Shown here: one piece after another, positions 1-53,546 of the stretch
Layout of the letters: each line of letters starts with the position of its first letter
Numbering within the stretch: the first letter of the stretch is position 1
Source: Bacteroidota bacterium
GTDB lineage: Bacteria > Bacteroidota > Ignavibacteria > Ignavibacteriales > Ignavibacteriaceae
Assembly (NCBI GenBank): GCA_021824565.1
Contig: JAKAKL010000115.1
Location: 1-53,546, forward strand
Reading direction: 5' to 3'
Length of the DNA stretch: 53,546 nt
The notes under the pieces: generated by a model
Databases searched by the model: none
Told to the model about the DNA's origin: nothing
The model's input: the letters and a program-made list of their open reading frames with translations, nothing else
Position numbers and translations under genes: made by a program

Positions 1-362
1 AAAATTGGATTTTTAGTTTTCGTAAGTGATAATATCCCTACTTTCTCGTTAAACGTTTCTCTCATTATTGTTTTATTATTTTCTAATAGTTTTTCTTTAT
101 CTAAAAATCCTTCTCTTAACCAATTATTAGCTTGCCTTTTTAACTCATCATCACTCAATAAAGGCTCTTCTTCCCGTATCATATCACAATATTTCTCTAA
201 TTTTTCTTCCGGGGAAAGAAGATCATATCGGTAGTTTATAAAACAATCGAAAGGATCATTAAATTGAGAAGGAGAAGCAAAATATATTTCTCTATTAAGT
301 AAGGACCTCCTTTGAATTGAATCTGACCATGAGCGGAATTTATATAAGATTTGAGAAGACAT
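1..362 (-). CDS. DUF2971-family protein (3' end cut by window edge)
   Basis: An open frame starts at the ATG at 362 and runs off the left edge, giving the first 120 residues. The N-terminus begins MSSQILYKFRSW and continues into LNREIYFASPSQFNDPFDC (about residues 22-40). That is the recognisable signature of DUF2971 proteins, small proteins often found in accessory and defence loci; their biochemical role is not settled. The gene starts 7 nt after the hsdR stop codon and in the same direction, so it is very probably co-transcribed with the restriction system as its last known member. The family assignment is by motif recall. The remaining length and C-terminus cannot be judged from this window. 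Confidence 0.75.
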   Translation of the reverse strand, partial: MSSQILYKFRSWSDSIQRRSLLNREIYFASPSQFNDPFDCFINYRYDLLSPEEKLEKYCDMIREEEPLLSDDELKRQANNWLREGFLDKEKLLENNKTIMRETFNEKVGILSLTKTKNPI

Positions 363-369
363 AAAATAA

Positions 370-3369
370 TCAAACATTTGAATTAGGTTGATTTGTTTTA
401 TTATAAGTAACCATAAAAATCATATCCGACAACCATTTTTTGAAATGCGGGTTGTCGCTGAATTGTTTAAACAGTTCGGTATTATCTGATAGAATATCAA
501 CCATTACTCTTTGCAAAGCCTTATCATGCTCAATTCTCGCTACATCTTTATCAGCATTCTCTCTGGCATTTCTATAAGCTTCATCTGCTGCAACTTTACG
601 AGGAATTTCTTCTGTTATAACTTGTCGGACTTTATCACCATCTTTCCATTCAATATTACCGAAATTTTCGTTAAATGATTTTAAAATATTGCTGAGTAAA
701 TCCAATTCAGGCGCTGGTTTTATGCCACCACCGGATGTAGGAACGGGTTCTATTGCTCCATCACTATCAGGCAATACAAGATCAATGCTTGCTTTTACTT
801 CAACTCTGTAACTATCCATATCAATTGTTTCAAGTATTCCTTTCGACAAATCTTTTTCAATTGGCGCTGGAAGTTTAGGAATTAAAAAGTTCAGAAATAT
901 TGAAAGCTTCTCCCAAGATGCATTTGTAAAAGGTAAGATGGTTGACAGAAAGTTATATGTTCTGACAAATGCTTTTGCTTTTCCTTTAAAATCTACTTGC
1001 CCGTCTTCGTCTAAATCGCTAGTATATATTGCTACACACGAATCTAATATCGGGTCTAGTTTTTCTCTTTCAGCGCCGGTTAAATATAATTCAACAAAAT
1101 TTTCAACATTGATTTGATTGTAAACTTGATAGCTTTCAATATCGGATTTAAGGTCGTGTAATTTATTCGGATCAGTTTCTCTGCTCAAAATAGTTGTTCG
1201 ATAATAAGGCTCAAAAGCTTTTTGAATTATCTCGGTATCGTTCATAAAATCTAAAACAAAAGTATCGTGTTTCTTTGGATGTGCACGATTTAAACGTGAT
1301 AAAGTTTGGACTGCTTTTACTCCAGCTAATTGTTTATCAACATACATAGTATGAAGCAACGGTTCATCATATCCCGTTTGAAATTTATCAGCAACAATTA
1401 AAAATCTATAAGGGTCTTCAATAATTTTATCCGGAATATCGTTGCTCGGAAATTTATTTAACTTTGCTTCAGTTAATTTCTCTCCATTAAATTCATGCTC
1501 GCCAGAAAATGCTACAATGGCTTTGTAAGGGCTTCTTCTTTCTCTCAAGTAAGTTTCAAACGCTTGGTAGTATTGAATTGCCCTATGAATCCCACTTGTA
1601 ATAACCATTGCTCTTGCTTTCCCATCAATCTTTCTGCGTGCTATGACTTGATCGTGAAAATGGTCAATCATTATTTCGGCTTTCAGCTTAATTGCGTGGT
1701 CATGGGATTCAACATATCTTCTTAATTTTTTTTGAGCGCGTTTAGTATCGAAGGTGGGATCATCTTCAATAGTTTTGCTTAAATGGTACCAGCTATTTAC
1801 CGGGGTGTAATTTTTAAGAACATCAAGAATAAATCCTTCTTGAATAGCTTGCTTCATTGTGTATGAGTGAAAAGGTTTATGTTTTGTTTCTTCACCTTCA
1901 GAATATGGTATGCCAAACATTTCAAGAGTCTTATTTTTGGGCGTAGCAGTGAAAGCAAAATAACTAGCATTTGAAAGCATTCTTCGCGTTTCAATAATGC
2001 GGTTAATTATATCTTCATAAGTTTCTTCCTCTTCTTCACCTTTTTCTGCAAGTGCAATGTTCATTTGCGCTGAGGTTCTACCACCTTGACTTGAATGGGC
2101 TTCATCAATTATTATTGCAAATTTTCTTTCGCGATGTTCACTTCCAAGTTCATCAAGAATAAAAGGAAATTTTTGTACAGTTGATATAATTATTTTCTTT
2201 CCTTCCCGAATATATTTTCTTAATTGCTGTGCACCTTGAGTAACACCACCAACAACTGCTGCGACTTGTGCAAATCTTTTTATGTTTTCCCGGATTTGTT
2301 TATCTAGTATTCTTCTGTCTGTTACAACAATGACAGAGTCGAAAATGGGTTTGTCGTCTTTCTTTAATTCAATTAATTGATGAGACAGCCAGGAAATTGA
2401 ATTACTTTTACCGGAACCGGCGGAGTGTTGGATTAAGTATTTTTGTCCAATAACAGATTGCTCAGCATCCATTAACAATTTTTTTACAACGTCAAGCTGA
2501 TGGTACCTTGGAAAGATTTGAACTTTCTTTTTCTTGCTGGTTTTGTCGTCTTTCTCCTCAATTATTTGTGCATAATTTTCAATAATGTTTGTCAAACTAA
2601 ACGGCAAAAGAATTTCTTTCCATAAATAATCAGTTTCTATTCCATCAGGATTAGGCGGATTACCCGCACCATCATTATAACCCTTGTTAAAGGGAAGGAA
2701 CCAGCTTTCTCTACCTTTCAAGTGAGTACACATCATTACTTGGTGATCATCCACAGCAAAATGAACAATGCAACGACCAAATTGAAAAAGTAATTCTTTA
2801 GGATCGCGGTCTCTTTTATATTGATTAACTGCATCGTCAACAGTTTGTTTGGTAAGTTTATTTTTTAATTCAAAAGTTATTACCGGCAATCCGTTAATAA
2901 ATATAGCTAAATCAAGAGCAAGTTTAGTTTCATCTTTACTGTAACGAAGCTGGCGTGTAACACTAAATATATTATTTGCAAAACGTTCTTTGGCGATTTC
3001 ATTACCGGGAGTTGGAGTCCCGTAAAAAAGATCAATTGAATGTGCACCGTGATGAATACCTTTTCTTAAAACATCAATTACGCCACGTTTGGCTATTTCC
3101 CCTTGGAGTCGATGAAGGAATTTTTCTCTTGATATTCCTTCCGATTCGATATTCAAATCATTATAAATATCTGGTTGAGTAGTTTTTAAAAATTGTAATA
3201 AGAATTGAATATCAACAGCATGGTCTTTATCGAAATTATGAGAATTTCCCTCAACATAATTGGGAATTACATTGTAATTTATTTTAGGTTCAGAAACTTT
3301 TGAAATAGATATTAATTGAGAAACAATTAGTGTTTCCAAACCTTTTTCGGATGTATCTGTGTATGTCAT
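370..3369 (-). CDS. hsdR: Type I restriction enzyme, R (motor/nuclease) subunit
   Basis: HsdR cuts DNA after ATP-driven translocation, in complex with HsdM and HsdS. The 999-residue length is normal for the family. The N-terminal nuclease domain shows the PD-(D/E)XK pattern as D153 followed by E167-x-K169 (FELKN). The SF2 motor has a Walker A motif AGSGKS at about 317-322, a DEAH box at 422-425 (IIIDEAHSSQGG) and a motif III-like FTATPK. The helicase C-terminal part contains QTGYDEPLL and QTLSRLNRAH. All key residues appear present, so an active subunit is likely. It lies 16 nt downstream of hsdS and 7 nt upstream of the DUF2971 gene. The ATG start at 3369 gives an N-terminus without extension relative to the family. 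Confidence 0.97.
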   Translation of the reverse strand: MTYTDTSEKGLETLIVSQLISISKVSEPKINYNVIPNYVEGNSHNFDKDHAVDIQFLLQFLKTTQPDIYNDLNIESEGISREKFLHRLQGEIAKRGVIDVLRKGIHHGAHSIDLFYGTPTPGNEIAKERFANNIFSVTRQLRYSKDETKLALDLAIFINGLPVITFELKNKLTKQTVDDAVNQYKRDRDPKELLFQFGRCIVHFAVDDHQVMMCTHLKGRESWFLPFNKGYNDGAGNPPNPDGIETDYLWKEILLPFSLTNIIENYAQIIEEKDDKTSKKKKVQIFPRYHQLDVVKKLLMDAEQSVIGQKYLIQHSAGSGKSNSISWLSHQLIELKKDDKPIFDSVIVVTDRRILDKQIRENIKRFAQVAAVVGGVTQGAQQLRKYIREGKKIIISTVQKFPFILDELGSEHRERKFAIIIDEAHSSQGGRTSAQMNIALAEKGEEEEETYEDIINRIIETRRMLSNASYFAFTATPKNKTLEMFGIPYSEGEETKHKPFHSYTMKQAIQEGFILDVLKNYTPVNSWYHLSKTIEDDPTFDTKRAQKKLRRYVESHDHAIKLKAEIMIDHFHDQVIARRKIDGKARAMVITSGIHRAIQYYQAFETYLRERRSPYKAIVAFSGEHEFNGEKLTEAKLNKFPSNDIPDKIIEDPYRFLIVADKFQTGYDEPLLHTMYVDKQLAGVKAVQTLSRLNRAHPKKHDTFVLDFMNDTEIIQKAFEPYYRTTILSRETDPNKLHDLKSDIESYQVYNQINVENFVELYLTGAEREKLDPILDSCVAIYTSDLDEDGQVDFKGKAKAFVRTYNFLSTILPFTNASWEKLSIFLNFLIPKLPAPIEKDLSKGILETIDMDSYRVEVKASIDLVLPDSDGAIEPVPTSGGGIKPAPELDLLSNILKSFNENFGNIEWKDGDKVRQVITEEIPRKVAADEAYRNARENADKDVARIEHDKALQRVMVDILSDNTELFKQFSDNPHFKKWLSDMIFMVTYNKTNQPNSNV

Positions 3370-3385
3370 GTATAAATATTATTTA

Positions 3386-5263
3386 TTAAGAGGGAACAAT
3401 ATTTTTTACTTTCATCCAACCCAATGCTTTTAACCAACGTTCTTTGGGAATTCTTTTCTTTGATTCGTGCCAGTTATTTAATACTTCATTAACAATTTCA
3501 TCATCACTTACGCTTGGATTATTCTTCAATAAATCTTCCCAAGCTGAATATAATGTTGCGACAATTTCGCATTGAACTGAATTAGCTGTTCTGAAAGTAT
3601 TGATTATTAAAAAGATATTTCCTCTTTTATCGCCATAGTATTCTTGGAATTTCTGTGAATGCTGTCCGGCATATTCAAGCGCTTGATAAAATACCCTTCC
3701 ATTTTCATTAACTGCTTTAAACCATTTATGCTCTTCTAATTGTTTATCGATTGATCTTAAGGCAACGTTATCATAAGGACCGGCAGCTTGTCTATAATAT
3801 TTAGTTTTAATATCGAGGTGCGCTAATTTCTCTGCTAAAAATAATAGCTTAACAAATTTTATATGTCCAAAAGTTGGTTCTTTATATAATTGAGAAATGA
3901 TCTCTGCAGCTAAAACAGTGCGAGCATAATACGGATTCTTAGGTGTTTTTATTTCATAAATATTTGCAGTAAATTTTATTTTCCCGGTTACTGCTTCTGC
4001 AATTATGGAATTTTTGTACTGTTTACTATATTCAATTTCAACGTTAAAAATTTTTTCAATCTTTTCTAATTCTTTTATTTTTTCATCAATATATTCAACT
4101 ATTTGGTTTTGTTCATTCAATGGTGGAATAACAAATTTCACATTTATGATTTTTTCTCTTGTTAGATGACCTATGCTAACTTTATTTATTATGGAATTGA
4201 AATAACCAGTTTTATTCATCAAAAAGAATTGATAATAGAAAAACTTATAATTATTATTTTTGTTCAAGGTTATTTTATGTACTGAATTTTGAATATAGCA
4301 TTCATCACTATCTTCTTCCCAAATACTTGTTCTGCCAATATCACCACCTTCGCTTACCAATAAATCATTTCTGTTCAATCTAAGTGTTTTCATCTCAGAT
4401 TCTGAGAACCACATATTATAAACATCTGAAATGTCAACTTTTCCCCACTGGATATTTGCTGATCTTAGGTATGGTTTAAAATATTCATTTTTATTTGACT
4501 GATTATTTTGCAGCATTTTACCTAAAACGATTTTGGCATTGTATTTAATTTTTTCAATTCGCCAGTCTTCCGGTATTTGCCCTAACCACGCTATACAGCT
4601 ATCCTTCATCTTAACATCTGCATTAATCCCTTTTGACAAAGCTTTATTTATTATTGCTGCTTTTTGTTCGTTAAGAAGTGTTATGAGTTTTTGTTTTGCG
4701 GAGATGAAGTTATTAATATCTGTAATTTTTTCATCAAGGTATTTTACAATTGCATCTTGTTCTGGACGGGATGGAAAAGGTAATATAATTTTTCTAAATT
4801 CTTTGAAACTTATATTCTTTCCGTCTCTAATACCAGTAATTGCCTTATTTAATTCTAGAATAAAGCTATAGGACTTTAGTAAATAAGAGAAGTATTTTTC
4901 ATTTATTGGGCAAATTGATCTTAAAACCGTATAAGCAGGACTAACGATGCCGCGATAATTTGAATATTCAATACCACCTTGAAACGATCTTAAACTAATT
5001 ACAAAATCTTTTTCCTCTACTAATTTAAATCCATTTAATTCACCCATAGGCATCATAACTCTATCTTCAAGTAAATCTCTTGGTATCACGCCTTTATCTT
5101 GAGTAGCAGATAATAATATCTCTTCGGGTTTATTTTTTACACTTATTTCTTTGAATATTCTTTTTGCAGGTATCAATTCCCAAGTAGAAGGGATTTCCCC
5201 AATCCAAGGTTCGCCAGATTCTATCAAATAATTAGTACTAATTTTGGTATCAATCTTCATCAT
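3386..5263 (-). CDS. hsdS: Type I restriction specificity subunit with C-terminal extra domain
   Basis: HsdS recognises the target sequence and holds the HsdM and HsdR subunits together. Two target-recognition domains (about residues 20-165 and 225-380) each end in a conserved helix: EQDAIVKYLDEKI (168-180) and NEQNQIVEYIDEKI (383-396). The first is followed by LNEQKAAIINKALSKGI and the second by YKNSIIAEAVTGKI. An ordinary HsdS would end at about residue 435. This one has about 180 more residues, including IKFVKLLFLAEKL (468-480) and RQAAGPYDN (491-499). These resemble the KLLYFAD and GP motifs of Panacea/DUF4065-type domains, which is my inference. The start ATG overlaps the hsdM stop by 4 nt, so the two are translationally coupled. 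Confidence 0.93.
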   Translation of the reverse strand: MMKIDTKISTNYLIESGEPWIGEIPSTWELIPAKRIFKEISVKNKPEEILLSATQDKGVIPRDLLEDRVMMPMGELNGFKLVEEKDFVISLRSFQGGIEYSNYRGIVSPAYTVLRSICPINEKYFSYLLKSYSFILELNKAITGIRDGKNISFKEFRKIILPFPSRPEQDAIVKYLDEKITDINNFISAKQKLITLLNEQKAAIINKALSKGINADVKMKDSCIAWLGQIPEDWRIEKIKYNAKIVLGKMLQNNQSNKNEYFKPYLRSANIQWGKVDISDVYNMWFSESEMKTLRLNRNDLLVSEGGDIGRTSIWEEDSDECYIQNSVHKITLNKNNNYKFFYYQFFLMNKTGYFNSIINKVSIGHLTREKIINVKFVIPPLNEQNQIVEYIDEKIKELEKIEKIFNVEIEYSKQYKNSIIAEAVTGKIKFTANIYEIKTPKNPYYARTVLAAEIISQLYKEPTFGHIKFVKLLFLAEKLAHLDIKTKYYRQAAGPYDNVALRSIDKQLEEHKWFKAVNENGRVFYQALEYAGQHSQKFQEYYGDKRGNIFLIINTFRTANSVQCEIVATLYSAWEDLLKNNPSVSDDEIVNEVLNNWHESKKRIPKERWLKALGWMKVKNIVPS

Positions 5264-7335
5264 TTAACTTGCAAAATATTCTTTAACAATCCTTCGGTTT
5301 CTTTTTCTAGTTTTATAATTTCATCAGTGATTTCTTTAGTATCTCTCAAGAGTTCATACTTATAAAAATATCTTGTAAAAGGAATTTCATAACCAATAGA
5401 GGACTTGCTTTCATCAATCCAGGCATCCGGCACATAAGGTAAAACTTCTCTTTTAAAGAAAGCCTTAATGCCACCTTTTTCTAAAAGAGGCACTTGCTCT
5501 GATTCTCTTAAATCTGTGTCCGGTTCATATTCAATTGTACCATCTTTATTAACTTTGCTTATAACCGGCTCGGCTTTTTCATCTTTAACTGATAATTCTT
5601 GCTTTAAAAGTTTCTCACTTTTGGAATTAAATTTTACTCCGAATTCTTCGCAATCTTCTTTGACTATTTCAATGAACTTATTGAAATCTGAAAAGGGATG
5701 ATCTCCTTTATCTTTAGCAATTCTTTCGATGGAATTGTAAACTGGCTCTTCATTCACCTCTGCACATTTTTTTTTGAAAACTTGAAGATTTTCTTTTGAG
5801 AGTTCTACTTTTAATCTTAATGGACGTTCAACTGTAATTTTCCAATAGCCGAATTCTTCATTCGGAAATATTTTTGAATTTTCATTTTCTTTAAAATCTA
5901 AATAAGTATCTGTAATAAGTTTTATATGCTCATCTGTAAGTTCACAATTCTTTTGACCAAGATTTTTCCTTAGTTTACTTAACCAATCAACGGCATTTAT
6001 AAGCTGCACTTTCCCTTTTCTTTGTTCAGGTTTTTTATTTGTAATAACCCATATATAAGTAGCAATTCCGGTATTATAAAACATATTTAACGGCAAAGCT
6101 ATAATTGCTTCAAGCCAATCATTTTCAATAATCCACCTTCTAATATTAGATTCACCTTGCCCGGCATCTCCCGTAAATAATGAGGAGCCATTATGTACCG
6201 TGGCAATTCTACTTCCGAAAGGAGAATCTTTTGGAGATTTCATCTTGCTAATCATGTTAACAAGGAACATCAACTGACCATCACTTGAACGTGTAACAAG
6301 ATTATATTCGCTATTTCCATCGTGTGTAATAATAAATCTTGGATCTTGGATTTCTTTTTTGTTACCGCTGCATAGGCGGTCGAGATCGGTTTTCCAGCTT
6401 TTCCCATAAGGCGGATTTGCCAGCATGAAATGAAAGTTTCTTGAAGGAAATGCATCTGCGGAAAGAGTTGAACCATATTTTATATTATCAGCTTGTTCGC
6501 CTTCACCTTTAAGAATAAAATCTGCTTTACAAATTGCATAAGTTTCCGGACCTACTTCTTGTCCAAACAAATGAATCTGTACTTTCTTTTTGTAATCATT
6601 AGCAATTTGATGCAAAGTTTCTTCAGCGACGGTAAGCATTCCGCCGGTCCCGCATGCGCAATCGTAGACAAGGTATGTACTGTTTTTTATCTGATCGGCA
6701 ACCGGAACTAAAACAAGATTTGCCATTAGTCGAATAACTTCTCGCGGTGTAAAATGTTCCCCAGCTTCTTCATTGTTCTCTTCATTGAATTTTCTGATCA
6801 GCTCTTCAAAGACAAAACCCATCCCGTGGTTATCAAGGCCAGGCAGTTTAATTTCACCATTTTCGTTGTAAACAGGATTAGGACTGAGATTAATGTCCGG
6901 GCTAATAAACTTTTCAATTAAATGCCCTAAAACATCGGCTTCGGACAGCTTTCTTAATTGGTTTCTGAAATCAAACTTTTCAATAATTTCTTGTACATTC
7001 TTGCTATAGCTATCAAGGTAAGTCTCAAAATTTTGTTTAAGCTGTTTTGGATTATTTAGTAAGTTTTTAAGAGTAAATTTTGAAGTATTATAAAAAGATT
7101 GTCCGGCAGCTTGTCTTAATACAAACTCTTGTTCCATAATTTTAGCTTTATCAAGAGTTTCTTTTTGCTTTGAGACTTCGTCTTTAGTTGGTTCAAGCAG
7201 AACATCTAATCTGCGAATTACAGTCATAGGTAAAATAACATCACGGTATTTGCCTCGGACATAGACATCGCGTAAAACGTCATCTGCAATGTTCCAGATA
7301 AAACTAACAATTCGGTTTTGTTCGGTATGATTCAA
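5260..7335 (-). CDS. hsdM: Type I modification DNA methyltransferase (N6-adenine)
   Basis: HsdM methylates adenine in the HsdS-defined site and so protects the host. The N-terminal four-helix part (about 1-150) is followed by the methyltransferase fold. GEHFTPREVI (192-201), the SAM-binding motif I DCACGTGGML (225-234) and the catalytic motif IV NPPYG (307-311) are all intact. At 691 residues it is longer than the classical roughly 520. The extra length is in the C-terminal part, which is acidic and lysine-rich after about residue 520, as is common in this HsdM subgroup. It lies 23 nt downstream of the ABC-3C ATPase gene and overlaps hsdS by 4 nt, so one transcript probably covers the ABC-3C and hsd genes. 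Confidence 0.96.
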   Translation of the reverse strand: MNHTEQNRIVSFIWNIADDVLRDVYVRGKYRDVILPMTVIRRLDVLLEPTKDEVSKQKETLDKAKIMEQEFVLRQAAGQSFYNTSKFTLKNLLNNPKQLKQNFETYLDSYSKNVQEIIEKFDFRNQLRKLSEADVLGHLIEKFISPDINLSPNPVYNENGEIKLPGLDNHGMGFVFEELIRKFNEENNEEAGEHFTPREVIRLMANLVLVPVADQIKNSTYLVYDCACGTGGMLTVAEETLHQIANDYKKKVQIHLFGQEVGPETYAICKADFILKGEGEQADNIKYGSTLSADAFPSRNFHFMLANPPYGKSWKTDLDRLCSGNKKEIQDPRFIITHDGNSEYNLVTRSSDGQLMFLVNMISKMKSPKDSPFGSRIATVHNGSSLFTGDAGQGESNIRRWIIENDWLEAIIALPLNMFYNTGIATYIWVITNKKPEQRKGKVQLINAVDWLSKLRKNLGQKNCELTDEHIKLITDTYLDFKENENSKIFPNEEFGYWKITVERPLRLKVELSKENLQVFKKKCAEVNEEPVYNSIERIAKDKGDHPFSDFNKFIEIVKEDCEEFGVKFNSKSEKLLKQELSVKDEKAEPVISKVNKDGTIEYEPDTDLRESEQVPLLEKGGIKAFFKREVLPYVPDAWIDESKSSIGYEIPFTRYFYKYELLRDTKEITDEIIKLEKETEGLLKNILQVK

Positions 7336-7358
7336 AAAAATACTCTTTTAATATTTTA

Positions 7359-9155
7359 TCAAAATTTTGCGCCTAAAAAGTTTTTTGACGGGGAAAGTTC
7401 AATTATACAATTTGCTGAAATTGTATTTTCCCTAAAGCCTTCAATGTCATCGAGAAAATCGTGATCATTTAGAGTTAAAATATATTGAAACTGAAGGTTT
7501 TTATCTAACATTTCTTTAAGAAAGTTTATAAAAGCGAAGAAATGACTCTTATGGAGATTCTCAAATATCCCGTCATGAGCAATGAAACGGGGTGCGTTTA
7601 GATTTTGATTTAATATATTTAGAAGAACGGCAGTATCGTATATAAGCGTGCGGACTTGATTGATACCGGTTGAATCAATAATACTTCCTTCAAGGACGGA
7701 AATTTTTATTTTTTGTCTTTCGTCAGTTTCAAAGACATCGAATATTTTTACTTCGTGTGTATCGAGAAATAGTTTTTTATAAATTGAGGTTAATAAATTT
7801 CTGAAGTCAATTACAGCAGATAAAATGTTATTTAAGTAGCTGTTTAATTGATTGAGTAGTTCAGTATGTTCATCGCGCTTTTTAGATATGTCTTTAGAAA
7901 TTTTATCAATTGATTTCAAAGAAGCATCCAAGTCGGAAAACTCTTTTTGTAATTTGGTTAGGCGAATGTAGGCATTGGTTAAGTCTTCGAGTGCGCCTTG
8001 ACTGGATAATTCATCCAAAAGCTTTTTACGCTCGGATTCGAGCGATTCAATTTTTGTGCTGCGATTATACAGGCTAGTATTAAGCCTTCCTTTTTCTTCA
8101 ATTACATAGTCTTTCCGGGAACTATGAAGCATCTTGCGAAATTCAACAGCATCATGAATTTCTTTTTTAATGTTTCCGGCAAGAAGGGAATTAACCTCAT
8201 TATATATTTGAGTGATTCTTTCGATATCCTCATAGGCTTCTGAGGGCATGGACTTTTCAAATTCTTCAAGGTCGGAAAGCTTTTTTCTATCTACGGAATT
8301 GCTAAACCAAAGCTTCTTTATTTCTTTAGTAAGCTCATCGGCTCTGTTTTCGATTTCTGAGTAATTGCCTTTCAATGTGAAACCGGAAATACGTTTTTCC
8401 AGTTTGATAATGTCATTAGCTAATTTCTGCCTATTATTTTTTATTTCCTCAAGGTCTTTTGTCTTTGAAATTTCCTTTATCAATTTTTCATTTTCTTTAA
8501 GATTTGATTCTAGCTTAATTATGGCTTCCAACAAATTACGGTGGTTTGTAGGGAAAGTGTTGTCCATGTTTAAAAGGAAAAAATGAAAGGGTGCTAAATC
8601 CAAATCAGAAAGGTTATGAGAAAACAAAATTGGATCAGAAAAAAGGTCATCCCGTTTTTTTACTTTAATAAAAAAGGAAAGCAATCTTTGATATGAATAA
8701 TGATCCATATTGCCGGGATAATCTTTCCTAAGAAATATGAGTTCAAAAAGATGAGAGCGTAACTTATATAGATCAAAAGGCTCGCGCGGCTTATCGGTTG
8801 TGCCGAAATATATTTTACGAGACGGCTCATCAAAGGAACGAGTGAGCCTATAGTTCTTTTGATTTAAAGAAAATTCAAGAACTACCGAAATTCCATGAAG
8901 TATTTTCTTATTGTAAGCATTGAACAGACGGTGGGATGACTTTTCACTAAAGTCGGCAAGCAAGGCAAAAAGAATAAAATCGAGAACTGTAGACTTACCA
9001 ACAGCGTGCAGAGAGGTTTTTTCATTATCTGCCGTCTGCTGAGGAGCCGGAGAATTAACTTCATCTTTATGAGCGAAAATAATATTTAAGCCATTATGAA
9101 ATTTTATAGGTTCAAATAATTCTTTCGGAATTGTATATAGTTTTTGGAGTATCAT
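7359..9155 (-). CDS. ABC-3C conflict system: SMC-like ATPase, DUF2326 type
   Basis: This SMC/RecN-like ATPase of 598 residues has a degenerate Walker A at 51-56 (AVGKST). A long coiled-coil-prone charged centre follows (about 205-440, rich in K, E and L). The C-terminal head contains FIAHDGIFENLH and ends NFLGAKF, the pattern of DUF2326 proteins. DUF2326 ATPases are the ATPase component of the ABC-three-component systems described from comparative genomics as biological conflict systems. The two genes upstream match the other two components, which supports the call. The proposed start at 9155 overlaps the middle-component gene by 44 nt. I did not locate the ABC signature motif with confidence. 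A lone repair-type ATPase is unlikely given the neighbours. Confidence 0.85.
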   Translation of the reverse strand: MILQKLYTIPKELFEPIKFHNGLNIIFAHKDEVNSPAPQQTADNEKTSLHAVGKSTVLDFILFALLADFSEKSSHRLFNAYNKKILHGISVVLEFSLNQKNYRLTRSFDEPSRKIYFGTTDKPREPFDLYKLRSHLFELIFLRKDYPGNMDHYSYQRLLSFFIKVKKRDDLFSDPILFSHNLSDLDLAPFHFFLLNMDNTFPTNHRNLLEAIIKLESNLKENEKLIKEISKTKDLEEIKNNRQKLANDIIKLEKRISGFTLKGNYSEIENRADELTKEIKKLWFSNSVDRKKLSDLEEFEKSMPSEAYEDIERITQIYNEVNSLLAGNIKKEIHDAVEFRKMLHSSRKDYVIEEKGRLNTSLYNRSTKIESLESERKKLLDELSSQGALEDLTNAYIRLTKLQKEFSDLDASLKSIDKISKDISKKRDEHTELLNQLNSYLNNILSAVIDFRNLLTSIYKKLFLDTHEVKIFDVFETDERQKIKISVLEGSIIDSTGINQVRTLIYDTAVLLNILNQNLNAPRFIAHDGIFENLHKSHFFAFINFLKEMLDKNLQFQYILTLNDHDFLDDIEGFRENTISANCIIELSPSKNFLGAKF

Positions 9156-9381
9156 TATTTATTCTTATGATGTTATTGTCGATTTCAATTGCATCAGATA
9201 GATAAAGGAATGTAAGAGTATCAACTAAAGTATTATAATCTAATTCGAGGTTTTTGAATTTTTTTAGCTGAAGATGAATGTCCAGCAGTGATAAAGGATT
9301 TTCTTTTAGGAGAGAAATAATATTATAACCAACTATTAGCGGGTTTTCTTTTATGTTTTCGTATTTAGTCGGGAGAATCAT
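9112..9381 (-). CDS. ABC-3C system middle component, MC6-like
   Basis: This small protein of 89 residues begins MILPTKYENIKENPLIVGY and continues with YNTLVDTLTFLYLSDAIEI, then NNIIRIN. It matches my memory of the MC6 middle component: a MILPTKH-type start, a VG..IL helix, then a LDLLYALGAI-type helix and a closing strand with IR. These features indicate a winged-helix-like adaptor between the effector and the ATPase. A longer frame upstream to 9453 exists, but the conserved family start is the ATG at 9381. That leaves only a 17-nt overlap with the effector gene instead of 89 nt, so I chose 9381. The gene overlaps the ATPase gene by 44 nt, as expected for stoichiometric partners. Confidence 0.82.
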   Translation of the reverse strand: MILPTKYENIKENPLIVGYNIISLLKENPLSLLDIHLQLKKFKNLELDYNTLVDTLTFLYLSDAIEIDNNIIRINNDTPKTIYNSERII

Positions 9382-10345
9382 CTTCAAAGTCCAGTTTTGT
9401 AAATAAGGTTGGGGGATCTGTAACTGTTTTCCGACCAAAGTCGCAATATTCAAAAAGAAAAAGAATGATAGCGTTGGCAGCTAATAAGTAGCGGGGTTCG
9501 TTTTGTTTTTCTGCAGGTAAAATGCATTGGGCGAGCATTTCGAAATATGCCGGATTATTTACAGGAAAATCGGTAATGCCTTTAGTGTTCTCTTTTACTT
9601 TCTTAAAATTATTACGCACTAAACCAAGTATAGTGTAAAATTGAGATTCATACCGATGGAAGTTCTGTTTAATAAAATGTTCGACAAAAGTTTTGTTAGA
9701 CCAATTTGAATTGTATAAACCCTTGACTTCCTTATAAAATCGAACGGAGAAATTTTTTTCTACTTTCAACTTTAGATTGAGGTAGCCTTTTTCAAAAGGC
9801 AGAACTTCAATTCCATCTTTAAGCTCTGAATTAACAAATGAGAAAATATCTTCAATAACAGATTGCTGAACTTGAGGAGAATCATATAATGCAGCGTAAA
9901 GCGATTTAAGGTTAACATCCTTGGAAAGCGGGGCAGGTTTAAGACTGCGAATAAGAATATCTTCCATCATCAAATCATTATATAAAATAACTCTATAGCC
10001 ATTCTTTGAGAGGATAGAATTAAATTGTGAAATTTTATCAGTTACTTGGAATACAGAACTATTTATTAGATAAACCAAAGTAACCGAAGGGTGTTTAATT
10101 TTTTGAAGAGCTTTTATATCATTTCTTATTCTTGTTTTTAGAGAGGTAAGGCTTTGAGAAGGCGGAGAAGAAATTATACATGAGTCACTATAAGCCAGAG
10201 CGTCAAGAATAAAATCATCAGGATTATCTCCTTTTAATTTAATACAGTACGGATAAATCGAATCTATAAAAATGCCGGTAAGCTCTTTGAACCTACCCTC
10301 ATATAATGAACCAGGCTTATTTACAACTACTACATCGACCGCCAT
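9365..10345 (-). CDS. ABC-3C system effector/CTD protein
   Basis: This is the first gene of the ABC-3C operon, 326 residues. In such systems this position encodes an N-terminal effector fused to a C-terminal domain (CTD) that binds the middle component. Residues 1-150 form an alpha/beta domain with YEGRFKELTG (14-23), GDNPDDFILDAL (about 39-50) and SLTSLKTRIRNDIKAL (about 65-80). This is weakly reminiscent of restriction-nuclease-like effectors that have an invariant Asp followed by a Q/E-x-K strand, but here the expected second motif reads CIISSPP, so catalysis is unproven. The remainder (about 160-326) is helical, as expected of a CTD. The gene is divergent from the plus-strand gene at 10428, with an 82-nt AT-rich shared upstream region. 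Confidence 0.65.
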   Translation of the reverse strand: MAVDVVVVNKPGSLYEGRFKELTGIFIDSIYPYCIKLKGDNPDDFILDALAYSDSCIISSPPSQSLTSLKTRIRNDIKALQKIKHPSVTLVYLINSSVFQVTDKISQFNSILSKNGYRVILYNDLMMEDILIRSLKPAPLSKDVNLKSLYAALYDSPQVQQSVIEDIFSFVNSELKDGIEVLPFEKGYLNLKLKVEKNFSVRFYKEVKGLYNSNWSNKTFVEHFIKQNFHRYESQFYTILGLVRNNFKKVKENTKGITDFPVNNPAYFEMLAQCILPAEKQNEPRYLLAANAIILFLFEYCDFGRKTVTDPPTLFTKLDFEDDSPD

Positions 10346-10427
10346 AAGAACAACTTAATAAAAATCCCTATTTTTGTTTAAAAAATAATATTTTTACTTT
10401 TTAACTCAAAACTTTAACGGAGAGAAA

Positions 10428-10994
10428 ATGTCTTCTGAACCTACTTTCAATTTTGTAAGAGAACAGGTAATTGAATACTGTAATAAAAAAGAAACGATAG
10501 ATGACCAATTGAGATATTTGAATTATGTGTTGAAGGAAAAGAAGAATAATCCTCCGGAGATAGATGAGAATGTTGGATTGAAACCGAGTTTTGAGGAATA
10601 TATAGAGACGGAGATTGAATACAGGAAAACTTTATTGGAATCGAATAACAGAGCAGATAAAAACGTAGCAGGAATTGTAAAGATAACTGCTAAGTACGGA
10701 CTTGCGGATATAACAAGAATATTTGAAGCAATGAAAGAAGCAGAAATAATTTCAAAAATAACTGAAGTTTCACAAATTGCCAACATATTTTTTGCCGGAA
10801 CTACGGGACAAAATGACTTTATTAAAAAATATAATGCCACAAAAGGTGATATAAAGAATAAAGAAACAAAATCAAATAGTAATGAGTTGCTTGAATTTAT
10901 TAAAATCTTAACTACTAATAGCTTTGCCGGGAAAAAAGAATATTTAGAAAAATTAAGAAACCATATATATGAGCTTCAGAAAAATCTTATATAG
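10428..10994 (+). CDS. Hypothetical island protein, helical
   Basis: I do not recognise this 188-residue protein. It is mainly helical and charged, with a Lys/Glu-rich N-terminal half (LRYLNYVLKEKKNN, then EEYIETEIEYRKTLLES). The central segment VKITAKYGLADITRIFEAMKE has helix-turn-helix-like spacing, but I cannot support a DNA-binding call. A good ribosome site (ACGGAGAG) lies 8 nt before the ATG at 10428. It is the first gene of a plus-strand series with an excisionase-like gene and an integrase, so a role in element maintenance is possible but is only inferred from position. It is transcribed away from the ABC-3C operon, and the shared promoter region is 82 nt. Confidence 0.7.
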   Translation: MSSEPTFNFVREQVIEYCNKKETIDDQLRYLNYVLKEKKNNPPEIDENVGLKPSFEEYIETEIEYRKTLLESNNRADKNVAGIVKITAKYGLADITRIFEAMKEAEIISKITEVSQIANIFFAGTTGQNDFIKKYNATKGDIKNKETKSNSNELLEFIKILTTNSFAGKKEYLEKLRNHIYELQKNLI

Positions 10995-11064
10995 GAAATA
11001 TATGAATTAAAATATTGCGGATATTATAGGTTAACATCCGAAATCAAAACTAGGATTGTTAGCC

Positions 11065-11367
11065 ATGAAAAACTCAGAAATAAAAAATCAATTTGAAGAG
11101 ATTAAATCTCTATTAAAAAAAGGTGACAATAAGCTGCTGAATTTTGTAGAAGCAGCGAAGTACCTATCAATCTCGCATTCACAACTTTATAAATACACCA
11201 GTCAAAGAAAGATTCCGTTCCATAAGCCGGCAGGAAAGTATTTGTACTTTTTTAGGCATGAGCTGGACTTATGGATTAAAAGGAATGATGAATGTCGATT
11301 GACGAATGGAGAAGAGAAGTCGGAAGACGGAAGCCAGGAGTCAGAAGAAGAAACGGAACCACCTTAG
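11065..11367 (+). CDS. Excisionase-type helix-turn-helix protein
   Basis: This is a small DNA-binding protein of the MerR/excisionase-like HTH_17 type, 100 residues. The core is FVEAAKYLSISHSQLYKYT (two helices with turn), then RKIPFHKPAGKYLYFFRHELDLWI, which is the classical 'helix, wing, R..EL..W' pattern. Such proteins bend DNA at attachment sites or act as small regulators of integrases. I chose the ATG at 11065, with AGGA 9 nt upstream, over an in-frame TTG at 11056. The last 25 residues are acidic (EKSEDGSQESEEETEPP) and are encoded by a degenerate heptamer repeat (11316-11350), so this tail is probably an acquired extension. The integrase starts 62 nt downstream. Confidence 0.85.
   Translation: MKNSEIKNQFEEIKSLLKKGDNKLLNFVEAAKYLSISHSQLYKYTSQRKIPFHKPAGKYLYFFRHELDLWIKRNDECRLTNGEEKSEDGSQESEEETEPP
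11316..11350 (+). repeat. Degenerate GAAGTCA-like heptamer array inside the excisionase gene
   Basis: Five consecutive 7-mers are GAAGTCG, GAAGACG, GAAGCCA, GGAGTCA and GAAGAAG. They encode the acidic C-terminal tail of the HTH protein. A second array of the same heptamer lies in the primase gene at 13198-13225. Confidence 0.75.
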
Positions 11368-11429
11368 AACAATAGAACACGGAAGACACGGATTGAACGG
11401 ATTTACACTGATAAAAATAGAGTAATGAA

Positions 11430-12560
11430 ATGGATGGATTACAAGGATTGTTGGGTAAACTGAATATGGAAGATATTGAGAAGCTGAAAGCTTTGATGTC
11501 TTACGCACCGGAAGCGGCAGCTAAGGATGTTGTAACGCTGAGGGTGTTTGATGAAGAGTATAAAACTATTGTTCAAAACAATAAATCAATTTCATACTTC
11601 AAGTCGGTATCCACAGCTTTTAAGTATCTTTTTGAATTTTTCGGACCTCAAAAAGCAATCGGCAGCATATCACTGAAAGATGTTGAATCGTTTATGATTT
11701 TCTTACAGAAAAGAGTCAAATCCGTCTCGCAAGCGAGCCGAGACAAGCCCGTCTCGCATTCTGCGAGTCGTGGCGGAGAAGGATATGTAGTCTATTACAG
11801 AAACTTGAAGGCTGCATTTAATAAGGCTCTGGATTGGGGTTATGTAAAAGAGAATTACTTCACTAAAGTAAAATTGCCTAAGAGACAGAAAACTGCGCCG
11901 GTGTTTATCAACAGCGATCAACTTACAGCTATCAGCAATCATATAAAACTAAAAGTTGTTCGGGATGTTGTTACAATTGGATTTTATACGGGGATGAGAT
12001 TGAATGAGATTGTTAATCTGAAATGGAAGAATGTTGATTTGAATTCTAGGACAATTACGGTAGGCGATGAGGAGTTTGTAACTAAGGGAAGGAAGCAGAG
12101 ATTTATTCCAATTTGCGAGGAAGCGTTTGAAGTATTGGTAAAACGAAAACGGAATGAATACGGAAACAACCCACCCCTTAATCCCCTCCAAGGAGGGGAA
12201 AACAAATCAAATGTTATACCTATTGGGAATAGTTATTTGTTTTGTAAAAGAAATGGAGAACCGTTTACGGGGGATTATTTTTCACGAAGATTTAAGAGAG
12301 CTTGTAAAGGAGCCGGAATGGATAGAGCAATTCATTTTCATTCTCTGAGACATAGTTTCGCTTCTAATCTTGCACAGCAGGGTGTTTCTTTGTATGTAAT
12401 TAAAGAATTGCTAGGACATTCTTCAATTTCTACAACGGAGATTTATAGTCATTTGAATATGGAATCGTTGAGAGATGCTGTTAGAAAACTAGATAGCCTT
12501 CACAAAAAAAGCGAAGTGGAACATTTGAAATTGATTAATGGAGGAAAGAATGGACTTTAA
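11430..12560 (+). CDS. Tyrosine recombinase/integrase with repeat-derived insertions
   Basis: This is a site-specific recombinase of the phage integrase family, 376 residues. It has an N-terminal SAM-like core-binding domain (about 25-150) and a catalytic domain (about 155-360). The catalytic set is complete: R in YTGMRLNEI, K in FVTKGRKQRF, HxxR in FHSLRHSFAS, H in LGHSSIS and the nucleophile Y in TTEIYSHL. It is related to the integrase at 19729-20745 (FYTGMRL.EI and GVSLYV.KELLGH shared). Against that relative it has two extra segments. One lies in the core-binding domain (around KSVSQASRDKPVSHSASRGG) and one near residue 250 (around NPPLNPLQGGEN). Both are encoded by GC-rich palindromic DNA. 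It overlaps the primase gene by 11 nt, so the two are coupled. Confidence 0.93.
   Translation: MDGLQGLLGKLNMEDIEKLKALMSYAPEAAAKDVVTLRVFDEEYKTIVQNNKSISYFKSVSTAFKYLFEFFGPQKAIGSISLKDVESFMIFLQKRVKSVSQASRDKPVSHSASRGGEGYVVYYRNLKAAFNKALDWGYVKENYFTKVKLPKRQKTAPVFINSDQLTAISNHIKLKVVRDVVTIGFYTGMRLNEIVNLKWKNVDLNSRTITVGDEEFVTKGRKQRFIPICEEAFEVLVKRKRNEYGNNPPLNPLQGGENKSNVIPIGNSYLFCKRNGEPFTGDYFSRRFKRACKGAGMDRAIHFHSLRHSFASNLAQQGVSLYVIKELLGHSSISTTEIYSHLNMESLRDAVRKLDSLHKKSEVEHLKLINGGKNGL
11723..11774. repeat. Palindromic in-frame insertion 1 in the integrase
   Basis: Two adjacent hairpins are visible: GTCTCG with CGAGAC around an inner CTCGC/GCGAG, then CTCGCA-TTC-TGCGAG. The segment encodes about 17-20 residues that the related integrase at 19729 lacks, between two helices of its core-binding domain. 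Confidence 0.7.
12183..12198. repeat. Palindromic in-frame insertion 2 in the integrase
   Basis: CCCCTCC-AA-GGAGGGG is a perfect 7-bp stem. It sits in a stretch encoding NPPLNPLQGGEN, which the related integrase lacks. The composition is sharply more GC-rich than the surrounding gene. Confidence 0.75.
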
Positions 12561-15072
12561 GGAATTGGCAAAGGATTATTATGAAACATTTGGATTTAAT
12601 CTGCTCCCGTTAAAGAATAAAGCACCAAAGATGTCCGCCGGAGGCGGATGGGAAAAGTGGCAGACTGAGATTATGAATGTGAATGATATTGATTCATTTA
12701 ACTGGAAAAAAGGTATAAATGGCGTGGGCGCGATTTGCGGAATCAAGAATCTTAGATGCTTAGATTTTGATAAAGTTAAAGACTATGAAATAGTTAAAAA
12801 ATTTGTACTTAAGCTCGGTCTTTCAATAGAGTATAGCTGGGTTGTTAAAAGCGGCAGCGGAGCCGGGTATCATGTGTGGTTTTATTGTGATTATACCCCC
12901 CTCTTAGTCTCCCCCGGAGGGGGAGAAAAACAGTCTGATGTTTCACTTAGTGAAATACTTGGTGGAAAGAAATCATTCTATGTGCTGAAATTATTGGAGT
13001 ATGATTTGTGCGATCATATAGAATTGAGATGGGAAAGATGCCAGACTGTGCTCCCGAAGTCTTTACATCCAAGTGGAAATATTTATGAGTTTGTAAACAT
13101 TAGAGGAAATGGACTTCCTAATTCGGAACCGGCAAGTGTTAGTGTTGGAAAATTGATTGAGACTTTGAAGGAGTTTTGTGCACTCGATAAGAAGCCGGTA
13201 GTCAGTAGTCAGAAGTCAGAAGAAAACATAGAAAGAAAAGATCGGGAAAACAATATTCATTTTGATGAGAAAATTATTAGGCAAGCAGCGGAGTTTTTGA
13301 AGGGCTGCATTAATAATTATGACGATTATTTGAGAATTGGTTTTGCTCTGGCTTCTATTGGTGAAAGTGGCAGGAAATATTTTTTAGCAATAGGAAAGGA
13401 CAATCCGAAGTATCCGCAGGATACTGAAATCGAGTTAAATAAAAAATATGACGGATTTATGAAAGATTACCGGGGAGATACTACGCTTGGAACTTTTTTC
13501 CACATAGCTGAAAGCTATGGATGGAAGAAACCGATAATAAAATTCTGGTCAGTGGATGAGAACAGAAGAGTGAAAATAAATAGAACCAGGTACAAAAGAT
13601 TTCTTGAGAGCGAAGGTTTCTGTAAATATAAAATTGATTCGACAAACGGAACCGGATCGAGTTACTTATTTGTGAGAATAGTAAATAACATAGTGGAAGA
13701 AATTGACAGCGTGGATGTAAAAGAATTTGTAATGAATTATTTGGATAAGCTGCCGATTGAAGAATTTGACGGAACTTACAAAGCTGATGTAATAGACGCA
13801 TTGATAAAAGCAAACAATCAATTGTTCACTACTCAATTCTTGGAGTTCTTGAATACACAAAAAATAGAATTCAAGAAAGATGATAAGGATAGGGGCTTCT
13901 TCTATTTCAAGAATGGATTTGTTGAGGTAAGCCCTCACCCCCAGCCCCTCTCCCAAGGGGCGAGGGGAGAGAGCCCTCACTCCGCCTACACTGAAGTTTC
14001 GGCGGACAAGCCCAGCCCTCTCCTCCCGCAAACGGGACAGACTCGGGGCGAGGGAGAAAAATCTTGCGTTAGATTTTATGACTACAAAAAATTAGAAGGG
14101 CATGTTTGGAAGCGACAAATTATAAAAAGGAAATACGGATCGAGTGAACGAAGATCTGATTATGAAGAGCTGCTGTTTAACATCTGCAAAAGAGATAAAA
14201 AAAGATATGAAGCATTAAAGAGCGGGATAGGTTATTTACTTCATACTTATAAGAATCCTTCGCTTTCCAAGGCAATAATATTTATCGATGAAAAAATGAG
14301 CGAAGGGGCTTTCGGCAGGAGCGGAAAGGGATTAGTAATTAAAGGCATTTCGCAAGTCCGCAATGTTGTTACGGAGGACGGAAGAAATTTTAATCCGTCA
14401 AAGAATTTTGCCTTTCAGAGAGTTAAAGCGGATACTAATGCAATTGCAATTGAGGACATAGGAAAGAAATATCCGTTTGAAAGATTGTTCTCAATTATTA
14501 CTGATGGGATTGTTGTTGAGAGGAAAAATAAAGACGAAATATTCTTGCCGTTTAATGAGTCGCCGAAGATAGTAATATCGACAAACTTTACTATCAGCGG
14601 AGTTGATGACTCGACAATTGATCGGCAGTTTATAATAGAGTTTTCGGATTACTACAATATGAACCATAGACCGATAGATGATTTTGGAAAGCTGCTGTTT
14701 GACGGATGGGACGAAAGCGAATGGAATGATTTCGACTGTTTTATGATTGAGTGCTTACAGTTTTATCTGCAGCGCGGTTTGGTGAATTATGAGAGAATAA
14801 ATATTAACACGAAAAAATTAATTGATGAGACTACAGTTGAGTTTTCTGAATTCAGTGAAGCGCTTGAGCTAAATAAAGAGTACGATAAAAAAGAATTGTA
14901 TGAAAACTTTAAGAAAGAGTATGAGGACTTCGATAAACTGACGCAAGGAAAGTTTACCAGGTGGCTGAAGGTTTTTGCCGGGGTGAAAGGATATGAGATT
15001 AGGGAAAGTAAATCTGGTGCGAAAAGGGTAATTGAGTTTGTAGGTAACCCTCACCCAACCCTCTCCCTTTAG
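12550..15072 (+). CDS. Prim-pol primase / helicase-like replication protein
   Basis: This is a mobile-element replication protein of 840 residues. The N-terminal prim-pol domain shows the metal-binding pair D72 and D74 (CLDFDKVK) and SGSGAGYHVWF (101-111), whose serine and histidine are typical of archaeo-eukaryotic primases. A PriCT-like helical region follows (about 230-315). The C-terminal part is SF3/phage-type helicase-like, with a P-loop-like GRSGKGLVIKG and an acidic IAIEDIG strand further on. I chose the ATG at 12550 because GGAGG lies just upstream; an in-frame ATG at 12538 is less well placed. The gene carries at least four repeat insertions (12634, 12908, 13198, 13931). It ends inside a fifth palindrome that supplies the last residues and stop codon, so the natural C-terminus may be altered. 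Confidence 0.85.
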   Translation: MDFKELAKDYYETFGFNLLPLKNKAPKMSAGGGWEKWQTEIMNVNDIDSFNWKKGINGVGAICGIKNLRCLDFDKVKDYEIVKKFVLKLGLSIEYSWVVKSGSGAGYHVWFYCDYTPLLVSPGGGEKQSDVSLSEILGGKKSFYVLKLLEYDLCDHIELRWERCQTVLPKSLHPSGNIYEFVNIRGNGLPNSEPASVSVGKLIETLKEFCALDKKPVVSSQKSEENIERKDRENNIHFDEKIIRQAAEFLKGCINNYDDYLRIGFALASIGESGRKYFLAIGKDNPKYPQDTEIELNKKYDGFMKDYRGDTTLGTFFHIAESYGWKKPIIKFWSVDENRRVKINRTRYKRFLESEGFCKYKIDSTNGTGSSYLFVRIVNNIVEEIDSVDVKEFVMNYLDKLPIEEFDGTYKADVIDALIKANNQLFTTQFLEFLNTQKIEFKKDDKDRGFFYFKNGFVEVSPHPQPLSQGARGESPHSAYTEVSADKPSPLLPQTGQTRGEGEKSCVRFYDYKKLEGHVWKRQIIKRKYGSSERRSDYEELLFNICKRDKKRYEALKSGIGYLLHTYKNPSLSKAIIFIDEKMSEGAFGRSGKGLVIKGISQVRNVVTEDGRNFNPSKNFAFQRVKADTNAIAIEDIGKKYPFERLFSIITDGIVVERKNKDEIFLPFNESPKIVISTNFTISGVDDSTIDRQFIIEFSDYYNMNHRPIDDFGKLLFDGWDESEWNDFDCFMIECLQFYLQRGLVNYERININTKKLIDETTVEFSEFSEALELNKEYDKKELYENFKKEYEDFDKLTQGKFTRWLKVFAGVKGYEIRESKSGAKRVIEFVGNPHPTLSL
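12634..12648. repeat. Short palindrome inside the primase gene
   Basis: TCCGCC-GGA-GGCGGA encodes SAGGG in KMSAGGGWEKWQ, near the N-terminus of the prim-pol domain. The same TCCGCC/GGCGGA arms recur at 13981-14006. Confidence 0.6.
12908..12926. repeat. Palindromic in-frame insertion in the primase
   Basis: TCTCCCCC-GGA-GGGGGAGA has an 8-bp stem. It encodes part of TPLLVSPGGGEKQ, in the prim-pol domain just after the conserved YHVWF strand. Confidence 0.72.
13198..13225 (+). repeat. GTAGTCA/GAAGTCA heptamer array in the primase
   Basis: Four tandem 7-mers are GTAGTCA, GTAGTCA, GAAGTCA and GAAGAAA. They encode a serine/glutamate linker (VVSSQKSEEN) between the prim-pol and PriCT-like parts. 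It is the same repeat unit as at 11316-11350. Confidence 0.75.
13931..14055. repeat. Compound palindromic insertion in the primase
   Basis: Three palindromic pieces lie in sequence. First is CCCCTCTCCC with GGGGCGAGGGG (13945-13967). Second is TCCGCC with GGCGGA (13981-14006). Third is CCCTCTCCTCCCG with CGGGGCGAGGG (around 14015-14055). Together they encode about 40 low-complexity residues (PHPQPLSQGARGES and onward) between the PriCT-like and helicase-like parts. The frame stays open throughout. Confidence 0.78.
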
Positions 15073-15085
15073 TTAAAGGGCGAGG
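15047..15085. repeat. Palindrome overlapping the primase stop codon
   Basis: CCCTCACCCAACCCTCTCCC pairs with GGGCGAGGGC across TTTAGTTAAA. It supplies the last residues (NPHPTLSL) and the TAG stop of the primase. It could also act as a hairpin terminator, although no T-run follows. Confidence 0.65.
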
Positions 15086-15217
15086 GCTTTAGACTTGGAC
15101 GCGTGGACGGAAATTAGGGCGGTTTTTAATTGGATAAGATTTTTAGAACGAATTATGTCCATCTGTTTAAGAAGTAAAAATTAAATATCTAAGTATCATA
15201 ATTACAGGATAAATATT

Positions 15218-15403
15218 ATGTTGGAAGAAGCGAAAATTAAGCGAAAAATTTTAACTCCGGTTAAGGCGATAAAGAAATATTGCTATGATTGTTCCGGAGG
15301 GTCTAAGAAGGAAATTAGGGAATGCGTTATTACGGATTGTCCGCTGTATGTTTACAGGATGGGGAAGAATCCGAATAGGAAGGGGGTGAGGAAGAAAAGT
15401 TGA
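15218..15403 (+). CDS. Small four-cysteine protein of mobile elements
   Basis: This protein of 61 residues is very basic and contains YCYDCSGGSKKEIRECVITDCPLY. That is two Cys pairs (CxxC and CxxxxxC) spaced as for a zinc knuckle, followed by YRMGKNPNRKG. Similar short Cys-rich proteins of unknown function are common in phages and integrative elements, and I cannot name a function. The ATG follows an AT-rich leader with no strong ribosome site (AGGATAA about 12 nt upstream). It lies 145 nt downstream of the primase in the same orientation. The coding call rests on the cysteine pattern and conserved style. Confidence 0.72.
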   Translation: MLEEAKIKRKILTPVKAIKKYCYDCSGGSKKEIRECVITDCPLYVYRMGKNPNRKGVRKKS

Positions 15404-15729
15404 TAGGATTTATTTATTATAATTAGATGTTAGCTATCTATTTTGTAAATATTCTGATGTAAATTAAAATTTAATTTTTATTATTTGAAGAAAAAAAAGT
15501 AAATTGACTTATAAATTATTTTTATTTATAGTGTTACTGTAGAATATGGGAACCTAAAAACGAATTTCCAGTAGAACAAATCTAAGTGAAAATTATATTA
15601 AGCTATCATTATTGTTTTATATGAAATAAAAACAAAAAAATTCTGTGCTAAATTGATTTTATTTATTAGTTATTGTTCTGTATAAAAACATCGCTCTACT
15701 AAAATTATATTTATAGAAAGGGAGACTTA
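15404..15729. other. AT-rich intergenic region
   Basis: Apart from the promoter-like pair at 15504-15532 I see no gene or hairpin here. The stretch is strongly AT-rich and probably forms the upstream region of the unknown genes that follow. Confidence 0.6.
15504..15532 (+). promoter_or_regulatory. Sigma70-like promoter
   Basis: TTGACT and TATAGT are separated by exactly 17 nt. The match to the general bacterial consensus is close, but it lies about 190 nt before the next start codon (15730), so a long leader would be implied. Organisms of this group do not always follow this consensus. Confidence 0.4.
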
Positions 15730-16308
15730 ATGATTAATCTTTCAAATTCAGTTCGAGATTCAATTGAAATGCTAAATACTTATAGAAACAGATATAATTC
15801 TAACGAATATTCTCAAAAGATATACGCCAATATTGTATATAACTTACTGCCCTTTAAATTATTGTGGAATGAAATTGAAAAATGTTTTGGGAGAAAGAAT
15901 TACAATAACATTGATGATGCTTATCTAGCTTTCGGTAACTTATATCGAGAGCACCAAATAATGGAAATTAAACCAAATATTGAAATTTACTTAAGAGATA
16001 CTCACCAAATAGGTTCTTATGATTTATACCCCCTCACTATAAATACAAAAAAAGCTAGTGAAGGAGATAATAAAAAGATTGAGGAGATAGAATACACATA
16101 TGTTTTTGCAGTAGCAGTCAAAGAATATTTACTTTATTGGATAGGGCTTGGATTGCTAGGTTATACACCCAATACTGCGCTTCAAACCTTAACAGGGATA
16201 ACATCCTTTAATAAAATTACAAAGCTTAGCGATGCAATGGGACCTATTACTATAATATGCAGTCAGGATGTTGAAAAACTTTATAAACCTTTACCTAATT
16301 ACTGGTAA
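15730..16308 (+). CDS. Hypothetical island protein
   Basis: I do not recognise this 192-residue protein. It is a soluble, mixed alpha/beta-type sequence. The N-terminal half is helical with many Asn and Tyr residues. The second half has a hydrophobic stretch (YLLYWIGLGLLGYTPNT) that is borderline for a membrane segment. GGGAG lies 5 nt before the ATG, a strong ribosome site. It is the first of four small plus-strand genes (15730-17319) of AT-rich composition, suggesting a separately acquired cassette within the island. No signal peptide or catalytic motif is visible. Confidence 0.7.
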   Translation: MINLSNSVRDSIEMLNTYRNRYNSNEYSQKIYANIVYNLLPFKLLWNEIEKCFGRKNYNNIDDAYLAFGNLYREHQIMEIKPNIEIYLRDTHQIGSYDLYPLTINTKKASEGDNKKIEEIEYTYVFAVAVKEYLLYWIGLGLLGYTPNTALQTLTGITSFNKITKLSDAMGPITIICSQDVEKLYKPLPNYW

Positions 16309-16343
16309 GAAAAACCTTTATTTTAAAAAAATATAATATCTTA

Positions 16344-16550
16344 ATGCTAATAGTACTCATTATTTTTTTATTACCTATAATACTTTTTGTAATTTTTTTG
16401 TTTTACTGCTTACCAAAAGTAATAAAGGAATATTTAACCGGTTATTATGAGAGAAGAAAGCAGGGAAAGGTAAAAATTTTATCTAAAGATGCCAAAAAAC
16501 ATATTGGTTCTGGAATAGCTACAATTTTAAAACACTGGAGATTATTTTGA
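16344..16550 (+). CDS. Small single-pass membrane protein
   Basis: This protein of 68 residues has one strongly hydrophobic N-terminal segment (about residues 1-25: LIVLIIFLLPIILFVIFLFY). A basic cytoplasmic-type tail of about 40 residues follows (GYYERRKQGKVKILSKDAKK). No ribosome site is obvious before the ATG, so the call rests on the clean membrane topology and the position 35 nt after the preceding gene. Its function is unknown. It might work with the neighbouring small proteins, but nothing in the sequence proves this. Confidence 0.5.
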   Translation: MLIVLIIFLLPIILFVIFLFYCLPKVIKEYLTGYYERRKQGKVKILSKDAKKHIGSGIATILKHWRLF

Positions 16551-16652
16551 ATTAGAATTAAATGATAGTTCAAATATGTAGCTATATTAATATAAATTTT
16601 AGTATAAAAACTAATTAAATAATTGTTAATAATTTTTAAGGAGCACAATACC

Positions 16653-16886
16653 ATGGAAATATATTATCAAAACAAAGTTGTTGGTGACATTCAAATAATA
16701 AATGGAACAGTTGCAAAAGGGAATACAGTAATATTTACATCTGATGCTTTTTCAAATTTAAATGATAAAAACACATACCAAATACATTACTCGAATGAAG
16801 TATTAGACTTAGAAATAACAAAAATTAATCAGGGTATTTCAAAAGATAAATTGAATAAAACTTTTTTTGAAGCTAACATTTTTTAA
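16653..16886 (+). CDS. Hypothetical small beta-rich protein
   Basis: This protein of 77 residues alternates short beta-like strands (EIYYQNKVVGDIQIINGTV, then TVIFTSDAF) and has no membrane segment. I chose the ATG at 16653 because AAGGAG lies 8 nt upstream; an earlier in-frame ATG at 16623 has no ribosome site. It ends 16 nt before the next gene, so the pair is probably one transcriptional unit. I do not recognise the family. Confidence 0.62.
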   Translation: MEIYYQNKVVGDIQIINGTVAKGNTVIFTSDAFSNLNDKNTYQIHYSNEVLDLEITKINQGISKDKLNKTFFEANIF

Positions 16887-16902
16887 TTAAAAGGATGGGA
16901 TA

Positions 16903-17319
16903 ATGAATTTTGCGCAAATATATAAGGATTATTTAAGAGGATATAAAGTTACATTCACTGAAGGTGAGGTCGATAATCTTGAACTTATTTCTACTAGCGA
17001 ACCTTTAGATTGCGGTATTACAGTGAGAGTTACTGTGAGTTTTACTAAATCCATTTCAAATGCAATTGCTGGTATACATGTATTAGATTTTATTTCTATA
17101 AATAATATTTCAAGAAAAGAAGCTCTTTATAAGTACCTTAATGAACTCAATCTAAAACACTCCTTTATCAAATTTGTATTGGATTCTAATAATAAAATTA
17201 TTGTATTTGGTATATTACCAATCAATTATTCATTTGAACCAGAAATTGTCGCTAGGATGTTACTTTCTATACTGGATGCTTGCAATTTTGAATATCCTAG
17301 AATTATGAATATTATTTAG
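16903..17319 (+). CDS. YbjN/secretion-chaperone-fold-like protein
   Basis: This soluble protein of 138 residues has a second half (KEALYKYLNELNLKHSFIKF, VLDSNNKIIVFGILPIN, then EIVARMLLSILDACNFEYPRI). That order of helix, strands and long C-terminal helix is typical of YbjN-like proteins and type III secretion chaperones. The resemblance is a pattern-level inference and I cannot name a partner. A ribosome site (AAAGGATGG) precedes the ATG at 16903. The stop is 34 nt from the end of the convergent membrane-protein operon. Confidence 0.6.
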   Translation: MNFAQIYKDYLRGYKVTFTEGEVDNLELISTSEPLDCGITVRVTVSFTKSISNAIAGIHVLDFISINNISRKEALYKYLNELNLKHSFIKFVLDSNNKIIVFGILPINYSFEPEIVARMLLSILDACNFEYPRIMNII

Positions 17320-17352
17320 TAATACTCCAGATAGAATGGGAATTGCATTTTG

Positions 17353-18162
17353 TTAAAATAGAAGATCATAAATTATCCTAATTGGAGAGGAATTATATAA
17401 AATTACAGGTAAGCTTACATCAGAAACCTTGCCAAGCCCTTTTATTGAAACACCTAAAAAAGATAAAATTGGATAGTATAAAACGTAATTAAAAATGGCG
17501 AAAAGGAATAATAATAAAAATCCAAAGCCGAAAACAGAAAAATCTTCATCAAGTTTTGTATCTTCGGTAGACTTATTTTTAAATATTGAATAATCCTTTC
17601 TCATTTGATCAGTTAATTTAGGATGCTTATATTGTTCGGGAGCTTGAAATAGTAATGGTTTAATTAAAAATCCAAGTCCCGGAAAAATAAAATGAAAGGA
17701 ATGCTGAATAAGGAATGAAATTCCAGTACTCCAAATTGTTCTTTCAGTTTTGCCCTTTTCCCATTGCTCTTTTAACTCTTTTTTTATTCTTTTTTCTTCC
17801 TCAACTAACATTTCATATTGTGTAAAAGATAAAGAATATTTTTCAATAAATTTTTTTTCCGGTTCTATTCCAGGCGTTCGATATGTAATTTGAAAAGCTA
17901 AGGTGAAAAAAAATACTATTAATAATGACAAATACATTGGAATATGGATTGGATTTATAAATATAGAAATGAAAATTGATATAACTAATGGCAAAATTAA
18001 AAAGAAGAAAAGACTAGTCCTTTTGAAAAACGAAATAAATAGCAATATATTGTAAGCTAAATATCCTATCCAGAAATAATTTTTTTCATGAATTATATCA
18101 TCAAAGCTTAAGAATAAAAAATTGAATAAAGATAGATAAATTGAAAATAGAAAAGGCAACAT
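17353..18162 (-). CDS. Hypothetical polytopic membrane protein
   Basis: This protein of 269 residues has four to five hydrophobic segments in the first 110 residues. A charged cytoplasmic loop with coiled-coil character follows (about 125-165: MLVEEEKRIKKELKEQWEKG). Two more hydrophobic segments lie at about 172-192 and 215-240. I do not recognise the family. It is the last gene of a four-gene minus-strand operon of membrane proteins lying between the replication genes and the integrase, 41 nt downstream of the YdjM-like gene. The operon position suggests a joint membrane function, but none of the four has an informative domain except the YdjM-like one. Confidence 0.65.
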   Translation of the reverse strand: MLPFLFSIYLSLFNFLFLSFDDIIHEKNYFWIGYLAYNILLFISFFKRTSLFFFLILPLVISIFISIFINPIHIPMYLSLLIVFFFTLAFQITYRTPGIEPEKKFIEKYSLSFTQYEMLVEEEKRIKKELKEQWEKGKTERTIWSTGISFLIQHSFHFIFPGLGFLIKPLLFQAPEQYKHPKLTDQMRKDYSIFKNKSTEDTKLDEDFSVFGFGFLLLFLFAIFNYVLYYPILSFLGVSIKGLGKVSDVSLPVILYNSSPIRIIYDLLF

Positions 18163-18203
18163 ATTCAGACTTCCTCATCTAATGATTATACTTAAAAAAA
18201 TCA

Positions 18204-18998
18204 TTATTTTTTATTTAATCCCAATAAACTACAAGCAACTCCATTTGCTGCAAATAAACCTTGGTGCGCTTCCATAGGCATACTTACAGGAATATCCTTG
18301 TAAGGCGTTACTCCGCCGCCAAACACACCGGAGTCTTTTATTAAGTGTGCACCAATTCCTAACCACATTGCAGCAATTGCTTTTCCTTTATGTTTATCGA
18401 TATAATTATAAACGGTATCCCAGACTTGGTGTCTATCAATTGGCATTCGGTTTTTTACTTTTTCCAAAGTGAGCAATGAAAATCTTCCAGTGAATTCAAT
18501 GCCAAGTCCGATAATGATAGAATGTGTAATAAAGCTTCTGTGATGTTGAATGCCAGCAAGCGTAATATCAGAATCAGGTATACCTCCTTCAAGGTCTAAA
18601 CCGCCGGCAGCAGTAAAGAAAATTGCAACAGAAATTATGGTAACAATTACAACTTCAATTTGTTCTTCTCTTTTTAATTTGAGGAAATTATTATATGCAT
18701 TCCGAACTTTATCCGGCAAACTTATCATAAATTCATTTATTCGTTTACCATCGTACTTAATTGATTCAATAAATCCGTTTTGCCGATAACGATCGAAGGT
18801 TTGTATGAAAAAATCTGTGGTTCTTTTAACAGAGTTCTTTTTTGTTTCCCAGGTAGTTTTTGCGGATTGCATGCTTGTATTTTTGAGAATATCAAAAAGT
18901 TCTTCTGAGGAAAGGTCTTTCAATGCGTATTTAAGATCAGAAATAAGTTTTTCAAATAAAGCTTGTTTCTGTGCCGAAAGAATAAAAGTCTCGTTCAT
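18204..18998 (-). CDS. YdjM/DUF457-like membrane protein with long N-terminal domain
   Basis: This protein of 264 residues has a helical, basic N-terminal part (about 1-115), a hydrophobic segment (IEVVIVTIISVAIFFTAAG) and a C-terminal part. The C-terminal part contains PDSDITL, then HHRSFITHSIIIG, and later GAHLIKDSGVFGGGV. The combination of an acidic PDxD, HxxxTHS and a late H..KD resembles YdjM/DUF457 inner-membrane proteins proposed to be metal-dependent hydrolases. The match is partial and the activity is not established for the family. It is the third gene of a minus-strand membrane operon. A GATGGG-type ribosome site precedes the ATG. Confidence 0.65.
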   Translation of the reverse strand: MNETFILSAQKQALFEKLISDLKYALKDLSSEELFDILKNTSMQSAKTTWETKKNSVKRTTDFFIQTFDRYRQNGFIESIKYDGKRINEFMISLPDKVRNAYNNFLKLKREEQIEVVIVTIISVAIFFTAAGGLDLEGGIPDSDITLAGIQHHRSFITHSIIIGLGIEFTGRFSLLTLEKVKNRMPIDRHQVWDTVYNYIDKHKGKAIAAMWLGIGAHLIKDSGVFGGGVTPYKDIPVSMPMEAHQGLFAANGVACSLLGLNKK

Positions 18999-19023
18999 AT
19001 TAATTTTCCCATCCTTTTTATGA

Positions 19024-19227
19024 TTATAAAAGTTTTAATATCAGCATAAGAAGTAATCCTAAGCCTATCCCAATTAAAATGATAAAAGAGATTACTCTTC
19101 CTATTGTTTTGATAATGGGATTTTCAGATATGTTCTTATGACTTTCAAGATTTTGAGCTGACTTTTTAAATAGAAAGTTTCCAATGGGTCTAAATACAAA
19201 AAGAAGTCCTATGAGCCAACCAGGCAT
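19024..19227 (-). CDS. Small membrane protein with two hydrophobic ends
   Basis: This protein of 67 residues has an N-terminal hydrophobic segment (GWLIGLLFVFRPIGNFLF) and a C-terminal transmembrane helix (VISFIILIGIGLGLLLMLIL). A polar loop of about 25 residues separates them. AAGGGACATT lies upstream as a plausible ribosome site. It is the second gene of the four-gene minus-strand operon. The size and topology are compatible with a holin-like or immunity-type protein, but this is only a possibility and no motif supports it. Confidence 0.55.
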   Translation of the reverse strand: MPGWLIGLLFVFRPIGNFLFKKSAQNLESHKNISENPIIKTIGRVISFIILIGIGLGLLLMLILKLL

Positions 19228-19272
19228 AATAATGTCCCTTTAAATTGGAAATACCATTTTAATAATTAAAAA

Positions 19273-19515
19273 TTAGAGTGCTTTTGCTTTCTTCTTTTTG
19301 CTGAATAAATCCTTGATATATACAGTCATTAATCCCAATAGTAATATTTCTAATCCGATATATATCAGGTGTAAATTCATACCAAAGAAAAATAAAATGC
19401 CAACTACTAATACGACTATATAATTAAGAATAATAAATTTTATCCTTTTTATTACTAAAAAATATAAGAGTATTACTATAGGCACTGAAATAAGCAAAGT
19501 AGTAAATGCCATCAT
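19273..19515 (-). CDS. Small polytopic membrane protein
   Basis: This protein of 80 residues consists almost entirely of three transmembrane helices (about 5-22, 27-46, 48-68) and ends with a basic tail (KDLFSKKKKAKAL). AGAGGTCC lies about 8 nt before the ATG. It opens the four-gene minus-strand operon; the 213 nt upstream to the integrase stop are non-coding and probably contain the operon promoter. Its function is unknown. Confidence 0.58.
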   Translation of the reverse strand: MMAFTTLLISVPIVILLYFLVIKRIKFIILNYIVVLVVGILFFFGMNLHLIYIGLEILLLGLMTVYIKDLFSKKKKAKAL

Positions 19516-19728
19516 AAGTGGACCTCTAAATTTTTTTTGGAAAATTAGTCCAAAGGGCTAAAATATTTCCGGTTTATATATTCAGCTAAAAGACAATTCC
19601 CCCTTTACCGGAATTTGGTTAAGGGATGTACCTCTATTGTTACATTATTTATATCAAAATTAAAACAACTTTTAATTTTATCCAATAGATAATTTTACAA
19701 TTTTCAAAATAAAAAATCCAAAATGATC

Positions 19729-20745
19729 TTATATAAGATTAACCGCATCTTTTAAATTCTGACTTTGTAAATGCGAATAAATCTGAGTAGTACTCAAATC
19801 TTCATGACCTAATAATTCTTTAACAACATAAAGAGAAACACCGCGTTGAACTAACATTGAAGCGAATGAATGCCGTAAAATGTGGAAATGGACTTCATCA
19901 TCTAAACCGGCAGCACGGACATATTTTTTAAATTGTTTGCTTACAAAGTTTTCATTTAAGCGGATACAATTAACACGATAGTAAACTAATTCATCTTTAT
20001 TGATAGATAAAACTTGAGGAACACGATTAAGTAAAACTAGACGCAAAGTATTGTTAATGGGGATTATTCTTTCTTTTTTACTTTTTGTTGTAAACGTTTC
20101 TGAGTTTTGAACTTTAATAATATTCTGATTAAAGTCTATCCAGGACCACTTCATGTTTATAATTTCTCCGAGGCGCATACCGGTATAAAAGCCGGTGACG
20201 AATAAATCTTTCAAGTATGTTTGTTTGGTTTTATCAAGAATGGATTGAAATTCAGAAAGTGAAATAAAAACCGGAAAGGTTTTTACTTGCTTGGGCGCTT
20301 TGATTTTCTTTAGAGGATTTTCCGGGAGATAATTCCAAACTACAGCTTTACTGAAAGCTGCTTTAAGTGTACGGTAATAAAGTGATGCCGCTTTGGGTGC
20401 GTGTGCATAAGTTGAGGTAATGAATTTATCCAGGGTTCTTGTATCAAGCCAATTAATGTTTATATCTCCGCAAAATAATTTTAGACGGGAGAAAGAAAGG
20501 TTAATTGATCTTAAATAGCTTTTCGATTTTGTGTTTGAAACATAGATGCAATACTCTTCTTGAAATTTTGAAAGCAAGATGCTTTTATTCTGCTGCTTTT
20601 GTTCATGAGGTGAGACTAAGAAGCTGCCTAAAAATTTGTTGGCTTCCTGAAGGTTGGTTGTCTTAGTTGAAACTGTTGTACGCTTTCCATTCGGAAAGTA
20701 CACAATTTGATAATAAGGGGACTTGCTGTTTTTAGTTAAGTACAT
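19729..20745 (-). CDS. Tyrosine integrase at the tRNA end of the island
   Basis: This site-specific recombinase of 338 residues is the likely integrase of the island. It has an AP2-like/arm-binding N-terminus (YLTKNSKSPYYQIVYFPNG), a SAM-like domain (about 55-140) and a catalytic domain. R in YTGMRLGEI, K in FTTKSKKERI, HxxR in FHILRHSFAS, H in LGHEDLS and Y in TTQIYSHL are all intact. I chose the ATG at 20745 because GAAGGAG is 8 nt upstream; the next ATG at 20766 lacks a site. The gene starts 90 nt from a tRNA 3' fragment, the classic layout of a tRNA-integrating element. It is related to the other integrase at 11430. Confidence 0.93.
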   Translation of the reverse strand: MYLTKNSKSPYYQIVYFPNGKRTTVSTKTTNLQEANKFLGSFLVSPHEQKQQNKSILLSKFQEEYCIYVSNTKSKSYLRSINLSFSRLKLFCGDININWLDTRTLDKFITSTYAHAPKAASLYYRTLKAAFSKAVVWNYLPENPLKKIKAPKQVKTFPVFISLSEFQSILDKTKQTYLKDLFVTGFYTGMRLGEIINMKWSWIDFNQNIIKVQNSETFTTKSKKERIIPINNTLRLVLLNRVPQVLSINKDELVYYRVNCIRLNENFVSKQFKKYVRAAGLDDEVHFHILRHSFASMLVQRGVSLYVVKELLGHEDLSTTQIYSHLQSQNLKDAVNLI

Positions 20746-20802
20746 TTGAATAACTCCTTCCGTCATGTATGGACTTTGTATGGAGTTACTCCATTTTGCT
20801 CG

Positions 20803-20834
20803 AATACGGATAAAAAACGTATATAATCCGTATT
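20803..20834. repeat. Inverted repeat abutting the attachment site
   Basis: AATACGGA (20803-20810) and TCCGTATT (20827-20834) form a perfect 8-bp inverted repeat with a 16-nt spacer. The right arm ends exactly where tRNA identity begins. A second small palindrome, ATGGAGT-T-ACTCCAT, lies at 20780-20794. Both are candidate recombinase or excisionase binding sites. Confidence 0.6.
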
Positions 20835-20879
20835 ACTCATAATCAGCGGGTCGGAGGTTCAAGTCCTTCCGGGCCCACA
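20835..20879 (+). other. Attachment site: 3' half of a tRNA with CAT anticodon
   Basis: The sequence runs from the anticodon loop (CTCATAA, anticodon CAT at 20838-20840) through the variable region and a T arm (GGAGG TTCAAGT CCTTC) to the acceptor strand CGGGCCC-ACA. No matching D arm or 5' acceptor strand (GGGCCCG) is found upstream. It is therefore a tRNA-Met-like 3' fragment of the kind left at one end of an integrated element, with the crossover near the anticodon loop. The intact tRNA should lie at the other end, beyond the left edge. Confidence 0.85.
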
Positions 20880-20881
20880 AT

Positions 20882-20920
20882 AAGTGCGAAAATTAAAAAA
20901 TTTCGCACTTCTTTATTTTA
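20882..20920 (+). terminator. Intrinsic terminator after the tRNA fragment
   Basis: AAGTGCGAAA (20882-20891) pairs perfectly with TTTCGCACTT (20901-20910) across a 9-nt loop. CTTTATTTT follows. It is probably the original terminator of the tRNA gene and marks chromosomal DNA to the right. Confidence 0.85.
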
Positions 20921-21386
20921 AAGATTTGTGGCTGATTTTACAAATTGTTCTATTTTAACCTAAATTTGCTTTAGTTGACACTAGCAACTATGGCAAAAAC
21001 TATGGCAAAAATTAATCTGATTCCTGTAGCTAAGATGAATATTTTCAATGATTATTAGACCGAATAACGATAAGCATCGGGGAAAATGTCTCAAACTATT
21101 TTATAATGTAGGTACGTTATTACTATTGTAAGATAAATTATTTTTTATGCCTATTGTGGAATAGTTTTAATAATCCTGTGAGGTATTCTTTAAGGTTTTC
21201 ATTGTACTTCAGAGGTAAATTTTCTAGACAAAGCTAACTGAATAGAGTAAATCGTAATAAAGTTTGAAAGTTTCTTCGAAATCATGTATTCCCAGTTGTA
21301 AATTTCCGCGATGTCTTTTATAATGAATATTTAAACCCATATATTAATAGGTAAAGTAATTTGATAAATCAAATTACTTTATATTT
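20921..21386. other. Intergenic region after the island edge
   Basis: I see no gene here. A 12-bp tandem duplication (ACTATGGCAAAA at 20987 and 20999) gives a 22-codon open frame starting MAKTMAKINLI, probably non-functional. Confidence 0.5.
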
Positions 21387-22520
21387 TTATTTAAAAAGAT
21401 TCAGATATTTTTCAAATGTATAAATTCTATTTCTTTTCTTACCGGTTGTTTCTTTCAGAATATTCAGATTAACAAAATCTGTAATTATTGCGTTGGCAGT
21501 AGGTTTTGTAACTTTCAATTTATCAATAACATCCTGGAGAGCAATGACAGGCTGTGAGTATAAATAATTTAGAAATTCTTTTGCCAATGAGATTTTTTTA
21601 TTGAGTCTAAGAATATCTTTTTCTTCAATTTCTTTTCTTAGGATAAGTAATTTATTAAATGTATCAATTGAATTCTTAGATGTTTCAATAACCGCTACCA
21701 AGAAAAATTTTATCCATTGTTCGAGATTATTTTTTGAATGGACATTGGAAAGATTATCGTAATAAAGCTGCCTATTTTTTTCAAAGAAGTCAGAAAGATA
21801 TAATGCAGGTTTGGAAAGAAAACCATTGCTTACAAGATACAAAGTAATAAGCAAACGCCCAACCCTTCCATTACCATCGAGGAACGGATGAATAGTTTCG
21901 AATTGGTAGTGGACAATTGCAATTTTAACTAAATGCGGAACTTTGATTTGAGTATTGTTAATAAATTTTTCCAGATCCGAAAGCAAATCATTAAGCTCTA
22001 TGTGAACAGGCGGAACAAAAACAGCATCTTGAATAGCTGCACCGCCAATCCAATTTTGACTTGACCGAAACTCACCAGGATGTTTGTGCTGACCACGGAC
22101 ACTGGTTAGTAATATTTTATGAACGTGTTTAATTAGGCGAGTTGAGACTGGAAGTTTTTTTAATTTTTCGATGGCGTCATTCATTGCTTTAACATAGTTC
22201 TGAACTTCTTCCCAATCATTTATTTTTTCCGGCTCAATATCTCTTTCTCGTAAAGCTGCTTCTTCAATGTTTGTACGAGTGCCTTCGATCTTATTAGAAG
22301 TAACCGCTTCTTTTAAAATATGCATCTTGATAAACAGATTAACATCCGGGACAATTGCAAAGAGAGCATTTAGCTCACCAAGTTTAAGATTTGCTTCTTC
22401 TAAAAGCTGGTTAATTTGAGGATCACTTACTATCCATTCTATATTAATTTTTGAAGGGTTAAAACTTTTATAACCGGATTGTTGAACCCAAAAGCCAGCT
22501 TTGAATTGCTTGATGTCCAT
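21387..22520 (-). CDS. Fic-family protein (AMP-transferase type)
   Basis: Fic proteins transfer AMP or another phosphate-containing group to a target protein. The 377-residue protein has an N-terminal helical region with the auto-inhibitory motif SNKIEG (75-80, S/TxxxE/N-type, with Glu79). The Fic core contains HPFLDGNGRVGR (211-222), which includes catalytic His211 and the anion-binding GNGR. A C-terminal winged-helix domain follows (about 310-377: VIALQDVIDKLKVTKPTANAI), typical of the large Fic class with an N-terminal inhibitor. All key residues are intact. It stands alone, minus strand, just outside the island. The target is unknown, and self-regulation by Glu79 is expected from the family. 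Confidence 0.92.
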   Translation of the reverse strand: MDIKQFKAGFWVQQSGYKSFNPSKINIEWIVSDPQINQLLEEANLKLGELNALFAIVPDVNLFIKMHILKEAVTSNKIEGTRTNIEEAALRERDIEPEKINDWEEVQNYVKAMNDAIEKLKKLPVSTRLIKHVHKILLTSVRGQHKHPGEFRSSQNWIGGAAIQDAVFVPPVHIELNDLLSDLEKFINNTQIKVPHLVKIAIVHYQFETIHPFLDGNGRVGRLLITLYLVSNGFLSKPALYLSDFFEKNRQLYYDNLSNVHSKNNLEQWIKFFLVAVIETSKNSIDTFNKLLILRKEIEEKDILRLNKKISLAKEFLNYLYSQPVIALQDVIDKLKVTKPTANAIITDFVNLNILKETTGKKRNRIYTFEKYLNLFK

Positions 22521-22642
22521 TATCTAATCCTCACAAGACTGAATGCTGATTTAACTAAAGTTTTGGAATAGTTAAAGGAAAGGCGTTTCTTTTTACCAAG
22601 GGGTTTTCTTAGTAAAAGATGTTGGCTGTAAAGGAGGTAATT

Positions 22643-22723
22643 ATGAGTTCAATTTGTAGGGCTTTTATGGATATTTCCTTTTGTTACCATGCAGATATAT
22701 TTTCATTACTCGAATTACATTAG
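22643..22723 (+). CDS. Short open frame with a strong ribosome site
   Basis: A 26-codon frame starts MSSICRAFMDISF. AAAGGAGG lies 5 nt before its ATG, the strongest ribosome site in this region. It ends 170 nt before the broken Rrf2 gene. It may be a leader peptide or the surviving 5' end of a lost gene. Nothing else fills the 373 nt between the Fic and Rrf2 genes apart from the hairpin at 22800. Confidence 0.3.
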   Translation: MSSICRAFMDISFCYHADIFSLLELH

Positions 22724-22799
22724 CTGACTTTTTGCAAGTATTCAATTAAACAAATTATTTACAGCTTAAGGCTGCAAGGAAACTCTTCAAAGTTATTTC

Positions 22800-22832
22800 T
22801 GAGCGAACATTTCAAATTTGAAATTTTGCTCA
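22800..22832. repeat. Inverted repeat upstream of the Rrf2 remnant
   Basis: TGAGC and GCTCA enclose ATTTCAAA and TTTGAAAT, giving a 13-bp interrupted palindrome. It could be an operator (62 nt before the Rrf2 ATG) or a hairpin. The core TTCAAATTTGAAATTTT recurs near 51346. Confidence 0.55.
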
Positions 22833-22893
22833 GGCTCTAACCTTTTAATAAGAACAAATTTATTCGATCGATTAAAATATCAGGAGGAATGCT

Positions 22894-23343
22894 ATGCACA
22901 TTTTTAATAAATCAATTAACTATACTTTGGAGGCAGTAGTATATTTAGCTAACCACAAAGGTGATGGTATGATGCTGTCATCAGAAATTGCGAGGCGGGA
23001 AAATATCCCGTACCATTATTTAGTAAAAATATTGTAGCGCTTAACTAAGTTCGGATATATTGAATCAGCGAAAGGAAGAAACGGCGATTTCCAGATTACC
23101 GAGAAAGGACTGAATTGTACCGTAGGTAGATTGATAAAACAAATTGACGGGTTCAGTACAAAAAAGGAATGTGCGTTTGGGAAAATCTTATCCAATGAGA
23201 AAAATCCCTGCACTCTCCATATGAATTGGAGTAAAATTAGGGATGACATAAACAAGTCAATCATAGAATTAAAAATAAAAGACCTAATAATAAAAAGGAA
23301 CAGAATATTCTGGGAGGAAAATTATGTTGTTAAAATCTATTGA
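22894..23343 (+). pseudogene. Rrf2-family regulator broken by an amber codon
   Basis: Rrf2 proteins are winged-helix repressors, often binding iron-sulfur clusters. One frame runs from the ATG at 22894 (AGGAGG upstream) to the TGA at 23341, with a single TAG at 23035 (codon 48). The codon is most easily explained as CAG changed to TAG within KILQRLTKFGY. Both halves match the family: LEAVVYLANHKGDGMMLSSE and IPYHYLVKIL before the stop, then RLTKFGYIESAKGRNGDF after it. Of the three cluster cysteines only two remain (ECAFG and PCTLH); the middle one appears as Ser. The next gene starts inside its 3' end. Read-through or a sequencing error is possible, but the lost cysteine supports decay. Confidence 0.85.
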
Positions 23344-23815
23344 TGAACAGACAACCAGGCATTTATTTTCAAAAGACGCTTGTGAACGTATTATAGGATT
23401 ATCATTCATACAATCAATAATAGATCCATCCGGCAAAATTGTAAATAGCCCTGATGGATGGATGATTGATAAAAGAAGACCAAAGTTTAGATTATTAAAG
23501 TCCGAGTTTAAGTATGTTCCAACCGGCTGGCGGGACTTTATACATAATGGGCAGTTTGATATTGCAGTAATGTGGGCAATACATCCTTCAACTACCAAAG
23601 AAAATCTTTTGAAGGAATTGAACTCTAGAAATGGATGCAAAGAGATCATAGTATTAAGCGAGAACAGAGAACTTAGCTCACTCCCATCTTTTGAGGTCGA
23701 AATGGACATTAATGTTGATCAAATAAACAGGATAGATAATATGGAAAAGCTGTTACTTAAAAAGGAAAAAGAAGAAGCATTTATAGCATATTACTTCACG
23801 GCCGCTTATTCCTAA
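23324..23815 (+). CDS. Hypothetical protein, C-terminus replaced by a transposase fragment
   Basis: I do not recognise this 163-residue protein. It is soluble, with KFRLLKSEFKYVPTGW (about 50-65), FDIAVMWAIH (about 78-87) and EIIVLSENREL (about 108-118), suggesting an alpha/beta fold. GGGAGG lies 8 nt before the ATG. It overlaps the end of the Rrf2 frame by 20 nt, so the two were probably a coupled pair. From about codon 156 (YYFTAAYS) the reading frame runs through DNA of the antisense transposase remnant, so the natural C-terminus is lost or very slightly shortened. Confidence 0.55.
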   Translation: MLLKSIDEQTTRHLFSKDACERIIGLSFIQSIIDPSGKIVNSPDGWMIDKRRPKFRLLKSEFKYVPTGWRDFIHNGQFDIAVMWAIHPSTTKENLLKELNSRNGCKEIIVLSENRELSSLPSFEVEMDINVDQINRIDNMEKLLLKKEKEEAFIAYYFTAAYS

Positions 23816-24031
23816 TTTGTGTTTTATTATTAAACTACCTACCGCTACACGGCCGTCTATGCTTTGTTTGCCTTTTGTCTTCGAAAGACTTCGTCCGTAT
23901 ATTCTCACCAATTCATCCCACAGCAGCAGCTTGCTTAGCTTTACCCACCTGTTATCCCTGTCTAACTCTATTTGAAATGGATGTTCAAATTCAAATATTT
24001 CTATCTGTTTTGTAGATATATAACGTAACAT
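23789..24031 (-). pseudogene. Transposase N-terminal fragment (IS5/IS1182-like)
   Basis: Eighty-one residues of a transposase N-terminus remain: FEFEHPFQIELDRDNRWVKL, then WDELVRIYGRSLS, then SIDGRVAVGSLIIKHKLGIS. This is the DUF772-type N-terminal region of IS5/IS1182-like transposases. The frame leaves transposase sequence after REVI at about 23789, where it joins the unknown gene. No catalytic DDE region or terminal repeats are present, so this is an immobile remnant. Confidence 0.85.
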
Positions 24032-24206
24032 AATTGCAAACTTTTTTATTGCAATTTATTAATTTCCTTGCACTTTTCCAGGGACATTCTCTCCTAACTT
24101 GTTATTTTTTTTAGCCTAAGTGAATTTCAGCAAACCCTACTTAACTTTGATTATTCTATCAAACCTCCGCTTATTTTCGCTCATTCCGTTTATTCCACTA
24201 CGTCGC

Positions 24207-24238
24207 TTTTGCTTTTATACACTCCGTGTAAAGCAAAA
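24207..24238. terminator. Hairpin between the IS remnant and nagB
   Basis: TTTTGCTTT and AAAGCAAAA enclose TACAC-TCC-GTGTA, with one unpaired position. It lies downstream of nagB (minus) and could terminate that operon. No long T-run supports a firm call. Confidence 0.4.
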
Positions 24239-24312
24239 ACTAAGCTTCATTACTTTCACTACATTCGCTCAATACAGCTTTCATAAAACTTATCCTTTGC
24301 GTTTTTTACTGT

Positions 24313-25092
24313 TTAATAAATTTTTGAAGCTGATTGGCTGTCAAGATACAAAACTGCGTTTTCATGTTTGCGTAAAATTGTCGCCGGGCAATCGTTACTT
24401 ATTTCCCCTTTAATAGTCTTATAGACAGCAGTTTTTTTTGTTAAACCGGGTACAACAGTGAACATATATTTAGCGGAGAAAAGTGCGGGTACAGTTAAGG
24501 TTAAAGCTTTTCTAGGTACGCTTTCAATTGAAGGGAAACAACCGTCGTTTACTTGCTGCTGCCTGGAAATATTATCAAGTGATACAATTTTAACTAATAC
24601 AGGATCATTAAAATCTGCAACCGGCGGATCGTTAAATGCAATATGCCCGTTCTCGCCTATTCCAAGGCAGACAATATCGATTGGCGCTTCCTCAAGAAGA
24701 TCCGCATATCTTTTACATTCCGCGTTCAGATTATCCGGTTTTGAATTGATATAATTAACCTGCTTAAAATTTAATTTCCCAAAAATTCTTTCCTTTAAAA
24801 AATTACCAAACATTTGTTCCGCAGCTTCTTCGAGTCCTATATATTCATCCATGTGAAATGCCGTAACCCTGTTCCATTCTATTCCGTTTATCGATACAAG
24901 TTCCGAGAGTAATTCGTTTTGTGAAGGAGCCGCAGCAAAAATCATTCTAACTTCTGGTTGTGTGGAAAGCAAGGCTTTTAGTTTTTCGCTAACTTCAAAT
25001 GCAGCTTGCCTGCCCATTGAGGTACGGTCAGGATAAATTTCAACTTTTAATTTATCTACATTAAATACTTTAATTACATTTTTTACATTCAT
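24313..25092 (-). CDS. nagB: Glucosamine-6-phosphate deaminase
   Basis: NagB converts glucosamine-6-phosphate to fructose-6-phosphate and ammonia, the last step of amino-sugar catabolism before glycolysis. The 259-residue length is normal. FHMDEYIGL (79-87) carries the catalytic Asp, and LGIGENGHIAFNDPP (143-157) is the family signature with the substrate-ring-opening His. FTVVPGLTKKTAV near the end is also typical. It is the last gene of the minus-strand nag operon, 74 nt after the GH18-like gene. All expected residues are present. Confidence 0.96.
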   Translation of the reverse strand: MNVKNVIKVFNVDKLKVEIYPDRTSMGRQAAFEVSEKLKALLSTQPEVRMIFAAAPSQNELLSELVSINGIEWNRVTAFHMDEYIGLEEAAEQMFGNFLKERIFGKLNFKQVNYINSKPDNLNAECKRYADLLEEAPIDIVCLGIGENGHIAFNDPPVADFNDPVLVKIVSLDNISRQQQVNDGCFPSIESVPRKALTLTVPALFSAKYMFTVVPGLTKKTAVYKTIKGEISNDCPATILRKHENAVLYLDSQSASKIY

Positions 25093-25166
25093 AATTGTTT
25101 AAGTTATAAAGTTTAATAAAATCCTTTCCCCGACTTTGTAGTGAGAAAGTTATTGAAACGAGTTTT

Positions 25167-26726
25167 TCACTTCAACAATATCATTTTCCGGCTCATGCTG
25201 TTTAAGCCGGAACTCAAAGTATAAATATATATTCCCGAAGGTAAACTGCCGGCATTAAAATTTATCTGATATATACCCGGATTTAAATTACTGTTTATAA
25301 CTGTTTTTACTTCCTGTCCGAGTGTATCATATATTTTTAAAGTAGTCTTCGCTTTCTTTTCAATTGTAAAAGATAGCCTTGTAGTAGGATTAAACGGATT
25401 AGGATAATTTTGATGTAATGTGAAAGCCGCCGTTGTATTTCCTTTCCATTGCTCTACTGGTGTTGTATTAACTGCTATCGTATCTTTTATATCCGAATAA
25501 TTTCCTACGGAATCAACGGCATGCAACAATATTAAATATCTTGAATCGTTGGAGAACGCAGAGTCGGGATAAAAAGATACATAATTTGTAGAATCAATTT
25601 TCCAGGCTCCCGTTACAGGTGAATTGCCGTTAGACAGGTTGCTGACCGTTGAATTCTGGATAGTCTTACTTTCGTCAACTCCGGTACCGCAAATATCAAC
25701 AATATGAAATTGAAAAAAACTGCTGCCGTTTCCTGGTACAAATTTGCTGTTGATTAATTCAGGCGGCGTAATATCTTTATTACTTGTTCCCCATTTGGGA
25801 AAATTTTTATAATAATCATAATGATGAATTGCAATACCCGCATATCCTATTTGATCTTTAAAGTATCGATCAACCTTGTAGAGGTCGTCTTCCATATTTC
25901 CCCAGCCCTCTTCATAAAATGTTGAAGTGGGCGGATCAACGCTTTGAGTCTCAACTCCAATAACAGCTCTTTTACCTATCTGGCTGGCATACAAAACTTC
26001 AAAGCCGGCGTCTTTAATAATTCGATCCGAAGTATCGACATAATCCATTATGGCAACATAATCCACCAGATTCATCAATTGCTCGCAGTAATAGATTCCG
26101 GATCTATTGTTGAGCCAGCCGGTAGTGCTGTCGTACCAGCGGGGAATAGCCACTCCGAAATATGTGCCGTCGTTCAATGAATCTATTTTTGTTTGACAGT
26201 AAGTCAACAGTTCTATAAATCCATTCCAGATAGTTTCCCTAGTCGCCGGATCCGACCAACCGGAATTAAGGTAAGGCTCAACATCATATTGAATACCGTC
26301 AAATCTCTCGGTTGAGTCTTTTGCTTCAAAATTAAAAGCTATTACATAATCCATATATTTTTCACCCGAGCTAATATTGGTAGTTGCCCAGGTTTTATCG
26401 CCGTCAAGGTATTCAATTTTTAGTCCCCGGGAATGAGCATCCTTTAAAAATGAATGAAGCTTTGCCCTTTGTGCAGAATCGCCGACAACATATCCGTGGG
26501 CAGACATGAAAAGCAGAGTAATCGGTCTGGGGTAATCCTTTATCGCATTAGGATCATTTATGCCGGGAGGATTTGCGCAAAAGTTATAAAAAGCAGTCCT
26601 CGTTGACGAGTATTCTATTATACTCGAAGTACTGCCCCAAACCCACATTGCTCGTACATTGGTCTGAGCTTTAATAACGTTTACACCAAACACTAAGATA
26701 ATTATTAATAAACTAAATTTTTTCAA
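25167..26726 (-). CDS. Secreted GH18-like glycosidase with type IX sorting domain
   Basis: This protein has 519 residues. A signal peptide (about 1-20: MKKFSLLIIILVFGVNVIKA) leads into a TIM-barrel-like domain (about 22-325). FDGIQYDVEPY (142-152) fits the GH18 pattern DxxDxDxE with D143, D148 and E150, but the middle Asp is Gln146. VDYVAIMDYVD and YAGIAIHHYDYY match later barrel strands. A linker and a C-terminal type IX sorting domain follow (NYPNPFNPTT to SRKMILLK). The GH18 assignment is inferred from motifs; the E150 acid is retained, so activity on chitin or N-glycans is possible. It sits between nagA and nagB, 29 nt from nagA. Confidence 0.72.
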   Translation of the reverse strand: MKKFSLLIIILVFGVNVIKAQTNVRAMWVWGSTSSIIEYSSTRTAFYNFCANPPGINDPNAIKDYPRPITLLFMSAHGYVVGDSAQRAKLHSFLKDAHSRGLKIEYLDGDKTWATTNISSGEKYMDYVIAFNFEAKDSTERFDGIQYDVEPYLNSGWSDPATRETIWNGFIELLTYCQTKIDSLNDGTYFGVAIPRWYDSTTGWLNNRSGIYYCEQLMNLVDYVAIMDYVDTSDRIIKDAGFEVLYASQIGKRAVIGVETQSVDPPTSTFYEEGWGNMEDDLYKVDRYFKDQIGYAGIAIHHYDYYKNFPKWGTSNKDITPPELINSKFVPGNGSSFFQFHIVDICGTGVDESKTIQNSTVSNLSNGNSPVTGAWKIDSTNYVSFYPDSAFSNDSRYLILLHAVDSVGNYSDIKDTIAVNTTPVEQWKGNTTAAFTLHQNYPNPFNPTTRLSFTIEKKAKTTLKIYDTLGQEVKTVINSNLNPGIYQINFNAGSLPSGIYIYTLSSGLNSMSRKMILLK

Positions 26727-26755
26727 TATTATGTCTCCCGAATTTTCAATTATAC

Positions 26756-28096
26756 TTATAGGTGATATCCCTTTACAAAAACTTTATCAATGTTCAACTT
26801 ATATCCGTTATCTGTTCTATCTATATCTGCGATTATAATATCCGCACTCTTCCCTTCGTCAATGCTGCCGGTAAAACTTCCCTGTCCAAATTTTCCCTTT
26901 GATGTTTTCGGTTCATATATTCCCAAAATTTTAGCAGGATTTTTACTGCACAAATGTGAAGTTTTAATGAGCGCATCTTCAAATTCCAGTGGACTATGCA
27001 TCTCATGCCATACTCCTTCAATAGGCATTGTAAGCCAGGTTAATACATTTGAAAAGGCCGAGTCCATAGTAAGCATACTTCCGAACAGTGCATATTCTCT
27101 ATCCGCAATCAGCAGATACTCTCTGTTAGAACTTACAATACCGTCAACGCCGAGTACATGGAATTCTTTTAAATCCTTAAACGCAGCAGCGAACATACTA
27201 TCCGTAATTGCAATAACTTTATCGAAGCCTTTTCGCTTTATAGTATCCATCACGTAAGATTTATCTACATGGTAGCCGTCAACAATTATTTCAACTGACA
27301 TCCCAGAAGCCCGGAGGACATTTTCAACGGCGCCGCCGCCGTCAAGTGATTTGCTTGATGAACCTGTTGGGCCATTTAAAAAATGAACAGCCAGGCTTAA
27401 TCCGCTTTTAATAGCTTTATCATATTGAAAGCCGATTGCACCGGTGTGGCCTGCAGCGCATACAATTTCTTTTTGCGACAAATATTTAATTAACTCAAAA
27501 GCCGAATCCCCCCATTCGGGTACAACATTAACAACTTTAATAAGTCCGCCCGCATTCTTTTGAAGCTCGTTAAAAAGCTCAATCGAAGGTTCGTTAAAAT
27601 ACTCCGGATTATGTGCGCCCCGGTAGTCTATTAGTTTCATAAATGTTCCCTCTACAAACAAACCTCCGAGAACTTCTTTCCATGGCGACTGAATGTAATC
27701 GTGTTTGTATTTATCTACATAATTAAAAACTTTTTTCAACTGTTCAATCGGAGAAGCAAGACTTGTAAGTACTGCCCTTGTAACGCCGGTTTTTGCATAT
27801 TCCTTTAATGCATTGTCTAAGCCTCGCAAATAAGTTTCTTCATCGGAAAGAAAGTCTCCGGCATCAAGATTATAAACACCGTTTGTTAAATCGAAGCCGG
27901 CAATTCCATTAGTATGAACATCAATAAAGCCGGGTAGTACATACTTTCCGCCTGCGTCAATCACCCGGATATTTTTTCCGCCCGCTGTACTTTTACCTAC
28001 ACTAGAAATCAATCCGTTTTCTATTTCAATATCAACCATTTTTAATTCATCGGCAAAAAGAACGGTTCCGTTAGTTATTATTATTTTATCTTCCAT
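26756..28096 (-). CDS. nagA: N-acetylglucosamine-6-phosphate deacetylase
   Basis: NagA removes the acetyl group from GlcNAc-6-phosphate, supplying NagB. The amidohydrolase barrel shows PGFIDVHTNGIAGFD (metal-site strand), GLFVEGTFMKL with the conserved Glu, GAHNPEYF, CAAGHTGAI, and ITDSMFAA with the catalytic Asp. At 446 residues it is longer than the usual roughly 380, with extra segments near LSDEETYLRGLD and the C-terminal third. The usual HLEGP reads FVEGT here, and the usual HxH start reads HTN, so it belongs to a divergent single-metal-type branch. It lies 23 nt after the symporter gene. Confidence 0.9.
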   Translation of the reverse strand: MEDKIIITNGTVLFADELKMVDIEIENGLISSVGKSTAGGKNIRVIDAGGKYVLPGFIDVHTNGIAGFDLTNGVYNLDAGDFLSDEETYLRGLDNALKEYAKTGVTRAVLTSLASPIEQLKKVFNYVDKYKHDYIQSPWKEVLGGLFVEGTFMKLIDYRGAHNPEYFNEPSIELFNELQKNAGGLIKVVNVVPEWGDSAFELIKYLSQKEIVCAAGHTGAIGFQYDKAIKSGLSLAVHFLNGPTGSSSKSLDGGGAVENVLRASGMSVEIIVDGYHVDKSYVMDTIKRKGFDKVIAITDSMFAAAFKDLKEFHVLGVDGIVSSNREYLLIADREYALFGSMLTMDSAFSNVLTWLTMPIEGVWHEMHSPLEFEDALIKTSHLCSKNPAKILGIYEPKTSKGKFGQGSFTGSIDEGKSADIIIADIDRTDNGYKLNIDKVFVKGYHL

Positions 28097-28119
28097 AAAT
28101 TTTCACTTTTTTAACAGCT

Positions 28120-29586
28120 CTATTTTATCTGCTCGAATAATTCATCAACACGAGTTTTTTCATCCGGTGTCTGCTTGCTTACAAAGCCTTCAAGGAAGAA
28201 AACACCGAATGAGACTAAAAGTTCTAAACCGGTATAAAGAGCAAAGGGAGTTTCCGTACCGGTTATAAGTGCATATCCGTATTTTACAATAACAAATGTA
28301 GCAAATCCCAAAGCCCATGAAAATATAGCACCCCTCCAGGTCGCTTTCTTATATACCATACCGAATAAAAGCGGAACAGACACCGGTCCTAAAATTGCCG
28401 CATACCATTCTACCATAGCATTAAATGCCCCGTGCAGATGGATAGTAATTAGTGCCGAGCCGATAGTTAGAACACCGAGCACAATTGTGGATATCATTCC
28501 TACTTTAAGTAGAAGCTTGTCTTCGGCATTCTTCTTAATTGTTCTTTGAAAAATATCCTTTGTAAAAACGCTTGCAAGTGAATTTAGATCTGCGCTAATC
28601 ATCGACATTGTTGCGGCAAAGATTGCTGATATAAAAAGCCCGATCATCCCGGGAGAGAACGCGCTGAATAGTTTTTCCGCAACAAGTACATATGCTTGTT
28701 CCGGATGGACAACTTTTCCAACAATCAATCTGGCAGACCACATTGGGATATAAATTGCAAGCGGATAAATCAAATACAAGGATGCGGAAAGATAAGCAGC
28801 CTTTCTTGCGTCTTCTGGCTTTCCAATAGAATAAAAGCGCTGGGCCAAACCCCATGTTCCTCCGTTGTAGCTTAAAATTATTACTACGGTATATACAATT
28901 AAAAACCACGGTGAAATCGCTTTGCTGAAAATTGCAGTATGTCCGGGAGGCATTTGAGACCACATCGATGACCAGCCTCCAACAAAATGCAATACCAGAA
29001 AAACCAGGATGAACGACATAGAAAACTGAACAATGAACTGCGCGAAATCTGTAAGCATTGTTGCCCAAAGCCCGCCAAATAAAATATAGAACACCGTAAC
29101 AACGCCGCAGCCGATAATTACATATTCAAGTGGCAGACCGGAAATAACTGCTACAATTATGGAAAGAGAATATAGCTTAACCCCTTCATCAATAAACTTA
29201 ATTCCTATTCCACTCCAGGCAAATAACTGCCGGGTCGCAGGATTGAACCTTCTCTCCAGATATTCAACCGGAGTAATGATTTTAAGCTTTACCCATTTTT
29301 GAGCCCAAACGTTCGCACCTATTATCATAGCAATAAAAATAGGAACGGCAAAAAAAGTCCATACGCTGAATCCGTACAGGTAAGCAATAGTAGCATGCCC
29401 GACAAAAGCAAAAGCACTGTAGCCCGACATATGATGAGATATTGCTGCCATCCACCAGGGTACTTTTCTGCCGCCGGCAAAGTAGTCTTCCATATTCTTT
29501 ACTTTGCTCTTTGCATACAGTCCGAGAAAAACCATTAAGATCGTATATACAAGGATAACTATATAATCGGCGGTAGTTAATATCAT
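28120..29586 (-). CDS. Sodium:solute symporter, probable amino-sugar importer
   Basis: This SSS-family inner-membrane symporter has 488 residues and about 13 transmembrane segments. The family pattern includes MEDYFAGGRKVPWWMAAIS (about 32-50), GGLWATMLTDFAQF (about 171-184) and MSMISADLNSLASVFTKDIF (about 325-344), which contains Na-site Ser/Asp residues. It is encoded between the hexosaminidase and nagA, so GlcNAc or short chitin products are the likely substrate. This is inferred from context; family members also carry sugars, sialic acid and other solutes. No odd features seen. Confidence 0.88.
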   Translation of the reverse strand: MILTTADYIVILVYTILMVFLGLYAKSKVKNMEDYFAGGRKVPWWMAAISHHMSGYSAFAFVGHATIAYLYGFSVWTFFAVPIFIAMIIGANVWAQKWVKLKIITPVEYLERRFNPATRQLFAWSGIGIKFIDEGVKLYSLSIIVAVISGLPLEYVIIGCGVVTVFYILFGGLWATMLTDFAQFIVQFSMSFILVFLVLHFVGGWSSMWSQMPPGHTAIFSKAISPWFLIVYTVVIILSYNGGTWGLAQRFYSIGKPEDARKAAYLSASLYLIYPLAIYIPMWSARLIVGKVVHPEQAYVLVAEKLFSAFSPGMIGLFISAIFAATMSMISADLNSLASVFTKDIFQRTIKKNAEDKLLLKVGMISTIVLGVLTIGSALITIHLHGAFNAMVEWYAAILGPVSVPLLFGMVYKKATWRGAIFSWALGFATFVIVKYGYALITGTETPFALYTGLELLVSFGVFFLEGFVSKQTPDEKTRVDELFEQIK

Positions 29587-29628
29587 AAGTATTTTTGCTT
29601 ATTATTATTCCCGGTTTTTATCTGCATG

Positions 29629-31305
29629 TTATTTATCTCCATTTGAAAAGTAATTTATGATTGCGTCATAAATTAGACCGGTATTCTGTACGGCTGAGTT
29701 GGGGGTCATCCAGTATTCTGCCCAATGTTTATAATCTGATCTTAAATTTTTTAACAATGCGATAATCTCATTGGGGTCTAAGCTGAGGGTTCCTTCCTCA
29801 TTATCAACAATATAATTTGCAACAACTGCACCCCAGTACTGAAAATATCCCGCCCTTTCCCAGGCCTGAAGAACTTCCAGGCCTTTCTTTGCCTCGGGAA
29901 TAAATTCATTTAGCTCATCAATACCTTTTAATATTTTTGAAGTTGCTGCTTTAACTAATCCGATATTCTCATTCCACTGCTTGCCGTTGTTATTCTTCTT
30001 CCATTTAGCAATTAAATCCCTAATATATCCGGGCGGGGCAGGACGCGAATCCTTCATGCCTGACCACATTATTCCGGTTGACTGCTGATCAACAAAAGGA
30101 AAAGGATAGCCGATATCTGAAAAAGCTTTAAATACTTCAGTGCTCTTCACACCAAAAAAATATTCGGAGCTCAAGGCAAGAAGTTCGCTATGCGAAAGGC
30201 TGCCGTTCTTCATAGATAACGGAACCAGATAAATCCAATTCGCCTGCGTTTCATAATTCGGGATTCTAACCGCCCAGCTTGTTACACAAGTGCCGAGCAG
30301 GTTATCTTCGACTGCCTTTTTTGCAGCACCGATTATATTTGATGAATGAAGATTCTGCCTTCCAGCAAATACGGCGTCGCCGTGAGACCTAGATGAACTG
30401 CAGAGTACAACATCGTATCCGAGTCTTTTTAAAACATCTACTGTATAGAAAGGCTTAAGGTTACCATTCTTATCTATTATCCCGGGATAATTTTTAATAT
30501 CCTCTGGGCTTAATTCTTCTTTGCTCAATCTTTTTACCTTGTCCCACACCATAACCTTATTAGGAACAGTATCGCCGTCCCAGTAATTCCAATCCCATAT
30601 TACAAATCTTTTAGGAATTGCAGAAATATCGTTTGGGTAACGCATAATCATATCATTCCATATACAGGGGCGGATACCTTTGTCAAGCAGAGGCTTAGCA
30701 ATATCCTCCATGTATTCAGCATAAAGTTTCCCTTTGCCTATTTCTTTTGCTCTGGTGGCGCATTCAGGACTGGTAGCAAAAACATAAGCTTCGTCTCCCC
30801 CTAGATGAAAATATTTTATGTCTCCGAAAAGTTCGAGATATTCTTTAATCCAGCTTTTAATGAATTTTCTGACTTCGGGCTTGCATGTTGCATAGCAGTC
30901 ATACCTATCGGAATCTTCTCTGAAAGAAAAATATTTTTTATGACGCAGAACGTATTCGGCATGACCAACAGTCTGTAGTAGCGGTATGGGCTCAAGACCC
31001 AAAGACCTTGAGTATTTTAAAATATCCTTAAAGGTGTCCTTCGAGAAAGCATCCTTATCTGTACATTCAGAGCATGTCTCCCATTTTATCTTACCTTCAA
31101 CTTCCCAGAGAATAGCATTGTAACCCATATCCGCAGCCTTCTTAAGCCACTTTTTCAGATAGCTTTCTTTCAAAGCGACGGAATTAAGATCGATATGTAA
31201 AACAATTAATTGCTTGACAGACTTTTTTTCATTTTGTGCAAATGAGAAATTCATTAATGTTGCCGCCAGGCAAGTAACAAGTGTAACTATTAATATTTTA
31301 TTCAA
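29629..31305 (-). CDS. GH20-like beta-N-acetylhexosaminidase, exported
   Basis: This protein of 558 residues has a signal peptide (about 1-23, ending SFAQ). The barrel contains YFHLGGDEAYVFA (165-177), the GH20 signature with the catalytic Asp171-Glu172 pair that uses the substrate acetamido group. LWEVEGKIKWE, QTVGHAEYVLR and WDWNYWDGD are further active-site strands. It probably releases terminal GlcNAc in the periplasm. It lacks a type IX sorting domain, so periplasmic location is more likely than surface display. Its ATG overlaps the ROK regulator stop by 4 nt, and the symporter follows 42 nt later. Confidence 0.88.
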   Translation of the reverse strand: MNKILIVTLVTCLAATLMNFSFAQNEKKSVKQLIVLHIDLNSVALKESYLKKWLKKAADMGYNAILWEVEGKIKWETCSECTDKDAFSKDTFKDILKYSRSLGLEPIPLLQTVGHAEYVLRHKKYFSFREDSDRYDCYATCKPEVRKFIKSWIKEYLELFGDIKYFHLGGDEAYVFATSPECATRAKEIGKGKLYAEYMEDIAKPLLDKGIRPCIWNDMIMRYPNDISAIPKRFVIWDWNYWDGDTVPNKVMVWDKVKRLSKEELSPEDIKNYPGIIDKNGNLKPFYTVDVLKRLGYDVVLCSSSRSHGDAVFAGRQNLHSSNIIGAAKKAVEDNLLGTCVTSWAVRIPNYETQANWIYLVPLSMKNGSLSHSELLALSSEYFFGVKSTEVFKAFSDIGYPFPFVDQQSTGIMWSGMKDSRPAPPGYIRDLIAKWKKNNNGKQWNENIGLVKAATSKILKGIDELNEFIPEAKKGLEVLQAWERAGYFQYWGAVVANYIVDNEEGTLSLDPNEIIALLKNLRSDYKHWAEYWMTPNSAVQNTGLIYDAIINYFSNGDK

Positions 31306-32543
31306 TTAAAATCCCCCGAAGCGTTAGAAAAAAATTTCTCCATTAAAGGAATTGTTGCGCCGGTTACTACGGCATTATCGCCAAGCTTCGAAAATAAGAT
31401 TTCCGTTGCTTTGCGAGGAATTTCAAGTGCGTGCTTCTGTACAACATTCATTATAGAATCCATAATTATTCTGCAGGTACTATCAACCTTTCCGCCGAGT
31501 ATAATTGTTTCCGGATTGAAAAGATTTATCAAGGTTACTATTCCTTCCCCAAGGTTCTTGCCCATCTCATCAAGTAAATTAAAAGACAGCTTATCACCGT
31601 CATTGGCTGCCAATGTAATCATTTCGAAATTAATTTTTTCCGTATCGCCTTCCGCCATTTCTTTAAGCCCTGAAATAACTCCTTGCTCAATCAAGGTCTT
31701 TGCGCGGTGAATGACTGCTTTAGTGCTTGCCAATGCTTCCACACATCCAACGTTACCGCATTCGCATATCGGACCGTTTTCATCAACCGTTATATGACCA
31801 AACTCTCCGGCCGAACCGGTAGCTCCTGCATATAAAGAGCCGTTAAGGATTATACCCATTCCAAGCCCAGAGCCGATATTCAAATAAAGAACATTTCTCT
31901 TTCCTTTGCCGTTCCCGAAATTTAATTCAGCCAATGCAGCGGCGTTTGCAACGTTCTCTACATAAGTCTCAATACTAAACTCTTTTTCAATTAAATTCTT
32001 TATTGACAGATCACCCCAATCGACAAGATACGGAAACGGCCGAGTAGTACCTTCTTTCGGATTAACGAGACCCGCAATAGCAACGCCTACTCCCAGCAAT
32101 TTTTGTTTTGATATTGCCAATCCGTTTATTGCATTGTGAATACTACCCAATAAAGAATCGACGACAAAATCTTTACCCGAAGATTTATCGAATGATAAAG
32201 AATTGTTGTATAGGATTTCTCCTTTTAGATTTCCAACGATTGTGTGAATCCGGCTATGAGATAACTCCACTCCTACAATTAATTTATAATTTGGATTTAT
32301 CTGATATAAGACCGAAGGTCTGCCGCCGCCTGACTCTTCCTTTCCCGATTCGACAGTCAGATTCTTTTCATTTAATGTTAAAATTATCGAATTAATTTTT
32401 GCAAAGCTTAAACCCGTTATATTTTCAATTTCCCTTTTAGTAACGGGTTCATGCTGTTTAATAGTATTTATAACCAAAGATATATTGCGGGCTCGAAACA
32501 AAGACTGTCCGCCGCTGTTATTCTCTTTAATTGAATTGATCAT
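31302..32543 (-). CDS. ROK-family transcriptional regulator, NagC-like
   Basis: This regulator has 413 residues. The N-terminal winged helix (about 20-75: VTKREIENITGLSFAKINSI) precedes a ROK sugar-binding domain. The ROK signature LYLNIGSGLGMGIILNGSLY, GSAGEFGHITV and the zinc cluster CECGNVGCVEALAS are intact. It is the first gene of the nag operon and overlaps the GH20 gene by 4 nt, so it probably auto-regulates and represses the operon until GlcNAc-6-phosphate or a related sugar binds. I could not identify its operator in the 102 nt upstream. The symbol nagC is not assigned because orthology is not shown. Confidence 0.9.
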   Translation of the reverse strand: MINSIKENNSGGQSLFRARNISLVINTIKQHEPVTKREIENITGLSFAKINSIILTLNEKNLTVESGKEESGGGRPSVLYQINPNYKLIVGVELSHSRIHTIVGNLKGEILYNNSLSFDKSSGKDFVVDSLLGSIHNAINGLAISKQKLLGVGVAIAGLVNPKEGTTRPFPYLVDWGDLSIKNLIEKEFSIETYVENVANAAALAELNFGNGKGKRNVLYLNIGSGLGMGIILNGSLYAGATGSAGEFGHITVDENGPICECGNVGCVEALASTKAVIHRAKTLIEQGVISGLKEMAEGDTEKINFEMITLAANDGDKLSFNLLDEMGKNLGEGIVTLINLFNPETIILGGKVDSTCRIIMDSIMNVVQKHALEIPRKATEILFSKLGDNAVVTGATIPLMEKFFSNASGDFN

Positions 32544-32645
32544 TCATTAGTCCGTAATAAATATTAGTTAAATTATTTTAATGTAATCGACCGAAAAAGT
32601 AACTTTCAAAATATAAACTATACAAATGTTTAAAAGTTAATAATG

Positions 32646-33677
32646 TTAAAACTTTAGTCCCATTGTAATCTGAAAAGGATTAGAGAACCTTCCTGTAGCA
32701 TCTACAATATAGCTCAAATCCAGTTTTATCTGCATTCCGTTTGAAAGTGAATATCTTAAACCGACACCCGATGTAAAGTTACCTAAATCATAATTCATCC
32801 TGTAACCGGTACGGAGCTGAAAGATTCCTAAATAATCATATTCCAATCCCAAATTTAAACGCTCCGTATAATCTCTCGGATGAATTGCATCGACGGCAAG
32901 CAGCAAACTGCTTCTCGGTGAATTCTCAAATACATCAAGCATGTTCATGGAAATACCCATCTTAAAAGTTAACGGAGTGCCGAAGGCTTCCTGCTGGTAC
33001 TTTATATCCGGCGAAAAATTCTGTATTGACATTGCAAAGGCCAAACTCTTATAGCCCGGATAATAAACAGTACCGAGATCGACCGAGAATGTTTTCATAA
33101 TATTACTTACCGTCTGATTAACACCGGTTGTAGTAACAACAACATTTTGTCCATAATCTTCATATAAAAATCTTACCTGCCCGCCTACAGCAAACTGTTC
33201 GGAAATTCTCCTTGAATATGCCAGCCCGATTGCAATATCCGAAGGAGAAAAAGTTCCTTCATCAATATAGCCAAGCTGTGTAGAGCCCGATACTGTATTT
33301 GCAACGGCAGTCGCATTCAGCTTCCCGTAGTTCATCCAGATAACACTTAAAGCAAATGTACCATAATTCCCAAAGTTCATACCTACAGCAGCGGCATCCA
33401 TTGAAATATCCGCAATCCATGAATTATGTGAAAAATAAAATTCCTTATCGTCAAGATCGGATAGTCCCGCCGGATTCCAGAAAATTGACTCCAGTCCTTT
33501 AACCATAGAAATTCCTGCTTCGCCCCGGCCCACCATTTCGGCGCCGACACCTATTTTCAAGTATTGCATGCCGCTTTGCGCAACCTTTTTTAAATCGCCC
33601 TGGGCATTAAGCTTTGGAACAAAAAGTATAAGGCTTATAAAAACAACCGGGATAAAAATAGAGATATATTTCCTCAT
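32646..33677 (-). CDS. PorV/PorQ-family outer-membrane beta-barrel protein
   Basis: This protein of 343 residues has a signal peptide (about 1-25, ending LNAQ). The barrel begins with YLKIGVGAEMVGRGEAG and SIFWNPAGLSDL, the hallmark of the PorV/PorQ (UPF0164-like) family. PorV is the outer-membrane partner that hands cargo of the type IX system to its attachment complex; PorQ-like paralogs are common in this phylum. The ATG overlaps the stop of the upstream secreted-protein gene by 4 nt, and the TonB receptor precedes that. I infer a dedicated surface-assembly unit rather than the housekeeping PorV. The protein ends in alternating strands closing with MGLKF, a normal barrel terminus. Confidence 0.85.
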   Translation of the reverse strand: MRKYISIFIPVVFISLILFVPKLNAQGDLKKVAQSGMQYLKIGVGAEMVGRGEAGISMVKGLESIFWNPAGLSDLDDKEFYFSHNSWIADISMDAAAVGMNFGNYGTFALSVIWMNYGKLNATAVANTVSGSTQLGYIDEGTFSPSDIAIGLAYSRRISEQFAVGGQVRFLYEDYGQNVVVTTTGVNQTVSNIMKTFSVDLGTVYYPGYKSLAFAMSIQNFSPDIKYQQEAFGTPLTFKMGISMNMLDVFENSPRSSLLLAVDAIHPRDYTERLNLGLEYDYLGIFQLRTGYRMNYDLGNFTSGVGLRYSLSNGMQIKLDLSYIVDATGRFSNPFQITMGLKF

Positions 33678-35635
33678 CTGATCACCACAAATTTTATTAT
33701 AGCATCACCCAGCTTGGATTCTACATGAGCGATATATAAACCGCTTGCAATAAACTGGTTTGAATCCGAAATTTGATTCCATGATTCGGATCCTAATCCG
33801 TTTGTGTGATAAATAGTTTTAACAAGGTCTCCCGATACTGTATAAATTCTAATAGTACATTCACCTGGAAGGCCTACGAACAAAAGCTTATTGTTTTCAA
33901 CATCGCTCGGATCGTTCGGATTACCGAAATTTTGTGAACGGATATTAAAAGGATTAGGAACCACTCTCAGATTCTTTTGAAAGCTTGAATAAGTTTCTTC
34001 TGCAGGGCGGGCAGCCGCAGCCCCAATGTATGCGGTTGAAGTAAGCCACGAGCTTTCAAGAGAAAGACCGGGCTGTAGAAAGTTCTGTGTTCCGTCGTCG
34101 AAAGCTGTAACGGCATAATAATAATTAAAGCCCATTACCAGATTGGTATCGGCATAATCGTGCGTTACCGGAACTCCGCTTTTTCCTCCGCATTCAAATA
34201 TTTTTTCCCATAAATTATCCGGAGTAACAGCAACTCTGTAGATTCTATATCCGGCAAAATCTTTTTTACCTGTAATGGGATCGGAAGCATTCTCCGCATT
34301 TGCAGACCAGTGCAAAATATTTTTCCCAACCGATGTAGTAATAGTAAGCGAATCCGGAGAAGGCGGAGGCGCAGGTACTCTGTAGTTATGGTTATAAACG
34401 TTTATAGCGTTCGCCATCGATTTAAAGAGTGAGTCTTTACCGGTAGAAATTTCCTGGAGATATTGGTCTTGAGTAATCGCACCGCTTAACAACTGCATTC
34501 CAAGTTCTTTTGCTCTCTCTCTCGAAATGCCGTCAATAATCTGGACAAGGATAATTCTTACGTCCTCATTAATCGGAATATTATACGGTCCGCAGGCTAT
34601 CATTAAGTTCTGCGCGCCTATCCCGTTAATGTCCTGGTTTCCACCTTGAGTTAATACCTGATACCTAGCAGTACCGCTTGTTACTAAAGAAGAATTTGTA
34701 GTTACGGTTTTCGGCTGTGAAGGATCGTCGGAAGCACCGAATTCGAGATCATCAATCGCCTGCTTATCGACATGCAAAATACCTACACCGTAATAACCGG
34801 GGACCTGGGGTTCCTTTGTTATCGGATCCGGTGCATATTCGGAAGAACCTACCGGGCCATCCCAGCAATATAAAATTCTCATTGAGTCGGCGCTTTTATC
34901 TCCCTCTACCCATTTGTTGTAAGTCGAGCCATAGTAACGATAAAAATCATTATACTCAACCCCGCCGAACTTTGGTTTAATGTCGGTTGAAAACGGAAAT
35001 CCGAACCAGACACTCTTTAACTCAGAATTAAGTTCTTTAGTTTGAGTATTACCATCAACGTTTCCGGTGTTGATGAACCTGTAATCATAAATAATATAAT
35101 TCCTCTGCCCGGAAGAAGCGTAAGCATATGTTTTCAACTGAACTGTAATTCCCATAGAAGTTGTCCAGTCGCTTTCAATCTGCTCATCGCATTGGAGCGA
35201 AGGTACAACAACAGCGGCATCATAAACTTCAATCTTAACTGTTTTACCATCGGTTATCTGAACCGTCGGATAGGGATATTTTACTCTCTTTTGAAGGCTC
35301 AATGGAGTAAGGCTGCTGTAATCAATGCTGAAATTTCCCGAAGCGACAACAGCAGTACTGGGCAAAGTATCGTTAACTCCTAAAAAATTTTGAGCGCCGA
35401 TCCATACTCCCCAGGATTCCTGATAATACTTTCTGGAAGTCATATCAAAATACCTGGAATCGTAAGGCCAGGTTGGGTAAAGAATATCGTTATGCCTATA
35501 AATCAACGCTCCGTCATTAGTAACTTCTGCGGCAACACGGTTTATATGATGCTCAAAATTTGTTTGAGCAAAATTAACTTCACTAAAAACGAATATGATT
35601 GGCAGAATAATTTTCAACTTATTTAAATATCTCAT
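33674..35635 (-). CDS. Large secreted protein with C-terminal sorting-like domain
   Basis: This protein has 653 residues, a signal peptide (about 1-23, ending NFAQ) and a long extracellular part with aromatic-rich segments (YYQESWGVWIGAQNFLG). A fibronectin-like beta domain lies at about 420-530 (LTITTSVGKNILHWSAN, AGYRIYRVAV), with a C-terminal domain after VPNPFNIRSQNFG. That domain departs from the canonical NYPNPFNP form and ends IIKFVVIR instead of KMxLLK. It may be a divergent type IX sorting domain. The ORF lies between the TonB receptor (11 nt away) and the PorV-like gene (4-nt overlap), so it is probably their surface partner. The molecular function is not recognised. Confidence 0.75.
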   Translation of the reverse strand: MRYLNKLKIILPIIFVFSEVNFAQTNFEHHINRVAAEVTNDGALIYRHNDILYPTWPYDSRYFDMTSRKYYQESWGVWIGAQNFLGVNDTLPSTAVVASGNFSIDYSSLTPLSLQKRVKYPYPTVQITDGKTVKIEVYDAAVVVPSLQCDEQIESDWTTSMGITVQLKTYAYASSGQRNYIIYDYRFINTGNVDGNTQTKELNSELKSVWFGFPFSTDIKPKFGGVEYNDFYRYYGSTYNKWVEGDKSADSMRILYCWDGPVGSSEYAPDPITKEPQVPGYYGVGILHVDKQAIDDLEFGASDDPSQPKTVTTNSSLVTSGTARYQVLTQGGNQDINGIGAQNLMIACGPYNIPINEDVRIILVQIIDGISRERAKELGMQLLSGAITQDQYLQEISTGKDSLFKSMANAINVYNHNYRVPAPPPSPDSLTITTSVGKNILHWSANAENASDPITGKKDFAGYRIYRVAVTPDNLWEKIFECGGKSGVPVTHDYADTNLVMGFNYYYAVTAFDDGTQNFLQPGLSLESSWLTSTAYIGAAAARPAEETYSSFQKNLRVVPNPFNIRSQNFGNPNDPSDVENNKLLFVGLPGECTIRIYTVSGDLVKTIYHTNGLGSESWNQISDSNQFIASGLYIAHVESKLGDAIIKFVVIR

Positions 35636-35646
35636 CTTATCTCCGG

Positions 35647-38628
35647 TTATAGATCAATATGAATACCGAAATAGTAATGTCTTGGATTAAGGAACAACAA
35701 TTGAGTTGGAAAGTCTCCCGGCGGCGGCAGTTGAATATATGACTGTTTATAGTCGCCCGGTTCATCGCTTCCTCCTTCACTCGGAAGCTTTAAGGAATTC
35801 ATATAATTTTCCCAGTCTTTTAAGTTAGGCAGCAGCAGTGAACGTAAATAATTTGTTAGTTCTTTCCTGTTGAATAAATTATAAACTTCCACATAAGCCT
35901 CCATAGCAACACCTTTAATATTGAAGCTTTTCGAAAGCCTCAGATCGGTATTTTGATGATCACGCCATCTTACATTATAACTTACACCGGGAAGATTCTG
36001 AGGATTCCACGTAAAAGTAGAACCGCTTCTTAATTCATGGGTTACGTTAAGCCTCCAATCAGAAAAAAGCTTTGTTCCTAATATATCCGGTCCCCAGTTT
36101 CTCGGAGTACTGAAAGTTATATTCGCAAGTAAAGTATAATTAGCTCCAGGAGTAGCCTGCGTGCTATTGCTAAGCTGTGGAGTTCTGTAAACATCTTCAT
36201 ACAAAACATCGTATCCGACATTGCCCGTAGACATTACATAATAATCATAACTTACGCTGCCTGTAATATAATCTCCCAATTCTTTCTGAAAGATTGCTTC
36301 AAATCCCCTTACATCCGCATAGCTGTCGTTCGTATAAGAAGTAACTACGTTCCCTGCGTGGGATGCAAAATCAACCTCTTTAATTTGATTTGTAATGTCA
36401 CGATAATAACCGGAAAGGTGGAATAGATAATCTTCACCAAATTGCTGCTCGAATCCAAGTTCGTAGGCAATTGTTCTTTCAGGCTTTAAATCGGAGTTCG
36501 GGATATAATCATAATTGCCGGCTTCTCTTTCACGGAATGTATAAAGCATATCTACGCTAGGCTCGCTGTAAAAGTGACCGTAGTTGAAAAACAATTTACT
36601 CTTTGTACTGATCGGATGGGATATTCCGATACGCGGACTGACATAAAAAAAGGGCTGTACGGTTGCTGTCGGGGCTAGTGAAATACTGTCAACATTAAAA
36701 TCGGAGGAGAATAGATTTGTAAGGTAAGTGCTTCTTCTGTTAGTATAATCCAATCTCACGCCAAGGTTTGCAATCATGCCTTTAAATTCAATTTTGTCCT
36801 CTGCATAATAAGCGGCCCTAATCGGTATACGGTGAAAAATATCCATCTTTAAAAGCGGAGGATTATATTGTACTATTCCGCTGTTTTCATTAAGGTCGTC
36901 ATAATTAAATTCGAAGCCGGTTTTTATTTGATGGTAATCTCCGAGCTGGCTTACCAGGTCTAAGCGTGAAGTAATTAATCCTTCCCTTGAATAATCTCTT
37001 TGCTTTCCCATGGCTCCCATTGTAAAGAAATAGCCTTGGGTTGTAAGTCCGAAATCGCTTTCCCTATTGCCGAAATCTCTACCTGTTGCCTGAGGAATCC
37101 ATCCCTGCTGCGGAGATGCATCGAATGTAAAACCTCCGATTGTAAAAATAGGACCGCCAGTAAACGGCATGGGATAAACAAATGAACGGCGCAGTAGATA
37201 GTTTATCTTAAAATCATAATACGTACTCGGAGATAAGACATGGTTTATGGATACACCTATTTGATTCCTATACCTGTCTGCAACCGACTGCTGCCCATCG
37301 TAATATTTCGTTCCGTAATACTGCAAACAATAAACGGCCTGAATCGGAGTAGTAACAGATACTTCCGGAGTGTTATACGCAACTGAAGAAAAATTTTCCT
37401 GGTAATTTCCCTGTACATTTATTTTTAATGAACTCAAAAGACGGTAGGTTAATTTCCAGAACCAGTTCATATCGGTAAAATGGTCTCTCGACAGAGGAAT
37501 CGCCAGCATATTATATTCATACCTTAAGCTGGTAAAGAAATCAATATTGTTTACCCAGCCAAGCTGGCTTAATACCGGCAGCGGTCCGCCTAGTGAAGCG
37601 TCAACTATCTGATCAGGCCTATTGCCGTACGCTCTTTGCCGATGCTGCCATTTCCAAACCGCCTGCGCCTGTTCGGGAGTAAAATGATAAACGGTATCGT
37701 ACTTGGAAAATAATTCCCAGTAGCTGTCGGGATTAGCGGGATCGTGTTTGCCGTCCGGTCCATATAGTGCGGCATTAGTTCCGTACAATTGCCATTCCGG
37801 TGCGTAGTTAGGATCATAAATATTAGGGCCGAAATGTTTAAGTTGGGCTGTGCTTACTTTATAATCTAAAGTTGCGTGGTATCTGCTGCCGCCTTCTTTT
37901 GTAACTATATTTATAACACCGGACCTTATATTACCGTATTCTGCACTAAAACCGCCGGTTAATATCTCTGCAGCCTTAAGCTGACTAATATTAAAATTAG
38001 TTAAGCTGCCGCTGTAAATACCTTCGGTTACGTTCATGCCGTCAACAAAAATTCCTACGCTTGTTCCTCCACGGACAGAGAGCGCAGGAGTAATTTGTTC
38101 GGCAACATCATTTGAAGTATTCCTAAAGATAACGCCTGCCTGCAAATTAAGCATACTGTTAAAATCCTGTACCGGTGCATTTGCAATGTTTTGAAGATTT
38201 ATATCCTGTCTGCTGGAAGAAACATCAAGTGCAATAGCAGGCTTTTTAGCAACAACAACCACTTCTTTACCAAGCTGAATATTTGATTGTTCAAGCGCGA
38301 AGTTAAGCTCTGTTGTATGGTCAATGCTGACTACTACCTGCGTCATTGTTACGGTTTGATAGCCAACATAAGAAGCTCTAACTGAATAAGTTCCCGCCGG
38401 GACTCCAATTATAAAATACTTTCCATTCACATCTGCAGATGCACCGTACTGCGTACCTAATATCATTATATTTGCGCCTATTAAAAATTCCCCGGTTTTT
38501 GCATCTTTAATAACACCTGATATTTTTCCCGTATTCCCGGCAAATGTTTTAACTGCAAGTAAAAGGAATAAGACAGCCAATGCGGTTATATTCACCAGCA
38601 AAAATCTTTTTTGAATTTTGATTAACAT
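35647..38628 (-). CDS. TonB-dependent outer-membrane receptor
   Basis: This is a 993-residue energy-coupled importer of the outer membrane. It has a signal peptide (about 1-30) and a carboxypeptidase-regulatory-like domain (about 33-120: ISGVIKDAKTGEFLIGANIM, SVRASYVGYQTV). The plug (about 140-245) contains SVRGGTSVGIFVDGMNV and EYGNIRSGVINIVTKEGG. A 22-strand-type barrel follows, ending HYYFGIHIDL. The layout resembles SusC-like receptors, but no SusD-like lipoprotein gene is adjacent; the neighbouring secreted protein may take that role. Substrate is unknown, with amino sugars favoured by context. A hairpin terminator lies upstream at 38676. Confidence 0.92.
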   Translation of the reverse strand: MLIKIQKRFLLVNITALAVLFLLLAVKTFAGNTGKISGVIKDAKTGEFLIGANIMILGTQYGASADVNGKYFIIGVPAGTYSVRASYVGYQTVTMTQVVVSIDHTTELNFALEQSNIQLGKEVVVVAKKPAIALDVSSSRQDINLQNIANAPVQDFNSMLNLQAGVIFRNTSNDVAEQITPALSVRGGTSVGIFVDGMNVTEGIYSGSLTNFNISQLKAAEILTGGFSAEYGNIRSGVINIVTKEGGSRYHATLDYKVSTAQLKHFGPNIYDPNYAPEWQLYGTNAALYGPDGKHDPANPDSYWELFSKYDTVYHFTPEQAQAVWKWQHRQRAYGNRPDQIVDASLGGPLPVLSQLGWVNNIDFFTSLRYEYNMLAIPLSRDHFTDMNWFWKLTYRLLSSLKINVQGNYQENFSSVAYNTPEVSVTTPIQAVYCLQYYGTKYYDGQQSVADRYRNQIGVSINHVLSPSTYYDFKINYLLRRSFVYPMPFTGGPIFTIGGFTFDASPQQGWIPQATGRDFGNRESDFGLTTQGYFFTMGAMGKQRDYSREGLITSRLDLVSQLGDYHQIKTGFEFNYDDLNENSGIVQYNPPLLKMDIFHRIPIRAAYYAEDKIEFKGMIANLGVRLDYTNRRSTYLTNLFSSDFNVDSISLAPTATVQPFFYVSPRIGISHPISTKSKLFFNYGHFYSEPSVDMLYTFREREAGNYDYIPNSDLKPERTIAYELGFEQQFGEDYLFHLSGYYRDITNQIKEVDFASHAGNVVTSYTNDSYADVRGFEAIFQKELGDYITGSVSYDYYVMSTGNVGYDVLYEDVYRTPQLSNSTQATPGANYTLLANITFSTPRNWGPDILGTKLFSDWRLNVTHELRSGSTFTWNPQNLPGVSYNVRWRDHQNTDLRLSKSFNIKGVAMEAYVEVYNLFNRKELTNYLRSLLLPNLKDWENYMNSLKLPSEGGSDEPGDYKQSYIQLPPPGDFPTQLLFLNPRHYYFGIHIDL

Positions 38629-38675
38629 GATCTAATACCTTGTAATCAGTTCGCCACAAAATTTATAAAATAAAA

Positions 38676-38702
38676 CCTTGAAGGCTTTTAAGACCCTCAA
38701 GG
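38676..38702 (-). terminator. Terminator after the 695-residue secreted protein gene
   Basis: On the minus strand CCTTGAG pairs with CTTCAAGG across a 13-nt loop, followed by TTTTATTTT. It separates the 38716-40803 gene from the receptor operon. Confidence 0.65.
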
Positions 38703-38715
38703 CTAAATTTTAGAA

Positions 38716-40803
38716 TTATTTTAATAACAGCATCTTTTTAGTTGAAATGAAATTTCCTGCTTTCAATGTGCAGAAATAAACACCACTGGATAACTTTGCA
38801 GCATTAAATGAAATGCTATGGTTACCTGCAGTTTGTTCTTCAGTAATCAAAGCGGCAATTTCTTGTCCAAGTATGTTATAAATTTTTAGAGTAACAAACG
38901 AACTTTTAGGAAGCTGGTAGCTTATAACCGTACCCGGATTAAATGGATTCGGATAATTCTGATTAAGCTCGAATCGCTTCGGGATATTGTAATTTCCTTT
39001 TGAAGTAACAGAAGTAATTACGCCGGGTGAAAATTCATCTACACCTTCAATGCCGTCAACCACAATGGAATATGTAATATTGTTCGGATCGGGATTTAAA
39101 ATATCGAACCTTACCTGATCGACATTAGCAAGATCACCGTAAAGCTGACTTAAAGTTCCCGGGTCGCCAGTCCAGTTAGGATTTGTAGGATCGTTGCCGA
39201 GATATCTGAAGCCGTTTACGGTATCAATTACGAAGGGTATTCCGATATGTTTCCAAGAAGTAGATGACAAGGAGACAGGACTTGACGCCCACATTTCACT
39301 ACCGTTATAAAATCTGAAAATTATATGATTATTACTTCCATCGCCTTTTAGCCAGAATTGGATCCCACCTTGAAGATTTGAGAAATTAAGTCCCGGTATT
39401 ATATTTTTTCTTCTTATCGCTGTATATTGAGTTCCCGGCGCACCTTTATATGTTATTACCGCAGCTTTATTTCCGCTGGCAACCGAATCTGTATTAGTAG
39501 TTAATGAAAGTGAAACGCTTGCATCTCCAAACTGCTGCCAGGTCGATGTAAGATCAATAGTGGTACCGTAAGTTTCAAAATCATCAACTGGAACAGGAGG
39601 CAGCGGCGGGAATTTATCCACAGCATATAATCCATCTATATTAACTATATAATGTACAAAATCAATAACAGGCCGGTAAACATAAAAACGAACCTGATTA
39701 ACATTTGCCAGATCTTTTTTTAGCATATCTATTGTTCCTAGATCTGGACCGATTACCGGATTGTCCGGATTGTTTCCCAGATAGCGAAATCCTTTGAGCG
39801 TATCTATTATAAACGGGACGGTAATTAGGTGCCACGTCGTATCCTTTAAAGGCATTTTATACGATGACCACATTTCTGTACCGTTGTAAAAACGAAATGA
39901 AAAGTTATTTACCGAACCGTCTCCCTTAAGATAAAATTGAACGCCTTTTTTATTTGAAATATCAACCGGAGTTAAATTCCTGGTTCTCATTGCACCGCCC
40001 CAGGTTGTTTGGTTATCGCCGACATACATATAGTCAATATATTTGAATCCGCTCTGAGCATTTACCGGATCAGCTTTTAGGTTATAATCCAGTGTTGAAT
40101 AACCGAAGAACTGCCAAGCAATTTTTAACGAATCTGTGTTTTTGTAAGTCTCCCAGTCTTCCAGCATAATTGAATTTTGCGGAGGTAAATGCTGTACGGA
40201 ATATATTTCATCAAAGTAAATTGTATACGGATTGTTATCAATTTTAGGATGGTCAACATATATTCTAAAATCCGTAATGCTTGATAAATCTTTTAAAAGT
40301 TGATCCGTCGTTTTACTTCCGTTTGAAAATCCGTTTGTTGTATCAGCAACATACGGAATATAAACAGCATGCCATGATGAATCCTTCAGCGAAATTTTAT
40401 TTGAAGACCAGTTTGATTCGCCGTTAGAAAGCCTAACGTACATTACATTATTTGTTCCGTCTCCCTTTAAATAAAATTGTAATCCTCCTTTAGTAGATGA
40501 AATATCTAACGGGGCGGATGCATAATCGGTTTTTTCAACAGCACCGCCCCAGGTTGTTTGTGAGTTACCGCTGTAAGTATAGCTGAGGTATTGCCTCCCA
40601 ATAGGAGTGTTTATTGTATCCAGTACAATATTAAAATCCAATGTTGAAAATCCAAATGCTTTCCAGTGAGCTTTGAGGCTGTCATTGTTAGGATAATTCT
40701 CAAAATTTTCGATTGGAATATTTTGTGAAAAAAATCCCGGTGCGGAAAGGATTAAAGCTGCAATTAATAAATAAATAAAACTTGTATGATTGCTTCGCCG
40801 CAT
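38716..40803 (-). CDS. Secreted protein of three tandem jelly-roll-like repeats with sorting domain
   Basis: This protein has 695 residues and a signal peptide (about 1-27). Three homologous repeats of about 185 residues follow (about 29-212, 213-400, 405-590). Each starts with a DFE/NFE-Y motif, continues W..FG.....L, has a conserved FYLKGDG then NG...W.S pair, and ends in a D...RF..... strand. The C-terminal type IX sorting domain runs from NYPNPFNPGT to KKMLLLK. The repeat style resembles carbohydrate-binding or CBM11-like beta-sandwiches, but I cannot name the ligand. A two-repeat paralog lies just upstream (40943-42739). A terminator separates it from the receptor gene. Confidence 0.82.
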   Translation of the reverse strand: MRRSNHTSFIYLLIAALILSAPGFFSQNIPIENFENYPNNDSLKAHWKAFGFSTLDFNIVLDTINTPIGRQYLSYTYSGNSQTTWGGAVEKTDYASAPLDISSTKGGLQFYLKGDGTNNVMYVRLSNGESNWSSNKISLKDSSWHAVYIPYVADTTNGFSNGSKTTDQLLKDLSSITDFRIYVDHPKIDNNPYTIYFDEIYSVQHLPPQNSIMLEDWETYKNTDSLKIAWQFFGYSTLDYNLKADPVNAQSGFKYIDYMYVGDNQTTWGGAMRTRNLTPVDISNKKGVQFYLKGDGSVNNFSFRFYNGTEMWSSYKMPLKDTTWHLITVPFIIDTLKGFRYLGNNPDNPVIGPDLGTIDMLKKDLANVNQVRFYVYRPVIDFVHYIVNIDGLYAVDKFPPLPPVPVDDFETYGTTIDLTSTWQQFGDASVSLSLTTNTDSVASGNKAAVITYKGAPGTQYTAIRRKNIIPGLNFSNLQGGIQFWLKGDGSNNHIIFRFYNGSEMWASSPVSLSSTSWKHIGIPFVIDTVNGFRYLGNDPTNPNWTGDPGTLSQLYGDLANVDQVRFDILNPDPNNITYSIVVDGIEGVDEFSPGVITSVTSKGNYNIPKRFELNQNYPNPFNPGTVISYQLPKSSFVTLKIYNILGQEIAALITEEQTAGNHSISFNAAKLSSGVYFCTLKAGNFISTKKMLLLK

Positions 40804-40903
40804 TTTTCCTCCTTATTAAAAATTCCTTACTTATACATTTTACTTGATTACACCTTATAACACATTTATAAGACAATAATACAAGCACGTTTTTACAGAA
40901 GCA

Positions 40904-40931
40904 GAGGATGCAGAACTACCGCTGCATCCTC
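40904..40931 (-). terminator. Hairpin after the 598-residue secreted protein gene
   Basis: GAGGATGCAG and CTGCATCCTC form a perfect 10-bp stem with an 8-nt loop, located 12 nt after the stop codon at 40943 (minus). The T-run is weak, so a stabilising 3' hairpin is also possible. Confidence 0.6.
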
Positions 40932-40942
40932 CCGTTATAAAA

Positions 40943-42739
40943 TTATTTCATTAAAATGAATTTCTTTGTTATACTGCAACTGCCCGATTGTAATTTATAG
41001 AAATAAACACCGCTTGATAAGCCCTGTCTACCGGCAGGCAGGTTATTCGCATTAAAAATTACTTCATAATTTCCTGCAGGCTTAACTTCATTAACTAAGC
41101 TGGCAATTTCTTTACCGAGAATGTTATAAATTTTTAATGTAACTAATCCCGATTTTTCTATAGAGTACTTTATTATTGTTGAAGGATTAAAAGGATTTGG
41201 ATAATTCTGTGAAAGATTATATTTAACTATTCTAACTTTTTGAACTTCAACTTCATTGCTGTATTTGAAAGAACCGTCAAGATCGATTTGTTTTAACCTG
41301 TATACTAATGATCCCGGAGAAAGGCTTCCTATATTATCCGAAAAGGTATAGGCTGACATATTAGTAGATGTCCCCTTTCCGGTTTTAAATCCAATCGTCT
41401 CCCATCTTTCGTTGTTAATTTTTCTCTGTATTTCGAATCCCTTATTATTCGTCTCAGTAGCTGTAGTCCAATTAAGATTGATTACATTGCCATTTAAGTT
41501 TGCCGTAAATGATGTTAACTCAACCGGAACTACTGTTCCATCCGAAAATACATTAACAGCGTAAATACCATCAAAATACAGGTGCCGCAAAATATCATCT
41601 TTAGTAGGATAGTAAACCAGAATCCTCATTCCAGTAATATGAGTTAGGAATGAATCTATTTGTGTAGTAGTTCCAATATTAGAAGTGAAGACAGGCCCAT
41701 TATTCGGATCGTTTCCTACGTATCTAAAACCTGTTAAGGTATCAGGATAAAATCCAATCTTATAAAGCTTCCACGTTGTGTCTTTCAAAGGAATAAAATA
41801 AGAAGTCCACATTTCATTTCCGTTATCTAATCTTAAATATATACGGTTATTTGTGCCGTCGCCTTTCATATAAAATTGAACACCGGCTTTCATAGAAGAT
41901 AAATCAACAGGTCCGAGAGTTTTTTCTCTGAAGGCTCCTCCCCATGTAGTATTGCTGCCCGGTTTGTATAAATAATCAAGGTACTTAAATCCTTCTGGAG
42001 CTTTTACAGGATCTTTTATCAAATAATAATCCGCTGTCGAATATCCGAAAAATTGAATTGCACCCATCATATCGCTCCTAGAATTGAACTTCTCAAAGTT
42101 TTCTAATGCAATTCCTGTAGGAGGTGCTACTTTTATTGCATAGATTGCATCAAAATCAATCTTATATGCAATGCTGTCCTTTACTGGGTGGTCTACATAA
42201 ATTCTAAAATCGGTAACGTTGGAAAGATCGGTCATTAAATCTGTTGTTGTTTTGGTACCGTTTGTAAATCCCAAAGTAGTATCAACTTTAAAAGGGATAA
42301 AAACATTATGCCAGTTAGTATCTGCTAGCGGGAAGAAATTGGAAGACCAGTTACTTGTACCGTTAGAAATTCTCACATAAATTTTATTGGTTGTTCCATC
42401 TCCTTTAAGAACAAATTGTAGGCCGGCACTAGCTGCAGTTAGATTGAGAGGAGCAGATACCAGATCATATCTTTCTATTGCCCCGCCCCAAGTGGTCTGA
42501 GCATTACCGCTGTATGTGTATTGTATATATTGAACACCAGATGGGGAACTAACAGTATCACGTATTAACGCATGATCTAGCGTTGAAAATCCAAAAAACT
42601 TCCATGAATTATTCAAGCTGCCTACATTTGCGTAAGTTTCAAAATCGTCTATGGGAATATTTTGGGAGTACAAAGAAGGAACGGAAATTGTCAGTATCAG
42701 AATAATGAAAAATACAAATTTTAATTTCTTTTTTAACAT
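40943..42739 (-). CDS. Secreted two-repeat paralog with Fn3-like and sorting domains
   Basis: This protein has 598 residues and a signal peptide (about 1-26). Two repeats of the same type as the 695-residue neighbour follow (about 28-203 and 205-395). Then comes an Fn3-like segment found before many sorting domains (PVELTSFTANLNGNVINLNW, about 405-500) and a type IX C-terminal domain from NYPNPFNPST to KKFILMK. Within that domain, the usual NANNL-SSGVYFY is interrupted by PAGRQGL, seven residues from a 20-nt palindrome (41023-41042). Likely surface attachment and sugar binding; the ligand is not known. Confidence 0.83.
   Translation of the reverse strand: MLKKKLKFVFFIILILTISVPSLYSQNIPIDDFETYANVGSLNNSWKFFGFSTLDHALIRDTVSSPSGVQYIQYTYSGNAQTTWGGAIERYDLVSAPLNLTAASAGLQFVLKGDGTTNKIYVRISNGTSNWSSNFFPLADTNWHNVFIPFKVDTTLGFTNGTKTTTDLMTDLSNVTDFRIYVDHPVKDSIAYKIDFDAIYAIKVAPPTGIALENFEKFNSRSDMMGAIQFFGYSTADYYLIKDPVKAPEGFKYLDYLYKPGSNTTWGGAFREKTLGPVDLSSMKAGVQFYMKGDGTNNRIYLRLDNGNEMWTSYFIPLKDTTWKLYKIGFYPDTLTGFRYVGNDPNNGPVFTSNIGTTTQIDSFLTHITGMRILVYYPTKDDILRHLYFDGIYAVNVFSDGTVVPVELTSFTANLNGNVINLNWTTATETNNKGFEIQRKINNERWETIGFKTGKGTSTNMSAYTFSDNIGSLSPGSLVYRLKQIDLDGSFKYSNEVEVQKVRIVKYNLSQNYPNPFNPSTIIKYSIEKSGLVTLKIYNILGKEIASLVNEVKPAGNYEVIFNANNLPAGRQGLSSGVYFYKLQSGSCSITKKFILMK
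41023..41042. repeat. PAGRQG-type palindromic micro-insertion in a sorting domain
   Basis: CCTGTCTACC-GGCAGGCAGG is a 20-nt imperfect palindrome (8 of 10 pairs plus one G:T). It encodes part of LPAGRQGL, inserted between NANN and SSGVYFY of the type IX C-terminal domain. The other four sorting domains in the window do not carry it. Confidence 0.8.
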
Positions 42740-43195
42740 GTCTTTCTCCTTTTTTAATTTTAATTCTAATAATTACTTAAAGAATTTCCGGATAAAGAAC
42801 GTGCAAGTATGTATAACATTTTTCCTGGACTGGGTTTCTTAAACTTTTTACTTGCATCAAAAGCAAGATATAAGGTTAATGTTATAATTAAAACGACACT
42901 TCCCCTTTAAATGCAAAAAACTTGTATATATTCTACATTTCAAACCTCCTTTTATAAATAAAGTAACTGCACCTAAATGACTTGAAATATGGTGCAATTA
43001 CTAAAAATTATTTAATAAGAATTGAAAACATTTTGTTATAATTCGTAATTATAATAACTATTTTAGAAATTATAGGTTTTTTTAATCTAAATTAAAGAGC
43101 TTATTATTTTTTTTGGAATAAGTATATGGAAATAAAATTGAAATGTCAAGAATTTTTTGAATGTTAATTAAAAATGATCATTTTAGCAGAGTAAA
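42740..43195. other. Non-coding region upstream of the secreted paralog
   Basis: I see no gene here. A pyrimidine-rich strand segment around 42895-42960 (AGGAGG on the minus strand) and the inverted repeat at 42963 lie in it. It probably carries the promoter of the 42739 gene and, at its right end, decay of the GH3 remnant. Confidence 0.5.
42963..43001. promoter_or_regulatory. Long inverted repeat, candidate operator
   Basis: GTAACTGCACC and GGTGCAATTAC form an 11-bp inverted repeat with one mismatch and a 17-nt spacer. No T-run follows on either strand, so an operator for the 42739 gene is as likely as a terminator. Confidence 0.4.
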
Positions 43196-43378
43196 TTAGG
43201 AACTTAGGTTACCGACATATATTTTAAATTTGCCCGGCTCAACTATCCTTCTATCTTGTCTATTTATAAATGATAAATCATTAACATTAATTGTAAATTG
43301 CACTGTCTTGATTCCCCCCGGATTCAATTTAACTTTCTTAAATTTTTTTAGCTGTGTAATGTATCTTGCAACAGAAGA
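43196..43378 (-). pseudogene. C-terminal remnant of a GH3 glycosidase
   Basis: On the minus strand a 60-codon open stretch reads SSVARYITQLKKFKKVKLNP, then GGIKTVQFTINVNDL, then RRIVEPGKFKIYVGNLSS and a stop. This is the Fn3-like C-terminal domain of GH3 beta-glucosidases or N-acetylglucosaminidases (LKGF.+V.L.PGE, then EPG.F...VG). An in-frame TAG at 43379-43381 and unrelated upstream sequence show the rest is gone. It probably represents a lost hydrolase of this locus. Confidence 0.8.
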
Positions 43379-43535
43379 CTATCAAGTACTTTTTTCTGCC
43401 GATCTTGGTAACGGCATTACTTCTTACAAACATTTTTTATATTACTTAGGACTATATCATACATTCTGAAAAACTATTATTATTTTAGAATACCTTTCAA
43501 TTTTTCTTTGTAATGACTTCAGATAATTGCTTCAA

Positions 43536-44969
43536 TTATACTACCTTTACTGTTGGGAAGCTAACCGTAAACTTTGTACCGGCTGGAATATTATCTTCAA
43601 CTTTTATTGTTCCTTCCATCGATTGTACTATCGTTTTTACCAAACATAAACCCAATCCGTAACCTTTTATGTTTTCTTTTATTGATGAGGCGGCACGGTA
43701 AAATCTTTCAAATATTTTTTCTTTTTCTTCATCACTAATCCCGTATCCATAATCTTCAACGCTTATAATTATATTATCATAATATCTTTTAGCTGTTACT
43801 GCTATACCGGGATTGTTTGGCGAATACTTAATTGCGTTATCAATTAAATTTTCCAGCACTATTTGAAATCCTTCCGCAGTACCTCGTACATAAAGGTAAT
43901 CGCCAATATCATAATTAATATTATATTCCTTAAAAGCCGGCTTTATATAATCATTGATTACTTGAGATACCATAAATACACTTTGGTTATTATCAGTGCT
44001 GCCACTGTACTTTGCAATAATTAAAAGAGATTTTATTATGCTTATCATTTTATCTGTCTGCACATTCAGCAATGTTAAAGTTTCTTTATATTCCTCCGGT
44101 TTTCTATCATGTTTTAAAATATATTCCAATTCAGTTTTAACTGCAGTCAGCGGTGTCATCAATTGATGAGATGCATTATCGGTGAATTGGGATATTTGAT
44201 TAATCTGAACTTCCAGTCTAGTGAATAAATTATTTAAAGTGTCTCTCAATCTTCCTAATTCATCTTCAGGATGCGCTTCATATTTAATTCTTGCATTTAG
44301 ATTATTAGCGGAGATGTTTTCTGCAATACTTATAATCTTATTCAACGGCGAATAACTTTTCTTTGCCAAGAAAATACTAACAACAATAATTAAAGCGAGT
44401 ATGAACGGAAGGTTAAGCAGATTGAATAATATTATCTTTTTCATTACAGAGCTGTATTCTGTTCTGAAGACAGAAAGCTGTAGATAAGCCACAATTTTAT
44501 TCTTATCATTTAGCATTGGCGCGTAAACAACCCTAAGTTGGTGATTACCCGCAGCAAGGTTCTCAAATTCATACTGTGTACTTGTAAAGGGAAATTTGAA
44601 GGGTATTGCTTCAAATGATTTTATATTATCACTGCTTAAAAGCAGTTTGCCTTTTACACCATAAACTTGAAGAAAAAAAGCACCGGAATTTACCGTTGTG
44701 AAATCCGGCTCTTTAATTTCACTATAACCTAAAAATTTTATCGAATCTGCCTGAACTGTAAAAGAATCAAGAAGTGTCGCTACCTCGTTCTTTAATCTCT
44801 CATCAAGGTTATCGGTTAAGATTTTATTTGTTATGACAATTGTAAAAATATTTGAAGTTATAAACAGAAGAAAAAATATTACAATATCCCAAAGTACAAT
44901 ACGTTTAACGGTATCTGTAAAAACTGGTTTCTTTATCTTATTCGGTAATAAAAAGATAGCCTTCTCCAT
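43536..44969 (-). CDS. Sensor histidine kinase
   Basis: This membrane sensor kinase has 477 residues. Transmembrane helices lie at about 25-48 and 182-203, with an extracytoplasmic sensor of about 130 residues between them. A HAMP linker follows (about 204-258). The HisKA domain has the phospho-acceptor His268 in DNASHQLMTPL, and the HATPase domain has NLIDNAIKYSPN, DYGYGISDEEKEKIFERFYR and GYGLGLCLVKTI. All boxes are intact. It overlaps the response-regulator gene by 32 nt. It probably senses an envelope or redox cue and controls the divergent cytochrome gene, which is an inference from position only. Confidence 0.95.
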   Translation of the reverse strand: MEKAIFLLPNKIKKPVFTDTVKRIVLWDIVIFFLLFITSNIFTIVITNKILTDNLDERLKNEVATLLDSFTVQADSIKFLGYSEIKEPDFTTVNSGAFFLQVYGVKGKLLLSSDNIKSFEAIPFKFPFTSTQYEFENLAAGNHQLRVVYAPMLNDKNKIVAYLQLSVFRTEYSSVMKKIILFNLLNLPFILALIIVVSIFLAKKSYSPLNKIISIAENISANNLNARIKYEAHPEDELGRLRDTLNNLFTRLEVQINQISQFTDNASHQLMTPLTAVKTELEYILKHDRKPEEYKETLTLLNVQTDKMISIIKSLLIIAKYSGSTDNNQSVFMVSQVINDYIKPAFKEYNINYDIGDYLYVRGTAEGFQIVLENLIDNAIKYSPNNPGIAVTAKRYYDNIIISVEDYGYGISDEEKEKIFERFYRAASSIKENIKGYGLGLCLVKTIVQSMEGTIKVEDNIPAGTKFTVSFPTVKVV

Positions 44970-45606
44970 AGATTGATTTAATTAGATTCTTACCGGAATC
45001 ATCTTCCAATTTCTTACGAAGATTTTTAACTGTTGCTTCAATAATATTTGTTGACGGTATAAAATTCATACTCCATACTTCTTTGCAAATATTTTCTTTG
45101 CTCATTATTGTGCCTTTATGCAAAATAAAATATTTAAGCAAATCAAACTCTTTCCCGCTTAGATAAATCTCACCTCGCGGACTTTTTACTCTTCTGCTAA
45201 TCAAGTCCAAAGTTATATCGTTAAATATTAGTTCATTCGTGCTCGATTGATATCTTCTTACTATCGCATTTATTCTTGCGGTTAATTCATCAAAAGAAAA
45301 CGGTTTTGTTATATAATCATCGGCGCCAAGATTAAGAGCTTCAACTTTATTTTTAACCTGGCTTAGCGCCGTCAATAAGATAACCGGTACTTTATTGCCG
45401 CTTTCTCTAATGTAGCGGCATACTTCTATTCCGCTTACCTTAGGCATCCGCCAATCAAGAAGCGCCACATCAAAAGAAATTGAATTTAAAAAATGTATTG
45501 CCTCTTCACCGTCTTTTGCAATCATTACAGGATTACCGTCCTCTGCAAAATTCTTCCTTAGCGAATTTGCAATCTGTTCATCATCTTCTGCAATTAGTAT
45601 ATACAT
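44938..45606 (-). CDS. OmpR-family response regulator
   Basis: This protein of 222 residues has a receiver domain (1-118) with the acidic pair D8-D9 (AEDDE), phospho-acceptor Asp51 (VALLDWRMPKVSG), Thr in ILLTALS and Lys in YITKPFS. A winged-helix trans_reg_C domain follows (about 125-222: LSGKEFDLLKYFILHKGTI, SIYGEGYLF). It is translationally coupled to the kinase by a 32-nt overlap. It is divergent from the nine-heme cytochrome gene, with a 162-nt shared region that may hold its binding sites; I could not recognise a direct repeat there. Confidence 0.96.
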   Translation of the reverse strand: MYILIAEDDEQIANSLRKNFAEDGNPVMIAKDGEEAIHFLNSISFDVALLDWRMPKVSGIEVCRYIRESGNKVPVILLTALSQVKNKVEALNLGADDYITKPFSFDELTARINAIVRRYQSSTNELIFNDITLDLISRRVKSPRGEIYLSGKEFDLLKYFILHKGTIMSKENICKEVWSMNFIPSTNIIEATVKNLRKKLEDDSGKNLIKSIYGEGYLFITE

Positions 45607-45768
45607 GCTCTTACAAATTTATACTCTTATAAATAATGAAATTTTCCCGTTGTAGCAAGATTCAAACAAAAAGTGAATGATTTTTCATTATTGTTAATTA
45701 TCCTCTGGGGCTAACCTTATATACATTTGAGTCGTACAAAAATATTGAATTAAGAATTAGGTTTTACT

Positions 45769-47451
45769 ATGAAAACAAGAAAATACTTTCTAACATTTTT
45801 AAGTCTTCTGTTCTTGTTGTTAATGGAGAATGTTGGCTACGCACAAACTTGCCAATCATGCCATTCTACAGAAGCAGCTTTGTGGTCAAGCAGTAAACAT
45901 GCCGCCTCTCAAGCAGATGTCGCTTCCGAAATCTCTGCTAATTGGGTTGGTCAAACTCCCGACTCAATTATCGTTGGCTCTCAAGCCGAAGATTGTATCT
46001 CATGCCATGCACCTACTGCCGATACGGTAAATGGCGGTATGACTGAAATCCAGGCAATGGGTTATTTCTTCTCTACAACAAATGGTAAATACACCAGCAC
46101 AACGCAGCCAACTAACACTTCCTCGTGGCCTAATGTAGATTGCGAAACTTGTCATCAAAGCGATATGACAACATTCGGCGTGTTTAATTCTGTTACTAAA
46201 TCTTATGACGCAGTAAAAACTGCAAATGATTTATGCGGTAACTGTCATGGCACTGTAAGGCATCCGGATACCGACCACCGGATTTACGACGCTTGGCTCT
46301 CAAGCAAACACGGGCAAAAAGGACAAGATGATGTTGCCGGTGAATTAGCCGGAAGTCATAGCGGTGAAACTCCAGATGCTGTTATTGCCGGCGAAGATTG
46401 CATTGCCTGTCATGCGCCAACTTCTGTTACTCTTAATGGAGGTATGACTGAAGCACAAGCTTTAGCTAAATTTTTCTCAACTTCTAATGGCGCTTTTACT
46501 TCTTCCACTTCTCCAATCGATACAGTTGATTATCCAAATGTAAGCTGTATTGCATGCCATAATCCGCACGATCCGGATACTCTTTCTTACTTTAACTCGG
46601 CAACTAAAACTTACCAGATAATGAGTTCATCCGATCAGCTCTGCGGGCAGTGCCACGGCAATTTGAGATTCCCGGATACTGATCATCTTAGTTATAATAT
46701 AAATTCCGGAACCGGCGGCAAGAATGTTTCAAATATTACTTCCATGAACGGGGTAAAATGTATAGACTGCCACATGTACAATACCGGCATCGATGGATCA
46801 AATTCTGCTATGTATAAGGGACATACATGGTCTGTTTTTGTTAAAGAGCCCGACGGTAGTGTTGATGCTTCTTGCACTAAATGCCACTCAACAATGTCAG
46901 CCGATTCTGCAATAGCTCTCGTGCAGCAATGGAAAAATAATTTTCAAGCTTTGGATTCGATTGCAGAAGCTAAAGTAACTGCCGCAGCAAATCACTTAAC
47001 CAATAGTATCGATTCAAGCAATTTTGAGGAAGCTCAGTTCAATATGACTTATGCTGAATCAGATGAAAGCGGCGGAGTTCATAATCATCTTTACAGCGTT
47101 GAATTGCTGAATGACGCTATCAGCAAGGCAAATCTTATTGTTACCGGAATTGCTTCCAATAATTTTAGCAAACCATTAACATTTAATTTAGCTCAGAACT
47201 ATCCAAATCCATTTAACCCAAGTACTAAAATAAACTATACCATACCGAAACAAGGTTATGTAACACTAAAGGTTTACGATATACTTGGAAGAGAAGTCGC
47301 CACGCTGGTAAATGGATTTAAGAATGAAGGTAATTATACTACAGACTTTAATGAGAATATTTCTGCTAAAGGATTAACGAGCGGTATTTATATTTATCAA
47401 TTAAAAGAAGGCTCCTTTGTTCAAACTAGAAAAATGGTTCTTCTAAAATAA
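45769..47451 (+). CDS. Nine-heme c-type cytochrome with type IX sorting domain
   Basis: This secreted multiheme cytochrome has 560 residues and a signal peptide (about 1-25, ending GYAQ). Nine CxxCH heme sites begin at 28, 76, 125, 156, 211, 260, 292, 331 and 369. The first seven fall in two tandem repeats with shared segments (CxSCHAPT...NGGMTE.QA, FFST.NG, CGNCHG then PDTDH), giving a c554-like arrangement. After a helical segment comes a type IX sorting domain (NYPNPFNPST to RKMVLLK), so it is probably attached to the cell surface and may carry electrons to external acceptors. The T9SS-fused multiheme design is the notable feature. It has its own terminator at 47493. Confidence 0.93.
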   Translation: MKTRKYFLTFLSLLFLLLMENVGYAQTCQSCHSTEAALWSSSKHAASQADVASEISANWVGQTPDSIIVGSQAEDCISCHAPTADTVNGGMTEIQAMGYFFSTTNGKYTSTTQPTNTSSWPNVDCETCHQSDMTTFGVFNSVTKSYDAVKTANDLCGNCHGTVRHPDTDHRIYDAWLSSKHGQKGQDDVAGELAGSHSGETPDAVIAGEDCIACHAPTSVTLNGGMTEAQALAKFFSTSNGAFTSSTSPIDTVDYPNVSCIACHNPHDPDTLSYFNSATKTYQIMSSSDQLCGQCHGNLRFPDTDHLSYNINSGTGGKNVSNITSMNGVKCIDCHMYNTGIDGSNSAMYKGHTWSVFVKEPDGSVDASCTKCHSTMSADSAIALVQQWKNNFQALDSIAEAKVTAAANHLTNSIDSSNFEEAQFNMTYAESDESGGVHNHLYSVELLNDAISKANLIVTGIASNNFSKPLTFNLAQNYPNPFNPSTKINYTIPKQGYVTLKVYDILGREVATLVNGFKNEGNYTTDFNENISAKGLTSGIYIYQLKEGSFVQTRKMVLLK

Positions 47452-47492
47452 TTCTTGTGTATAAACAAGTATGGTGTCTTTTAATTTAATTT

Positions 47493-47537
47493 GTGTCTCT
47501 ATCGTACTTTATCTGCAGATAGAGACACTCTGTTTTT
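47493..47537 (+). terminator. Strong intrinsic terminator after the cytochrome gene
   Basis: GTGTCTCTATC and GATAGAGACAC form a perfect 11-bp stem with a 14-nt loop, followed by TCTGTTTTTC. It lies 42 nt after the stop codon. Confidence 0.88.
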
Positions 47538-47700
47538 CATTGTTTTGGCACTTGGTTCTATTTTTTCAGTGGACCTTCTTTTTAATAGTTAACTACGTGT
47601 TTTTCTTTCTATAAGGATATTGTCTGAATTAATAACCTTTTAATTTTTTTTTCTGGAAAGGGAAAAAGATTCTAGAAATAAGTAATTAACTCACCTACGC

Positions 47701-49303
47701 GTGCGCCAAGGAAAGCTTGTTGAATCTTATCGGTGGAAGTCCGATACGGGAAAAGGATAGCCGCCAGCCCGTTACAGACTTTTACATAATAGGCGGTAAC
47801 AAATATTATGAAGCTAAAAGAAAGGAGTTATCAGACCGTAATGCAAATGAAGGTATTGAGCCCCGAAAATGAGAATAACTTAAAGGACGACCTTATGCGT
47901 AAGAGGGAAGTCGGAACTATCGTAGCCGAAAAAGAAGGCGAGGAGACGATAGCTTTAACGGGGTCTAAGTCCACGGTATGTTAACACAAGGAAACAACAG
48001 GAACTTGTCCCGAAGGGATCACTATGAGAGGAGACCCGGTTACAGAGGCGTCTTTGGGAGACAAAGAAGCAATGAGTTCAAACAATCCCGAAAACGGTAG
48101 AGGAAGAACTGACAGTAATCCGGGAGTCGGATTAGTTCATAGTAGAGTCAACACTGCGGGAAACCAGAGTGAGAGAAAACAGAGAAGCGATCCGCTCGAA
48201 GGGACTAACAGTCATACGGAGTGTAAAAAGGAAACGTCGACGATCCTTAGAGATGGAGAAAAGACGGAAACAAAATTATTGCACATAGCGAAAGTGTCGA
48301 AAGAAAATCCGGGATACAGGTTTACCTCACTGGCAAGCCTGCTAACGAAGGAATATCTGACGAGCTGCTACAAGGAGCTGAAGAAAGGCAGAGCCAGTGG
48401 AGTAGACGGAATAAGCGTAGAGGAATACGGCGAGAAGCTAAGCGAAAATATAGATGTGCTGATAAGCCGAATGAAGAGGATGTCCTACCGGCCGCAAGCA
48501 GTAAGAAGGCATATATCCCAAAGGACAATGGAGGTAAAAGACCATTAGGCATACCGGCGGTAGAGGACAAGATGTTACAGAAGGCAATAGCCGGGATATT
48601 GGAAGCTATATTTGAGCCGGGATTTCTAGCATCATCATATGGATTTAGGAAAGGCAAGTCGCAGCATGAAGCGTCGAGTAGAATCGACAAAGTAGTGACG
48701 AGCAAGCCAATAAACTATGTGATAGATGCAGATATAAAAGGATTCTTTGATAATGTTGACCATAAATGGATAGTAAAATTCTTAGAGCATCGGATAGGTG
48801 ATAAGAATCTGATAAGGTTGATAGTAAGATTCCTAAAGAGCGGAATAATGGAAGAATGCAGGTATTGGGAAACAGAAAAAGGCACTCCGCAGGGCGGAAT
48901 AATCAGCCCAATACTGAGCAATATATATCTTCATTATGTACTGGACTTATGGATAGAGAAGAAAGTGAAGAAGGAATGTAAAGGATATGTAGAGATAACC
49001 AGGTATGCGGACGACTTTATAATCTGTGTAGAGGATAAGGAAGAAGCATACAAGATGATAGAAGCCTTAAGAGAAAGACTGAATAAATTTGGGTTAATAC
49101 TATCGGAAGAAAAGACACGTATAGTAAGATTCGAAAGGACAGCGGGAAAAGAAGAAAAGCTAAACACATTTGACTTTTTAGGAATGACCCACTTTAACGA
49201 TAAGACAAGGCAAGGATACTATAAGGTAGGACGAAAGACATCGAAGAAGAAATTTAGGATGAAGATGCAAGCAATGAATGAATGGTTAAAGTCATCATCT
49301 TGA
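47701..49303 (+). mobile_element. Group II intron, 3'-truncated
   Basis: The sequence begins GTGCGCC at 47701, the conserved group II 5' end. About 320 nt of structured domain I-III-like RNA follow (for example GATACGGGAAAAGGATAGCC), then a reverse-transcriptase frame. The usual domain V hairpin (GAGCCG then a GAAA loop and CGGTTC) is not seen after 49303, so the 3' part including domains V and VI is missing. It cannot splice or move on its own. It lies 164 nt after the cytochrome terminator, outside any gene. Confidence 0.85.
48024..49303 (+). pseudogene. ltrA: Group II intron reverse transcriptase, frameshifted and truncated
   Basis: The first frame (to about 48509) encodes the RT start LTKEYLTSCYKELKKGRASG and VDGISVEEYG. 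A one-base loss at about 48509-48511 then shifts the frame: SYRPQAVRR is followed in the other frame by YIPKDNGGKRPLGIPAVEDK. That frame runs to 49303 with GTPQGGIISP and the catalytic YADD of RYADDFIIC. The protein stops at WLKSSS, where a maturase (domain X) region of about 120 more residues normally follows. Both defects argue for loss of function. The true RT start is probably nearer 48270 than the first ATG at 48024. Confidence 0.85.
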
Positions 49304-50091
49304 CATTGACAGCCAGATTTACATAAGGCACATTATAGTACAAGCTAAAACATCTTTACCTAACCTTCTCTTCCTGTCGACCGTCCTATAATGTTGATTT
49401 ATGTAAACTCGGCACGAAACCTTGCTCGTCTCGGCGAAGGCGCCGAGCCGAAGCCGGATCATTTCATCAGCGGTCGCTCCATGCGGGTTTACCCCTCGCC
49501 TTTAAAAGGAGAGGGGCAAGGGGTGAGGTCTCTGCCCGCATTCCGCTCTCTTATATTTGCAAAGACGGCGGCGGGTCGATGACTCCGCTCAGCTCCATAA
49601 GAGTATTTGCTTTTTATTTTAATTTTTAAGTGGAATGCAAAAACACTTGTGGAGTTTATCCCTTTGGGACTTCGCCTGCCGCCGCCTTAGAAAAAAAACC
49701 TTAAAAAACATTTTCTGTCCTTACATTTTCATCATTATCCCAAACCAAATTCAAATCCTAAAACTAAAATTCAATTCATCACGCAAGGTATTTCCGAAAT
49801 GACCTCAAATAAATCGCGTTTAAAAATTTGAGTTTTCATTTGCAATAGTTATCACATTTCAATATGTGCCGCAAACAAAAACTCACTTAAACATATCTAA
49901 AGAAATTACCTACAAATCTATTTAAAATATTTGCTTCTAAATTTCTGCCAATTTTCCCTATTGGCAGTAAAATAGAGGCATAAAAATACTCTTGGTTAAA
50001 TTTCGAGATAAATTTATTATATTTACATTGTAAGCGATTCGTTATAGTTAATTACTAACAACAAAGGAATATATTAAAGTAAGATTAATCT
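49304..50091. other. Non-coding region after the intron remnant
   Basis: I see no credible gene here. The region contains GC-rich repeat pieces (49405-49530) and then AT-rich DNA leading to the MNT gene. An open frame across the repeats is composition-driven. Confidence 0.6.
49491..49530. repeat. Palindrome of the CCCCTC/GAGGGG class, intergenic copy
   Basis: CCCCTCGCCTTT pairs with AAGGAGAGGGG, followed by CAAGGGGTGAGG. It belongs to the same sequence class as the insertions in the integrase and primase genes, but here it lies outside genes, next to a GGCGAAGGCGCC-type hairpin (49433-49445). Confidence 0.7.
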
Positions 50092-50439
50092 ATGTCTGTA
50101 AAACTAACCAATAACAAAAAGTTAAATTCGCTTTTACCTGAAATAGAAAAAAGGTTAAGAGAGTTATTTGGTGATAATGTATTAAAGATTATGCTCTTCG
50201 GCTCTTATGCACGGGGAGATTACAATAATGAATCTGATGTTGACATATTTGTTCTGGTTAATGACGATGATTTAAGAAAATACAGAAAGTTACGTGTTAA
50301 AATTATAAGTGAATATTTGGTATCACATGAGATATTACTCTCTATTAGAATAATTAACGCAGCTGTATTTAATAAGTATAAAGATTTTGTACCTTTTTAT
50401 CAGAACGTCCTGCATGAAGGAATAAGCTTGTATGGATGA
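50092..50439 (+). CDS. Minimal nucleotidyltransferase (MNT) of a HEPN/MNT pair
   Basis: This protein of 115 residues belongs to the pol-beta nucleotidyltransferase fold. The signature GSX10DXD is intact as GSYARGDYNNESDVD (37-51), with metal-binding Asp49 and Asp51. In characterised pairs the MNT protein adds AMP to the HEPN partner and so neutralises it. It overlaps the HEPN gene by 8 nt, the usual arrangement of the pair. No strong ribosome site precedes the ATG at 50092. It lies in a decayed intergenic zone downstream of the intron remnant, typical for toxin-antitoxin-like modules. Confidence 0.88.
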   Translation: MSVKLTNNKKLNSLLPEIEKRLRELFGDNVLKIMLFGSYARGDYNNESDVDIFVLVNDDDLRKYRKLRVKIISEYLVSHEILLSIRIINAAVFNKYKDFVPFYQNVLHEGISLYG

Positions 50440-50839
50440 GCAAAAGATTGGTCTTGCTAAATACAGACTTGAAAAAGCAAGGGAAGAACTCAAAAGTGCA
50501 AGGCAATCCTACGTTAACAAGCTTTTGAGTGTATTTCTGGGTAGTTCCTATTATTCAATATTTCATTCTGTAAGAACACTTTTTGCATTAGAAGGAGTTG
50601 ACAGCAAAACACATAAAGGGGTATCACATTTGTTCAATCTTCATTTTATTAAAACAAAGCTTCTCCCGGTGAAGATGAACGAAATTTTATCTGGAGCTTT
50701 TGAAATGAGACTGGATAGTGATTATGAAGACTTTTATATCGCCAGTAAAGAAGAAGCAAAAGAACAAATAGACAACGCCGAATTTTTTCAAACTGAAATC
50801 CTAAAATTTATAAAGCAGCGTTATAACGTTGAGTTATAA
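50432..50839 (+). CDS. HEPN-domain protein partner of MNT
   Basis: This all-helical HEPN protein has 135 residues of the PF05168-like type. SSYYSIFHSVRTLFALEGV (about 37-55) and KTHKGVSHLFNLHFIKT (about 60-76) are its conserved helices. RLDSDYEDFYIASKEEA follows. Many HEPN toxins are RNases with an R-x4-6-H motif; I find no such spacing here (Arg48 to His62 is too far), so RNase activity is doubtful. The pair may instead act as a non-canonical toxin-antitoxin or regulatory module. The start ATG at 50432 lies within the MNT 3' end, 8-nt overlap. Confidence 0.83.
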   Translation: MDEQKIGLAKYRLEKAREELKSARQSYVNKLLSVFLGSSYYSIFHSVRTLFALEGVDSKTHKGVSHLFNLHFIKTKLLPVKMNEILSGAFEMRLDSDYEDFYIASKEEAKEQIDNAEFFQTEILKFIKQRYNVEL

Positions 50840-50960
50840 TATCCCGATCTCATTATTAATAAAACAGAAAAACTGAAATTTCCCAGCACTAATCCAAAGT
50901 AAATTCTCATTAACTGTAAACCATCAGACAACAGACCGCAACCAACAAACAATGCATTCA

Positions 50961-51079
50961 GTGGCATTAACATCTACTGAAGAATTCTAATCACGGGAGT
51001 TATCCAGCAACTTCCCCTCAAATTCAAGCTTTCCCCAAACGTACCGTGACATTAATATCTACTAAAGAACTCTAATCCC
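50961..51079 (+). repeat. Imperfect 34-bp direct repeat pair
   Basis: Copies at 50961-50994 and 51046-51079 agree at 29 of 34 positions by eye (GTGRCATTAAYATCTACT, then AAGAAYTCTAATC). A third, partial copy of the first 9 nt (GTGACATTA) starts at 51123. Start-to-start distances are 85 and 77 nt. Confidence 0.65.
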
Positions 51080-51110
51080 TCGTCGGAGATTAGGTGATAA
51101 GCTCTTTTAG

Positions 51111-51254
51111 ATACGATGTACCGTGACATTACAGCTATGGATAGGGGAATTCCCAAAGGGTATTTTTAATTTAAGTGAGACTGGTGATCCAGTTAAGATA
51201 GCCAAAAAAATTCTAACAGATAATATTGAAGAGGAATTGAATAAAAAATTTTAG
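51111..51254 (+). pseudogene. Possible gene-tail remnant
   Basis: A 47-codon open stretch reads LQLWIGEFPKGIFNLSETGD, then PVKIAKKILTDNIEEELNKK, then a stop, without a start codon. Its composition is protein-like, with a charged amphipathic end. I cannot assign a family. Confidence 0.3.
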
Positions 51255-51806
51255 TTCCGCTCAAGAGATTTAGGGTTCTGAGATGAAGTAGAGGAAGTTC
51301 CAACTTTATTGAACTGAATGATTGATCACGACCACTCAAATACTTCAAATTTGAAATTTTTTTATTTCCAAAGTTCTGTGGGTTCCCTAAGTTCTATGTT
51401 ATATAGGTTCATAAAAAGGCTCATTCTTTAGGTGATCCGACAAATATTAGTCACAGGATTAAGGATTTCAATTATATCTGTACCTCAATCGTAGAACTGA
51501 AGGAATCTTTGGCACTCTTTACTCTAGCCCTAATTTATCATCTCATTTTGGAATAAGAAAGATGGTAATAAAAGTGTGGTATCCGACCCAAGAGCAGATT
51601 CATGCTAATGAGGGCAGAGACTGCTAACTAGTGAGAGCAAAATTAAGTGACTCTAATAATTGAGGTTACAATAAAAATAATTCAAAGGAATTAACGAAAG
51701 TAATTAGAGCAATACGTTTCATTATGTAAGTTAGTCGTCAAAAGAGTCGACACTGCCAATTAGAAATTGGTCAATTGTTCTTTCTAATTTTTCAATTATC
51801 TTTGAA

Positions 51807-51824
51807 GAAAGGCTTACGCCTTTC
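51807..51824 (-). terminator. Hairpin downstream of the CDF gene
   Basis: GAAAGGC-TTAC-GCCTTTC is a perfect 7-bp stem with a tetraloop, 58 nt after the CDF stop codon (minus). The following T-run is short (TTTCTTC). Confidence 0.5.
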
Positions 51825-51881
51825 CTAGAAACTAAATATGCGATTTATACAAATTATTTTACTTTTTCCTTAAGAATGACT

Positions 51882-52772
51882 TTATACTAATTCTTTAACG
51901 GCGCAGTTGTTGCATTCAAACTGAAGAGTGGTATGTGTAATCTCAAATTTTTCATGAAGCAGTTCTTTTATTCTCTTTTGCATAATGTTGGTATCACCGA
52001 TTAGGATGTTGTCGGTTTCTACATGAGCTTCAAAGTGAATATCGGTATCGTTTAACTTCCACAAATGAACATGATGAATATTTTTAATGCCCGGTATTGA
52101 TTTTACCAATTCACTTAGATACTGTACATCTATTTCTGCGGGAGATGACATCATAATTATATCAAGAGCTTCTTTAACTATTCCGTACGCTTCTTTGAAA
52201 ATATATAAGGAAATTAAAATTGTTAAAATGGGGTCGAGCCAATAGATATTAAAGTAAATAATAAACACAGCGCCAATTATAACTGCGAGGCTTGATACTG
52301 CATCGCCTATCAAATGAAGGTAAGCCGCTTTGAGATTAAGATTCTTATCCGAACCCTTCTTTAGAAGGACAGTGCCAACCAAATTTGCAATCAAGCCTCC
52401 AGCAGCTACAATTAGCATTAAGGAGCCGTTGATTGTTGAAGGGTTGTATAATCTATCGAAAGCTTCTTTAATAAGAAAGAAGCTTATGATTATAAGTGCG
52501 CTTGAGTTGATAATTGCAGCTAAGATTTCAGCTCGCTTTAATCCGAAAGTATATTTTAATGAACGCGGCTTTTTGCTTAACTTAATTGCAATATAACTTA
52601 TGATTATTGCAATGCCGTCGCTAAAATTATGGAATGCATCCGAAAGTAAAGATAAACTGCCGGAAAATATTCCGCCGATAATTTCAATTATTGTTATGAA
52701 GAAATTAAGCAGCATGGTTACTAACAATCTTGCAGTGCTTGTTTCTGCTGAATGATGATGATCGTGTGACAT
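51882..52772 (-). CDS. Cation diffusion facilitator (zinc-type exporter)
   Basis: This CDF-family metal/proton antiporter of the cytoplasmic membrane has 296 residues. The His-rich N-terminus (SHDHHHSAE) precedes six transmembrane helices. Helix II carries SDAFHNFSD (44-52), with the metal-site H48 and D52. Helix V carries HLIGDAVSS (153-161) with H153 and D157. The H-D/H-D tetrahedral site is the zinc-preferring type of CzcD/ZitB. The cytoplasmic C-terminal domain (about 210-296: LVKSIPGIKNIHHVHLWKLN) is typical and ends with CNNCAVKE, a possible extra metal site. It is close to the phosphorylase gene (22 nt), although a common function is not evident. Confidence 0.94.
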   Translation of the reverse strand: MSHDHHHSAETSTARLLVTMLLNFFITIIEIIGGIFSGSLSLLSDAFHNFSDGIAIIISYIAIKLSKKPRSLKYTFGLKRAEILAAIINSSALIIISFFLIKEAFDRLYNPSTINGSLMLIVAAGGLIANLVGTVLLKKGSDKNLNLKAAYLHLIGDAVSSLAVIIGAVFIIYFNIYWLDPILTILISLYIFKEAYGIVKEALDIIMMSSPAEIDVQYLSELVKSIPGIKNIHHVHLWKLNDTDIHFEAHVETDNILIGDTNIMQKRIKELLHEKFEITHTTLQFECNNCAVKELV

Positions 52773-52794
52773 TTAATTTCCTAAATTTTATTTT

Positions 52795-53546
52795 TTATTT
52801 CTGCCAAAGTATTTGAGAACTTTCTAACGGAACATTAACACCCGAAAAATACGGAATTATTCTTGGAGTGTAATCTTCCGCAGGACGCTCTGCCGGAACT
52901 GAAGCTCGGTAAATGTAAATATTTATCGTCCCGGCCAATTGATCTTGATATTTCATCTCTTCACATACTGAATTAAAGCCGTTTACCTCATCGGCAAAAA
53001 GCTCAACTTTCACTTTTTTAATATCAAGCTCATCAAGATATACTTGAACTTCAAAATTATGCTGCTCATTTATAGTCTCAATTTTTAAATTTATAAAACG
53101 AAGCGCATGCCATTTTTGATTAAGCTCATTTTTCCATTTAATTATCTCAACGGCTTTCTGGGTGTTGTTTGTAGCGCGTAATTTATAGGACTTAGCGGCG
53201 GGTATATAATATTTCTCTGTATAATCCCGGACAGTGCGGTTGGCTGAAAATCTTGGCGTTAAACGAGCCATGCTTTCGCGCATGCGAGCTACCCAATCTT
53301 CAGGAATTCCTTTTTCATCACGTTTGTAGAATTCCGGCACCACTTCTTGTTCCAGTAAATTGTAAAGAGCTCCGGCTTCTTCGGCATCAACATTGGGGTC
53401 ATCACCATGTTCAAGTCCGTCTCCTAATGCCCATCCGACTTCCGGAGTGTAAGCTTCCTCCCACCAACCGTCTAATTCGGAAATATTTATACCGCCGTTT
53501 ACGAGTACTTTCATACCGCTTGTACCGCAGGCTTCCCATGGTCTTC
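52795..53546 (-). CDS. glgP: Alpha-glucan phosphorylase (N-terminal part beyond window)
   Basis: This GT35 enzyme releases glucose-1-phosphate from glycogen or maltodextrin. The frame is open to the right edge, so only the C-terminal 250 residues are present. It begins RPWEACGTSGMKVLVNGG, the conserved PLP/phosphate-binding region (GTSGMK), and continues with NISELDGWWEEAY and VGWALGDG, all typical of the short bacterial alpha-glucan phosphorylase branch. The gene's catalytic PLP lysine is upstream and not visible. The end of the protein is beta-rich (IRYGLL-like strands replaced by PRIIPYFSGVNVPLE), consistent with the branch. No sign of damage. Confidence 0.92.
   Translation of the reverse strand, partial: RPWEACGTSGMKVLVNGGINISELDGWWEEAYTPEVGWALGDGLEHGDDPNVDAEEAGALYNLLEQEVVPEFYKRDEKGIPEDWVARMRESMARLTPRFSANRTVRDYTEKYYIPAAKSYKLRATNNTQKAVEIIKWKNELNQKWHALRFINLKIETINEQHNFEVQVYLDELDIKKVKVELFADEVNGFNSVCEEMKYQDQLAGTINIYIYRASVPAERPAEDYTPRIIPYFSGVNVPLESSQILWQK

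What the first reader, a model, noticed from the sequence alone, without database searches (positions are those of the whole stretch)
45769..47451. Surface-targeted nine-heme cytochrome carrying a type IX sorting domain
Fusion of nine CxxCH sites in two tandem repeats to a type IX C-terminal domain, with a divergent two-component system, suggests a route for extracellular electron transfer that does not use porin-cytochrome conduits.
Basis: partly seen in the sequence, partly recalled or inferred. Interest (0 to 1): 0.7.

Follow-up and report, generated by a model that had tools for sequence, protein, structure and literature searches.

The report
Nine-heme cytochrome sent to cell surface
This gene encodes a nine-heme electron-carrying protein with an address tag for a secretion machine that delivers proteins to the outside of the cell; it belongs to a family widespread in its bacterial class and is related to a known surface protein that passes electrons to minerals and electrodes.

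Summary
In detail: 45769-47451 encodes 560 aa with nine CxxCH motifs, a 53%-identical tandem repeat and a type A T9SS sorting domain. A response regulator and histidine kinase lie divergently. The genome encodes SprA and PorU.

It is an OcwA-type nonaheme (tail-free core profile against OcwA, 6I5B: E 8e-43), kin of the Thermincola surface terminal reductase. The core profile finds relatives in 249 of 391 class genomes. Of 20 further high-scoring hits chosen by the core match, 20 carry a sorting domain and nine heme sites. My searches found no paper describing this fusion.

Surface export fits. "Without porin-cytochrome conduits" does not: on C15 a T9SS nonaheme paralogue heads a block with a predicted beta-barrel and 4-, 14- and 6-heme cytochromes, conserved in 9 of 21 loci. 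T9SS more likely delivers the outer reductase of such a chain; for the window copy this is inference.

The repeats end in residue pairs aligned with OcwA's His-His over its two open hemes; the window clade has Asp-His (18 of 18 and 17 of 18 rows), the second site less surely aligned.

Function is untested. A metal-stress role is the main rival.

The parts
45769..47451 (+). Nonaheme c-type cytochrome with T9SS sorting domain, 560 aa
   Evidence: window-type orthologues in 18 of 391 class genomes, own included (20 matches, two of them, G066 and G069, C15-type by the tree)
45769..45843 (+). Probable Sec signal peptide (residues about 1-25), read by eye
   Evidence: Sequence (MKTRKYFLTFLSLLFLLLMENVGYA|QT); no signal-peptide program was run
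45883..46278 (+). Repeat 1 (residues 39-170; the first heme site at residue 28 lies just before it); ends in Asp169-His170, aligned with OcwA His281-His282 above open heme 2
   Evidence: PMC6703420 passages
46294..46686 (+). Repeat 2 (residues 176-306; hemes at 211, 260, 292); ends in Asp305-His306, which the MAFFT alignment places on the column of OcwA-like His380-His381 above open heme 5
   Evidence: PMC6703420 passages. The profile alignment puts a 7-residue gap here, so this site is less sure than the first
46738..47133 (+). NrfA/OcwA-like C-terminal part: last two hemes and following segment (residues 324-455)
   Evidence: PF02335 match 324-455; OcwA alignment
47200..47439 (+). T9SS type A C-terminal sorting domain (residues 478-557)
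   Evidence: PF18962 35.8 bits; TIGR04183 39.6 bits
44938..45606 (-). OmpR-type response regulator, divergent from the cytochrome
   Evidence: PF00072, PF00486; best NCBIfam matches RppA, PhoB, then cztR_silR_copR, all below cut-off
43536..44969 (-). Sensor histidine kinase (HAMP, HisKA, HATPase_c)
   Evidence: best NCBIfam match cztS_silS_copS, 176.9 bits, below its cut-off of 292.55
45683..45700 (+). 18-bp invariant block in the shared intergenic region; candidate regulator site (inference)
   Evidence: Longest invariant run among four aligned loci from three genomes of the genus; 3 of 20,000 column shuffles reach it; found by looking, not predicted

Best explanation
The protein is an OcwA-type nonaheme cytochrome made for the outside of a diderm cell. 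Predicted route: Sec export, heme attachment in the periplasm, passage of the folded protein through the SprA pore of T9SS by its C-terminal domain, then processing by PorU and attachment at the surface. There it would take electrons from an outer-membrane chain and pass them to an extracellular acceptor (mineral, electrode, shuttle or small oxyanion), as proposed for OcwA in Thermincola. The likely electron source is a porin-cytochrome conduit of the kind encoded on C15, where a T9SS-tailed paralogue heads the cluster; which conduit feeds the window copy is unknown. The tandem repeat holds two similar modules, each ending in a residue pair that aligns with OcwA's His-His over its two open hemes; the window clade has Asp-His there, so two catalytic sites with changed chemistry are predicted. 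The divergent two-component system probably switches the gene. SHOWN by sequence: heme motifs, sorting domain, secretion genes, homology to OcwA, repeat, the Asp-His pairs, conserved clusters. INFERRED: surface location, conduit partnership, the barrel nature of the C15 protein, catalysis, regulation, acceptor.
For: Sorting domain over cut-offs; SprA and PorU in the genome. Core profile A5, built without the sorting domain, matches OcwA 6I5B at E 8e-43 and 6QVM at 2.3e-35. The five histidines outside CxxCH that are invariant or nearly so in my alignment (44, 181, 267, 352, 438; H181 in 45 of 46 rows, the other four in 46 of 46) all align with OcwA histidines. Fusion is a family trait: PF18962 in 46 of 46 aligned members (five of these added by hand), by motif in 21 of 23 further loci, and by a tail model in 20 of 20 of a sample of core-profile hits. 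Core relatives in 249 of 391 class genomes. Five-gene conduit-like cluster with the T9SS paralogue in 9 of 21 C15-type loci. OcwA is surface-located, exchanges electrons with electrodes and reduces iron oxide (PMC6703420, passages).
Against: No porin or other cytochrome is adjacent to the window copy. The structure prediction failed (mean pLDDT 32.3), so heme ligation rests on sequence alignment, and at the second site the profile alignment leaves Asp305-His306 beside a gap. The C15 barrel has no match in Pfam, NCBIfam or PDB; it rests on a crude strand score of mine (rank 5 of 91, where rank 1 reads as a soluble protein) and a C-terminal Phe in 7 of 9 homologues. The C19 'barrel' ranks only 13 of 91, just behind the window's histidine kinase. 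12 of 21 C15-type loci lack the cluster in the flanks fetched, some cut by contig ends. 142 of 391 class genomes have no core-profile match at E 1e-20. Nothing in the sequence names the acceptor.
Confidence: 0.6

Rival explanations
1. A surface metal- or metalloid-reducing protein for detoxification, switched on by metal stress, rather than a respiratory reductase.
For: Kinase scores best against cztS_silS_copS, and cztR_silR_copR is the regulator's third-best match, all below cut-off. A CusA/CzcA-family pump over cut-off lies near the cytochrome in C81 and G251. MerA over cut-off, with an ArsR-like gene, lies near it in G306 and G124. A CDF exporter lies 4.4 kb downstream at 51882-52772. With the same query proteins, the 21 C15-type loci gave no match but one 98-residue partial CusA match beside the own C15 cluster.
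Against: Such genes are near only 5 of 19 window-type loci, and C81 and G251 share one ancestry. The search used six proteins taken from these same loci, so it is biased toward them. The spread of the wider family through the class suggests a broader role.
Confidence: 0.2
2. A surface or secreted enzyme for soluble nitrogen or sulfur compounds (nitrite, hydroxylamine, sulfite), like NrfA, octaheme nitrite reductases or MccA.
For: Core profile hits octaheme nitrite reductases, NrfA and MccA; two predicted open heme sites. OcwA itself reduces nitrite, slowly (PMC6703420, passages).
Against: OcwA and 6QVM are clearly nearer; no CxxCK motif; no nrf, hao or sulfur genes recognised by eye among the ORFs flanking the window gene (not searched).
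Confidence: 0.13
3. One reading: a route of extracellular electron transfer that does without porin-cytochrome conduits.
For: No porin beside the window copy; none was recognised by eye beside the other window-type loci in the flanks I fetched, several of them short (barrels were not searched for there).
Against: A secretion system cannot carry electrons; the genome has one good and one weaker candidate cytochrome-barrel cluster, the good one holding a T9SS nonaheme.
Confidence: 0.05

Closest known systems
OcwA (TherJR_2595) of Thermincola potens, PDB 6I5B
   Same: Nine hemes; profile homology E 8e-43; c554-like start and NrfA-like end in the same order (PMC6703420); five conserved histidines outside CxxCH; two predicted active sites.
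   Different: OcwA is from a Gram-positive. The profile that includes our tail matches OcwA only to chain residue 495 of 526, not in the tail. His-His over hemes 2 and 5 is Asp-His in the window clade (second site less sure). Here the two modules are still 53% identical.
6QVM 'Multiheme cytochrome cf' (I suspect OmhA of Carboxydothermus ferrireducens; not verified, the term 6QVM does not occur in the OmhA paper)
   Same: Second-best PDB match, E 2.3e-35 over profile positions 27-401 of 406.
   Different: 681-residue chain; if OmhA, eleven hemes (PMC7829351, passages).
Porin-cytochrome clusters (Pcc of Geobacter, MtrCAB of Shewanella; reported in Ignavibacterium album, PMC4245776, and in two Ignavibacteria genomes, PMC7399161; passages)
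   Same: The C15 paralogue sits in a cluster of predicted barrel plus cytochromes.
   Different: The window gene has no adjacent porin. In C15 the candidate outer cytochrome carries a T9SS tail. I did not compare the barrel with OmbB, MtrB or ExtB.
T9SS type A substrates (TIGR04183/PF18962)
   Same: Sorting domain over both cut-offs, SprA and PorU present.
   Different: No paper joining T9SS terms with multiheme-cytochrome terms was found (0 papers; six, none on this by title and start of abstract).

Membership tests
OcwA-type nonaheme cytochromes (NrfA/HAO superfamily) | Nine heme-binding motifs | tested here: met
   Nine CxxCH. In the 46 aligned members 40 have nine; of the other six, four have 8 plus one CxxxCH/CxxxxCH, one row was cut after its first motif (nine in full), one has 8
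OcwA-type nonaheme cytochromes (NrfA/HAO superfamily) | Significant sequence homology to OcwA over the heme core | tested here: met
   Single sequence E 3.3e-12, mainly over 255-453; core profile E 8e-43. The stretch with the first heme aligns only weakly (domain E 0.1)
OcwA-type nonaheme cytochromes (NrfA/HAO superfamily) | His-His motif over the two five-coordinate hemes | tested here: not met
   Asp-His in 18 of 18 and 17 of 18 window-type rows (one Asn-His); the C15-type keeps the first His in 19 and 20 of 21 rows. So this clade is a variant, not a copy, of OcwA. The second site lies beside a gap in the profile alignment
OcwA-type nonaheme cytochromes (NrfA/HAO superfamily) | Cell-surface location and reduction of electrode or iron oxide | not testable with these tools
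   Needs cells or protein
T9SS type A substrate | C-terminal sorting domain over curated cut-off | tested here: met
T9SS type A substrate | T9SS translocon and sortase encoded by the same genome | tested here: met
   SprA, PorU; GldKLMN, PorV and PorT not searched
T9SS type A substrate | Actual secretion and CTD cleavage | not testable with these tools
   Needs experiment
Porin-cytochrome conduit | Outer-membrane barrel gene adjacent to the cytochrome | tested here: not met
   Window locus: two-component system on one side, group II intron on the other
Heavy-metal two-component systems (CusRS/CopRS) | Scores over the curated cut-offs of TIGR01387 and TIGR01386 | tested here: not met
   180.8 against 279.2 and 176.9 against 292.55

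The most novel reading that the evidence does not exclude
In the class of this genome (probably Ignavibacteria) T9SS is the general delivery route for OcwA-type terminal reductases, a convergent answer to the lipoprotein-anchored cytochromes of Shewanella and Geobacter. In one family it supplies the outer reductase of a conduit I found no description of (barrel, 14-heme, 6-heme lipoprotein, 4-heme), and the window clade has re-tooled both of its catalytic heme sites from His-His to Asp-His for another acceptor.
Probability: 0.4. Interest if true: 0.75.

Novelty: new variant of a known kind. Interest (0 to 1): 0.6.

Why it matters
How these diderm bacteria place heme proteins on their surface is open. 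A class-wide family that fuses an OcwA-type reductase to a T9SS tail makes it testable: deletion of sprA or of the tail should strip surface heme. It also links reductases known structurally from Gram-positives with diderm bacteria reported to increase with Fe(III) dosing and on anodes (PMC11495043 and PMC7399161, passages), and offers a paired comparison (His-His against Asp-His) for how OcwA-type active sites choose substrates.

Tried and rejected
Structure: AlphaFold2 on the window protein with the only admissible nine-heme relative (L036) gave mean pLDDT 32.3 and was not used for fold search. The genome-contig scan with the full-length protein was swamped by sorting domains: of its 80 loci one (L036) held a full nine-heme relative and one (L059) the cut-off end of another, so organism names are missing for nearly all relatives; genome-search loci are unnamed.

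Chance: rejected by shuffles. A simple palindrome pattern as regulator site was not significant in the window (1 match against 2.27 expected, and not at this site); only the conserved 18-bp block was kept. The heme-pattern search of the genome lists only its first 100 of 398 places, so the inventory of four T9SS nonahemes rests on the profile search; other heme proteins of the genome, with or without tails, may be missed. Of 175 sorting-domain candidates in the genome 150 were scored.

Rows dropped: G065 C93 (contig ends after four motifs, L132) was left out of alignments but counted among the 19 window-type loci. G124 has no in-frame start codon in its contig and was entered from locus position 7028 on. 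In one search, L204 (in-frame stop before any tail; the frame runs on) and L212 (contig end) lack a visible sorting domain. The 20-hit sample came from the listed, higher-scoring hits only (E 2.4e-83 or better) and was picked by me across families, not at random. The tail model was built from 39 family tails; other ORFs in those loci (a 608-aa frame with 7 plus 1 sites cut by a contig end, a 568-aa frame with 6) were not counted.

Results that weaken my reading: besides the five loci with the conserved pair, G065 has an unlike regulator-kinase pair upstream of its cut cytochrome (36% and 30% identity) and G101 and G081 a kinase-like gene (25-27%) beside it. My strand score for barrels also ranks soluble-looking proteins high.

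Literature: searches (cytochrome terms with T9SS or Por terms) gave 0 papers; one gave 6, 30 gave 1 and 60 gave 1. Those six were judged by title and start of abstract; the papers of 30 (PMC11495043) and 60 (PMC3534657) by passages: neither describes this fusion in what I saw. PMC5492636 was looked at by passages; the terms multiheme, multihaem and T9SS do not occur in its main text. Searches were looked at as listings save the papers named here. Subscription papers and preprints are mostly not held, so 'not in print' means not in these searches.

Full report
THE OBSERVATION. The ORF at 45769-47451 (+) codes for 560 residues. It starts with what reads as a Sec signal peptide (by eye), carries nine CxxCH motifs and ends in a T9SS type A sorting domain, PF18962 at 478-557 with 35.8 bits against a cut-off of 27 and TIGR04183 with 39.6 against 23. 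Shuffled copies of residues 26-475 average 0.029 motifs, with at most 2 in 20,000. Two tandem repeats, residues 39-170 and 176-306, share 71 of 134 positions. One heme motif precedes repeat 1, three lie in it, three in repeat 2, and two follow. A response regulator and a histidine kinase are transcribed away from it.

THE SECRETION SIDE. The genome (G000, 4.59 Mb, 148 contigs) has at least 150 matches to the sorting domain (150 of 175 candidates scored), the SprA translocon at 1023.5 bits against a cut-off of 200 and the PorU sortase at 979.9 against 420. The tail therefore has a machine to read it. Whether the protein is really exported cannot be seen from sequence. That T9SS passes folded proteins, so that a cytochrome matured in the periplasm could pass, is recalled knowledge.

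WHAT THE CYTOCHROME IS. The single sequence matches one PDB entry well, 6I5B (E 3.3e-12), which PMC6703420 (passages) identifies as OcwA, the nonaheme surface terminal reductase of Thermincola potens. A profile of 17 window-type proteins gives E 4.5e-17, and a profile of 19 diverse cores without the tail gives 8e-43 for OcwA and 2.3e-35 for 6QVM, followed by octaheme nitrite reductases, NrfA and, lower, MccA. The five histidines outside CxxCH that are invariant or nearly so in my 46-row alignment (44, 181, 267, 352, 438; H181 in 45 of 46 rows) all align with OcwA histidines; that they are heme ligands is inferred. The paper describes OcwA as a pentaheme unit joined to a c554-like tetraheme scaffold, with hemes 2 and 5 open and His-His pairs 281/282 and 380/381 above them. 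By my count these pairs are residues 252/253 and 351/352 of the printed chain. The first falls on Asp169-His170 in both the MAFFT and the profile alignment; the second falls on the column of Asp305-His306 in MAFFT, while the profile alignment leaves that pair beside a 7-residue gap. Both pairs stand at the same place, the ends of the two repeats, which supports the second assignment. In the window clade the first position is Asp in 18 of 18 and 17 of 18 rows (one Asn). In the C15-type the first His is kept in 19 of 21 and 20 of 21 rows and the full His-His in 9 and 8. The tandem repeat thus most likely reflects two similar catalytic modules. Heme ligation itself is inferred; the structure model was too poor to use.

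THE FAMILY. Searching with the window core alone gives 20 of 391 genomes of the class, of which 18 hold the window type and two the C15 type by the tree, and 6 of 395 of a phylum sample, all within the class. The C15 core gives 46 of 391 at E 1e-20: 21 are C15-type, the rest a third group of longer proteins where examined. The joint core profile finds matches in 249 of 391, and four full members in the own genome. The tail goes with the core: 46 of 46 aligned members match PF18962 at E 0.001 (five of these, L036, L009, L122:8750, L134:9645 and L179:10006, were added by hand), 21 of 23 further loci show it by motif, the two others being interrupted or cut, and in a sample of 20 further core-profile hits 20 of 20 carry it, with nine CxxCH in 19 and eight plus one longer site in one. 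In the tree the window type is one clade (SH-aLRT 100), the C15 type another (98), the rest a third (93). The named relative L036 is an Ignavibacteriae metagenome genome; I take the class to be Ignavibacteria, which no tool stated for the window.

THE CONDUIT QUESTION. On C15 the nonaheme paralogue with its tail is followed on the same strand by a tetraheme c554-like protein, a 425-aa protein without matches in Pfam, NCBIfam or PDB, a 14-heme and a 6-heme cytochrome with a lipoprotein-like start. The 425-aa protein ranks 5 of 91 in a crude count of amphipathic strands, which also ranks some soluble-looking proteins high, and ends in Phe, as do 7 of 9 homologues, itself included. The five genes keep order and strand in 9 of the 21 C15-type loci, all nine in the own family; in one of them the last cytochrome has eight motifs. 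The other 12 lack the cluster in the flanks fetched, some cut by contig ends. A weaker candidate on C19 has an Fe-S/FAD oxidoreductase, a 20-heme, a 30-heme and a 558-aa protein ending in Phe with no Pfam match and strand rank 13 of 91. Porin-cytochrome clusters have been reported for Ignavibacterium album (PMC4245776, passages) and for two Ignavibacteria from bioanodes (PMC7399161, passages; 'secretion' and 'sorting' do not occur in its main text). The simplest reading is that T9SS brings the outer reductase to a conduit. For the window copy no partner is adjacent, so this step is inference.

REGULATION AND CONTEXT. The divergent regulator and kinase accompany the cytochrome in five of 19 window-type loci: C123, C81, G251, G289 and G086. 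G065 has an unlike pair beside its cut copy, and G101 and G081 a kinase-like gene. The shared intergenic region holds an 18-bp block identical in four loci of the genus (3 of 20,000 column shuffles reach that run), with a similar stretch in G086. The kinase scores best against a heavy-metal kinase family, the regulator against RppA, PhoB and then a heavy-metal family, all below cut-off. A CusA/CzcA pump lies near the gene in C81 and G251, MerA in G306 and G124, and a CDF exporter in the window. This supports a metal-stress rival, though at few loci and with queries taken from those loci.

VERDICT. A well-supported new variant: OcwA-type nonaheme reductases with a T9SS tail, widespread in one class, here as a clade with altered catalytic pairs. 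I found no description of the fusion (searches: no paper; 30, 41 and 60: none relevant in what I saw). PMC7829351 (passages) already notes that OcwA groups with nonahemes from Gram-negative bacteria; 'sorting' does not occur in its main text. PMC11495043 (passages) predicts secreted multiheme cytochromes in Bacteroidota in general terms and, in the passages I saw, names type-9 secretion only as an example of a system with non-canonical signal peptides. Function remains to be tested.

Noticed in passing
window 47736-47973 and 48024-49303: Group II intron RNA (RF02005, 117.6 bits) directly downstream of the cytochrome; a reverse-transcriptase-like protein (by eye, not searched) reads in two frames (48024-48548, 48572-49303), so it looks broken.
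   Followed up: partly
window 50092-50439 and 50432-50839: Overlapping nucleotidyltransferase (PF01909) and HEPN (PF05168) genes, a toxin-antitoxin-like pair.
   Followed up: no
window 51882-52772: CDF-family cation exporter, over the family cut-off; ZitB-like but below the ZitB cut-off.
   Followed up: partly
L008 8429-15300 (own genome C19): Cluster of Fe-S/FAD oxidoreductase, 20-heme and 30-heme cytochromes with repeated heme blocks, and a 558-aa protein ending in Phe; the two cytochrome genes overlap by 22 bases.
   Followed up: partly
L009 7133-9520 (own genome C3): A fourth, longer (795 aa) nine-heme protein with T9SS tail; PF18962 just under cut-off at 26.8 bits on the protein, 30.6 and over it in the genome search.
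   Followed up: partly
L124 2824-6564 and L127 3347-5976: MerA (over cut-off) and an ArsR-like gene (63% alike between the two) near the cytochrome in two different families of the class.
   Followed up: partly
L134 13302-15767 and L196 2-2290: A 13-heme cytochrome next to a 369-aa protein of unknown kind (76% alike between the two genera), beside 912-aa T9SS nonahemes.
   Followed up: no
L195, L196, L197, L205, L208, L210, L211: T9SS-tailed multiheme proteins in tandem pairs, suggesting repeated local duplication.
   Followed up: no
window 370-7335, 11430-12560, 19729-20766: Three genes that read like type I restriction-modification subunits, and two integrase-like genes (ORFs; read by eye, not searched).
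   Followed up: no
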